IMG/VR virus record: IMGVR_UViG_3300044695_006809
Location: 1-39,833 of that record
DNA from: a virus
DNA length: 39,833 nt
Reading direction: 5' to 3' (one strand)
Positions 1-39,833 of the stretch are shown here, piece after piece (positions within the stretch are counted from its first letter, which is position 1; the number at the start of each line of letters is the position of its first letter). A model generated the notes under the pieces. The model was not told where the DNA came from. It saw only the letters and a program-made list of their open reading frames with translations, and ran no database searches. Made by a program: the position numbers and the translations under genes.

Positions 1-44
1 GCATGACGCCGCGCAGGCGGCGTCCCACATGCGCGGCGTCATGC
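1..44. repeat. Fold-back inverted repeat at the contig end, probable assembly artefact
   Basis: Bases 1-15 are the exact reverse complement of bases 30-44, separated by 14 nt. The copy at the right end lacks the first ten bases: there the sequence preceding the shared segment is the natural coding sequence. The left-most bases therefore look like a snap-back extension of the end rather than genuine phage sequence. Confidence 0.6.
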
Positions 45-273
45 CGGGCACCTCGTAGGCGTGGATGCGCTCCCAGTCCTTGGCCTTCAGCTCACGCGTG
101 CGCACGCCGTAGAAGGGATAGCTTTCGAGCACGCGATTCGTGCCTGGAATGAGCAGCGCTGCGTGGCTGTAATGGCTGCGGCTCTGCCATTTTACAATGC
201 TGGCGATGGGGTCGCCCCCGGTGAAGAGCAGCACACGGCCACAGTTGGGATCAGGTGTTTCAGGTGAGCGCAT
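1..273 (-). CDS. Permuted NlpC/P60-type (papain-like) hydrolase, 5' part; continues at the right end of the window
   Basis: This is the N-terminal part of a gene cut by the contig ends. It starts at ATG 273-271, overlapping the stop of the upstream gene by 14 nt, and runs leftward to about base 11, where it continues as the frame at 39449-39833. The joined protein is 173 residues. It carries the circularly permuted papain-like layout of the YiiX/YebB-type NlpC/P60 group: GDPI near residue 21, the SHAALL histidine motif near residue 36, and a late WFCSELV cysteine motif. Such enzymes cleave peptide or amide bonds, often in cell-wall peptides or acyl groups. Lying between holin-like and endolysin genes, a role in lysis or wall passage is likely but inferred. 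Bases 1-10 do not fit the frame and look artefactual. Confidence 0.8.
   Translation of the reverse strand, partial: MRSPETPDPNCGRVLLFTGGDPIASIVKWQSRSHYSHAALLIPGTNRVLESYPFYGVRTRELKAKDWERIHAYEVPGMTPRMWDAACAASC
11..136. repeat. Terminal direct repeat, left copy (126 bp)
   Basis: These bases are identical to 39708-39833. Joining the ends through this overlap restores a single reading frame, so the repeat marks circular closure (a circular or circularly permuted genome) rather than two genes. The unit genome is then about 39,697 bp. Confidence 0.9.
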
Positions 274-718
274 AGTCCACTCCTTTCAGGTCGGGCAGGT
301 CGGCCCATTCGTTTTCGGTGGGGTCAAACAGGGTGAATTGCAGGCCTTCGGGCAGATCGAGGATGGCCCAGACAAAAACGTGCAGCAGGTCGGGTGTGCC
401 ATCCGGCGCATGGGCGCGGAGCGTGCCCACGGCCCAGGAGCAGCCTTCGTTCGCGGCGATGAGTTGCGCCTGCTGCACCACAGCGCGGGCTTGGTCCTCG
501 CACTCCCACACGTTGCCTTGCCAGGGTTTGAAGGCTTGGTCAGCGGCCTTGCGCAGCATCGGCTTCGGCGGGCAGGCCAGCAGGCTCTTTTGCAGGAAGA
601 GGCGGAAGTTTGGCAGCATCTTGCCTTCCAGCGCCACCCGCACCAGGGCCTGCACCGTAGCGCCGTTGAGGCGACGGCGGGCAGTCTGCGGCTTGGGTTT
701 GCGGAAAGGCCAGATCAT
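260..718 (-). CDS. Hypothetical phage protein, 152 aa
   Basis: I do not recognise this protein. It begins MIWPFRKPKPQT and ends GVDYALT. The N-terminus is basic and Pro-rich and the second half is acidic and aromatic (FDPTENEWADLPDL). The middle contains two cysteines and a central aromatic stretch (LLHVFVWAILDLP). I chose ATG 718, 22 nt after the lipoprotein gene; an upstream in-frame extension would overlap that gene heavily. It overlaps the start of the NlpC/P60-type gene by 14 nt, so it is translated within the lysis-region operon. A small accessory enzyme or lysis partner is possible, with no direct evidence. Confidence 0.6.
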   Translation of the reverse strand: MIWPFRKPKPQTARRRLNGATVQALVRVALEGKMLPNFRLFLQKSLLACPPKPMLRKAADQAFKPWQGNVWECEDQARAVVQQAQLIAANEGCSWAVGTLRAHAPDGTPDLLHVFVWAILDLPEGLQFTLFDPTENEWADLPDLKGVDYALT

Positions 719-740
719 GGGGTTCAGATGGGTGTCGGCT

Positions 741-932
741 CTAGGGCGTGACGTTGAGTGGTTGCTTGGCGCTGGTGCGCAGGGCGCGGATGAGCGGCGC
801 ATACTGCGGATGCCCCGTGACGACGGCTGCCGCGCCATACAGCGCCAGGCGTTCATCGCGGGACAGCCCAGCGATGTCGCGGGCACACGAGGTCAGCAGC
901 AGGGCAGAGAGGAGCAGGAGAGTTTTCATCAT
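741..932 (-). CDS. Small lipoprotein, 63 aa, possible o-spanin (Rz1-like) candidate
   Basis: The protein opens with MMKTLLLLSALLLTSC, a signal peptide ending in a lipobox (LTSC) with the modified cysteine at residue 16. About 47 residues would lie in the periplasm, anchored to the outer membrane if the host is Gram-negative. It starts in an ATGA overlap with the stop of the holin-like gene, so the two are translationally coupled. In many phages a holin is followed by a small lipoprotein that acts as an outer-membrane spanin. The mature part is not Pro-rich as in classical Rz1, so the spanin role is an inference from context. Confidence 0.7.
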   Translation of the reverse strand: MMKTLLLLSALLLTSCARDIAGLSRDERLALYGAAAVVTGHPQYAPLIRALRTSAKQPLNVTP

Positions 933-1225
933 GGGTTGTCCTTGCCAGAACGGTAAACCGAAGCGGTGGTCAGCTTGCCCTCGATGGTGCTCAGCTCACG
1001 CCGCATGCCCTTGACCTCGGTGTTGAGTTCGGTGATCTGGGAGATCAGGACGCTGTGGATCTCCACCTTGGTGGACAGCATGCGCACCGTGTCATTGAGC
1101 TTTGCCATCTCCACCGGCATGGGGGAAAGCGTGGTGACCCAGCCCCAAACAATCCCGCAGGCGATGACCACCTGCGCTGGCGTCAGACCAAAGAGCTGGA
1201 GGTGGCGCAGGATGGATTCACTCAT
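929..1225 (-). CDS. Holin-like small membrane protein, 98 aa
   Basis: One strong hydrophobic segment (VVIACGIVWGWVTTL, about residues 19-33) is followed by a charged heptad-like region of about 60 residues (AKLNDTVRMLSTKVEIHS and on), predicted coiled coil. The N-terminus (MSESILRHLQLFGLTPAQ) is short. This layout, one TM segment plus a coiled coil, is seen in XhlA-type haemolysin/holin-accessory proteins and some holins. It sits directly before a lipoprotein gene and near the M15 endolysin, so membrane permeabilisation at lysis is likely. Start and stop both overlap neighbours by ATGA. A tail-anchoring or superinfection role cannot be excluded. Confidence 0.6.
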   Translation of the reverse strand: MSESILRHLQLFGLTPAQVVIACGIVWGWVTTLSPMPVEMAKLNDTVRMLSTKVEIHSVLISQITELNTEVKGMRRELSTIEGKLTTASVYRSGKDNP

Positions 1226-1560
1226 GGTGTGTTAAATAGCAAAGGTTGCAGGCCCATCTCGGCGAGCACGGCCCACGGTTTCAGCGGCTCAGCATCTTGA
1301 TCGTATGGCTCCACGCGAGAGCCGGGGTATTGCGCAGCGATCTGTTGAGCGAGCGCCAGCTTGTCCTCGGCGAACAACGTCGCCAGCCACCACGCAGAGG
1401 CGGGCAGTTGGCCGTCTGGCGAGGCCGCAGGCACAAACTCCTGCGCTGCCACTTCTGGCTCGCGGCCAAAATGCGTCACGAGGAGTTCACGCACCGCCGT
1501 CACTTGCGGCGGTGTGCCGCTCACGCGGTCGGTCATCAAGATGGCGACGGTGTAGGGCAT
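1222..1560 (-). CDS. Hypothetical protein, 112 aa
   Basis: This is a compact soluble protein beginning MPYTVAILMTDRVSG. It has no motif I recognise. The composition (alternating hydrophobic and acidic stretches, three tryptophans, LAQQIAAQYPGSRVEPYDQD) suggests a small alpha/beta fold. Its ATG overlaps the stop of the lectin-like gene by one nucleotide, and its own stop overlaps the holin-like start (ATGA). It may be a tail-fibre assembly factor or chaperone, given that it follows a receptor-binding candidate, but this is positional inference only. Confidence 0.55.
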   Translation of the reverse strand: MPYTVAILMTDRVSGTPPQVTAVRELLVTHFGREPEVAAQEFVPAASPDGQLPASAWWLATLFAEDKLALAQQIAAQYPGSRVEPYDQDAEPLKPWAVLAEMGLQPLLFNTP

Positions 1561-2309
1561 CAGTAAATACCCCCCCAGTAAGCATTCAGGTTGGCGTGAG
1601 TGTCAGTGATCTGCTGTGCAGTCAAAACGGACGGCCAGTAAAGTAAGTCCGCGAGGTCGTTGTTTCCAAACGTCAGACCACGTTGACCGATGCGGTTCCA
1701 AGGGGTTGTATTGCCGTAAACTGTGGTGCTGCCAAAGCTCAATGTGCTAGCATTGGACTGTCCACGCACGGCGGCATTGCCAGACCACGCGGCAGACAAA
1801 ATTTCCCAGCCAGTGGTTGAATTGGACGCTTCCGCGTAACCACCACTGTTAGAACCGCGTCCGTTGCCAATGAGAGCAAGCGTGGCGCTGCGGCCATGCC
1901 CAGGCAAAAAATCGCTATTCTGCCCCAGCGAAACCGCAACCGTGCCGTTGCGCTTCATCACGGCAATGATAGTGAAATCACCCGTTGTCGCAATGCTGGA
2001 ACCCAAGGTGTAGGCATTCGCCACGCCGTCAAAACGCACCACGTTGCGACCATTGAGACCATTGGCACCCGTCTTGAGAGTGCCCCGCGCCGAGCCTGAC
2101 GCGGTGCCGTGGTTGCCGCCGCTGGAATCCGTGAAGGTAGCAATCAAATCGCCATCACTGCCCGTGCTCGGAGCCGTCCAGCGGTTCGTTAAGCCAGCGG
2201 GCAATGCAGGAAGGCCAGGGCCGCCTGAACTCCCCGTGCCAAAGCCCATGAACCGCTGGCGGGCCAGCGGGTTCACGAGGTTGGAAGGGCTGTGCAGCAA
2301 GAGGTTCAT
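1560..2309 (-). CDS. LamG/concanavalin-like lectin domain protein, 249 aa, candidate receptor-binding or head-decoration protein
   Basis: After a Gly/Pro-rich lead of about 45 residues, the remaining 200 residues have the hallmarks of a concanavalin A-like (LamG) beta-sandwich: NVVRFDGVANAYTLG (the usual 'V.FDG..nyl' strand), FTIIAVMKRNG, a central TLALIGNG strand, and the terminal DLLYWPSVLTAQQITDTHANLNAYW, matching the 'iylydraLs..Ei..l..yL' end of LamG domains. In phages such domains bind glycans on virions or tail fibres. It lies between connector-type genes and the lysis block. Which virion part carries it cannot be read from the sequence. Confidence 0.75.
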   Translation of the reverse strand: MNLLLHSPSNLVNPLARQRFMGFGTGSSGGPGLPALPAGLTNRWTAPSTGSDGDLIATFTDSSGGNHGTASGSARGTLKTGANGLNGRNVVRFDGVANAYTLGSSIATTGDFTIIAVMKRNGTVAVSLGQNSDFLPGHGRSATLALIGNGRGSNSGGYAEASNSTTGWEILSAAWSGNAAVRGQSNASTLSFGSTTVYGNTTPWNRIGQRGLTFGNNDLADLLYWPSVLTAQQITDTHANLNAYWGGIY

Positions 2310-2321
2310 GGCAAAGAGAAC

Positions 2322-2639
2322 TCAGCTCAAGAGACGTTTCCAAGCGATGAAGCGCGGGCTGCCACTCATGGCTGCCACGCTGACTGCTCCGGTGTAATCG
2401 GTGATGTAGGTGAAGCCGCCTTTGCCATCGTCGGCAGCGGTGCCTGCTTGCAGGATGAGGTTCAGGCTGGTGGTGCTGGCACTGGCTCCGAGCTTCACGG
2501 CCAGCGCGGCGTCATCGAGATTTTGAATGAAGCCGACTTCTCCCGGCTCCAGGGTGAACACCGTCGCATTGGCCGTGGCGATGGTGTAATTGGTTGGCGT
2601 GGTGCCAGATTGGAGATTGCAAGAGCGAACAGCGTCCAT
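2322..2639 (-). CDS. Small structural protein candidate, 105 aa
   Basis: The protein is Thr/Ala/Gly-rich with no charged clusters (for example FTLEPGEVGFIQNLDDAALAVKLG), consistent with an all-beta virion protein such as a head decoration or stopper. No family is recognised. It follows the 236-residue head-completion candidate after 12 nt and precedes the lectin-like protein, all in one leftward operon. The ATG at 2639 is the only reasonable start. Confidence 0.55.
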   Translation of the reverse strand: MDAVRSCNLQSGTTPTNYTIATANATVFTLEPGEVGFIQNLDDAALAVKLGASASTTSLNLILQAGTAADDGKGGFTYITDYTGAVSVAAMSGSPRFIAWKRLLS

Positions 2640-2651
2640 GGTGAGGGAATG

Positions 2652-3362
2652 TTAAGGTTTGGGAGATTCACGGTTGCGCCGCAGTTCGGCGCGGTGGGTT
2701 TCGAGGAGTTCGGTGAGGGCCGCGTTTTGCAGCTCCACGCCGGTCTTGACTTGGCCTGCGGCCTCCCGCAGCCAGGAGGCATGCAAGTGGCGGATGCAGA
2801 ACTCGTGCAGCACTTCGAGCACGGGCAGCAGCACCCAGCGGCTGGCCGCGAGATCGGTGGAGAAATTGGCATTGCTGGAGTGGGCTGAAATGCAGCGGTA
2901 ACATTCCAGGCTGCTCACCGTGCGCACGTCGCCCACCGCATAAGTCGTGGGGTGAACCCAGGCCGTGGTGTTGAAGGGATACACCCGTGGCGTCCAGGAG
3001 ACCCACACGGTGGGCAGATCCTCGCTGACGAGGATGCCGGTCTTGTCGGTGAAGAACTGCACGCTGGTGGCCATGCGCGTCTCGCGTGGGTCCGCCGTGT
3101 AGATTTCCAGATTGCGGGCATCTCCCAGCACGTCCCAGGAGATGAGGCCGCTGCTGGGGGTGATCTCGGCCCAGGTGAGCGCATCCTCCCAAAACACATT
3201 GCTCTGGAAAGGCAGCTCGTAAGCGAGCTTGTAGGTGCGGTTGAACTGCGCGAGCAGTTGCGCTTTGAGCGTGGCGTCGGTGGCCATCGCCGCGAGGTTT
3301 CCCGTGGGGCGCACCGCGTCTTCAAAGGCGGTGGTGAAGGGAATGTGAGCGCGTGCAGCCAT
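2652..3362 (-). CDS. Head-completion/connector candidate with a CBM5/12-like insert, 236 aa
   Basis: The N-terminal half is aromatic and mixed alpha/beta (FWEDALTWAEITPSSGLISW). Around residues 130-180 lies a stretch resembling a carbohydrate-binding module 5/12 or phage 'YxxGDxV' domain: W, TTYAVGDVRTV, CYRCISAHSSNANFS, SRWVLLP. The C-terminal 50 residues form a predicted helix (LLETHRAELRRNRES). Its place two genes after the major capsid gene fits an adaptor, stopper or tail-base protein. The exact role is unknown. Confidence 0.6.
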   Translation of the reverse strand: MAARAHIPFTTAFEDAVRPTGNLAAMATDATLKAQLLAQFNRTYKLAYELPFQSNVFWEDALTWAEITPSSGLISWDVLGDARNLEIYTADPRETRMATSVQFFTDKTGILVSEDLPTVWVSWTPRVYPFNTTAWVHPTTYAVGDVRTVSSLECYRCISAHSSNANFSTDLAASRWVLLPVLEVLHEFCIRHLHASWLREAAGQVKTGVELQNAALTELLETHRAELRRNRESPKP

Positions 3363-3367
3363 GAGCG

Positions 3368-3868
3368 TCAGGCCACGAGGGCGGTGCGGCCCTCCTGTGC
3401 CGCTCGTTGAAGTTTCAGGCTGGTCTGCGCCAGGTGCAGCGCCCGGTGCATGCGGCCTTCTTTGGCGGCCTGCTCCAGGCTGGCAGTCCAGCCGCCTTGG
3501 ATCTTGCCGGTGACGACTTGCTGCGGCGCACAGTCAGGATTGCGCCGCAAGAAGTCGCGCATCATTTCGTTGTCATCGAAGACCTCGCCGCCTTTGCAGC
3601 CACGCTCACCCAAGGTGCTGCGGTGGAGCTGCTTGTAGGTCAGCGGGGCCATGTGGTAGGCAGGCATGAACTCGAAGTCATTCCGCACGACGACGGGGCC
3701 GCGCTTGCGGCGGAGTTCAGCGGCACGCTTTTCCTGCAAAGCCGCCTTGGCATTGTCTAGCCGCAGCTTCTCGCGGTAGGCGTCGAAGATGGCACGGGCT
3801 TTGACCAGGCCGACCTTGCGGGCGAGCTTGTCAAATCCGAGCACGGGTGCCTTGTCAGGATTCCACAT
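3368..3868 (-). CDS. Hypothetical protein next to the capsid gene, 166 aa
   Basis: I recognise no family. The best start is the ATG at 3868 (MWNPDKAPVLGFDKL); a TTG-initiated frame would extend it to 3910. It is Lys/Arg-rich and mostly helical (KAALQEKRAAELRRKRG), with a central NDFEFMPAYHMAPLTYKQLHR and a C-terminal Gln/Ala-rich helix. Lying immediately downstream of the major capsid protein and five nucleotides before the connector candidate, it may be a head-assembly or packaged DNA-binding protein; this is inference from position and charge. Confidence 0.55.
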   Translation of the reverse strand: MWNPDKAPVLGFDKLARKVGLVKARAIFDAYREKLRLDNAKAALQEKRAAELRRKRGPVVVRNDFEFMPAYHMAPLTYKQLHRSTLGERGCKGGEVFDDNEMMRDFLRRNPDCAPQQVVTGKIQGGWTASLEQAAKEGRMHRALHLAQTSLKLQRAAQEGRTALVA

Positions 3869-4013
3869 AATCAAGAAGGGAGCGCGGGCACTCTTGCCCG
3901 CTTCATTCAATAAAAGCCGCCAAGGCAGGCAGAGGGAAACCGGGGAAGGGTGCGTCAGATGCAGTCACAACAACAACAAATGACGCTCCCCTCCGCCTGC
4001 CCGGCGGTGATGT

Positions 4014-5243
4014 TTAGGCGACGGCTGTTTCGACCTTGCCGTGAACGGCGGGCATGGAGCAGAAGAGGCTGAAGAAGCCCTCGACGTAGCCCTGGGTCCC
4101 GCTGCCATCGTTGGAGAGGTCCACTTCTTCGAGGCCGTTGAGCAGCTCGTAGAAGTATTCCATTTCCAGCGCCAGCATGTGGTCGAAGTCTCCCAGCGTC
4201 AGCGTTGGCGATCCGGTGGCGGTGGCCGCCGCGGAAAGCACGAGCGTGGTGGAATTGGTGATGCTGGAGATGTAGGCACCCGCAGGGATGCCGGTGCCGC
4301 CGATCTTCATGCCAGCCTGAAGGCCAGCGGTGCTCGTCACGGTCAGCGTGGTGCTGGTGTTCGTGGTGGCGGCACCGGCCAGGCTGCCTGCGTTGCGCAC
4401 GCCGTTGAGGTGCTCCGTGGGCACGACCATGAGACTGCCGAAGGCGGTCTTGTAGCCGGTGAGCATGGAGGTGATCTCGGTGTCGCTGCTGTCTTGGTTG
4501 ATGCGGCGGATCGGCGCAGCGGTGTTGCTCAGCGTGCCTGCGTCAAAGAACGTCGCGAGGTGGTTCGCGAAGTCCGTGGTGGCAAAGGCGGTGAGCTTGA
4601 CGTTCTTGCGCTTGGCCTGGCGGCACTCCAGCAAGAGCGTGCGCATCTGCGTCTCGGTGAAGGCCGAGGCGGAAGCCACGGCAATGACCTGCGAGGAGGC
4701 GGGGCGGTAGTTGCTGTCCACCTGGAAAGTGGAGCTGGTGCCCTGGGCGGCGTTCTCCACATAGGCGGAGGCACCCATGGTGAGGTGCATGGAGCCGAGG
4801 CGGCCTTCGTTGTCGTGGGCAGAGGCGGTGTCCTTGGCCACCTGCGCAGAGAGGTAGGTCATTTCAACGCCTTGCTTGTAGCGCTCCAGAGCGCGGAAGC
4901 GGGATTCGCCGACTTCGTTGGCCACGCCTGCGGTGTTTTCCACCTTTTCGACGCGCTTGCTCACGCCGTAGTCTTCACGCTTCTGCTGCACGCAGCCGTA
5001 GATTTTGGCGCGATTGGTGAAGTGGTTAGCCACGTTGGCGCGGGTCACGGAATCACCTTCTTTGACACCGCCGAGGCGGCCAGTGAGGTGTTTGTCCGCG
5101 ACTTTGGAATAGACGGAGTTTTCAGCCGTGCCGCCGCTTTGCACGGTGGAGCTGAAGAGTGTGTTCTCGTTGTCGAGAAGGGCGATTTCGTCCGCGAGAT
5201 CTTCGTGGATCGCGGGGACAGTGGAGGAAAGGGCTTGGGCCAT
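4014..5243 (-). CDS. Major capsid protein (HK97-fold, DUF5309/SU10-like), 409 aa
   Basis: The protein has the signature order of the DUF5309/SU10-type major capsid family: an N-arm (LADEIALLDNENTLF), the NRAKIYGCVQQK strand with KREDYGVSKRV, a spine helix (RFRALERYKQGVEMTYLSA), then the TEITSMLTGYKTAFGSLMVVPTEHL segment and a C-terminal sheet (LALEMEYFYELLNGLEEVDLS). It follows a scaffold candidate and portal, as expected for a head module. An unusual Thr/Ser/Gly-rich insert at about residues 284-351 resembles surface-exposed beta domains (TSTAGLQAGMKIGGTGIPAG). No Shine-Dalgarno sequence precedes the start. Confidence 0.85.
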   Translation of the reverse strand: MAQALSSTVPAIHEDLADEIALLDNENTLFSSTVQSGGTAENSVYSKVADKHLTGRLGGVKEGDSVTRANVANHFTNRAKIYGCVQQKREDYGVSKRVEKVENTAGVANEVGESRFRALERYKQGVEMTYLSAQVAKDTASAHDNEGRLGSMHLTMGASAYVENAAQGTSSTFQVDSNYRPASSQVIAVASASAFTETQMRTLLLECRQAKRKNVKLTAFATTDFANHLATFFDAGTLSNTAAPIRRINQDSSDTEITSMLTGYKTAFGSLMVVPTEHLNGVRNAGSLAGAATTNTSTTLTVTSTAGLQAGMKIGGTGIPAGAYISSITNSTTLVLSAAATATGSPTLTLGDFDHMLALEMEYFYELLNGLEEVDLSNDGSGTQGYVEGFFSLFCSMPAVHGKVETAVA

Positions 5244-5296
5244 AAAAGGAGAGTTCTAAAAAGGGTGTTGGATGTTCCACGCTGGCGCGGAGGTCA

Positions 5297-6514
5297 TCAG
5301 GCGCGGGCCATGCGGGGCATGGGTCCGAGTTTGATGGCTTCCTTCAGGAATTTCTGACGCTCGTCTTCGGTCTTCGCCGTCTTCGCCTTCTGCATGAGAA
5401 GGCTCTTGCGGGCCGCGAGGTCAGAGCCGGAATCGGTCACCGCTGCCAGGCGTGGAGTGCTGGCGCGGGTCTCGACCGGCGGGTCTTTGCGTTCGGTGCT
5501 CTTGGACTCCTGCACTGAGGAGGACGCTTTAGTCGCAGCGCCCGCTGTGTCCGGGAAAGTGATGACGGCACGGCGGCTTTGCAGCACGTCGTAGAGCGCG
5601 GCCTTGGCCACGAGTTCTTCCAGCCGCGTGGGCAGGCTGGCGTCTTTGAGATAGGTGTCACGGGCTTCCTTGTAGCCCTTGGTGGTGGCGTGTTTCTCTG
5701 CCAGCTTGGCGGCGGACTCGCGCACCTTGCCCACCTGGGCGTCGTGGCTGAACCACTGCTGCGCATCCGTGACGCGCTGCTGGTAGATCGGCAGATCGGT
5801 GGAGCGCAGCTCGATCTCTTGACCGTTCGGCAGCGTGTGCGTGATCGGTTCGTCATCGCTGCGGCGTCCGGCTTTAACTTCCTTGTCGTGGTAGGACAGC
5901 AGGGCCAGCGCATCTTTGGCGTTCTCGCCCCAGGTCGCCACGGCATGGCCGTCTTTGAAATGCACAAAGGCATTGCCAGCCAAACCGGCGGCACGCACGG
6001 CGGCTTCACCACCCTGCTGCTCGATCTCGGCCAGCTTGGTTTCGAGTTCGCTGACTTTGGTCTCGTGCTCTTTGATCTTGGCCTCGGCTTCCTGCGCACG
6101 TTTGCGCACCTTGGCCGCTTCTTTGCTGGCTTCGGCGATGCGCTTGCGGGCTTTTTCATCGAGCTTGGCCAGCTCCGCTTCGCTGATGTCTTCCACCACC
6201 GTTTCGTCGGGGCTGACGGCGGGCGTTTCATCCGGCGTGTCAAAGGAGATGCTTTCGGCTTCGTCAGCCGTGGCAGGCGTGGCAGGCACTACCTTGGCTT
6301 CCACCACGGGGGCGGCAGCAATGGCGGCAGCGGCAGCAGCGGCAGCAGCGGCTTTGGCCTTCTTCTCCTTGCGTTGGGCGCGGAAGGCCTTGGCCTGCTC
6401 AGGACTCAAGCCACGAGCGATGTGCTCGGCAGTCGCATCCTGCGGCGTCAGAATCACTGCCGGAGCTTCAGCTTCGGCAGGGGCAGCAGGAACAGGCGTA
6501 ACAACTTCGGGCAT
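5297..6514 (-). CDS. Scaffold / capsid assembly protein candidate, 405 aa
   Basis: This is a highly charged, low-complexity protein: a Pro/Ala/Glu N-terminus, a poly-alanine run (about residues 56-66), then a long coiled coil (KARKRIAEASKEAAKVRKRA and EHETKVSELETKLAEIEQQ, about residues 120-170), a mixed middle domain and a basic helical C-terminus (DERQKFLKEAIKLGPMPR). This composition and a position between portal and major capsid protein fit an internal scaffold. Upstream (6515-6599) is a short gap with a weak possible promoter (TTGCAG, 16 bp, TGTAAT). Confidence 0.7.
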   Translation of the reverse strand: MPEVVTPVPAAPAEAEAPAVILTPQDATAEHIARGLSPEQAKAFRAQRKEKKAKAAAAAAAAAAIAAAPVVEAKVVPATPATADEAESISFDTPDETPAVSPDETVVEDISEAELAKLDEKARKRIAEASKEAAKVRKRAQEAEAKIKEHETKVSELETKLAEIEQQGGEAAVRAAGLAGNAFVHFKDGHAVATWGENAKDALALLSYHDKEVKAGRRSDDEPITHTLPNGQEIELRSTDLPIYQQRVTDAQQWFSHDAQVGKVRESAAKLAEKHATTKGYKEARDTYLKDASLPTRLEELVAKAALYDVLQSRRAVITFPDTAGAATKASSSVQESKSTERKDPPVETRASTPRLAAVTDSGSDLAARKSLLMQKAKTAKTEDERQKFLKEAIKLGPMPRMARA

Positions 6515-6599
6515 GGGTCAGACATTACATGGCCGACTGGCTCGGCTGCAATGGCTGCACACAGTTTGCCCCAGTTTGCCACGATGTTTGACGCTCGGC

Positions 6600-6890
6600 C
6601 TATTCGCCGTCTGGTTTGGCTGGCGGCACTTCCAGCCAGGCGCGGGCGATCTGGTAAAGGTAAAGCGCTCCGCAGGCTTGGCCCTGATCGTGCGCGGTGG
6701 CCTCTGCCTGCACGCCAGCGGCCTGCATCTCGAAGGCTTTGCGCTCGATGAGGTTAAACAAAGCCTTCACCGCTGGATCGAGGCGGTTCTGGTGGACGAG
6801 TTCGCGTTCAGCGCGGCGTTCTTCCGGCGTGCGATGAAACGCCTGCCCATAGAGCGGAGCGCAAAGGATGACGGTCGGTGTGTCGGGCAT
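6600..6890 (-). CDS. Hypothetical head-region protein, 96 aa
   Basis: A small helical protein (RTPEERRAERELVHQNRLDP) that I do not recognise, ending in a Pro-rich, acidic tail (VPPAKPDGE). It begins immediately after the portal stop (1-nt gap), so it is co-translated with portal. Genes in this place in similar phages are small head-assembly proteins, but there is no motif to assign a role. Confidence 0.55.
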   Translation of the reverse strand: MPDTPTVILCAPLYGQAFHRTPEERRAERELVHQNRLDPAVKALFNLIERKAFEMQAAGVQAEATAHDQGQACGALYLYQIARAWLEVPPAKPDGE

Positions 6891-6891
6891 G

Positions 6892-9189
6892 TTATTGCGG
6901 TGCTTGGGCTTCCATCGGCGGTTGCTGCATCATCTGCGCTAGGCTCACGCCATCCGGCAGTTGTTGCAGCATTTGCAGCAGTTGTTCCGCCGCGCTGGCC
7001 TGCGCCAGCGGGTCTTCGGTCAGGGTGCGGCCAATGCGAGCGTTCTCGCCACCGTGCTGCTTCTGGTTGTTCACCAGTCCGGCCAGGTAACTCGTCAGCA
7101 CGACGTGGATCTGCTGCCCACCGATCACACTTTGCTGGCGCAGCGGACTGCGCATGACTTCATCGCTCACGGCCTGTGCCAGTCCGCCAAAGTCCATGCC
7201 CTCGGTGACATCTGGTGCGCCGCCGCTGAAGATTTCCGAGAGGTGCATGCGGGCCATGTCGAGCGTCTGGCGCTGCGCGGTATCCACATCTTTCGGCAGG
7301 CATTGCGCCGCGAGGCCGGGGTCCAGCATGTTGAATCCGGCTTCGAGAATCGGCAGCGTGTTGATCTGACCGCGATTGTCGAGCGGCACGATCATGTCCT
7401 TGATGAAACCGAGGTGCTTGCTGGTCCATTCCACGTCCAGACTCTTCACGTTGAACTTGCTCTGGAAGTCGAAACTGCCGCGCACCTCATCAGCCGTGGC
7501 GGTGATGAGTTCGTTCGTGCCGGTGATGCGGGCACCTTGCAGCGGTGGCATGTATTGCTGGATGAGCTTGGCCGTGCGGGCGATGCACTGGCTCAGCGAG
7601 AGCATGAACCAATCCAGCTCCGCCTGGCCCATCATCATCGCCACGCTGTCAGACACATTGCGGCCGGCAAAGCCAAAGTAGCCGTCCACACTCTCGCGCA
7701 AGGTGCGCTCGATCTCGATGCTGCGGCCATCCGGCGGCGGAATCTGAAGTGCGGTGGGCACCTTGCCACGAATGGACGGCAGGAACACGCCAGGGGCGGG
7801 CCGCAAGCCTTCAAGTTCGGGGTCGCCGGTCCAGGTGGGGAAGGTCGTGAGGCTGGCGGCGTCGGTGCGGCTGTCCCACTGCGCTTTGACCGCCTGCTCC
7901 TTCGTCATGGTGATTTCTGGCACGCTGAAACCATCGAGCAAGAGGCGCTCGTCCTGGCTGAAGCTGAACGGCACAAAGGGGTAGGCGCCGTCCCAGTCCA
8001 TGCGCAGTTCGCGCTTGGCCACCTTGTCCTTCACGTCCGCGTGCATCACCGTCTCATAGGTGCCGGTGAGTCCATCCACCGTCACAGCACGATCCCACAG
8101 CTCGATGATTTGATACAGGTGTGTCTGCGCTTCACCGCCGGGGCGGGCGCTCCAGTTCACCCCGGCACCGCTCAGCGCCCAGGGGAAGGATTGCATGCTG
8201 TTCGCAAAGAGCGCACTGCGCCCTTTGTGCTTGTCCAGCACCTCTTTGACCCAAACTTTGTCCCAGTCTTTGAGCGCGGCCTGCTCCCGAATCCACTGCG
8301 CCGAACGCCAGCGCACACGGGCGATCCAGCGGCAGCTTTCCAGGCCGTCTTCCATCATCGTTTCATACGGAAAGAACACATCCACAAACGGCTGCAGCGC
8401 CTCCCAGCAGGGAGAACTGCGCTTCACATAGGACGCATGCACCATGGCCTGCTCCGCACCGCCACGCAGCGCGGCCAGGGCACGTTTCACCGAAGCCTGG
8501 CCGATCTTCCGCCGCTGGGCTGCACCGGGCATGTTCCGCAGGCAGAGCGCGATGAGCTGCTCCTCGCCTGCTTCATCGAGCACCAGCGCCTCGAAGTCGA
8601 TGCCCTCGATGAGAGTCATGTCCTGCGCCTCGGCCGCGGTCTGCATCTTCAACCACTCCGCCACCATCGGCACGGTGAGGGTGATGGCCTCCACGCCGCG
8701 TTCTTCCTTCCAGCCGACGTAGAGCAAGCTGGCACGGAAGCGGTCGGCATAGCTGCCCGCCCGCAGTCCCTGCGAGACAAACTCGGTGCGCATTGGGCCG
8801 TTGAGGTAGTAGCGCAGCACCTGGCGCATGAGTCCGGCGCGTTTTGCGTCCGTGCTCTCCATCGGGGTCACGCTCAGGCTGCCATTCATCAGGGCGGCGA
8901 TGCGGGCCGCGTTGCGCCGGTTCATGACCGTCTGGGTCAGGTGGACTTCATGGTCCGCCGCGCCGACGAAGGGTTTGGCATCGCTGGCTTTGGTGTTGGC
9001 CTTCTTGCCGGTGCCGGTTTTGTTTTGCCAGTAGCATTTGCGCGTCTGCTCATTGGTGGCCATCTGCTTGAGGAACTGCGTGGCGTCACGGCAGGCAGCG
9101 TCCATTTCCTCCAGCGCATCAGAGACCTGCCAAGTGGCAAGCGGTTTTTCCGGGTCAACGACAGCGGAGAGTTCAGCGGGATGGGACAT
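6892..9189 (-). CDS. Portal protein, 765 aa
   Basis: The length, position between terminase and scaffold/capsid, and sequence style fit a large podovirus/SU10-type portal: an early KCYWQNKTGTGKK / KPFVGAADHEVHL segment, NRRNAARIAALMNGSLSV, then a helical stem region rich in aromatic residues, and a C-terminal Gln/Met/Pro-rich tail (LLQMLQQLPDGVSLAQMMQQ) typical of the portal barrel or crown. Portals form the dodecameric DNA entry ring and bind the terminase. The start overlaps the small upstream gene by 17 nt. The assignment rests on context and overall architecture rather than a discrete motif. Confidence 0.75.
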   Translation of the reverse strand: MSHPAELSAVVDPEKPLATWQVSDALEEMDAACRDATQFLKQMATNEQTRKCYWQNKTGTGKKANTKASDAKPFVGAADHEVHLTQTVMNRRNAARIAALMNGSLSVTPMESTDAKRAGLMRQVLRYYLNGPMRTEFVSQGLRAGSYADRFRASLLYVGWKEERGVEAITLTVPMVAEWLKMQTAAEAQDMTLIEGIDFEALVLDEAGEEQLIALCLRNMPGAAQRRKIGQASVKRALAALRGGAEQAMVHASYVKRSSPCWEALQPFVDVFFPYETMMEDGLESCRWIARVRWRSAQWIREQAALKDWDKVWVKEVLDKHKGRSALFANSMQSFPWALSGAGVNWSARPGGEAQTHLYQIIELWDRAVTVDGLTGTYETVMHADVKDKVAKRELRMDWDGAYPFVPFSFSQDERLLLDGFSVPEITMTKEQAVKAQWDSRTDAASLTTFPTWTGDPELEGLRPAPGVFLPSIRGKVPTALQIPPPDGRSIEIERTLRESVDGYFGFAGRNVSDSVAMMMGQAELDWFMLSLSQCIARTAKLIQQYMPPLQGARITGTNELITATADEVRGSFDFQSKFNVKSLDVEWTSKHLGFIKDMIVPLDNRGQINTLPILEAGFNMLDPGLAAQCLPKDVDTAQRQTLDMARMHLSEIFSGGAPDVTEGMDFGGLAQAVSDEVMRSPLRQQSVIGGQQIHVVLTSYLAGLVNNQKQHGGENARIGRTLTEDPLAQASAAEQLLQMLQQLPDGVSLAQMMQQPPMEAQAPQ

Positions 9190-9436
9190 TCGAGGGGGCA
9201 GGGTTCACCGTTTGTGAACCGCACCCGACGCACCCTTCCCCAAGAGCAGGGCCATGCTTCTGCAACTCCGCGCAAAAGTCAACCACGACTTGCCGCGACC
9301 ACCGCCGCTGTGAATGCAGGCGATGCGGCACGGGTGGCGGCTGCTGCTGCTCCAGCATGCGCCGCGCTTCACGGTAACGCAGTCCAGACTGTTGCATGAG
9401 TTCGAGCGTTTGGGAGAAGGAGATGAGCAGGGTCAT
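9173..9436 (-). CDS. Small HTH-like hypothetical protein, 87 aa
   Basis: The first 55 residues resemble a small helix-turn-helix (SFSQTLELMQQSGLRYREARRML followed by a basic RLHSQRRWSR strand), as in excisionase-type or terminase-associated DNA-binding proteins. The C-terminus contains a CVGCG motif. It overlaps the portal start by 17 nt. Function is unknown; a DNA-binding packaging accessory is possible. Confidence 0.45.
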   Translation of the reverse strand: MTLLISFSQTLELMQQSGLRYREARRMLEQQQPPPVPHRLHSQRRWSRQVVVDFCAELQKHGPALGEGCVGCGSQTVNPAPSNVPSR

Positions 9437-9460
9437 GGTGGGGCGGGGTTAGGCAAGGGA

Positions 9461-9510
9461 ATGGGTGGCAAAGGAATGGCTCAGAGGCTGGTGATTCCCC
9501 TGCCACCCAT
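9461..9510. repeat. Long inverted repeat between glycosyltransferase and portal-block genes
   Basis: Arms 9461-9477 and 9494-9510 are complementary over 17 positions with two mismatches (ATGGGTGGCA pairs perfectly with TGCCACCCAT), around a 16-nt loop. A T-rich stretch (GTTCTTGTTTTTTGG) follows on the plus strand, so on that strand it looks like an intrinsic terminator; on the minus strand, the direction of the genes, it could be a processing or partial-termination hairpin in the operon. Confidence 0.6.
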
Positions 9511-9526
9511 CGTTCTTGTTTTTTGG

Positions 9527-10144
9527 TTACTTCGTGGTGATCGGAAACTTTGCCTGCCCGACGTGCCCGACAAAGACACGCTTGTCGATCAGCACGCGCC
9601 CGCCCAGCTCGCGCCACTTGGCGCAAAACGCGAAGTCTTCACTGGTGCCGTCGTAGCTGGTCGGCCAGAAACTGTGCATGTCGCCAAACTCGGTGCCCTG
9701 CATCAGCGTCACATGCGGCTGCATCTTCTCAAACACGGAACGATGCACCCGCATGAATCCACGCGCCGTCTTCGCCACTTCCCACAGCACGCCGGGACTC
9801 AGCGATGGATTCTCGTTCCCTTTCAGCGGCACAATCGGCGCTTCAAACTTGACCGTGCGCTTCGAGTAAAGCCCGAAGACCAGCGGCTCGTCATGCTCCA
9901 GCAAATGCGCCAGGTCTTCCGGCTTGAACACCAGATCCGTGTCGATGACGATCATCTCGTCACAATCACTCTGAAGAAACTGCTTCGTCGCCACATCCAT
10001 CGCATAACCAGGATAGGGCGTGGAAAGATGGCAGAAGACGCTCTCGCCTTGCAAAGCGCCCATCATGGAGACGGCCCAGGCCGTCACAGAAAGCCCCATG
10101 CCGTTGTCGATGATGGGGTAAAAGATTGGTTTGTCGTTGTTCAT
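9527..10144 (-). CDS. GT-A-type glycosyltransferase, 205 aa
   Basis: The sequence opens with a Rossmann-like half (FYPIIDNGMGLSVTAWAVSM) and contains DEMIVIDTDLVFKPED, a DxD-type metal/nucleotide-sugar motif (DTD at residues 68-70), and a later TSEDFAFCAKWRELGG, which matches the acidic 'EDxdfc.r.r..G' catalytic region of GT2/ANP1-like glycosyltransferases. It would transfer a sugar from a nucleotide-sugar donor. It sits next to a Mom-like GNAT gene and the large terminase, and a methyltransferase is nearby, so a role in modifying phage DNA or virion protein is plausible. The acceptor is unknown. Confidence 0.75.
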   Translation of the reverse strand: MNNDKPIFYPIIDNGMGLSVTAWAVSMMGALQGESVFCHLSTPYPGYAMDVATKQFLQSDCDEMIVIDTDLVFKPEDLAHLLEHDEPLVFGLYSKRTVKFEAPIVPLKGNENPSLSPGVLWEVAKTARGFMRVHRSVFEKMQPHVTLMQGTEFGDMHSFWPTSYDGTSEDFAFCAKWRELGGRVLIDKRVFVGHVGQAKFPITTK

Positions 10145-10163
10145 TGTTTTTGGTTTTTGGTTC

Positions 10164-10715
10164 TCACTTCTCCGGCTTGTTCAGCTTACCTGGCCACGCC
10201 CACACCCACTTGTCGCGTCCCGGTCTCCCGGATCGTGTGTCGGTGCCGCTGCGTGCTCGTCCCATTCGCTCCCAGCCGTCGAAGCGATAGGTGTTGCCGT
10301 TGTGCAGGTCGGCATCTTGATACGAGACAGCGAACTCGTATCCCATCGCGGGGAACACGAACTCGCGCCAAAGTCGCAGAGCCACGCGGCAGAGGCCGCC
10401 ACGGGAGGCACAGAGGCGGGATAGCTCGATAGTGTTGTCTCGCGTCATCCATTGGCAGCCGCCGCCGACCACGGGCGCGATAAGGTTGCTTGCAGTCGTG
10501 ACGGCCACGGCTCGCCCCTCATGCACCAGCGCATGACAGGTTGCGCCCTGATTGCCGCGATTGATCGGCCCCATTTTGTGCCCCCACTCCACAAGGCAGC
10601 GGTTGGCGTCGGCCAGAGATACCGGCTCAAACCCCACAAAGCCGAACAAGGCATCGCACCCAACGCTGACCGCGTTGGAGTCGAATTTGCAAGCGGGCGT
10701 CAGGGGCGCGGTCAT
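10164..10715 (-). CDS. GNAT-fold protein of the Mom/XF1762-like phage group, 183 aa
   Basis: Motifs in order: GHKMGPINRGN (about 45-55), a core strand HALVHEGRAVAVTTASN, TIELSRLCASRGGLCRVALR (about 95-114, the acyl-CoA-binding loop region), then FPAMGYEFAVSYQDADLHNG and TYRFDGWERMG ending in KWVWAWPG. This arrangement resembles phage GNAT proteins such as XF1762-like and Mom-like proteins. Mu Mom modifies adenine in DNA to block restriction. Whether this protein does the same is inference, supported by the neighbouring glycosyltransferase and the adenine methyltransferase. Confidence 0.65.
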   Translation of the reverse strand: MTAPLTPACKFDSNAVSVGCDALFGFVGFEPVSLADANRCLVEWGHKMGPINRGNQGATCHALVHEGRAVAVTTASNLIAPVVGGGCQWMTRDNTIELSRLCASRGGLCRVALRLWREFVFPAMGYEFAVSYQDADLHNGNTYRFDGWERMGRARSGTDTRSGRPGRDKWVWAWPGKLNKPEK

Positions 10716-10733
10716 CGTGGGTGGATTTGGTCG

Positions 10734-11159
10734 TTAAATCCGCGTCCTTCTCGGCACCGCGCCGTCATACTCAAACACGCCTGCCGTCTCCGTCGGCGTG
10801 ACCTCGATGCGATCTCCGCGCCGGAACTGGTTGGCAAACACACGCGGCGCGGTCAGCCGGACGCTCACCAGCGCCCCGCCCTCCACCGGCTTGCAGCGCA
10901 GCACACGCGGCATCACGCCTGCGGCCTGCGCCAGCATGGCGATCTTAGCCGGGGCCGGGCTAGCCTCGCCCAGGCCAATCAGGCGCAGCACTTCCGCCTC
11001 GCCCTCCGGGGTAATGTGGAAGGCATTGCCGTCCTTGAGGTAATGCAGCAGCCGCTTGAGGTCGCCGCTTTCGCGCCAGCGTTTGAAGCTGTCACGCGGC
11101 ACGTTGAGGCGGGCCGCTAACACGGCTTCGGGGGTGGTGGTGGGTGTCGGAGTTTGCAT
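10734..11159 (-). CDS. Hypothetical protein with possible N-terminal HTH, 141 aa
   Basis: After a Thr/Pro-rich start, residues 10-60 (AVLAARLNVPRDSFKRWRES, LHYLKDGNAFHITPEGEAEV) look like a helix-turn-helix with a wing. The C-terminal half is beta-rich (VSVRLTAPRVFANQFRRGDR, IEVTPTETAGVFEYDG). It lies between terminase and the GNAT gene in the operon. It may bind DNA, but I cannot place it in a family. The leader is A/C-rich with repeated CACCAAG and no Shine-Dalgarno sequence. Confidence 0.5.
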   Translation of the reverse strand: MQTPTPTTTPEAVLAARLNVPRDSFKRWRESGDLKRLLHYLKDGNAFHITPEGEAEVLRLIGLGEASPAPAKIAMLAQAAGVMPRVLRCKPVEGGALVSVRLTAPRVFANQFRRGDRIEVTPTETAGVFEYDGAVPRRTRI

Positions 11160-11198
11160 GGTTCTTGGTGCTTGGTGCTTCGTTCTTTGTTGGGGTCG

Positions 11199-13292
11199 TC
11201 AGTAGCCAAATTCGGATTCTGCCACGCGCTTGAACACGCTGCTTTTGATGTGCCGCGGGGAAGCCAGGCAGAAGTAGCGCCAGACGGCATTCGGATCACC
11301 GCAGGCTTCATCCTTGAGCCGCGTCGAGTCCGACAGCGGTGGCAGGGTGTAGTGGTTGAACATGAACACGGTGTTGGTGCATTCACGATTCACACGCACG
11401 CGGGGCAGGCCCATGACACTCTCTCCCAGGGCGGTGCGGATGTTCTGGTTTCCCGCTGCTTTGCGGGTGCCATCGGGCAGGTTCAGTTCTTTAAAGCCGC
11501 ACTTCATCTGTGACACGACTTCATCAATCTTCTGCCCGCTGTTGCGGTCGCTCCAGTGGCTCCAGCGCGGATCTCCCCACAGTTCAAAGAGTTCGGCAAA
11601 CTGCCCGTCCACCGTCACGACTTCGCCAGGGCGAGTTTCGAGGGTGAAGGTGCGCTCCAGCACGCGGCCCTGCCACGGCTCACCGCTCTCCCGCATGCGG
11701 TCCAGAAAGCGTTTGAGCATTTCCCACACGACGAGGAACTGCCGCTCCAAACCCCAGCCGAGGCGCAAGTCCTGCGCCGGGCCTTCATCGCCATTCATGC
11801 GGTCTCCAGCGCTGACCACGGCCCACGGGCCGGGCATGCAGCCGTTGATCGGCACCGTCTCGCACGGCCACTCCATGGCCTGCCAGTAGCGGCCCAGCGG
11901 GTCCACCACCCACAAGCCCACGAACCACGGCTTGGCGTCCGCACCGTCGATCACGACGTAGATGGAGCCGTCACGCGGGATGTCTTTCCAGTCGCACAGG
12001 TGCAAGTCCTCGCTCCAGGCATTGGCAAACTCGCTGCGCTGATCCTGCTCGACATCGCCATACAGCTTCATGCGCACCTGGCGATGCCCGCCACTCATCG
12101 CCCCGCCCATGATGGCATGATACGCAGGCTTCCAGATGTTTGCACTGGTGGGCACACTGGCCACGAGGCGCAGCGGGTCGGGCGGCTGTGCAAAGCGCCA
12201 CACCTGCGTCTTCGGCGCACCGGCCAGGGTCTTGAGCACGGGCGCATCGGCCCAGCCATACTTGCGTGCGCCGGCCAGGAACATCTTCACGGTGGCGGTG
12301 TAGCCCTTGATCGGCGTGAAGGCGATGACATGCACGCCTTGCAGCACGGCACCAAGTAGAGAGCGATGGATCAAGTGGAACGGCTCCCCCGCCTCCAGCA
12401 GCGCCAGCAGTTTCTTGATGCGCTCCTGAAACCACGGTTCCCGCGTCATTTCCACGCGAGACGCGAGACGCGCATTCAGCGTCTTCACCAGCGCAGGCGG
12501 GATCAGCTCGTCGCTCAGGATGGTGTTATACTCGCCACCTTGGAAGGTGTCTTCGTCCTGGCCGTAGTTCCGCATCTCAAACCGCCCGCCGCCCGTGAAG
12601 GCCCGGCCCGTCTCGTCCTTCACCTCCACCAGCACTTGAAACCAGTCATTGGTGAAGCCTTTGGCGTTGTAGTTGAACGCTGTGTCCACCGTGGCCTTCT
12701 TCCGCGCCTGCGCCTTCAGATCGAGCGGCAGGTGATTGAAGATTTCGGGATGATGCCATTTCCGGCTCATGCCTTCCGACTCATGCAGCACCATGACCTG
12801 CCCGCTCCAGGTGTCGTCATGCTCATAGCCCGGTGGCCGCGGCGAGTAGATGAAATTGCAACTCGTCAGATGCAGCAGCGTCTTGGTTTTGCCGGGGCGA
12901 TTCCCCCCCGTGATGAGGTATTCGATGACCTCCCCAGGCTGCGCCAGCCGCTTGCGGCAGAGTTCCACCAAGATCGGCCTGAAGTATTCCGAGATCCAAC
13001 CGAACTGGAACGGGTCACGCGCCATGCGCTTGATCCATGACCGGCGCAGTTCCTCCCACTGCTTCACCTGCTCCCACGTCACCCGCATTTCTTGCGCCCG
13101 CTCATGGTAGCGCAGCTCATGCAGGAAAGACTCGTCAATGGCCAACCGCTCCCGCATGCGCAGCGTGCAGCCCGCTTCATCCCAGGGCGCGTCCCACAGA
13201 ATTTCCAACGGCTGATACACCGCATGCGGCGTCTGCCGCGAAAGGCGGTCTTCCCACTCCTGGCGTGTCTGAAGGCGTTCAAGGTCCGTCAT
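11199..13292 (-). CDS. terL: Large terminase subunit (ATPase-nuclease), 697 aa
   Basis: This is the DNA-packaging motor. The Walker A motif GGNRPGKT is at residues 129-136, followed by a Walker B-type segment YNTILSDE (about 255-262, acidic pair at 261-262). A C-terminal RNase H-like nuclease domain begins near YVVIDGADAKPWFVGLWVV, where the aspartates could be metal ligands. I chose ATG 13292 (MTDLERLQTRQEW), which lies 1 nt from the methyltransferase stop; an upstream extension runs through that gene. With the HTH-containing gene at 14598 as a possible small subunit, it forms the packaging module beside portal. Confidence 0.85.
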   Translation of the reverse strand: MTDLERLQTRQEWEDRLSRQTPHAVYQPLEILWDAPWDEAGCTLRMRERLAIDESFLHELRYHERAQEMRVTWEQVKQWEELRRSWIKRMARDPFQFGWISEYFRPILVELCRKRLAQPGEVIEYLITGGNRPGKTKTLLHLTSCNFIYSPRPPGYEHDDTWSGQVMVLHESEGMSRKWHHPEIFNHLPLDLKAQARKKATVDTAFNYNAKGFTNDWFQVLVEVKDETGRAFTGGGRFEMRNYGQDEDTFQGGEYNTILSDELIPPALVKTLNARLASRVEMTREPWFQERIKKLLALLEAGEPFHLIHRSLLGAVLQGVHVIAFTPIKGYTATVKMFLAGARKYGWADAPVLKTLAGAPKTQVWRFAQPPDPLRLVASVPTSANIWKPAYHAIMGGAMSGGHRQVRMKLYGDVEQDQRSEFANAWSEDLHLCDWKDIPRDGSIYVVIDGADAKPWFVGLWVVDPLGRYWQAMEWPCETVPINGCMPGPWAVVSAGDRMNGDEGPAQDLRLGWGLERQFLVVWEMLKRFLDRMRESGEPWQGRVLERTFTLETRPGEVVTVDGQFAELFELWGDPRWSHWSDRNSGQKIDEVVSQMKCGFKELNLPDGTRKAAGNQNIRTALGESVMGLPRVRVNRECTNTVFMFNHYTLPPLSDSTRLKDEACGDPNAVWRYFCLASPRHIKSSVFKRVAESEFGY

Positions 13293-13293
13293 G

Positions 13294-13893
13294 TTATTCG
13301 GCGACTGAAGTTGTAGAATGACTGTTCCCCAGCCTGACGACGCGCCCAGGTAGTCCGGACGCCTCCAAGGCCAGCGTGTTTGATTCGTCGTAGCTGATGA
13401 GCGCGGACGGTGCGCCAGAGTTTGCCGCTGCCCGCCTGCCGTCCACATGATGGAAGTGGATCCTTCCCCACAAGAACAGGATTGAGTGCGCCTTCTTCCA
13501 GACGTGCTCCACCCAATCAGACGTTTCAGTTCGCGCAAAGATCATGGCGGTAGCGTTGCCGTGTTCCGCACATCTGGCGAGCCATCGGCCAGCCTCTCGC
13601 CCATACGGCGGATTGCACCAGACTCGGCCTTTCCACGCAAGCAGCAGCCCATTGTCTTTCCATGTGTAGTGCCTTTCAGCCATATCCCAAGGCCGCACCA
13701 CTGGCGCACATACGTCGAGGTCAAACGGGCCAACCGATGCGAGGATTTCAGGCGGTGTCAGCCATTCATCCTTGCCCATGCTGGCGCTTTGATGAGATCC
13801 CATACCAACGGCTGGGGAACAAATCGCTGATGCCAAGACCAGCCCGGCGGGGCTGCTTGGCAAGGCGAAGTCGATGGCGGGCTGGTCAGGCAT
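13294..13893 (-). CDS. Phage N6-adenine DNA methyltransferase (Dam family, PF05869-like), 199 aa
   Basis: The sequence contains WLTPPEIL (residues 44-51), FDLDVCA and WCNPPYGRE with catalytic NPPY at 94-97, the layout of the phage N-6-adenine methyltransferase family. Downstream, MIFARTETSDWVEHVWKKAH and the ILFLWGRIHFHH segment match the family core. Such enzymes methylate adenine using S-adenosylmethionine, usually to shield phage DNA from restriction. The gene sits between an unknown gene and the large terminase; a start at internal ATG 13803 would remove about 30 N-terminal residues outside the domain. Confidence 0.85.
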   Translation of the reverse strand: MPDQPAIDFALPSSPAGLVLASAICSPAVGMGSHQSASMGKDEWLTPPEILASVGPFDLDVCAPVVRPWDMAERHYTWKDNGLLLAWKGRVWCNPPYGREAGRWLARCAEHGNATAMIFARTETSDWVEHVWKKAHSILFLWGRIHFHHVDGRRAAANSGAPSALISYDESNTLALEASGLPGRVVRLGNSHSTTSVAE

Positions 13894-13928
13894 AGCTCAA
13901 GCGTTCATTGTTTTCGTGTCCGTTTGTT

Positions 13929-14561
13929 TCAATAAGCCCATTGCGCGTCCCCCAGTAATTCCGTCGAGTCCTGCCACCACTCATCCCATTGCTCGTTCGT
14001 GGCGACGTTCCAGTCAGGGATGCGTTCCGCCGCACCATTCGGCGTGAGACTGAGCGGCAACCATTTGAGACGGTTGTTGGGATAGATGGCCAACTGTCCA
14101 TTGGATAGCTTCACCACATTGCCTTCCTTGTGTTCTTCCAGAAGCTCAACGTCACCAATGTCGAGCGTCCCGCCCGCTTGATTCTCAGGCAGGAAATCAA
14201 TGGTGAACCAATAATGCCCAGTCATTGGAGGAAACCCCTTGCCCATGTTGATGAGCATCGGCACATCGCAGAGCTGACTTTTCTGCCACACTTCGATGCT
14301 GCCTGAAAGGCACTCCCACATTTGCACCTTGTGCAGTGGGAGGTTGTTTTGATCCTCTTCAGGCTTGTAGTGGTAGAGGCACTGCGGGGGAATTTTGTCA
14401 AAACAGGCGGCATATTTGTCCACCCAGACTTGAAAGCAGAAGGGGCGATTGCGCATCGCCCGCACGCTCAATAGCCAAGCGGGTTCAAACTCGGTTTCAC
14501 GACCGCCGAACGCATCGGCGCGGACATAGACTCTGGCTTTGGGTAGGTTGACGTTTCTCAT
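13929..14561 (-). CDS. Hypothetical protein, 210 aa
   Basis: The protein begins MRNVNLPKARVYVRADAF and is aromatic- and Asn/Asp-rich (TGHYWFTIDFLPEN, EQWDEWWQDSTELLG). No family is recognised. Beta-rich composition with several Trp residues would suit a DNA-modification accessory or a phage structural protein, but nothing decides this. It lies between the small terminase candidate and the methyltransferase, so co-transcription with the packaging and modification genes is likely. Confidence 0.55.
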   Translation of the reverse strand: MRNVNLPKARVYVRADAFGGRETEFEPAWLLSVRAMRNRPFCFQVWVDKYAACFDKIPPQCLYHYKPEEDQNNLPLHKVQMWECLSGSIEVWQKSQLCDVPMLINMGKGFPPMTGHYWFTIDFLPENQAGGTLDIGDVELLEEHKEGNVVKLSNGQLAIYPNNRLKWLPLSLTPNGAAERIPDWNVATNEQWDEWWQDSTELLGDAQWAY

Positions 14562-14597
14562 GCAGTTCGTTGGGTGGTTGTGGGGGTGGGTTGGTGA

Positions 14598-15137
14598 TTA
14601 AAGTTTCGGCACTGGCACTAGCTCGGCTTCCAGGACGGGTGCAAAGCTCACCGGCTGGCGGGTGGCGCTGCCGGTCATGAGTTCGGCGGCAGCTTTGAAC
14701 TCGTGCTCCACCGTGACTTCCAAGCGCTGCGGCGCACTGCCGCCCGCGTCTTTGATGGCGATGCTGCCGATCATCATCGCGCTGTTGAGGTCGCCGATTT
14801 TGAGTTTGCCTTTTTCGGACTGGTCTTCGATGACCTCGGCCCGCATGCGGCGCAGGTCTTCTTCCTCCACCAGCATGCGCGTGGCCCGCGTCTCCCGCAG
14901 GTGCGCCCCGATAGCCCCGTCCTCGTCAATGACCTCGGCGATGGTGTTGCGGCTGTGCTGGAGTTCTTTGGAAATGGCCAGCTTACTCTTCCCCTGCGCC
15001 CACAGCGCCCGGATCTGCGCCCGCTGCTCTGGCAGCAAGCGTGAACCATCATGCTCACCGCCCGACCACGCCGAAGGTTTCTTCAGCGTGACCGGGACAG
15101 ACATGCCCAGCTCTGGGGTGGTCAGTGGTTGGCTCAT
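14598..15137 (-). CDS. Small terminase subunit candidate (HTH protein), 179 aa
   Basis: Residues about 36-70 (LLPEQRAQIRALWAQGKSKL, SKELQHSRNTIAEVI) form a resolvase/homeodomain-like helix-turn-helix, followed by an acidic helical region (EEEDLRRMRAEVIEDQSEKG) and a C-terminal tail. Small terminases typically have an N-terminal DNA-binding HTH and a helical oligomerisation domain of about this length. The gene lies between the SSB-like gene and the packaging genes, which supports the role, though no specific family match was verified. Confidence 0.6.
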   Translation of the reverse strand: MSQPLTTPELGMSVPVTLKKPSAWSGGEHDGSRLLPEQRAQIRALWAQGKSKLAISKELQHSRNTIAEVIDEDGAIGAHLRETRATRMLVEEEDLRRMRAEVIEDQSEKGKLKIGDLNSAMMIGSIAIKDAGGSAPQRLEVTVEHEFKAAAELMTGSATRQPVSFAPVLEAELVPVPKL

Positions 15138-15170
15138 GAGTTCAGGGGTGGAAGGTCAAACAGCCGCAGC

Positions 15171-15578
15171 TCAAAAGGGAATGTCGTCTTCTTCAAAGCC
15201 GTCGCTCATCGCGCCCGCCTCGGTCTGCTGCGTCACTGGAGCACCCGCCGCAGGTCGTGCTGTGCGCTGGCCGCCTGCTTCATATTCCTTGGCATTCCCC
15301 AGGAACGGCAGATTCGGCGGCTCAGGACTTTCACGCTCCACCTTCGTCGTGCTCTCCTTGATCCAGTGCGTGTTGCCAAAGTCGTCCTTGCCCTCTTTGT
15401 TCGGCACTAGGTCCATGGATAAGCCCAGCCTGCCGCTCTTCTCCGAGCGGCGAATGCGCGAGTTTTTCAGCGGGATAACCAAGCATTCCGTGGGCGTGCC
15501 GGTCTTGTCTTTGAGGTTCATCAGCACCGCCCCCTGAAATTTGCTGGGGTCGATGTAGGCGTTGAGTTTGTTGTGCAT
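15171..15578 (-). CDS. Single-stranded DNA-binding (SSB-like) protein with acidic tail, 135 aa
   Basis: The protein starts with a short beta-rich domain (KLNAYIDPSKFQGAVLMNLK), followed by a proline/glutamine linker and a C-terminus reading FEEDDIPF. This acidic amphipathic tip is the hallmark of SSB proteins and recruits replication partners. The OB-fold is not obvious from sequence, so this may be an SSB analogue. It lies immediately downstream of the DnaB-type helicase gene, which fits a replication role. Confidence 0.7.
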   Translation of the reverse strand: MHNKLNAYIDPSKFQGAVLMNLKDKTGTPTECLVIPLKNSRIRRSEKSGRLGLSMDLVPNKEGKDDFGNTHWIKESTTKVERESPEPPNLPFLGNAKEYEAGGQRTARPAAGAPVTQQTEAGAMSDGFEEDDIPF

Positions 15579-15605
15579 GGGGTTGTTGTGTGTGTGGTCG
15601 GGAAA

Positions 15606-17192
15606 TCAGAAGCCGGGCAGAACTACCTGCCGGTTCTTCTCGTTGTTGGAATAGAGGTGCGTGGTGCGCCCCTCGAAGCGTTGCAGCGCTGGCTTGAAGC
15701 GCAGGCAGATGTCATCCGTGGTGGCTCCCCAACGGTTCTTGGCGATGATGAAGCGGGCGTGCTCGTTGTAGTCGGCCTGGGCCACGCTGATGTGCGCAGG
15801 TAAGCCGCGCCCATCGTGCCAGCGCTCCGGGCAGTCCTGTCTGAAACCGTGCGTCAAATCTTGCCAGCGGGTTTGATCTTTCTCATCCATCGCGGCCCAG
15901 TCCCGCACCTCTGGTGGGCGATGGATGAAGGCGATGTGCGTCGGGTATTCCACCATTTCGGAAGCGCCGCGAATGTCCCCCGGCGTCGGCGGGCGGTTGC
16001 GGTCCTGCTTCTCGCGGGCTTTCTTGTCGAGCTGCACGAAGAGCACGACCAGCACGCCGAGATTGCGGCGGATTTCATGCAGGCACTCCATGATTTCCTT
16101 CTGGCCGATGCGCTCGTCCTTGCGGCCATGATCGCTGCTGGGCTTGAGCTGGCCGAAGTGGTCGATCACCACCACCTTCACCCCATGCCTACGCACATGC
16201 AGTTGCACTTTGGCCCGCAGTTCCGCCGTTGTGATGCTGCTTTTGTGGTCCCAAAAGATCGGAGCCAGGGACACTTCCTGCGCTGCCCGTGCCACCGCGC
16301 CGTGGTCATCGTTCTTTATCATGCCGTTGCGTGAGACATTCACATTCACGCCGCTGCGGCCCAGATACAGACGGTGCCCCATGCCCATGCGCCCCATTTC
16401 CAGCGGGAAGACCAGCGTGGGGATCTTGCACTCCACGGCCATGTGCTCGATGAGCGACACCGCGCCCACCGTCTTGCCCATGCCAGGGAAGGCACCGATC
16501 ATGAGCAGGTCACCATCGCCATCTGGAGCCAAGCCATGGAAGGTGCGGTCCACATCCGCCCAGCCCGTCTGCACGCCGAGCACTTTGCCACGGTTGTCGC
16601 AGATGCGCTGGAACGCATCGAGCCATTCATGCGTCATCGTGACAGAATTCAGCACCTGAGTTTCCGGCCCGCCCTTGTTGGCGCTGGCGGCTTCCAGCAC
16701 CTTGAAAATGCGCTCTTCGGCGCGTGCCACCACCTGGCTGGCGTCCTCCAGCTCCGCCACGCTGCCGTGCCCAAACGCCTCCTCCATGCCATCCGCGCAC
16801 ACGTTGACCAATTGCCGCATGAGCCACTTCTCCGTGATGGTCTTTTTGTAGAACGGGAAGTGCGAGGAGACCGGCACGAAGGCGAATAATTCCATGAGCG
16901 CCGCAGGTCCGCCCACTTCATCCAGCTTGCCGAGGTCTTTCAGCCGGTGCGTCACGGAGGCCGGTTCAATCGGCTCGTTTTTGGCCTGCATGTCCAGCAG
17001 CAGCTCGTAAACGGTGCGGTTCTGCACATGGTAAAACGCTTCTGGCAGGAGGTCGCGCTGGCACTCCAGCACCCGCTCGGTGGGATCTTGCAGCAAGCAG
17101 GACAGCAGCCCCTTCTCTGCCTCATCGCTGAACGGCATGCTTTGGTTCAATGCGGCCAGCTTGCGCTCGGCCTGATTCGTTTCGTCACTCAT
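15606..17192 (-). CDS. dnaB: Replicative DNA helicase, DnaB family, 528 aa
   Basis: The N-terminal domain (MPFSDEAEKGLLSCLLQDP, DLLPEAFYHVQNRTVYELLL) matches the DnaB primase-interaction domain. The RecA-like C-terminal domain has Walker A GAFPGMGKT (residues 233-241), Walker B VVVIDHFGQL (340-349) and the DnaB-specific segment LFVQLDKKAREKQDRNRPPT then GDIRGASEMVEYPTHIAFIHR (384-424). It should unwind the fork as a hexamer. Upstream is the replisome-organiser-like protein and downstream the SSB-like gene, together forming the replication block. Start and stop are coupled to neighbours (ATGA overlap at 17189-17192). Confidence 0.9.
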   Translation of the reverse strand: MSDETNQAERKLAALNQSMPFSDEAEKGLLSCLLQDPTERVLECQRDLLPEAFYHVQNRTVYELLLDMQAKNEPIEPASVTHRLKDLGKLDEVGGPAALMELFAFVPVSSHFPFYKKTITEKWLMRQLVNVCADGMEEAFGHGSVAELEDASQVVARAEERIFKVLEAASANKGGPETQVLNSVTMTHEWLDAFQRICDNRGKVLGVQTGWADVDRTFHGLAPDGDGDLLMIGAFPGMGKTVGAVSLIEHMAVECKIPTLVFPLEMGRMGMGHRLYLGRSGVNVNVSRNGMIKNDDHGAVARAAQEVSLAPIFWDHKSSITTAELRAKVQLHVRRHGVKVVVIDHFGQLKPSSDHGRKDERIGQKEIMECLHEIRRNLGVLVVLFVQLDKKAREKQDRNRPPTPGDIRGASEMVEYPTHIAFIHRPPEVRDWAAMDEKDQTRWQDLTHGFRQDCPERWHDGRGLPAHISVAQADYNEHARFIIAKNRWGATTDDICLRFKPALQRFEGRTTHLYSNNEKNRQVVLPGF

Positions 17193-18136
17193 CGGGTCAT
17201 GTCCTCCAGCTTGATTCTCAGTTCCGTTTTGTAGCTCTCAGGGATGCCATGCCAGCCCTTCGGGCATTCCACCTCCGGCCAGCACAGCGCCCAGGCGTCC
17301 CACCAGCCCGCTGGCTCCTCCTCCACCGGCAGCGCTTTTTCTTTTTTCGCGGTGCTCGGCGTGGCGTAGCTGCCGCGGCGCTTGTCCTCGCGTGCCCACT
17401 TGCGCAGGTCCGCCCGCCAATCGGTGATCGGCACCTGAACGCCGCTCCTGACCGGTTCCCAGTTGCAGGTGCTGCGGTCATCGAACCAGTTCCGCACGCT
17501 GGCGTCTTCGATGATGAGCATTTCGCCATTGCCCTTGGAATAGCTTTCGGCATAGGCCAGCGCCTCTTCCACTGTCACCGGGACACCCGCGCCCCCTTCT
17601 TTTTTTTCTGGCCTTGATCCAGTCTGGAAATCTTTGGGGGAGGGCGCGGAAGCTGCGTCAGCAGCGCTTCCATTCCCTTCCACTCCCTTCCCTTCCTTTT
17701 CCCTGTTCCCTTCCCTGTTCCATTCCCCACGGTAGTCGTCCTGTAAGACTACGGGAGCACTACGGGAGTGTTCCGGTAGTGTTGTGGTAGTGCTATCGGA
17801 GGATTCAGGGAGTAAAACCTTGATCTTACTGCGTGCGGGCTTGTTGATGACCTGATGCTTTCGGAAGTTGTTGATGTGTCCGATGTCACGACCATCATCG
17901 AGTCGAGCGAGTGTGAGGTAGCCAATGGCCTCCAATTCGTTCAACATCTGCAAAATCGGTCCGGCTTTGTCCAAAAACGGCATCAGCTCGCCACGAATCA
18001 GCGCCGGATGCGCCATGAAATAGCCTTCATCGTCGGCCAGATTGAGCAGTCCGATGGCCAGCAAGCGGACTTCGGCACGCTGCTGCGCCATGATTTGATG
18101 CTTCCAGAAATCGGGTTTGAGGGTGCGGATTCTCAT
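17189..18136 (-). CDS. Replisome organiser / replication initiation-like protein, 315 aa
   Basis: MRIRTLKPDFWKHQIMAQQR is the typical N-terminus of phage replisome organisers: a winged-helix domain with RLLAIGLLNLADDEGYF and IGYLTLARLDDGRDIG. A long low-complexity linker (Ser/Thr then Glu/Gly/Arg-rich, about residues 110-175) precedes a helical C-terminal part (LRKWAREDKRRGS). Such proteins bind the origin and load the helicase, encoded next (ATGA overlap). The start shares one nucleotide with the preceding stop. Confidence 0.75.
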   Translation of the reverse strand: MRIRTLKPDFWKHQIMAQQRAEVRLLAIGLLNLADDEGYFMAHPALIRGELMPFLDKAGPILQMLNELEAIGYLTLARLDDGRDIGHINNFRKHQVINKPARSKIKVLLPESSDSTTTTLPEHSRSAPVVLQDDYRGEWNREGNREKEGKGVEGNGSAADAASAPSPKDFQTGSRPEKKEGGAGVPVTVEEALAYAESYSKGNGEMLIIEDASVRNWFDDRSTCNWEPVRSGVQVPITDWRADLRKWAREDKRRGSYATPSTAKKEKALPVEEEPAGWWDAWALCWPEVECPKGWHGIPESYKTELRIKLEDMTR

Positions 18137-18435
18137 CAGGCTTGGCCCTCCGGTTTGGCGCTCACCAGGGCCTTGCCTGCCGCGGTCAGATGGAAGTGCG
18201 CTTTGCGGTGGCGACGGCCATTTTCAGAAATGCCGGTGCCCGCCACGCGCTGCACGAAGCCCGCCGTGATGACCATTTCCAACTGGTTCCACACATGCCG
18301 GGTGGTGCGCTGCATGACCGGCGCGAGATCGTCCACCGTCACCGCATCGCGGAAGCTGTGGAGGATGATGAGCAGCAGCCAATGCGTCTCGTTGTATTGC
18401 AGCGCCGGAGCGCATTTGAGCCAGTGTTGAATCAT
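18136..18435 (-). CDS. Winged-helix transcription regulator or replication accessory protein, 99 aa
   Basis: The sequence follows a MarR/winged-helix pattern: LLLIILHSFRDAVTVDDLAP, QRTTRHVWNQLEMVITAGFV and a basic wing GISENGRRHRKAHFHLTAAG ('KAHFHLTAAGKAL' is the usual 'yrlTekG' wing). It probably binds DNA. It precedes the replisome organiser in the same operon, with a 4-nt start overlap upstream. No ligand-binding extension is present. Confidence 0.65.
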   Translation of the reverse strand: MIQHWLKCAPALQYNETHWLLLIILHSFRDAVTVDDLAPVMQRTTRHVWNQLEMVITAGFVQRVAGTGISENGRRHRKAHFHLTAAGKALVSAKPEGQA

Positions 18436-18698
18436 AGTGTGTCGGTTTCCTTGCCAAGGTTTTGAATGGTCTGCTGTGCGGCCAGGGCAGCGGCATGGCG
18501 CACGGCGGCGGCGTGCGCTTTCTCCAGGGGGGCGATCATGAGCGGCGCGTTTTTTTTGCCGCTGCTGATGACGGCATGGTCATCGCTGCGCAGGTCGATC
18601 TGGCCGAGGGGCCAAAGCTGGCCGTTGTCGCGCACTTCGCACACGAGCACGCGCAGGTTCACCGGCAGGTGCATTTTACTTTCAAGGGAAGGAGTCAT
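18432..18698 (-). CDS. Hypothetical early protein, 88 aa
   Basis: It begins MTPSLESKMHLPVNLRVLV and has a beta-rich first half (RVLVCEVRDNGQLWPLGQID) and an Ala/His-rich helix at the C-terminus (EKAHAAAVRHAAALAAQQT). No family is recognised. Its ATG overlaps the preceding stop by four bases, so I selected ATG 18698 instead of the longer upstream frame. Confidence 0.65.
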   Translation of the reverse strand: MTPSLESKMHLPVNLRVLVCEVRDNGQLWPLGQIDLRSDDHAVISSGKKNAPLMIAPLEKAHAAAVRHAAALAAQQTIQNLGKETDTL

Positions 18699-18892
18699 CG
18701 GAGGAGGTCGCAGTTGAAGGGGTCGCGCACCGGCTTGCTGTCGGTGGGCAGGTTGTGGTTGAGAGCCGCCAGCGCGGTGTTGAGTTCGCTGGTGGCGTAA
18801 AGCAGAGCGGCCTTGCCCGTGGCGTCGGTGACTTCGTGCTGCGCCTCTGACACGAGGCGGCGGGCCATGATGAGCTTGTCCTGGGCACTCAT
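18695..18892 (-). CDS. Hypothetical early protein, 65 aa
   Basis: A small, mainly helical protein (MSAQDKLIMARRLVSEAQHE, ELNTALAALNHNLPT) with no recognised family. ATGA overlaps at both ends tie it to its neighbours. Confidence 0.65.
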   Translation of the reverse strand: MSAQDKLIMARRLVSEAQHEVTDATGKAALLYATSELNTALAALNHNLPTDSKPVRDPFNCDLLR

Positions 18893-19176
18893 ACCGCGGC
18901 CCCCCTTTTTTTGCCCAGGATGCGGCGGGCTTCACGCAGCACGTCGAGGTGAGCGGTGTCATCGCTGACCATGCCAGCCGCCCGCACGATGAGGTCTTCC
19001 AGCGCCAAGATGCGCAGCCCCATCGTCGTCAGGAGTTTCATGGACGCGCCATCCATGCACGCCGCGCCCCCTTCTTTTTTTGGCGGCACCCCAGACAGGC
19101 AGGGGCAGTCCGGCTCTTGGCAGTCGATGGAGTTCGCCAGCAGGCACTGCGGGCATTGAGTGTGCATGTCATTCAT
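18889..19176 (-). CDS. Small cysteine-rich early protein, 95 aa
   Basis: The N-terminal 30 residues hold C-P-Q-C, then C, then CPC (THTQ-less segment MNDMHTQCPQCLLANSIDCQ, EPDCPCLSG), a possible zinc ribbon. The second half is helical (LRILALEDLIVRAAGMVS). I chose ATG 19176 rather than a longer frame reaching into the GC-rich repeat region. It is the first gene of the early leftward block after the 430-bp non-coding region. A weak promoter-like TACAAT lies at 19219-19224. Confidence 0.6.
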   Translation of the reverse strand: MNDMHTQCPQCLLANSIDCQEPDCPCLSGVPPKKEGGAACMDGASMKLLTTMGLRILALEDLIVRAAGMVSDDTAHLDVLREARRILGKKRGAAV

Positions 19177-19608
19177 AGGCTGGGTGGCAATGTGAAAATT
19201 TTCCTCTTGGCCGGATGTATTGTAGAAGCGCGGGCGCAGCGCGGGCGCGACCCCCTCCCCCCCCTCCGAAATTGAACTGCGCAACCAGGCCGCTCGGCAC
19301 CCAGCCCAGCCACCGGCCAGCCAGTAAACCATCTAGCAGCGCCAGCGGCGGGCACTTTGCCCAGGGAAACGCCAGGGAAGTAACAGATTGCAAATCTAGT
19401 GCGGGCTGCAACGGGGCCATTTCCGCCCTCGATCCGCGCCTCGATCCGCGCCCAGGCCGAGCGGGCCGGACGGGCCGGACGGGCCGGACGGGCCGCGACC
19501 AACGCCGCGTTTTCTCGCGCCGCCGAATCCATTTGGAAAGCCGCCTGCAGGCCGGGGGGCGGGCAGCTCAATGCAACTGCTCCACATCGCGGAGCGCAGG
19601 ATGAAGTG
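19177..19608. other. Non-coding control region with tandem repeats and att-like elements
   Basis: No convincing gene lies here. It holds an 11-bp tandem repeat (19227-19248, AGCGCGGGCGC twice), a pyrimidine run (19251-19266), a repeat of GATCCGCGCCTC at 19431-19450, about 3.7 copies of GGGCCGGAC at 19463-19495, CCATCTAGCAG at 19329-19339 and AACAGATTGCAA at 19382-19393, both shared with the integrase promoter. Frames crossing it are Arg/Pro/Ala-rich and lack codon-like character. It could hold an origin or a control site; this is inference. Confidence 0.5.
19463..19495. repeat. 9-bp tandem repeat, about 3.7 copies
   Basis: The unit GGGCCGGAC is repeated three full times plus GGGCCG. It lies in the non-coding region between the early leftward genes and the excisionase-type gene, next to a 12-bp direct repeat at 19429-19450. 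Confidence 0.8.
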
Positions 19609-19902
19609 TCATTCACTCGCGGAACCCTCCCCAGAAAAAAAAGAAACGGCGGCGGCGGACGAATCGGGGCGGACCGCTAAGCGCTCGTCGAGCTGCTCAA
19701 GATCCCGGACGCGGACGCGCACCAGGCGGCCGAGTTTGCGCACCGGCAGCACCGGCTTGCCATCAGCGCAGAGTTGCCGCGTCCAGCCGTAAACGGTGAA
19801 CAGTGACACCGCGTAGGCCTCCGCCACCTCCTTGACCGTGCACAGCGGCTCAGGCCCGGCTGGGCGGCCACGTTTGCGCAGTGTTGTCAGTCGCTCGCTC
19901 AT
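19609..19902 (-). CDS. Excisionase-family HTH DNA-binding protein, 97 aa
   Basis: Residues about 22-75 (CTVKEVAEAYAVSLFTVYGW, VLPVRKLGRLVRVRVRDLEQL) match the MerR-like/HTH_17 excisionase domain: V-KEVA-x-x-x-x-V-S-x-x-T-V-Y helix pair, followed by a strand with R-K-L-G-R-L-V-R. Such proteins bind DNA at att sites or promoters, often promoting excision (RDF/Xis) or regulating early genes. The neighbouring non-coding region contains sequences shared with the integrase promoter, so a role in integration control fits. A terminator-like hairpin lies just upstream of it. Confidence 0.75.
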   Translation of the reverse strand: MSERLTTLRKRGRPAGPEPLCTVKEVAEAYAVSLFTVYGWTRQLCADGKPVLPVRKLGRLVRVRVRDLEQLDERLAVRPDSSAAAVSFFSGEGSASE

Positions 19903-19913
19903 AGTGTCAGGTG

Positions 19914-19955
19914 GAAAAAAGAAAGCGGCCCGGTGGCGTGATGCCTGGCGGGCCA
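19914..19955 (-). terminator. Intrinsic terminator-like hairpin, minus strand
   Basis: Read on the minus strand, GGCCCG and CGGGCC form a 6-bp stem around about 16 nt, followed within three bases by CTTTCTTTTTT. It lies downstream of the 58-aa gene and upstream of the excisionase-type gene, so it would end or reduce transcription from the 20.5-kb promoter. Confidence 0.6.
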
Positions 19956-19961
19956 GAAAAA

Positions 19962-20138
19962 TCAGCGATTGGACCAGCTCAGGCCCAGGGGGAACACTGC
20001 CGACAGTGCCTCGTGAAACTCCGCGATTCGGCTCCAGTGCTCAGCACGAGCACGAGCAGCCAGGGCAAGGCGCGATGGTGGTAGCCGCCGCAGCGCAGCA
20101 TGCGCCCCGCCTTGCTGCGAATAGAGTCGCGTCTTCAC
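19962..20138 (-). CDS. Small basic hypothetical protein, 58 aa (GTG start)
   Basis: The gene begins at GTG 20138, overlapping the preceding stop (GTGA), and is missed by length-filtered ORF calling. The protein (MKTRLYSQQGGAHAALRRLP and on) is Arg/Ala/Leu-rich. Its function is unknown. The tight overlap with the TM protein and the terminator right after it support it as the last gene of a three-gene operon. Confidence 0.55.
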   Translation of the reverse strand: MKTRLYSQQGGAHAALRRLPPSRLALAARARAEHWSRIAEFHEALSAVFPLGLSWSNR

Positions 20139-20296
20139 GGCTCGACCTCCTCATCGTGGGAATCCGCCTCGAAAAAACTCACCACCCAGCGACCCAGCCA
20201 CAGCAGGCCAGCCAAAAGAAAAAAGCAGGACAGCCCGACCAGGGCACCATCAACGACCACATCGGCCAAGGTCGGCTGGTAGAGATGAAATCTCAT
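20135..20296 (-). CDS. Single-TM small membrane protein, 53 aa
   Basis: The protein has one hydrophobic segment (ALVGLSCFFLLAGLLWLG, about residues 18-35), a short basic/aromatic lead, and an acidic tail (FFEADSHDEEVEP). The ATG overlaps the RHH gene stop by four bases and a GGAGG lies just upstream, so I consider it real despite its length. Small membrane proteins next to a lysogeny switch can be superinfection or toxin components; there is no motif for a specific role. Confidence 0.7.
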   Translation of the reverse strand: MRFHLYQPTLADVVVDGALVGLSCFFLLAGLLWLGRWVVSFFEADSHDEEVEP

Positions 20297-20463
20297 GCCA
20301 CCTCCGCAGCGTCACCGCTTGCGGCCTCTTTCTTGAGTTCCTTCTCAATCGCTTGTTCGGCCCAGTAGGCGATCTGGGCCGACAATGACCGGCGCTCCTT
20401 CTCAGCATGGGCTTTAGCCCGTTCGTGTAGAGCATCTTCGAGGTAGAGAGAAACCGCAGCCAT
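20293..20463 (-). CDS. Ribbon-helix-helix (RHH) regulator, 56 aa
   Basis: MAAVSLYLEDALHERAKAHA and AQIAYWAEQAIEKELKKE show the beta-strand (VSLYLED) plus two helices typical of Arc/ParD-like RHH DNA-binding proteins. I chose ATG 20463 because the longer frame (start 20493) would run through a promoter with a symmetric site (20481-20495). An ATGA overlap couples it to the membrane-protein gene. Autoregulation at that site is likely but inferred. An antitoxin role is possible because small RHH genes often precede toxin genes. Confidence 0.75.
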   Translation of the reverse strand: MAAVSLYLEDALHERAKAHAEKERRSLSAQIAYWAEQAIEKELKKEAASGDAAEVA

Positions 20464-20480
20464 GTGTATTCGAGTGGTTA

Positions 20481-20512
20481 AAGTGTTATACACTTGTTAC
20501 CAACTGTTACAA
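20481..20512 (-). promoter_or_regulatory. Minus-strand promoter with overlapping palindrome
   Basis: On the minus strand a -35 box TTGTAA (20507-20512) and -10 box TATAAC (20485-20490) are separated by 16 bp. The -10 lies within AAGTGT-TAT-ACACTT (20481-20495), a symmetric 15-bp site suited to a dimeric repressor such as the RHH protein encoded just downstream. The transcript would start about 15-20 nt before ATG 20463. Confidence 0.6.
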
Positions 20513-20531
20513 ATCTGCGCAACAATTTGTT

Positions 20532-20559
20532 TTGAGTATTTGTTATTTAAGCCTAATAA
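20532..20559 (+). promoter_or_regulatory. Plus-strand promoter for the RHH gene, possibly leaderless
   Basis: TTGAGT (20532-20537) and TAATAA (20554-20559) are 16 bp apart. The ATG of the RHH gene (20565) is five bases after the -10, so the mRNA would be nearly or fully leaderless. The promoter is divergent to the minus-strand promoter about 20 bp away, a shared control interval of the lysogeny-region type. Confidence 0.45.
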
Positions 20560-20564
20560 GGCCT

Positions 20565-20858
20565 ATGAAACCAAAACCCAAACTAGGCGAAAGTCGGGCA
20601 GGCAAAAGAGCGCCCGGCCAGACCGCCACCACCATCAGTTTGAGCGAAGAAACGCTGGCTAAAATCCGCTATCTTGCCGCCCAGGATGGGCGCACCGTTA
20701 GCAACTGGCTCCGCCGACTCATTGAGCGCAGCATGGCCGCAGAAGAAGCCGAGGCACGGCTCACCCCAGCCGAGACCAACCGCATCAGCGAAACACCGCC
20801 CGACGTGGCAAACTTGCGAGGTCTGAACAACGCTGTCTTGGTCAAGCCCCGCAACTAA
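20565..20858 (+). CDS. Ribbon-helix-helix DNA-binding protein, 97 aa
   Basis: Residues 19-60 hold TATTISLSEETLAKIRYLAA then RTVSNWLRRLIERSM, the strand-helix-helix pattern of CopG/Arc-like RHH proteins. The C-terminus is Pro/Asn-rich. I chose ATG 20565, close to a promoter-like element, over an earlier start at 20532. It is the first gene of the plus-strand block and precedes an XRE regulator. It probably regulates the switch between the divergent promoters; the target site is unknown. Confidence 0.7.
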   Translation: MKPKPKLGESRAGKRAPGQTATTISLSEETLAKIRYLAAQDGRTVSNWLRRLIERSMAAEEAEARLTPAETNRISETPPDVANLRGLNNAVLVKPRN

Positions 20859-20908
20859 GCCGGTCACTCAGGCAAAAGGGTCTCGTAGGCCAAGCCGCAG
20901 ATTGCAAA

Positions 20909-21325
20909 ATGAACACGACACCACGAACCGCTAAAGTGCTTGCGGAAGCACTAAAAGTGCATGGTTGGGAGCAAATTGACTTAGCCAAGAAAAGCGGCGT
21001 CAATCGCGCCACGATCTCGCTGCACCTCAACGGCTCACGCCCAATCCGAGACGATCACCTCGCGCTCTACATCAACGCCCTGGACAAGCCCGAGCAGACG
21101 CGCCTGTTGTCCGCCTGGCTCCAGGACACACTCCCCGCCGAAGTGATTGCCAACGTGCTCGACATCACCTCCAACAGCGTGCGCGAGGAGGTGCGCGCCT
21201 GGCGTCCCGGCCTCACGTCGGAGCAGTCCGACATGATCAACTGGTGGGCGGCCAAATTTGCCGCAGATGACGAGCTAGCCAGGATTTTTGAGGCCATCAC
21301 CAGCAAAGAAGGCTGGACGCCGTAA
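20909..21325 (+). CDS. XRE-family HTH regulator (candidate phage repressor), 138 aa
   Basis: Residues about 10-60 (VLAEALKVHGWEQIDLAKKS, NRATISLHLNGSRPIRDDHL) form the XRE/Cro-CI helix-turn-helix. The rest has helices (LLSAWLQDTLPAEVIANVLD, MINWWAAKFAADDELARIFE) but no LexA-type peptidase, so cleavage-based induction is not evident. Context (next to divergent RHH control and a tRNA-integrating phage) suits a lysogeny regulator. CAGATTGCAA (20898-20907), also found at the integrase promoter, lies just upstream of its start. A strong terminator follows. Confidence 0.8.
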   Translation: MNTTPRTAKVLAEALKVHGWEQIDLAKKSGVNRATISLHLNGSRPIRDDHLALYINALDKPEQTRLLSAWLQDTLPAEVIANVLDITSNSVREEVRAWRPGLTSEQSDMINWWAAKFAADDELARIFEAITSKEGWTP

Positions 21326-21356
21326 TCACGCGCCGAGGCCCCCAAAACACCCCACC

Positions 21357-21384
21357 AAAGCCCGGCCACAAAGCCGGGCTTTTT
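21357..21384 (+). terminator. Intrinsic terminator after the XRE gene
   Basis: Stem AAAGCCCGGC/GCCGGGCTTT with loop CACAAA, followed by TTTTT. It should stop plus-strand transcription after the XRE gene and isolate the accessory block that starts with its own promoter at 21415. Confidence 0.85.
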
Positions 21385-21409
21385 CATACCCCAAAAACAT
21401 TTCTGAAAT

Positions 21410-21512
21410 AATTGTTGCACGCAACAATTACATGCACCATACTCCCCCCGTTGCCACAACGGCAGCCCGTGCATCAACACGGCAAACCAAACGACAGACA
21501 CAAAATCAGACC
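21410..21512 (+). promoter_or_regulatory. Promoter, operator-like palindrome and structured leader of the ArdC-type gene
   Basis: TTGCAC (21415-21420), 17 bp, CATACT (21438-21443) form a promoter. The -35 lies in a palindrome with 9-bp arms (AATTGTTGC / GCAACAATT, 21410-21429), a possible operator. The leader carries hairpin CCGTG/CACGG with loop CATCAA (21467-21482) and GACAGACA (21493-21500), and ends at ATG 21513. Nearly the same promoter and hairpin precede the gene at 22576. Confidence 0.75.
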
Positions 21513-22406
21513 ATGAAAACACAAACCACCACAGCCACCCGCGACCTCTACCAAGAAGTCACCGACCGCATTCTGGCAGCCCTGCGTAATGGCGTTTGCC
21601 CTTGGCGCAAAGACTGGACCGCCACCAACGACACCCCGCGCAACTGGGACAATCGCCCTTATCGCGGGATCAACTGGCTCATGCTCTCTACCCTCGCTTA
21701 CAAGTCCCCCGTTTACGTCACGTTCAAGAAGGCGCTCGACCTCGGCGGCCAGGTCCGCAAAGGCGAGAAGGGCCAGCTCGTCGTCTTCTGGAAATTCTTC
21801 AAAGGGAAAGACATCAATCCCGCCACCGGCAAAAATAAGACCGTGCCCATGCTCCGCCATTACTACGTGTTCAACGTCGAGCAGTGCGAAAACCTCCCCG
21901 CATTGCCAGCCGTTGACGCTCGCCCCTTCGCGCCGCTCGATGAGTGCGAACGCATCGTGGCCAGCATGCCCCAGGCCCCCAGCATAAGCGAAAACGGGCG
22001 CGGCTCATGCTTTTATCGCCCCTCCACAGACTCGGTGCACATGACCGACCGCCACGCCTTCAAATCGAGCGAAGGCTTTTACGGCACCCTCTTCCACGAG
22101 CTAGGCCACGCCACCGGGCACCCTTCCCGCCTCAATCGGCCAGGCATCACCGAAAAGGCCAATTTTGGCAGCGAAACCTACAGCCGCGAAGAACTCGTGG
22201 CCGAGCTGACCAGCGCCAACCTTTGCGCCCATGCTGGCATCGCCTCGCCAGTCATCGAAAACCAAGCCGCCTATCTGCAAAGCTGGCTCAACGTCCTCCA
22301 GGAAGACACCAAGGCCATCGTGTGGGCCGCAGGCAAAGCCGCCCGCGCTGCCGATTTCATCCTAGGCCGCACCTTTGACGACACCACCGAAGAAGCCGCC
22401 GCCTAA
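21513..22406 (+). CDS. ArdC-type antirestriction protein with zincin metallopeptidase domain, 297 aa
   Basis: The N-terminal domain (LYQEVTDRILAALRNGVCPW then WRKDW, NRPYRGINWLMLSTLAY) matches the ArdC ssDNA-binding domain (PF08401-like). The second half has a metallopeptidase with HELGH at 195-199 (FYGTLFHELGHATGHPSRLN) and a downstream EELVAELTSANLC segment, as in ArdC-associated zincins. ArdC-type proteins protect incoming ssDNA or conjugating DNA from restriction; here they would guard phage DNA. I chose ATG 21513 because of the leader arrangement. Usually seen on plasmids; a phage location is less usual. Confidence 0.85.
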   Translation: MKTQTTTATRDLYQEVTDRILAALRNGVCPWRKDWTATNDTPRNWDNRPYRGINWLMLSTLAYKSPVYVTFKKALDLGGQVRKGEKGQLVVFWKFFKGKDINPATGKNKTVPMLRHYYVFNVEQCENLPALPAVDARPFAPLDECERIVASMPQAPSISENGRGSCFYRPSTDSVHMTDRHAFKSSEGFYGTLFHELGHATGHPSRLNRPGITEKANFGSETYSREELVAELTSANLCAHAGIASPVIENQAAYLQSWLNVLQEDTKAIVWAAGKAARAADFILGRTFDDTTEEAAA

Positions 22407-22419
22407 AAAGCACCACGGG

Positions 22420-22575
22420 GGCCGCGCATCCATTCACGCGGAAAACTGCACTCGATAAAATCCCCAAAATAATATTTGCACGCAGGAATTGCCCGCTCCA
22501 TACTCCCCCCGTTGCCACCACTGGCAGCCGCTGCATCAACAGCGCTACCCACCCGACAGACACACAGACACGACC
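22420..22575 (+). promoter_or_regulatory. Second copy of promoter and hairpin leader, upstream of the gene at 22576
   Basis: TTGCAC (22476-22481), 17 bp, CATACT (22499-22504), then CCCCCCGTTGCCAC and hairpin CGCTG/CAGCG with loop CATCAA (22529-22544), GACAGACA (22555-22562) and ATG 22576. Large parts match the leader at 21410-21512. A degenerate hairpin CCGCG/CGCGG with a longer CATCCATTCA loop lies at about 22422-22441. Confidence 0.7.
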
Positions 22576-23667
22576 ATGAAAACGCCATCCATCAGCACCC
22601 AGCAAATCGCCAACCTCAAAACCATCCTCGGCAAAAAGCTCTTTGCCATCGCTCTTAAAACGCCCAGCAGCACCAGCAAAAAAGACGTGCTCGCCACCGT
22701 CAAGGCCTGCAAAGGCCGCCGGGCTATGAGCCAGACCGCCGCCGTCGATGGCATCCTCCGCGTGGCAAACCTGATTTCCCAGGCACGCTACGCTCGCAAC
22801 ATGCGCCGCACAGCACCCCGTCGCCAGGCCCAATTCGTCGGCGGTCGCATCTTTGCAGGCCGCGCCGTGCTCGACCACACCGGCAGCCTGGCGCATCGCC
22901 TCCGCCGTCACAAGGTCGGCCCCGCTCGCCGCATCATCGCGGATCTTATGCCCAGCCTCTCCGGCGATGTCAGCGGCCACATCGAATTCGCCGCTGATTT
23001 CGCTGGCGTCACTTTCACCGCCAGCACCAGCAAAGGCGAGCAATACAGCAGCCGCTGCACCTACAGCAAGACTGACGGCGCATGGACCGCCACCATCCAG
23101 GCAGGCTGGAACCTCCACGTTGCCAAGCTCGGCCTCGGCCGCGTCGATGGCATGCCCACGCTAGCCGCACTCCCCGTCGAGTCTGATGTGGACGGTGAGC
23201 AAATCTTCCGCGCCAAATGGCTCGAAAAAGCCCGTGGCTTTGCCGCCCACGTCCGCACCGGCTACATCGTCCGCCGGGTGATCGCGTCCCGCACCTACAC
23301 CGCCCACGCCAGCAGCATCGGCACCGCCCGCAGCCTCATTACTCGGCAGACCCCCGAGAGCATGCGTGCAGCCGATGAGCGGGCCGCAGCCAAGGCCGCC
23401 CAGATCGAGCGCCTTCAGGCCAAACTCGCCGCCAAGCTCGAGGCCGGCCAGCTCAATGGCTACGCCCCAGTTGTCGTTACGATTAGCGACAGCCTCGCCG
23501 TCGGCAATTGCGGCAGCGGCACCCGCAACTGGATCGCCAAGCATCTGCCAGGCCGCACCGCCGCCACCGTCGCCGAGATCGTCCAGATTCCCGACGAGCA
23601 TCCCCGCGTGTTGCTCGCCTGCTTGCATGCCATCCTCCGCGCTCAGCCCGAAACCCTCGCCGCCTAA
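22576..23667 (+). CDS. Hypothetical accessory protein with basic middle region, 363 aa
   Basis: A long protein that I do not recognise. Its N-terminus is basic and Ser/Lys-rich (MKTPSISTQQIANLKTILGK); residues 60-110 contain Arg/Ala clusters (RNMRRTAPRRQAQFVGGR). The C-terminal domain has VVTISDSLAVGNCGSGTRNW, followed by a helix (EHPRVLLACLHAILRAQPET), a pattern seen in some phage and plasmid hypothetical proteins. The ATG at 22576 is chosen from the leader that mirrors the ArdC leader. It may work with ArdC in defence evasion; that is inference. Confidence 0.65.
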   Translation: MKTPSISTQQIANLKTILGKKLFAIALKTPSSTSKKDVLATVKACKGRRAMSQTAAVDGILRVANLISQARYARNMRRTAPRRQAQFVGGRIFAGRAVLDHTGSLAHRLRRHKVGPARRIIADLMPSLSGDVSGHIEFAADFAGVTFTASTSKGEQYSSRCTYSKTDGAWTATIQAGWNLHVAKLGLGRVDGMPTLAALPVESDVDGEQIFRAKWLEKARGFAAHVRTGYIVRRVIASRTYTAHASSIGTARSLITRQTPESMRAADERAAAKAAQIERLQAKLAAKLEAGQLNGYAPVVVTISDSLAVGNCGSGTRNWIAKHLPGRTAATVAEIVQIPDEHPRVLLACLHAILRAQPETLAA

Positions 23668-23681
23668 GTTCCGCCCCGTCT

Positions 23682-23748
23682 GCCCTCGGTCCCCGCCGAG
23701 GGCAGCAGGGACGGCACCCGCCGCACCACCCCCCCCCCCCCCACGACC
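23682..23748 (+). promoter_or_regulatory. Hairpin and C14 tract upstream of the 88-aa gene
   Basis: After the stop of the preceding gene lies a 10-bp hairpin (CTGCCCTCGG/CCGAGGGCAG around TCCCCG) and then 14 consecutive C residues (23729-23742), followed by ACGACC and ATG 23749. The hairpin may be a terminator-like or leader structure, although it lacks a U-tract. The C run is a slippage-prone tract close to the start codon. Confidence 0.6.
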
Positions 23749-24015
23749 ATGAAAACCTACTCAGCCAAAGACCGCGCCGAAATCGCCGCCATGTATCCCG
23801 GCACCTGTTGCCGAGTTTCCAATCTCCGCCACACCCACAGCGACCGCTACACCGGGGAAGGCAACCGTGCCTTCACCACTGAACAAGACGCGCTCGATTA
23901 TTGCGCCGAGCTTGGCGGCGCAGAATGCGACCTCCCCGAATATTATGGAGACATCGCCTTCAGCGCCGATGGCAAACAAATCCGCATTCTTACCCGTTAT
24001 CCCGTCGCCCCATGA
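23749..24015 (+). CDS. Hypothetical accessory protein, 88 aa
   Basis: An 88-residue protein (MKTYSAKDRAEIAAMYPGTC) with several Tyr, Cys and acidic residues; ends in RILTRYPVAP. It resembles small phage proteins with a mixed alpha/beta fold, but no family is recognised. The start overlaps no neighbour, while its stop overlaps the next start (ATGA). A C14 tract lies before the start. Confidence 0.6.
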   Translation: MKTYSAKDRAEIAAMYPGTCCRVSNLRHTHSDRYTGEGNRAFTTEQDALDYCAELGGAECDLPEYYGDIAFSADGKQIRILTRYPVAP

Positions 24016-24299
24016 AAATCGCCGTTGCCCTCCACCACGCCGACGCCGCCCGCATCCTCCATGATGCGGGCGTGCCCGTCCCACGCATCCCCACCGGCTG
24101 CAACACCATCAGCCAGCATTTCACCACCGCCGACGGCCAGCCCGCCCTGGTCGTCAATCAAACCGGCTTCGCCCCCACCCAGGCTGACAACGAGGAGGAG
24201 TGCAACGGCTGCTCCGTTGCCATCGTGCTCGACCCCGTGCCCCAGGCCGAGGCCGTCGCCGCCCTCGAGCAATGGCTCCAAACCATCCTCACCCCATGA
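24012..24299 (+). CDS. Hypothetical accessory protein, 95 aa
   Basis: Starts MKIAVALHHADAARILHDAG and contains a central TGCNTISQHFTTADGQPALV; the C-terminus is helical (AVAALEQWLQTILTP). No family is recognised. It starts and ends in ATGA overlaps with the genes on either side, so the three small genes are one translational unit. Confidence 0.6.
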   Translation: MKIAVALHHADAARILHDAGVPVPRIPTGCNTISQHFTTADGQPALVVNQTGFAPTQADNEEECNGCSVAIVLDPVPQAEAVAALEQWLQTILTP

Positions 24300-24622
24300 G
24301 CCAACATCCGCACATCATCGCCGCAGCCCTCGCCCAGGCCAAAACCCTGCGCCAGCATTACGGCCCCGCCCACGTCATCAACCTAAGCGTTTACGCCTCC
24401 GATGCCGATCTCCGCCAGCTCCGGCCCGAAGACGGCCCCACGGCCACCGCAGCCGAGCAGCGCCAGATCACCGAGGCCGTCGCCGCCGCCCTCCGATCTG
24501 AGGGCCAGCTTGTCAAACTCATCACCCTCCGCGCCGTCGATTACCTCGCCTGGCTCACCACCACCGGCAAAACCAACAACCCTGCCACCCGCGCCGAATG
24601 GCTCACCTGGCAGCAGCCCTGA
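24296..24622 (+). CDS. Hypothetical accessory protein, 108 aa
   Basis: Starts MSQHPHIIAAALAQAKTLRQ and is largely helical, ending LAWLTTTGKTNNPATRAEWL then TWQQP. Unknown function. The ATGA overlap at 24296 links it to the preceding gene. It is the last gene before the third CATCAA hairpin. Confidence 0.6.
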   Translation: MSQHPHIIAAALAQAKTLRQHYGPAHVINLSVYASDADLRQLRPEDGPTATAAEQRQITEAVAAALRSEGQLVKLITLRAVDYLAWLTTTGKTNNPATRAEWLTWQQP

Positions 24623-24637
24623 CCCCTAAACAAAAAC

Positions 24638-24680
24638 GCGGGGCCGCGCATCAACGCGGCCCCGCCACGACAGACAAGCC
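24638..24680 (+). promoter_or_regulatory. Third CATCAA hairpin leader, before the gene at 24681
   Basis: An 11-bp perfect stem (GCGGGGCCGCG and CGCGGCCCCGC) with loop CATCAA lies at 24638-24665, with GACAGACA at 24669-24676, 4 nt before ATG 24681. The same loop and downstream motif occur at the two other leaders with different stems. On the minus strand it is followed by TTTTT, so it could also terminate leftward transcripts from the integrase. Confidence 0.7.
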
Positions 24681-24965
24681 ATGAAATCACCAAAGCAAGC
24701 CCCGAAAGGCCAGCCCCAGCTCAATACCTCCGAGCTTACCACACGCGGCACGCCGCGCAAGCGCGCACCAGGCGCAGGCAGGCCCGCCCTCACCGATCCC
24801 CGTTGTAAAACCCTCCCCCGCGTCTCTGTCGCCGCACACCGGCACCTCCAAAGCATCGCCACCCGCCAAAACATCAGCCTGGCCGATGCCCTCGAAATCG
24901 CCATCACCGACCTCTACCAGCGGTCCAAACCCAGAAAACAACCGGGCGCTCAGCCCCAGGCCTAA
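24681..24965 (+). CDS. RHH-like DNA-binding candidate, 94 aa
   Basis: Basic, Pro-rich first half (KSPKQAPKGQPQLNTSELTT, TPRKRAPGAGRPALTD), then residues about 50-85 with a LPRVSVAAHRHLQSIATRQN strand-helix and ISLADALEIAITDLYQRS helix, similar to ribbon-helix-helix proteins. It probably binds DNA and may regulate its own leader. The gene has its own hairpin leader and ends just before a bidirectional terminator. Confidence 0.6.
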   Translation: MKSPKQAPKGQPQLNTSELTTRGTPRKRAPGAGRPALTDPRCKTLPRVSVAAHRHLQSIATRQNISLADALEIAITDLYQRSKPRKQPGAQPQA

Positions 24966-24985
24966 AAACCCGGCCGCCTAAACAA

Positions 24986-25012
24986 AAAGCCGCAGGCACC
25001 CCCTGCGGCTTT
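24986..25012. terminator. Bidirectional intrinsic terminator between accessory block and integrase
   Basis: AAAGCCGCAGG pairs with CCTGCGGCTTT around CACCC. It is flanked by A-runs on the left and T's on the right, so it can end both the plus-strand accessory block and the leftward integrase transcript. Confidence 0.8.
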
Positions 25013-25048
25013 CTTGTGTCTTCGCTGCGACATGTCGCACCGGATTGT

Positions 25049-26407
25049 TCACCCCGCCCGCAGCCCCACGGCAGGCACCACGCGGTCCTCGCGGCTATAC
25101 CGGCCCGCCATCGCCTCGCTTGTGTGCCCCAGGCCAGCGCCCACCGCCGCCTTGCCACCGAACCGGCGCAGGAGCTGCCCTTTGCGATGCCGCAACAGGT
25201 AAGCCGCGTGCGTGCCTTCCACCCCGCAAGAGCGCAACCAGGTATTCAGCCCCGCGTGCAGTAGCCGCCCGTCCGTTTCATTCCGTGCGCCGATCAGAGA
25301 TCCCGGAGTCATCACCGCCCGCGCCACCTCCACCACCGCCGCCGATACCGGCGTCAGCACCTCCGCGCCATGCTTCGCCGCCGCCACTCGCAACAGCCCG
25401 CCAAAGTCGCTCAGCTCCGCCTCATCCACGCGCCACTCGCTCGCCATCTTCGCCCGCCATTCCGCCGATTCCGCCGCGCTCAGCGCCCGCAGATCCCCAG
25501 GCACCAGCCGCCGCACCGACACCGGACGCATGCCCGTCTCCTCGCAAAGCTGCTCAAATAGCCACACCCGCACGTCTTCATCCCGCAGCCGAGCCAGCGC
25601 CCCGTCAATCCGCGCCATCACCTCCGCCGGGATTTCCTTGTGCCCCTTCGGTCCAGGCAGCGCCAAACGGCACCCCAGAAACTCCGCCAACGGCGGCACA
25701 TTCAGCCCACGCAAAATCTTCGTGCGCGACTTCTCGCCGAAAATCGAATTGATCGAGGTCATGTAAGTTCCGATGGTCGTATTCCACGCCGCTTCCGTCC
25801 GGTCATCCAGCGCAGGCAGTTTCCCCGCCCGCTTGAGATCCCTCAGCAGTGCCCAGCCGTGCTCTGGCATGTTCTTCCCCGCCCCCAAGCCCAGCCAGCC
25901 GCGGCGGCCCGCCTCCTGCCGCAGCTCCGCCCAGTCCAGCTTCAGGTCTGCATTCAGATCCTCCCACTTCAGACAGCCGATGTCCTTCCCCGTCGTCTGC
26001 TCGTAAACCGTCGCCAAGAAATTCAGCCGTTGCGTCCGGTCATCCGGCCCCCGCTCACGGTAAAGCGCCAGCACCTCAGAGACCGGCGTCCACTTCTTGG
26101 GGTTGATCAGCTCTTGCAGCCGGTCCAGCTCACCCCGTTGCAGCATCGCCGTATGCGCCTCCAAAAACTTCTTCGCCCAGCGATGCACGGGTTCCTGACA
26201 CTGTTTGCACCCCGCCCGCGTCTCCACCGGATTCCCAGTTTCAGCCAGGCACTTGTCACAAAGCCTGTAAGGATGCTTCGAGCGCGTCAGCGGCTTCCCC
26301 GTCCCCACAAAAAAGCGCACAATCCACTTCCATTCGTATTGCGGCAGGCCTTCCGGCCTCGCCTTCGGCTGCCGATAAATTGAGTAAGATCCGAGGGATG
26401 TTTTCAT
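25049..26407 (-). CDS. int: Tyrosine-type site-specific recombinase (phage integrase), 452 aa
   Basis: Catalytic motifs of the tyrosine recombinase family are present: ETGMRPVSVRRL (Arg I near 294), HAAYLLRHRKGQLLRRFGG (His/Arg near 400-407), GLGHTSEAMAGRYSRE with the GLGH histidine near 428 and nucleophile Tyr near 437. The N-terminus has two CxxC pairs (CDKC near 50, CKQC near 67), a possible zinc finger for arm-site binding. I chose ATG 26407; a TTG-started frame would add nine residues. It recombines attP with host attB; the adjacent attP carries a tRNA 3' half. Confidence 0.9.
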   Translation of the reverse strand: MKTSLGSYSIYRQPKARPEGLPQYEWKWIVRFFVGTGKPLTRSKHPYRLCDKCLAETGNPVETRAGCKQCQEPVHRWAKKFLEAHTAMLQRGELDRLQELINPKKWTPVSEVLALYRERGPDDRTQRLNFLATVYEQTTGKDIGCLKWEDLNADLKLDWAELRQEAGRRGWLGLGAGKNMPEHGWALLRDLKRAGKLPALDDRTEAAWNTTIGTYMTSINSIFGEKSRTKILRGLNVPPLAEFLGCRLALPGPKGHKEIPAEVMARIDGALARLRDEDVRVWLFEQLCEETGMRPVSVRRLVPGDLRALSAAESAEWRAKMASEWRVDEAELSDFGGLLRVAAAKHGAEVLTPVSAAVVEVARAVMTPGSLIGARNETDGRLLHAGLNTWLRSCGVEGTHAAYLLRHRKGQLLRRFGGKAAVGAGLGHTSEAMAGRYSREDRVVPAVGLRAG

Positions 26408-26422
26408 GCGTGTTTTGGCGGT

Positions 26423-26440
26423 AACAGATTGCAATCTGTT
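26423..26440. promoter_or_regulatory. 18-bp perfect palindrome near the integrase start
   Basis: AACAGATTGCAATCTGTT reads the same on both strands. It lies about 15 bp upstream of the integrase ATG and downstream of its likely -10 box, so it would be a repressor operator or an arm site. The AACAGATTGCAA half also occurs at 19382 and CAGATTGCAA at 20898. Confidence 0.7.
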
Positions 26441-26450
26441 TCTCTGCTAG

Positions 26451-26479
26451 ATGGTATGCTATACGGCATTCCGCCACAA
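26451..26479 (-). promoter_or_regulatory. Candidate integrase promoter
   Basis: On the minus strand TTGTGG (26474-26479) and TACCAT (26451-26456) are separated by 17 bp. The -10 overlaps GCTAGATGGT, a repeated element beside attP, and the palindrome lies immediately downstream. Confidence 0.45.
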
Positions 26480-26603
26480 TTCAACACAAAACAACACAAA
26501 CAAAAACGCATGATTCCGCCCCGTGAAAAACCTTCATGGCCCTGGAACCCTTATAAAATGGGCCTTCCAGCGTGTTTCAGTGCATAAACCAGCCCGTTTT
26601 GGG

Positions 26604-26647
26604 TGGTTGCCTCACAAGGATTCGAACCTTGAATAACAGATTCAGAA
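26604..26647 (-). other. attP core: 3' part of a tRNA-Gln(CUG) gene
   Basis: On the minus strand the sequence runs from the anticodon loop (TTCTGAA, anticodon CUG) through the 3' anticodon strand, a 4-nt variable loop, the T-arm (CAAGG / TTCGAAT / CCTTG), acceptor strand TGAGGCA, discriminator A and CCA. The 5' half of a tRNA is missing: the bases before the loop do not pair. This is what remains in a phage attachment site when a tyrosine integrase uses a tRNA gene, so integration restores the host tRNA 3' end. The 4-nt variable loop favours Gln; Arg(UCU) is a less likely reading. Confidence 0.8.
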
Positions 26648-26794
26648 GGCATTGAGGGCCGCGCTGGAGGCCTTGTAGAATATAGGTTCCAGCGCAAAAC
26701 GCACCGCGCTAGATGGTCAGCTAGATTGATTTACTCACTTGAGCAGGCGCAGCGGCCAGAGTCCGGTCTTCATGCTGCCAGCATAACACGGCTG

Positions 26795-27010
26795 TCAAAT
26801 CTTGCTCTCAGTCTGGCTTAAAACCCCATCGCACACATCCCATCCGAGAGTTATCATTTCGTCCTTCACCCGCCATTTATGCAATAGGGTCGGCTGCGGT
26901 TTAGGTTCGCCGTTCTCGCGTTTCAAAATCCCAATCTCAAAGAACATCAAGCGGTAGTCTGTCCTCGTTACCGGAGCCAAGATAACCCTCCATTCATCCA
27001 TGGTTTTCAT
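26795..27010 (-). CDS. Hypothetical protein, 71 aa
   Basis: Begins MKTMDEWRVILAPVTRTDYR and has alternating hydrophobic and charged stretches with a C-terminal TLGWDVCDGVLSQTESKI. Unknown. It overlaps the TM gene upstream by 17 nt. Its stop lies in a GGCTGTCAAAT sequence also found at the stop of the MazZ-like gene, hinting at a duplicated junction. Confidence 0.55.
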   Translation of the reverse strand: MKTMDEWRVILAPVTRTDYRLMFFEIGILKRENGEPKPQPTLLHKWRVKDEMITLGWDVCDGVLSQTESKI

Positions 27011-27221
27011 AGGCGGCAATTCTGGATTTAGATTTCTTCTCGTCCAGTTTGATCAATTCAGCCTGCGCAGAGTCCCGCTTTGAGATCAACCACTTCTCAA
27101 TCCTTGCAGTGTGTTTAATAACCCATTCAAAGTAACGAAGTAAGCTGCGCAGACATTCAGGCAGAAACCACCACGCCATAATTGCCAGTAGAAATACGCT
27201 TAGCCAAAGTTCTAACTTCAT
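26994..27221 (-). CDS. Small membrane protein, 75 aa
   Basis: One hydrophobic segment (WLSVFLLAIMAWWFLPECL, about residues 6-24) is followed by a basic helical cytoplasmic part (WVIKHTARIEKWLISKRDSA) with a lysine-rich end. Unknown function. It lies near the end of the leftward late operon, next to the dNTP pyrophosphohydrolase-like gene. Superinfection exclusion is one speculative possibility. Confidence 0.6.
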   Translation of the reverse strand: MKLELWLSVFLLAIMAWWFLPECLRSLLRYFEWVIKHTARIEKWLISKRDSAQAELIKLDEKKSKSRIAAYENHG

Positions 27222-27242
27222 GGCCGCATGCTACCATGGCTG

Positions 27243-27566
27243 TCAAATGGGTGCTCCGGGCCGATTGTCCACCAAGGTGCCTGCGTGGCGGGCATCGAGC
27301 ACGATGGCGCAGCCTGCGGCGACGTGGCCGAGGTGGTGGGCGGCGCTTTCGGGGTCGAGGTCTTCGCCTTCGAGCACGCAGTCGATGTGGCGTTTCATCG
27401 CGCCTAGGTAGGTCATGAGGTCCACCTTGTTCTGCCGCCAGTTCCAGGGGCCGTATTTGCGAGCGCCGAGAGTCAGCGCTGCTGCCACCTCCCGGCTGAA
27501 GACCGGCGGCAGGAGCTGGAGTTGCGGTTTCATGGCACCGGCTGCGCCTTTGGGGTCGGTGCTCAT
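27243..27566 (-). CDS. DUF5664 / dATP-dGTP diphosphohydrolase-like (MazZ-type) protein, 107 aa
   Basis: The middle carries GARKYGPWNWRQNKVDLMTY, then RHIDCVLEGEDLDPESAAHH and LGHVAAGCAIVLDARHAG, the 'KY...NWR..Y..A..RH...GE..D.ES..HL.H' pattern of the dATP/dGTP diphosphohydrolase N-terminal family, which includes the MazZ nucleotide-pool enzyme of Z-genome phages. It would hydrolyse a dNTP to the monophosphate. No DatZ/PurZ partners are seen, so general dNTP housekeeping is as likely as base replacement. I chose ATG 27566; it starts 1 nt from the polyvalent protein stop. Confidence 0.75.
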   Translation of the reverse strand: MSTDPKGAAGAMKPQLQLLPPVFSREVAAALTLGARKYGPWNWRQNKVDLMTYLGAMKRHIDCVLEGEDLDPESAAHHLGHVAAGCAIVLDARHAGTLVDNRPGAPI

Positions 27567-27567
27567 G

Positions 27568-30500
27568 TTACTTGACCACGCTGGCCTTGGCTCGTGCTTT
27601 GATCGCTGCGCTGCGGGCTTTGATTCGGGCATCGGCTTCCTGCACGGGCAGCTTGAGCAGGTCGGAGCCTTCGAGGCTCAGCCAATCCTTGTAACCTTGA
27701 CCGACGGCCTTCTCGTATCTCCACACGGCGTCACGGCCCAGGGTTTCCAGCGGCACGCGCACGTTGTCCTGGATGACGGTCACCTGGTCGCTCGGCATGG
27801 GCAGGGACAGGCCACGAGCCAGCAGAGCACCGAGCACACGATGCGCCTCGCCGCTCTCCACGCTGGTGTAGGCGCGACTCCAGGGGGTGCGTTGCAGTTT
27901 CACCTCCTCGCCCAGCAGATTGAGCTGGGGGCGGCCATCGTTGACAAATTTGCGGGCGATGGGCATGCTGCGCAGCATCAGCTCGGCAGCGCCCTCGGGC
28001 TTAAAGTTGCGCGGATCGGTCCAGGCCTCCGCGTCCTTCACTAGGGTCGGCATAAAGCCTCCGGCAAAGCCGGTGCCGGTCTTGATCATCTGGTCGATCG
28101 TGCTGGTCACTTTGTCTGAGCTAAAAGACGGCTCGCCAAAGAGTTCCACGAGATTCCGCACGGCAGACACGTTCTTGACCTGCGTGTAACCGGTGGCCAC
28201 GCCGCGCAGCAGATGCCCAGCGGTGCCGCGTTCGGCCCAGCTCGCGGGTTTGTGGCGCTTCTCATCGAGCATGCCACCGACCACGGCAAACAGGCCCATG
28301 GTCGGCCATTGCTTGTAAGACACTCGGCGCACCTTACCGCCTTCGCGTTTCCACATCGTCAGGCGTTCGTAGCCTGCGGCCATGCGTTCCTTGGCCTGCT
28401 GTGGGTTCAGGGTGCTCCAGTCGCCTTCGATCTGCCAGCCTTCGTCTTCGTCGTCACTGTTCAGGAAGATCGCCGCCAGTGTGCTGGCCAGCATCAGGCC
28501 CACGAGGTTCTTGCCGAGCAGCAGCTCCTGCTGCATGCGGCTCACGTCGCGGCCATAGAAGCCCGCCTTGCCCAGCACATAGCTGCCGGGGATGTAGCGG
28601 GTCAGATCCGCGCCGAAGTTCGCGCCGAAGCGCATGAACCGCGTGCCGGTGATGCCGTGCAGGGAACCGGCCATCACGCCGGAAATCACCCGGTAGAAGC
28701 GGTTTGCCGTCACGTCTTGCGCGTAGTCGCCCAGGCCACGCTGGATGCTGCCAAGTCCCTGCTTCATGGCGCTGTAGATGATGCCAAACACGCCGGTGGG
28801 ATCGTTCTGGTAGGCTGCCATGTCGCCGATCTCTGACGCGGCGGCGTAGTCGGCAGGTTTCACGGTGCCGTTGAGGATTTCGCGGGTGCGAGCGCTCACC
28901 GTGGCGCGTTCTTGGCTGGTCTTTGGCTCGGCACCGCCGGTCACTTCCCGCAGCGCTTGCGTGCGGGCGTCGGCGCGTTCGCTTGCCGTGAAGCCCACCC
29001 TGCCCTGGTAGAGTTCAGGGTGCAGCGCCCGTGCCACGGCGATTGCGCCCTGCGTGGTGGCCGTGTTGTTGATGTGGTCAGCGGCAGCCATTAGGCGGCC
29101 CGTGAACATCATCACCGGAGCCAGGCCGTATTTCTGAAACGTGTTGCCGTTCTTCCACAGGTTTTCCCCCAGCGGCACGGGTGTCACGCTCGTCTCGCCC
29201 TCCAGCGCCTTCTTCAGGTCTGCGCCAAAGCGTTTCAGGTAGCTGGTGTCTCCCTTGAAGAGGATTTGACCGCTCTCCCGCACGCCTTCAAACAGGCCGC
29301 GCCACCACTGCGCATGCGCGTCGATGGCGGCGCGGCCTTGCCCACGCGCCATGAGTCCACCGATCTGCATGAGGTTTGTGCCCATGCCGTTGATGGCGGC
29401 CAGCCAGGTGTCAAACTGCGTGCGCAGGCCAGACAACACGGCGGCGGTCCAGTAGGAGTTCAGCACCTCGATCCAGCTCGCGCCGGTCTTCTTCTGGATG
29501 GCGTTCAGCAGATCGCGCAGTTTCTGGTTGCGGATCACACCTTCCGGCAGCTTCCAGGCGGCTTCTGCCAGCGTGCGCAGTTGTGCGGTGTCGGCAGCGG
29601 TCAGCATGCGCAGGCCGTATTCAGGGGCCACGGCCTCCCGCCACATCTCACTGTTGAACATGCCCAGGTTGATCATGCGCAGCAATTTTGGCAGTGCCTT
29701 CTGCACCTTCACGCGGTCGGTCTTGTCCTTCTCACCGAGCACGCCCGCCTTCTCCAGCTCCCTGTTGAAGACCTTGCGGCGCTCACGCTGCCAGGCTTTG
29801 TCCAGTTCGTTGGTCAGGGCCAGGCGTTCGTCCTGCGTCAGTCCTTGCAGCCGCTCGTCCAGCATGAGCCGCCGGTAAATCTCGATCTGCCGGGCCTTCT
29901 GTGTCGAAGGCATGTCCGTAAAAATTTCCGCCCAATTCATGCCGGGGGCGATCTTGGCGGCCAACTCCTTCAGCAGCTTGGCCAGCGCCGGGCTGTCCTT
30001 GGCCAGCAAACGGTTCTTCGTAGCCTCGGCAGCTTTGGCGGTCGTCTCAGCAGCCTGCTGCTGCCATTGCTGCAAGGTCTCGTTCAAAGCCCGAACAGCC
30101 AGTGGTCGCCCCTGCGCCCAGGCCTCGGGAGAAATGCCACCCGCCTGCGCCTCCTCATCCCACACACGCATCACCGCCTCCATGGCCCGCTGCGGATTGC
30201 GCAGGACTTCCGCCCGCACATCTACGGCACGTTGCCCGCTTTGATCTGCGCCCGTCGCCAGCGTCTGTCCATAGCCAGCCGCCTCAAAGCCACGTTGCAC
30301 CGCCTGCTTCACCATGCCCGGCGCATAGGCCACCGTCGGCGTGGCTGGCATCAGCTCATTGAGCCGTTTCAGTGCCGCCGACTCGGTCATACCCAGCTCG
30401 ATGAGCATGAGGCGCACCTGCTCCCGGCCTGCCTTCCATGACTCTTCAAACATGGGAGCCTCTGCCACCTGATCCACAAACGTGCGGGCCAGCAATTCAC

Positions 30501-33500
30501 CGAATGACAACGCATCAGGCTTCAAAGGCTTGCCCCTGACCGCTGCACCCAGCGTGCGCTTGAGACTCGCCACCAGCGCCGCCAGCGCCGTTTTCTGTTC
30601 TGGCTTGACCTGGCTGCTCTTCGCCTTTTGCAGCAGCGCACGGGCCACATCGTCGATCATTTCATCGCGTTGCGTCTTGCCATTCACCAGCCCCGCCACT
30701 GCCTCGCGAATCGTCACGCGCGGTTTCAATCGTGCGCCCATGACGGCATTCAGAATAGCCTCCACGCGCTCCGTGATGTCACCCTGCACATCGTTGAGGA
30801 TGCGAGTAATTTTCTCCACCGCACCAGTGCCACCGCCTTCAAAGCGTTTGTCCATCACCGCGTCGGCACGATCCACGAGGATGCCTTGCGCGGCCATCAC
30901 GGGGGCGATGGGTTGCAGGATGGTGTTGTTCACCACGCCACGCTGGCGCAAAGCGCGGGCGGGGTCGGCGCTCAGAAACTCACGGGTCCACACGCGGGCC
31001 ATGCGCTGGCTTTGCACATGCGCCCACAGGCGCTGCACCTCCGTGCCGTTGGTGGTCGATTCCGAGGTCAGGCGTGAGATCAGCAACGCAGCGGCATGTT
31101 CCGCCGCATCCAGCGGCAGCGGCACGGCCTGCGCCACGAACTGCTCCACCGCTGTCTGCGTGTCCACACTGTCCAGCCAGCGCCGGGCTTGATCCGCCAC
31201 CATCGCATCCGTGCGCGGGCCGTTGATCACACGGGCGGCCTCGTTCGGACTGGCAAAACGGGACTGCGTTTCGTTCGGGGCAGGCGTGCTTCGCGCTACT
31301 TCATCACCAATTCCCCCGGAATCTCCGATTCCGGCAGTCCCGACACTTCGGCCAGATACTTCGTCCGGTCCGGTTGTTCCTCGGCCTTGTCCAACAACGC
31401 CACCAATTTCTGACTGCCGATTTGCAGACAATACTGATCCCACGCTGAGAGATTGGAAATAGCTACGGACATAGGGAATGATAGCATCAATTTCGGCATC
31501 GGTCAATAAGGTGTAAACATTGGCATCGCCGTAATTAGGTTGGGCGCGGCCTGCCAATTTGGCGGTGGCGCGTTCAATGCTGCGGGCCAGTAATTCCTTG
31601 GGATCAACAGCGTAGCGCAGCCATTTGGCCATCTTGGTTTGGCTGCCGGTGTTGGCACGCGCAGCGATTTGCAGCTCTTTGAAAGAAGCTGTGCGGGTCA
31701 GCACTCCCATGAGCTGCTTCAGCGGCGCATGCTGCTCCAAATCAAAGCCACTGCCCGGCGTGTGGGCGTGGTGCAGATGATGCGAAAACTCATGCACCGC
31801 CGTGTTGGCAAGCTGCGCATCGCTCAGATTGTCATTCAGGGCGATGTGGCCGCGCACCACATACTCGCCATGATCACGGCTGCTTTTGGGCATCAGCTTC
31901 AAACCAATGGTCTGAACTTTGCTGAGAGACAAACCCCACAGGCTTTCGAGGCTGGAAATGGCATTGAATACCACGCCGCGCATGGCGGCAGGCACCTCTG
32001 CGTCTGATTGCAAGGCATTGGCCAACGTGCTGTCAGGATTGGCTAGCGTCGGCGTGGCCCGTGCCTCTTTCGGCTTGGTCTTCGGCAGATTCCGCCGCTG
32101 CATGCCGTAGGGGTTGATGCGCTGCGCTCGGTCTGCCTGGGGCGCGCCCCCACGCTTGCCCGTTCCCTGCGGATTGATCGCCCCGACCTCGCTGGTCCGC
32201 ATCGCGGCCTGCCAGGCACCTTGCAAATACTGGCGCACGGCTTCGCCGAAGCGCTGGAGCATGCTTGTCGCCCATTGGGCAAAGGTTTGACCGGCACGAA
32301 CTGCCGCACTGGCCAGATTTACCAGCGCATCCGCGGCGGCACCTGGCAGCGTGGTGCTGCCTGCGTTGCTGCGGTTGCCACCTTGCAGGTTTTGCAGCCC
32401 ACGGCTGGTGCCATAGCGCACCGTGCCACCTTGCTGCTCGACGTTGATCGCGGCGGCAAGGATAGCGTCCTGCGCCTGTTCCGCCTGCTGACCGGTCAGT
32501 TTGATGACTTGACCTGGGCGTTTGAGATTGCGCAGTAGCACCTCGACCTGCCCCTGCTCATTCATGCGGACACTGCGGAGCAGTTGGTCATTGTGCGGCA
32601 CATAGGTATTCCCATTGTTATCACGCAGACTTAGCGTGCCATCCTCTGCCGGAATAAACTGGGCCTCGGACACTTGCGGGTCTGGCATGGCCTGAAGCTC
32701 CGCCAGTCGGACTTGCTGTGCCGTCTCACCCACAGCACGCTGCACCGTTTCAGGGTCTGAAACTTCGATCACAGGGCCATTTGGCACTTCGACCACCAGC
32801 CGCTGCCCGTCTTGCTGCAATCGCCCAGCATAGCCCTCGTAATTCACGACGTCTCCCACTTGCGGAGCCGCCACCATTGCGCCCGTCCCTGCACCTGCTG
32901 GCGCAGTCGGGGACGGCACTGGCATTTCAGTGCCCGTTTGCACATTGGAGCCAGTGATGGTTTGCGCGGGTTCGGCTGTGACTCCCGCGATTGCATTCTG
33001 CGCGATCTGATCGGCAGGCGCACGCTCGCCGGGAGTCAAAGGGGTTTGTGTGGGTGGTGTTGTAGAGGGGTCGGACATTGTTTGTCCTACCCCCTCCAAA
33101 TCCGCCACCTCATCCGCCGTCAGCTCCCCGGTATCCTCCGGCAGGTCCGGCACGAGGCTTTCTTGCGCAATCCGGCTCAGCGTGGAAGGCAGCGGGCCAG
33201 CAGCGCCAGCCAGCGGGGCAGCGCCAGGCGTTGCTCCAGGTGTTTGAGGCGCGCCAGTCGGCGCTGGCGTTTGATTCGGTGGTAAGCCGTCATTCGTTGA
33301 TAGTTCTGGGTTGATGGTTGATGGACTGAGGGCTTGCACAGCGGCCTTGGCTCCCACGCCCACGCCCATGAGTCCGAGAGAGCCAGCCAGGGAATCTTTG
33401 GCGATTTGCAGCCGCTCCGCAGCGCTCAGATAGGGGTTGTCAATGGTGGCGCTGACTTGCTCTCCGAGCATTTCTCCGGCAATGCCTTTGGCGGCATCGA

Positions 33501-34398
33501 GCGCACGGCTGCCAGCACTGGCCCCCTTGGTGGCGATTTGCACCCCCTTCTTCACTGCCAGCATGCCGGGCAGTAGTTCCGCTGGATCTGCCGCCTCGGA
33601 AATCAAAGGCCGCGCTTCGGGTGCAAGCGCACGCCCCAGCGTGGTGTCGTTCTCCAGGGCTTGTTTGTCTGCTTGCAGCTTGGCACGGAAAGGCGTGCGC
33701 AGTAGGTTGGCTTGCAGCGCCTCCCAGGCTTGCGGGGAGCGCGTGGTGAGGTAGCTCTGCATGAGCTTCACGTTTTCCTCATTGCCGAGCAGGCTGTTTT
33801 GATCAGCCCAGTCTGCGTTGCCGTAAAATTGTTTTTGGGTGTCGCGCACCGCTTGATTCTGCTCGTCGATCCACCCACCAAAGCCTTGCTGGTGGGCCAG
33901 GAAATCGCCTTGGTCGATCTGCTGTTTCAGCGCACCGAGTTTCTGCACCAGAGGTTGCTCCGCATCGCTCAGCATGGCCGCGCCGCTGGCGGCAAGTCCC
34001 ACGATGTTGCGGCCCAGCGCTGGGCCAAGGGTTTCCCCTGGCACCTGGCCGGTGACTCCGCCTTGACCATCCGGCAGCACGGGACTCAGACCAACCACGC
34101 CCGTGCCGATGATGGCGGGCAGATCCTTGATGGTCTGGCCCGCCACGCCCGCATAGCGCATGGCGGTTTCTCCGAAGGTCTCGCTCTCACTCACAAACTG
34201 GCGGGCCTGCTGCGCTGCCGCGCCAAAATTCTGCCAGAGTTCCGGCGTCCAGCCCCCATCACGTTCCGCAATGAAGCGACTGGCCTCGCCAATGCCCTTT
34301 TCCACATACGTTTTCCGCGTGTCGAAAGGCAGCTTGGCAAACTCTGGATCGTCCAGCATTTGCCCGAACTCGTCGGGTGAAAGAAGGTCTTGTGGCAT
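27568..34398 (-). CDS. Giant polyvalent protein with zincin motif, 2,276 aa
   Basis: This gene is about one sixth of the genome. It starts at ATG 34398 (MPQDLLSPDEFGQMLDDPEF). Seen in order: a helical N-terminus with Gly/Ala hydrophobic stretches; a Pro/Thr-rich disordered region; a beta-rich part; a zincin metalloprotease motif (TAVHEFSHHLHHA, HEFSH at 869-873); a long helical region (AKAAEATKNRLLAKDSPALA and similar); and a C-terminal part with SYWTAAVLSGLRTQFDTWLA and a LLGKNLVGLMLASTLAAIFL hydrophobic helix. The multi-domain build matches phage polyvalent proteins, usually virion-carried and injected. A structural or ejection role is likely; the specific function is unknown. Confidence 0.8.
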   Translation of the reverse strand: MPQDLLSPDEFGQMLDDPEFAKLPFDTRKTYVEKGIGEASRFIAERDGGWTPELWQNFGAAAQQARQFVSESETFGETAMRYAGVAGQTIKDLPAIIGTGVVGLSPVLPDGQGGVTGQVPGETLGPALGRNIVGLAASGAAMLSDAEQPLVQKLGALKQQIDQGDFLAHQQGFGGWIDEQNQAVRDTQKQFYGNADWADQNSLLGNEENVKLMQSYLTTRSPQAWEALQANLLRTPFRAKLQADKQALENDTTLGRALAPEARPLISEAADPAELLPGMLAVKKGVQIATKGASAGSRALDAAKGIAGEMLGEQVSATIDNPYLSAAERLQIAKDSLAGSLGLMGVGVGAKAAVQALSPSTINPELSTNDGLPPNQTPAPTGAPQTPGATPGAAPLAGAAGPLPSTLSRIAQESLVPDLPEDTGELTADEVADLEGVGQTMSDPSTTPPTQTPLTPGERAPADQIAQNAIAGVTAEPAQTITGSNVQTGTEMPVPSPTAPAGAGTGAMVAAPQVGDVVNYEGYAGRLQQDGQRLVVEVPNGPVIEVSDPETVQRAVGETAQQVRLAELQAMPDPQVSEAQFIPAEDGTLSLRDNNGNTYVPHNDQLLRSVRMNEQGQVEVLLRNLKRPGQVIKLTGQQAEQAQDAILAAAINVEQQGGTVRYGTSRGLQNLQGGNRSNAGSTTLPGAAADALVNLASAAVRAGQTFAQWATSMLQRFGEAVRQYLQGAWQAAMRTSEVGAINPQGTGKRGGAPQADRAQRINPYGMQRRNLPKTKPKEARATPTLANPDSTLANALQSDAEVPAAMRGVVFNAISSLESLWGLSLSKVQTIGLKLMPKSSRDHGEYVVRGHIALNDNLSDAQLANTAVHEFSHHLHHAHTPGSGFDLEQHAPLKQLMGVLTRTASFKELQIAARANTGSQTKMAKWLRYAVDPKELLARSIERATAKLAGRAQPNYGDANVYTLLTDAEIDAIIPYVRSYFQSLSVGSVLSANRQSEIGGVVGQGRGTTGPDEVSGRSVGTAGIGDSGGIGDEVARSTPAPNETQSRFASPNEAARVINGPRTDAMVADQARRWLDSVDTQTAVEQFVAQAVPLPLDAAEHAAALLISRLTSESTTNGTEVQRLWAHVQSQRMARVWTREFLSADPARALRQRGVVNNTILQPIAPVMAAQGILVDRADAVMDKRFEGGGTGAVEKITRILNDVQGDITERVEAILNAVMGARLKPRVTIREAVAGLVNGKTQRDEMIDDVARALLQKAKSSQVKPEQKTALAALVASLKRTLGAAVRGKPLKPDALSFGELLARTFVDQVAEAPMFEESWKAGREQVRLMLIELGMTESAALKRLNELMPATPTVAYAPGMVKQAVQRGFEAAGYGQTLATGADQSGQRAVDVRAEVLRNPQRAMEAVMRVWDEEAQAGGISPEAWAQGRPLAVRALNETLQQWQQQAAETTAKAAEATKNRLLAKDSPALAKLLKELAAKIAPGMNWAEIFTDMPSTQKARQIEIYRRLMLDERLQGLTQDERLALTNELDKAWQRERRKVFNRELEKAGVLGEKDKTDRVKVQKALPKLLRMINLGMFNSEMWREAVAPEYGLRMLTAADTAQLRTLAEAAWKLPEGVIRNQKLRDLLNAIQKKTGASWIEVLNSYWTAAVLSGLRTQFDTWLAAINGMGTNLMQIGGLMARGQGRAAIDAHAQWWRGLFEGVRESGQILFKGDTSYLKRFGADLKKALEGETSVTPVPLGENLWKNGNTFQKYGLAPVMMFTGRLMAAADHINNTATTQGAIAVARALHPELYQGRVGFTASERADARTQALREVTGGAEPKTSQERATVSARTREILNGTVKPADYAAASEIGDMAAYQNDPTGVFGIIYSAMKQGLGSIQRGLGDYAQDVTANRFYRVISGVMAGSLHGITGTRFMRFGANFGADLTRYIPGSYVLGKAGFYGRDVSRMQQELLLGKNLVGLMLASTLAAIFLNSDDEDEGWQIEGDWSTLNPQQAKERMAAGYERLTMWKREGGKVRRVSYKQWPTMGLFAVVGGMLDEKRHKPASWAERGTAGHLLRGVATGYTQVKNVSAVRNLVELFGEPSFSSDKVTSTIDQMIKTGTGFAGGFMPTLVKDAEAWTDPRNFKPEGAAELMLRSMPIARKFVNDGRPQLNLLGEEVKLQRTPWSRAYTSVESGEAHRVLGALLARGLSLPMPSDQVTVIQDNVRVPLETLGRDAVWRYEKAVGQGYKDWLSLEGSDLLKLPVQEADARIKARSAAIKARAKASVVK

Positions 34399-34415
34399 GG
34401 GAGGATGAAATAAGA

Positions 34416-35729
34416 TTAGCGGCCCCCAAGACCACGCCATGCAGCACCAGGCGTGGCAGCAGCAGCAACAGGCCGTTGATCCCCAGGGATGCCGTTGTCA
34501 TCAGGATCACCAGGATTGTAAATCTGGACGCGTTCCCAGCGGTTCTTGGCAGCATTCCATTGCACGTTGGTTTTCACATCGCCTTCGCTCACAGTCTGAA
34601 TGCGGGGGGCTTTGTCCTGCTCGATGGGTGTGAGCTTCGTGCCGGGGCGCGTCGGCCCCATGCCGCCCACGGGCGGGGCATCGAGCGGCTGCTCCTGGAA
34701 CGTGGGCAGGCCTGCCACCGGCGTGCCGCCCAGAGTCGGCACACGGAAAGAGGTGTTGGGCACCTGGGTCATTTCAATGCTGGGAGCACCTTCTCGCTTG
34801 AAGGCTGCCACTTGCTTGCCCGTCTGGTTGTCCACGATTATGTTCATGCCGCCCGCTGGCACTTCACTGAAACGCGGCAGTGGGGGTAGGCCGGTGGCAC
34901 CATTCATCGTGCTGGGGGGCAGCGGCTTTGTGGTGTCCAAACTTGATGCGCCATACATCACGTTTGGAATGGCACTCATAATATCTATTTTGTAGCCTGT
35001 GTCATTGGTCCCTCCACTCATACTGGAAGAGGAACCGGGCCTGTATGGAACGAGAGGTGTTGCAGCACGAGGAGCAAATCCAATTGGCAACCCAGGCACT
35101 TGCGGCATGCCGCCGGGCAGGGGCTGGCCGGTCCAGGGCATATTTAAGGGCGGCAGCAGGGGCTGCTCGGTGTTGGCTTCGGCGGCGGCGGCAGTGCCAT
35201 AGCTGGGCATGCCGAGGGCTTGTTCCGTCGTCGCGGGCGGGGGCAGATTGGCCAGGGGATCGAGCGGCGCAGGCAGCGGTTGGGTGTTGTTGGCGAGCAT
35301 CCCTGGCGCAGGCTGGCCGTAGCCTTGAGGCGCGGCTTGCGGCTGGTCGTAGCCACGCTGGCCGGGGTCGCGATAGCCTACTCCCCGGATTTTATTCCCT
35401 CGGAAGGGCTGCCCGAAGGAGTTCAACCGCTGGCCCGAATAGCCAGCGGCGGGGGTTTTGCCATAGCTCTGGCCACCGCCTGGCATCTGCGGCATGCCCA
35501 TGCGCCCGTTGGGGTTGCGCGTGAGGCTGCGGTCTCCCGTGACGAGACTGCGCGTGGGGCCACTAAGCCTGCGGTCTCCCGTGACGAGACTGCGCGAGGG
35601 GCCAGAGTTCCGCGTCAGGTCGAAGCTCTGCACGTCTTGGCGCGGCTGCATGGGGCCGCTGCTGTAAACGGGCGTCAGCCGCGTCTGGTTCGGCTGCGTG
35701 GGGTCAGTGCTGAAGACGGGTCGGATCAT
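34416..35729 (-). CDS. Gln/Pro/Gly-rich disordered virion-protein candidate, 437 aa
   Basis: Low-complexity, Pro-, Gln-, Gly- and Tyr-rich throughout, with two 14-residue tandem repeats near the N-terminus (RSLVTGDRRLSGPT / RSLVTGDRSLTRNP) from a 42-bp DNA repeat. I chose ATG 35729 because AAGGA lies 8 nt upstream; the longer frame lacks a leader. A C-terminal globular part (NMIVDNQTGKQVAAFKREGA) is less repetitive. It may be a fibre, internal virion or packaging-associated protein, next to the polyvalent protein gene. Confidence 0.6.
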   Translation of the reverse strand: MIRPVFSTDPTQPNQTRLTPVYSSGPMQPRQDVQSFDLTRNSGPSRSLVTGDRRLSGPTRSLVTGDRSLTRNPNGRMGMPQMPGGGQSYGKTPAAGYSGQRLNSFGQPFRGNKIRGVGYRDPGQRGYDQPQAAPQGYGQPAPGMLANNTQPLPAPLDPLANLPPPATTEQALGMPSYGTAAAAEANTEQPLLPPLNMPWTGQPLPGGMPQVPGLPIGFAPRAATPLVPYRPGSSSSMSGGTNDTGYKIDIMSAIPNVMYGASSLDTTKPLPPSTMNGATGLPPLPRFSEVPAGGMNIIVDNQTGKQVAAFKREGAPSIEMTQVPNTSFRVPTLGGTPVAGLPTFQEQPLDAPPVGGMGPTRPGTKLTPIEQDKAPRIQTVSEGDVKTNVQWNAAKNRWERVQIYNPGDPDDNGIPGDQRPVAAAATPGAAWRGLGGR

Positions 35730-35811
35730 AAGTTTTTCCTTTGGTAGATGAGGTGATGATAACAAATTCCGATGCAGATAAAAGCGACAAAACAGGTCAT
35801 GCCAGCGTGAT

Positions 35812-36795
35812 TCAAGGGCCAATGTAGATGCGGACAAATCGCACCGAAAAGAGTTCGTCGGGATCTGTCGAGAGTGATGGCCAGGCGGACCAGTCCGTAG
35901 TCATGCCCGGCGCGACAACAATCGCGCTTGACATGAGTAGTCTGTTATCTCGGTCTCGCCTTTTTTCCCAGTTCAAACTGAACTGGGCTTGACCGAAGTT
36001 GACGACGCGCCAGCGGCACGCCTTGGCCCAAGCTACTCCGGTCAGTTCTGTGTATGAGCCTTGGCTCAGTAAAGACACAGCAGGGTTAAAAGCGTTCTCG
36101 TTGACACTTTGCCATTGATCCTGGTCCCAAGTGGAGACTGCCTCACTGCTGACAGCCGTGGCCTCGCGGCGGAGATTGGAGATGGCATCCTGACGGAGAC
36201 TGACAACGGACTTACTACTCGTCACGCTGTAGGTTCCGGTGCCCAGACTGGGGCCGTAATCAAACGGCGGCGGCTCTTGATCACTGGTCACAGTGTAAAC
36301 GCAGTTTTGCTCCGGTGTCTCACCCTCCTCATAGAAATTAATATTGCCACTCCATTGGGTGTTCGTGGTGATGGTGCCATTCTCAAAATCCTCGGTGCTG
36401 GTTGTTGAGATAACATAGATCGGTGGATTTTCATTGACGTCATAATCGCCGCAGATGCTGGCAAAGAGCTTCTGCGTTTCGACCTCGATGCGCAGACCGG
36501 CAAACCGAAAGCCTTTCACAACTTCTTCCTCCACCGGCAGCCGCTCCAGTGTGTGGATCCCGCCATACCCGTGCAGGCGGACGCCTGGCCCTGCGCGCAG
36601 CTCCACCGGCTGTTCTGCGGTGCTTAGCTGCGGTGTGAGGCCAGACTTCTCTGACCTGGCCAGGGTGTAAACCTCATTCGCGCCGGATGAAGTCACGCCG
36701 GAGATGGTTTGCTTGTCGCCATACCCCTGCATGCGAGCGCCCTTCCCAGGCCAGAGCCTGGGAGAATCAAAGAGCGCTTTAATTTCAGGCATCAT
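35812..36795 (-). CDS. Virion or tail-associated hypothetical protein, 327 aa
   Basis: A beta-rich, Ser/Thr-rich protein (QTISGVTSSGANEVYTLARS, RLHGYGGIHTLERLPVEEEV, TEDFENGTITTNTQWSGNIN). No family is recognised. It begins in an ATGA overlap with the end of the Fn3-like repeat protein and is in the same leftward operon, so a fibre or tail-tip partner is plausible. Some segments (NRLLMSSAIVVAPGMTTDWS) resemble structural surface proteins. Confidence 0.55.
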   Translation of the reverse strand: MMPEIKALFDSPRLWPGKGARMQGYGDKQTISGVTSSGANEVYTLARSEKSGLTPQLSTAEQPVELRAGPGVRLHGYGGIHTLERLPVEEEVVKGFRFAGLRIEVETQKLFASICGDYDVNENPPIYVISTTSTEDFENGTITTNTQWSGNINFYEEGETPEQNCVYTVTSDQEPPPFDYGPSLGTGTYSVTSSKSVVSLRQDAISNLRREATAVSSEAVSTWDQDQWQSVNENAFNPAVSLLSQGSYTELTGVAWAKACRWRVVNFGQAQFSLNWEKRRDRDNRLLMSSAIVVAPGMTTDWSAWPSLSTDPDELFSVRFVRIYIGP

Positions 36796-38513
36796 GGCGC
36801 AGCAGTCGTGAAGGTTCCGACTGAACTATAGACCCGCACGTCTTGGTCGGTCAGCGCCCAGATTTTGTATTTGTATTCGCTGCTCGGTGTCAGCCCGGAG
36901 ATGGCTTGGCTGAAAGAGCCGGTGCTGCCACCGCTCGTCAGAGAAATGGCCAGCGGATCCCCGACTTCTGGGTTGGCGTCATCCGCCGTCAGCGCATAGA
37001 CCACGCCACGGGTGGCGATGAATGCAGGCTCGTCACAATTCACCGTGCCGCTGAGTGTGGTGGCGGCACTGGTCGGGGTCGTGGCAGCGGGGGAGGTCAC
37101 GGTCACCGTCGGCGCAGCAGTCGTGAAGGTGCCCACTGGCCCGTAAATCCGCCCATGCTCGGTGGTGAGCGCCCAGGGCTTGAAGCTGTAAGCGCTCAAA
37201 TAAGCCAAGCCTGTGACCGCCTGGCTAAACGGGCCGGTGGTGCCACCGCTATTGGCAGTCGGCGTGGTGACATTGGTGCCACCGAATTCGGGGTCAGCGT
37301 TGTTGGCGGTCAGTGCATAGGACACGCCTCGGCTCGTCACGTCTAGACCGCTGCCAGCAGCTAGGGTGCCGCCAAGCGTAGCTCCACTGCTGGTCAGGCT
37401 GGCACTCGTCGGAGCTGTGACCAAGGCGGTCGTCGTGAAGGTGGTCACCGGGCCATAAACGCGGATCTGCCCGCTGGTAAGCGCCCAGGGCTTGAAGCTG
37501 TAAGTGCTGGAAGGACGCAGCCCTGTGCGCGCCACGGTAAAGAGACCGGGGCCAGACCCACTGGTGGCATTGATCGTCGACGCCTCATCGACTTCGGGGT
37601 TGGCGTTATCTGCGCTCAGTGCATAGACCACGCCACGGCTGGAGATCGTGTCCTGCGTTTGGATCACCACTGTGCCCCCCAAAGTGACGGTTGTGAACGA
37701 GAGGCTGGCGACGGTTGGCGACGTGACCTTGGTGATGGCTGGACTCAAGGCCGTCACCCTCCGCCGCACAAACCCACCTAAAATCTCACGCTGCCGGTCG
37801 TCGATGACGATTTCGTTTGGCCAGTCAATGTAATTGGTCGCGTCGTCATTCAGATAAGCAAAGCTGTAAGTGATGGTATTATTGGAGCCAATATTGACAA
37901 TCACCGGTGGGTTTAAGACCACCGCAATACGAATGGCAGCATGAAGACACGAGTCGAGATTGAGCGTGCCCACGGAATAGAATGCGCTGCTAAAACCACT
38001 GCTGACATTTGTTCCAATTTCATCGTTTAACCCACGATCAGTCATCGGCTCATAGACCGGTATCGTAAAAGGCGACGGCGAATAAAATTCTTCAATGCGC
38101 ACGCGGGTCGGCCCTTGATACGCCTCTTTGTAGCGTGGCCGCGCGACGTAGGTGCCGTCTCCGAGGAGACGTTTGAAGACCTGGAGAGAGAGCAGCACCT
38201 TCGGCCAAAACATGCTCGGCTCGGTGTCGAAATAGGTGCGGTAAGGGGTTTGCGCCTGCTCGTTGGTGAGAGACGGGGCAAAGATGAACTCATGGTAACC
38301 GCTCGGCCCCTCTTCATCCTTGATGAACAGGTAGCTGCCAAACTCATCTTGGCGGATCTTGTTGGGCAGTTTGCAGGCGCTGAAAGTTGTGGTGAGCGGC
38401 GTTGGCATGTCTGCCTGCCGCGTCAGACTCTTCGGCACGCGGAACCGCATCGCCAAGAGGCCAGGGACCGGAAGTGCCAGTGGTTCGAGGATCTGGATTT
38501 CTTGTGAGTCCAT
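36792..38513 (-). CDS. Fn3-like repeat fibre protein, 573 aa
   Basis: The N-terminal 250 residues form an unidentified domain (YRTYFDTEPSMFWPKVLLSL). From about residue 270 onward are three ~100-residue repeats, each with a strand ATLGGTL-type motif, a RGVVYALTADNANPEV-like line, a variable loop, then SSTYSFKPWALT and a VYGPVTTFTT end. This is the immunoglobulin/Fn3-like beta repeat of surface adhesins. Homologous DNA repeats are about 310 bp apart (near 36796, 37110 and 37420). It is a candidate tail fibre or adhesin, encoded next to other virion candidates. Confidence 0.7.
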   Translation of the reverse strand: MDSQEIQILEPLALPVPGLLAMRFRVPKSLTRQADMPTPLTTTFSACKLPNKIRQDEFGSYLFIKDEEGPSGYHEFIFAPSLTNEQAQTPYRTYFDTEPSMFWPKVLLSLQVFKRLLGDGTYVARPRYKEAYQGPTRVRIEEFYSPSPFTIPVYEPMTDRGLNDEIGTNVSSGFSSAFYSVGTLNLDSCLHAAIRIAVVLNPPVIVNIGSNNTITYSFAYLNDDATNYIDWPNEIVIDDRQREILGGFVRRRVTALSPAITKVTSPTVASLSFTTVTLGGTVVIQTQDTISSRGVVYALSADNANPEVDEASTINATSGSGPGLFTVARTGLRPSSTYSFKPWALTSGQIRVYGPVTTFTTTALVTAPTSASLTSSGATLGGTLAAGSGLDVTSRGVSYALTANNADPEFGGTNVTTPTANSGGTTGPFSQAVTGLAYLSAYSFKPWALTTEHGRIYGPVGTFTTAAPTVTVTSPAATTPTSAATTLSGTVNCDEPAFIATRGVVYALTADDANPEVGDPLAISLTSGGSTGSFSQAISGLTPSSEYKYKIWALTDQDVRVYSSVGTFTTAAP

Positions 38514-38516
38514 GGT

Positions 38517-38864
38517 TCAGAGTTTCACCGTGGGGGGTTGTTCCTTCGGCATGCTGCCCGCCAGGGCCAGGGCGTTTTGCTGCTGCGCTTGCAGCGCACG
38601 CGCCCGCTGCCAGACCTCTGACACGCCGGGAAATTTCAGCGCGTCGGTGAAGGCTTTGTAGCGTCCGGCGATCTCGTCGTGCTTGTCGCGTGCTCCGGCA
38701 TCGTGCAGTGCCTCGGCCACATCGTCGGCAGGGGCGTTCACGGGCAGCGTCACCAACAGCCCACGCGGCCCGCACTGCTTCAGCCAGAGCTGGCAGTCCT
38801 GCATGGCAGGGTCACGGCCCAGGCATGCGTAGCCGAGAGCGGTCATGAGGTCGGGGGCGGTCAT
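38517..38864 (-). CDS. Hypothetical protein, 115 aa
   Basis: Helical, with two cysteines early (YACLGRDPAMQDCQLWLKQC) and a Gln-rich end (RALQAQQQNALALAGSMPKE). Unknown. Located between the endolysin and the fibre gene. A tail-fibre assembly or lysis-associated function cannot be decided. Confidence 0.55.
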   Translation of the reverse strand: MTAPDLMTALGYACLGRDPAMQDCQLWLKQCGPRGLLVTLPVNAPADDVAEALHDAGARDKHDEIAGRYKAFTDALKFPGVSEVWQRARALQAQQQNALALAGSMPKEQPPTVKL

Positions 38865-38888
38865 TGGGGCAGGGTTGATGGTGGGGGG

Positions 38889-39452
38889 TTACTGGGTGGC
38901 TTGGTGGTGCATGGCGTCTCTTGACCAGAAGGCACCGGCACTGACCCAGCCTTCACGGGCGAAGGCTTCCATGACTTCGAGCGGCATGGTGGCGCGGCCT
39001 GGCCAGGTCACATGGTTGCCATTGTCATCGGGGTCCAGATCCACGGCGGCACCGCGGGCATGCAGGCTGGGCAGGCTGCCGCCACGCATGGCGCGGTTGT
39101 TGTAACAGCCTGCATACTGGCCCAGCACGCTGCGGTTCGGACTCTTGGAAATCTCAGTGAAGATGCGCACCAGGGAGGCCGCCACTTTCTGGTGGCAGCG
39201 CACGGTTTTGACCGGTTTCCCGGCATACTTCAGGCCCAGGCCTGCCACATCGGCATTGACGAGTTGCGTTTCATCCCCCGCAGCGCCGTAGAATTTCGTC
39301 AGGCTGGCTTGATCGGTCTTTGGCCAGGGGTTCTTCTTCGGCATGAGACTGCGCAGATACGCCTGGCAGGCGGCAGTGCTCTTCGGCCCCCAGAACCCAT
39401 CGGGCGTGGTGCCAATCTTGGCTTGCATGAGGGCGATGTCTTTGGCGTTCAT
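38889..39452 (-). CDS. Endolysin, M15-type D-Ala-D-Ala carboxypeptidase/endopeptidase with peptidoglycan-binding-like N-terminus, 187 aa
   Basis: An N-terminal segment resembling a peptidoglycan-binding repeat (ALMQAKIGTTPDGFWGPKST) precedes an M15 peptidase: SLHARGAAVDLD (His 131 and Asp 138 as zinc ligands), EGWVSAGAFWSRDAMHHQAT (Glu 167 and His 182). M15 enzymes cut peptide cross-links in peptidoglycan. Catalytic order and spacing fit. The gene is coupled by ATGA overlap to the NlpC/P60-type gene, next to holin and lipoprotein, making it the probable lytic enzyme. Ends before a short gap and a hypothetical gene. Confidence 0.85.
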   Translation of the reverse strand: MNAKDIALMQAKIGTTPDGFWGPKSTAACQAYLRSLMPKKNPWPKTDQASLTKFYGAAGDETQLVNADVAGLGLKYAGKPVKTVRCHQKVAASLVRIFTEISKSPNRSVLGQYAGCYNNRAMRGGSLPSLHARGAAVDLDPDDNGNHVTWPGRATMPLEVMEAFAREGWVSAGAFWSRDAMHHQATQ

Positions 39453-39833
39453 TCGTCGTCAGGGGTCAGGGCTTGCAGCATGGCCAATTCAAAGCGTTCA
39501 TCGCGGCGCAGGTAGGGGCTGGCGGGCAGGTGGCCGGGATTCACATACTCGGCCTTCATTTGCAGCGGGCGCAGGTAGGAGACTTCGAGCGCTTTGAAGA
39601 CCAGCTCAGAGCAGAACCACTTGCCGTTCTCTTTGGCCGGGGTGCGGGTGACGAATTTCAGCACGCTGCGCCAGTCGTAGGAGGAGCCGATTTGGTTTGC
39701 GGCAAAGGCGCAGGCGGCGTCCCACATGCGCGGCGTCATGCCGGGCACCTCGTAGGCGTGGATGCGCTCCCAGTCCTTGGCCTTCAGCTCACGCGTGCGC
39801 ACGCCGTAGAAGGGATAGCTTTCGAGCACGCGA
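39449..39833 (-). CDS. Permuted NlpC/P60-type hydrolase, 3' part (continues from the left end)
   Basis: This is the C-terminal part of the 173-residue protein that starts at 273-271 on the left. It contains the late WFCSELV catalytic cysteine motif near residue 123 and ends in LQALTPDDE. The GTG at 39827-39829 is not a real start: it is an internal valine of the intact protein. It overlaps the endolysin start by four bases, so the two wall enzymes are translated together. Confidence 0.8.
   Translation of the reverse strand, partial: RVLESYPFYGVRTRELKAKDWERIHAYEVPGMTPRMWDAACAFAANQIGSSYDWRSVLKFVTRTPAKENGKWFCSELVFKALEVSYLRPLQMKAEYVNPGHLPASPYLRRDERFELAMLQALTPDDE
39708..39833. repeat. Terminal direct repeat, right copy (126 bp)
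   Basis: This copy is identical to 11-136. Here the flanking sequence is continuous coding sequence, so this copy represents the natural junction. Confidence 0.9.

Follow-up and report, generated by a model that had tools for sequence, protein, structure and literature searches.

The Mom protein of phage Mu is an acyltransferase of the GNAT fold whose target is the N6 position of adenine (PMC7824862). Other described viral enzymes that bear on the locus analysed here are Rac of phage phiKMV, which is reported to act on host RNA polymerase (PMC7824862), Dam of phage P1, whose methylation of pac sites serves packaging (PMC12707154), and A197 of the archaeal virus STIV, a glycosyltransferase reported to be essential and possibly to act on the coat protein (PMC10551542).

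The window, i.e. the whole stretch of DNA analysed, is one viral record, 39,833 bases long, in which an exact terminal repeat was not found. A first-pass annotation had placed three modification-type genes inside 4.4 kb of it, next to the packaging genes, and had read them as a possible cluster with a plausible common hypermodification purpose. The three ORFs are confirmed as a Dam-type methyltransferase (Dam), a Mom-like GNAT and a predicted GT-A glycosyltransferase (GT), and the terminase-like ORF lies between Dam and the GNAT region (Table 1). The functional three-gene cluster is rejected because a sister phage keeps GT without the other two genes and because GT is a core gene. The reading favoured here, with modest confidence, is that the window carries adenine-modifying and anti-restriction cargo genes that were acquired separately into exchangeable slots, and that GT is not related to DNA.

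Table 1. Coordinates of the features discussed, with the basis of each assignment
Feature	Position in window	Strand	Basis or remark
Portal-like protein	6892..9189	-	Position and size; adjoins GT in relatives
Predicted GT-A glycosyltransferase (phrog_1574), core gene adjoining portal	9527..10144	-	phrog_1574, VIA, motifs
Putative Mom-like GNAT, accessory	10164..10715	-	571-bp insertion between o10734 and GT
Small HTH-like protein (o10734), core, upstream of GT	10734..11159	-	Kept with GT in relatives
Large terminase-like protein	11199..13292	-	Walker A/B-like motifs by eye
Dam-type N6-adenine methyltransferase (PF05869), accessory	13294..13893	-	623-bp insertion between o13929 and terminase
phrog_3704 protein upstream of Dam (o13929)	13929..14561	-	'Ferredoxin' by PHROG name alone
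ArdC-type anti-restriction protein	21288..22406	+	phrog_7245, E 2.9e-76
dATP/dGTP diphosphohydrolase-like protein	27243..27632	-	PF18909, E 2.9e-27

The sister phage, UViG_3300042430_002650 (40,184 bases), shares 92-98% DNA identity with the window across most shared stretches, one 1.2-kb block being 84% identical. It is without window positions 10163-10733 (571 bp, GNAT) and 13302-13924 (623 bp, Dam), both with sharp edges, and also without 21518-22396, which is most of ArdC; GT is retained at 99% identity. GNAT and Dam are precise single-gene insertions in the packaging region, of later date than GT. The GNAT profile misses the sister while matching its own phages and the positive controls, and neither this profile nor PF05869 has a match in the records of 16 relatives. 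Gain of both genes in the window lineage is the simpler reading and is favoured over loss, because no other relative searched has GNAT or Dam. The pair amounts to an experiment of nature, in which one of two near-identical phages carries a Mom-like GNAT, Dam and ArdC and the other does not. At the place of ArdC the sister has a 304-aa ORF (L018:714-1628), by eye DUF932-like. The replicative helicase and replication initiator (window 15606-18131) are exchanged as a block in the sister, whose helicase is just 25% identical, within flanking DNA of about 95-97% identity.

The GNAT protein (E 1.3e-6) and two further members of its family (E 4.5e-4 and 2.4e-7) match phrog_1384, which PHROGs names 'Mom-like DNA modification protein'; besides phrog_1384, no PHROG family was matched by family members below E 0.01. 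No match was found in Pfam, acetyltransferase families included, or in NCBIfam. The Mom part of the proposed Mom/XF1762 assignment is retained; its XF1762 part received no NCBIfam match. An hhalign comparison of 26 family members with nine Mom proteins, Mu Mom among them, gave prob 92.7 and E 4.3e-7 (prob 77.4 and E 2e-5 with a smaller alignment). The alignment ends at Mu residue 173, and the Mom C-terminal region (H183, Y217) has no aligned counterpart. In the family 33 residues are invariant across the 26 members, among them H46, R53, E97, R100, S131, Q133, D134, H138, D146, W148, D159 and R167. By a partly manual alignment, H46, E97-L98-x-R100 and S131..D134 correspond to Mu H58, E108-L109-x-R111 and S145..D148, and G140 and Y143, likewise invariant in the 26 proteins, to Mu G156 and Y159. 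Mu S124, the residue mutated to inactivate Mom in 8bv8, aligns, with some doubt owing to gaps there, to a variable position (G106/G107; G, S, P or H).

An AlphaFold model of the protein (mean pLDDT 69, pTM 0.63) shows a GNAT fold: it has 46 PDB matches at E <= 0.001, and those listed are essentially all GNAT acyltransferases. The top VIA match is Mu Mom S124A (8bv8_A; Z 11.4 over 154 residues), and other GNATs follow so closely (Z 10.9-10) that the structural scores are tied. PDB sequence searches with the GNAT and GT alignments returned nothing useful. Given the structural tie and the missing counterparts of S124 and of the C-terminal region, the protein is filed as a predicted Mom-like sister family, remotely related to Mom, and not as Mom proper.

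It is unlikely, though this is the alternative that survives best, that the GNAT substrate is a protein, such as host RNA polymerase, or a small molecule instead of DNA. The tied structures include GNATs with protein or small-molecule substrates (1y9k, RimI, PaiA), and the S124 position of Mom is not conserved, both of which would suit such a substrate. Sequence profiles, in contrast, pick out Mom alone, no Pfam acetyltransferase family matches, and invariance at 33 columns in 26 proteins from many unrelated phages would be compatible with a substrate that is universal, for example DNA.

The GNAT family, unmatched by any Pfam or NCBIfam model, was collected by pattern scan from 49 viral loci and five bacterial genomes at 47-97% identity. 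Two plasmids carry relatives, and a Verrucomicrobiaceae MAG carries a 78% identical copy; no tblastn match was found in cultured phages. In L002 and L003 the ORF DNA is 92-93% identical to the window over 559-568 bp, the match taking in just the ORF plus some 20-30 bp ahead of it; the window is otherwise unmatched. By their flanks, 48 loci divide into 24 groups with no detectable protein similarity between groups. GNAT thus moves as a lone gene among unrelated contexts. A portal search in GNAT-carrying genomes, for which there was no positive control, found none. A preference of GNAT for a place beside terminase is not claimed: the two lie within 4 kb in 7 of 19 records against 7.6 expected (p 0.75), in a phrog_2-detectable set that misses divergent terminases.

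Methyltransferases accompany the family at times. Dam is present in 2 of 41 GNAT-bearing records and cytosine-5 (C5) methyltransferases in 11 of 41 (L032, which was added there, is a GT relative). Of the 13 GNAT-bearing records that also encode a DNA methyltransferase, seven have the two genes no more than 4 kb apart (3.4 expected, p about 0.015), a modest excess from an exploratory test with three distances tried on contigs of mixed length. In L053 (5001-5986) a gene of the Dam family begins at the end of GNAT and shares 31% identity with the window Dam; this pairing, in an unrelated phage, is a candidate two-gene unit.

Assignment of the gene at 13294 to the Dam family stands. The protein matches PF05869 with E 2.5e-14 and 53.8 bits, above the gathering score of 28.1, and phrog_111 DNA methyltransferase with E 8.9e-39, and the catalytic (D/N)PPY motif is intact as NPPYG. 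In these respects it resembles the phage N6-adenine methyltransferases of PF05869 and TIGR01712, but it stays below the TIGR01712 equivalog cut-off (37.4 vs 97.05 bits). GATC is neither rarer nor commoner than expected in the window (O/E 0.94), which is uninformative on the target of Dam. A role of Dam in packaging or gene regulation, on the model of pac-site methylation in P1, in place of restriction evasion, is improbable. The gene lies directly before the terminase gene, whose ATG at 13292 follows the Dam stop directly, as such a role might lead one to expect; however, the sister has a terminase 98% identical to that of the window and no Dam gene in its genome, and in the relative L032 the same slot is occupied by a C5 methyltransferase.

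Codon comparison of the computable pairs places GNAT, Dam and GT under purifying selection (dN/dS 0.05-0.22, the range also found for GNAT itself; 0.17 for Dam), and all three are therefore real genes. The same values make it very improbable that GNAT and Dam are passenger cargo of no present benefit. Many phage cargo genes are dispensable, and the gain or loss seen here is recent, which would suit passengers; selection on both genes and the repeated presence of GNAT in unrelated phages argue against it.

The protein at 9527 matches phrog_1574, a PHROG of unknown function, with E 2e-17. Its model is weak (pLDDT 57), and the GT-A fold, assigned by structure comparison alone, agrees with the first-pass annotation: the fifty listed VIA matches are essentially all GT-A glycosyltransferases (Z 7.7-10.4), and the DxD motif (D68, D70), E169-D170 and H194 are invariant. 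The top match is STIV A197 (2c0n, Z 10.4), which is like the window GT in size, GT-A fold, DxD motif, viral origin and lack of extra domains; A197 differs in coming from an archaeal virus, and sequence identity is 17%. GT is a member of the late structural module, because all 12 relatives to which it led have it in the same placement, next to the portal gene if the contig extends that far, several of them with a terminase only 24-45% identical. GT probably acts on a virion protein or a host or cell-surface target rather than on DNA. A single hypermodification pathway, in which Dam or GNAT primes adenine and GT adds a sugar, has hardly any probability left: three genes on the same strand inside 4.4 kb and the proximity of family GNATs to methyltransferases above expectation speak for it, but the sister has GT without GNAT or Dam, neither gene was detected in the records of the 16 relatives, phrog_1574 was not found in nine GNAT-bearing records (a weak point, since control genomes were also unmatched), and Pfam detected no thymidylate-synthase-type hydroxymethylase or TET/JBP enzyme in 55 + 10 window ORFs, the 2290-aa ORF being scanned for acceptor-base enzymes with PHROGs only.

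The window terminase-like ORF has no PHROG match of its own; its homologue in the relative L028, 40% identical, matches the phrog_2 terminase large subunit (E 2.4e-8). The portal-like protein has neither a family match nor a PHROG match. Both outlying genes to which the first-pass annotation had extended its anti-restriction theme, ArdC and the nucleotide-pool enzyme at 27243, are real (Table 1). A Z-genome (2-aminoadenine) reading is unsupported, because the diphosphohydrolase is without a PurZ-type (adenylosuccinate-synthetase-like) partner by Pfam among the scanned window ORFs. The 2290-aa ORF (window 27568-34440) has no PHROG match, and its downstream end overlaps the diphosphohydrolase gene.

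Site composition gives a separate view of restriction. GTAC is absent from the window, where trinucleotide frequencies predict 46.6 sites and dinucleotide frequencies 36.5, and occurs twice in the sister (45 expected). Six-base palindromes reach an O/E of 0.39 in the window (269 vs 685 expected), against 0.97 for composition-matched other hexamers; the same method gives 0.58 for Mu, 0.60 for T7 and 0.65 for lambda, all higher than the window, and 0.41 for the sister, which is without GNAT, Dam and ArdC. CAGCTG (0 vs 30.6 expected) and GGCGCC (1 vs 53.8) are strongly depleted in the window, while TGCGCA, GCATGC and TGGCCA are not avoided. The depletion of GTAC and of six-base palindromes in both phages indicates strong past restriction pressure on the lineage, which was met mainly by site loss. 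Palindrome avoidance also means that protection by modification has been incomplete, and the protective genes would be recent additions.

Among the enzymes that target GTAC are PabI-type restriction glycosylases, and under such systems the site is known to have been lost in Helicobacter and Campylobacter (PMC10273834). In the window, its loss suggests either long-term pressure from GTAC-cutting restriction or a GTAC-poor host lineage. The Verrucomicrobiaceae MAG with the 78% identical GNAT is also GTAC-scarce (18 vs 76 expected in 63 kb), a hint, and no proof, of a verrucomicrobial host. GTAC counts are likewise 0 in several otherwise unrelated GNAT-bearing phage contigs (L004, L006, L012).

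Under the favoured reading of separately acquired cargo, Dam would place N6-methyl groups on adenines within a short motif. By analogy with Mom, GNAT would transfer a bulky group from an acyl-CoA-type donor to adenine N6 within a short degenerate motif, and the marks of both enzymes would prevent cleavage by host restriction enzymes. The third gene, ArdC, is unlinked and probably counters restriction by another route, and GT, as a core late gene, probably adds sugar to a protein of the virion or to a target on the host surface. Of the anti-restriction purpose first proposed for the whole group, the part concerning Dam, the Mom-like GNAT and ArdC is thus the likeliest account of these genes; the part concerning GT, for which no base-hydroxylating partner was found, is not upheld.

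The subfamily is new, and the type of biology is already known. Tentatively, and with considerable reserve, GNAT may represent a compact, highly conserved sister family of Mom that makes a new acyl or alkyl DNA mark and serves as a lone mobile restriction shield, sometimes together with a Dam or C5 methyltransferase. If GNAT modifies DNA, one small gene could give broad restriction evasion.

With Mu Mom, the GNAT protein shares the predicted fold, the H, ELxR, S-x-x-D and G..Y positions, a significant profile-profile match, and its occurrence as a phage gene with no adjoining biosynthetic pathway. It differs from Mu Mom in length (183 vs 241 residues), with about 17% identity between the two, in lacking the aligned C-terminal part and a conserved S124, and in that no Com-like neighbour was recognised. 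The two slots resemble the anti-restriction cargo (moron) slots of temperate phages and plasmids, which hold ArdC or orphan methyltransferases and are likewise filled by single genes that differ between near-identical relatives; unlike those, the slots of the window sit between terminase and portal genes.
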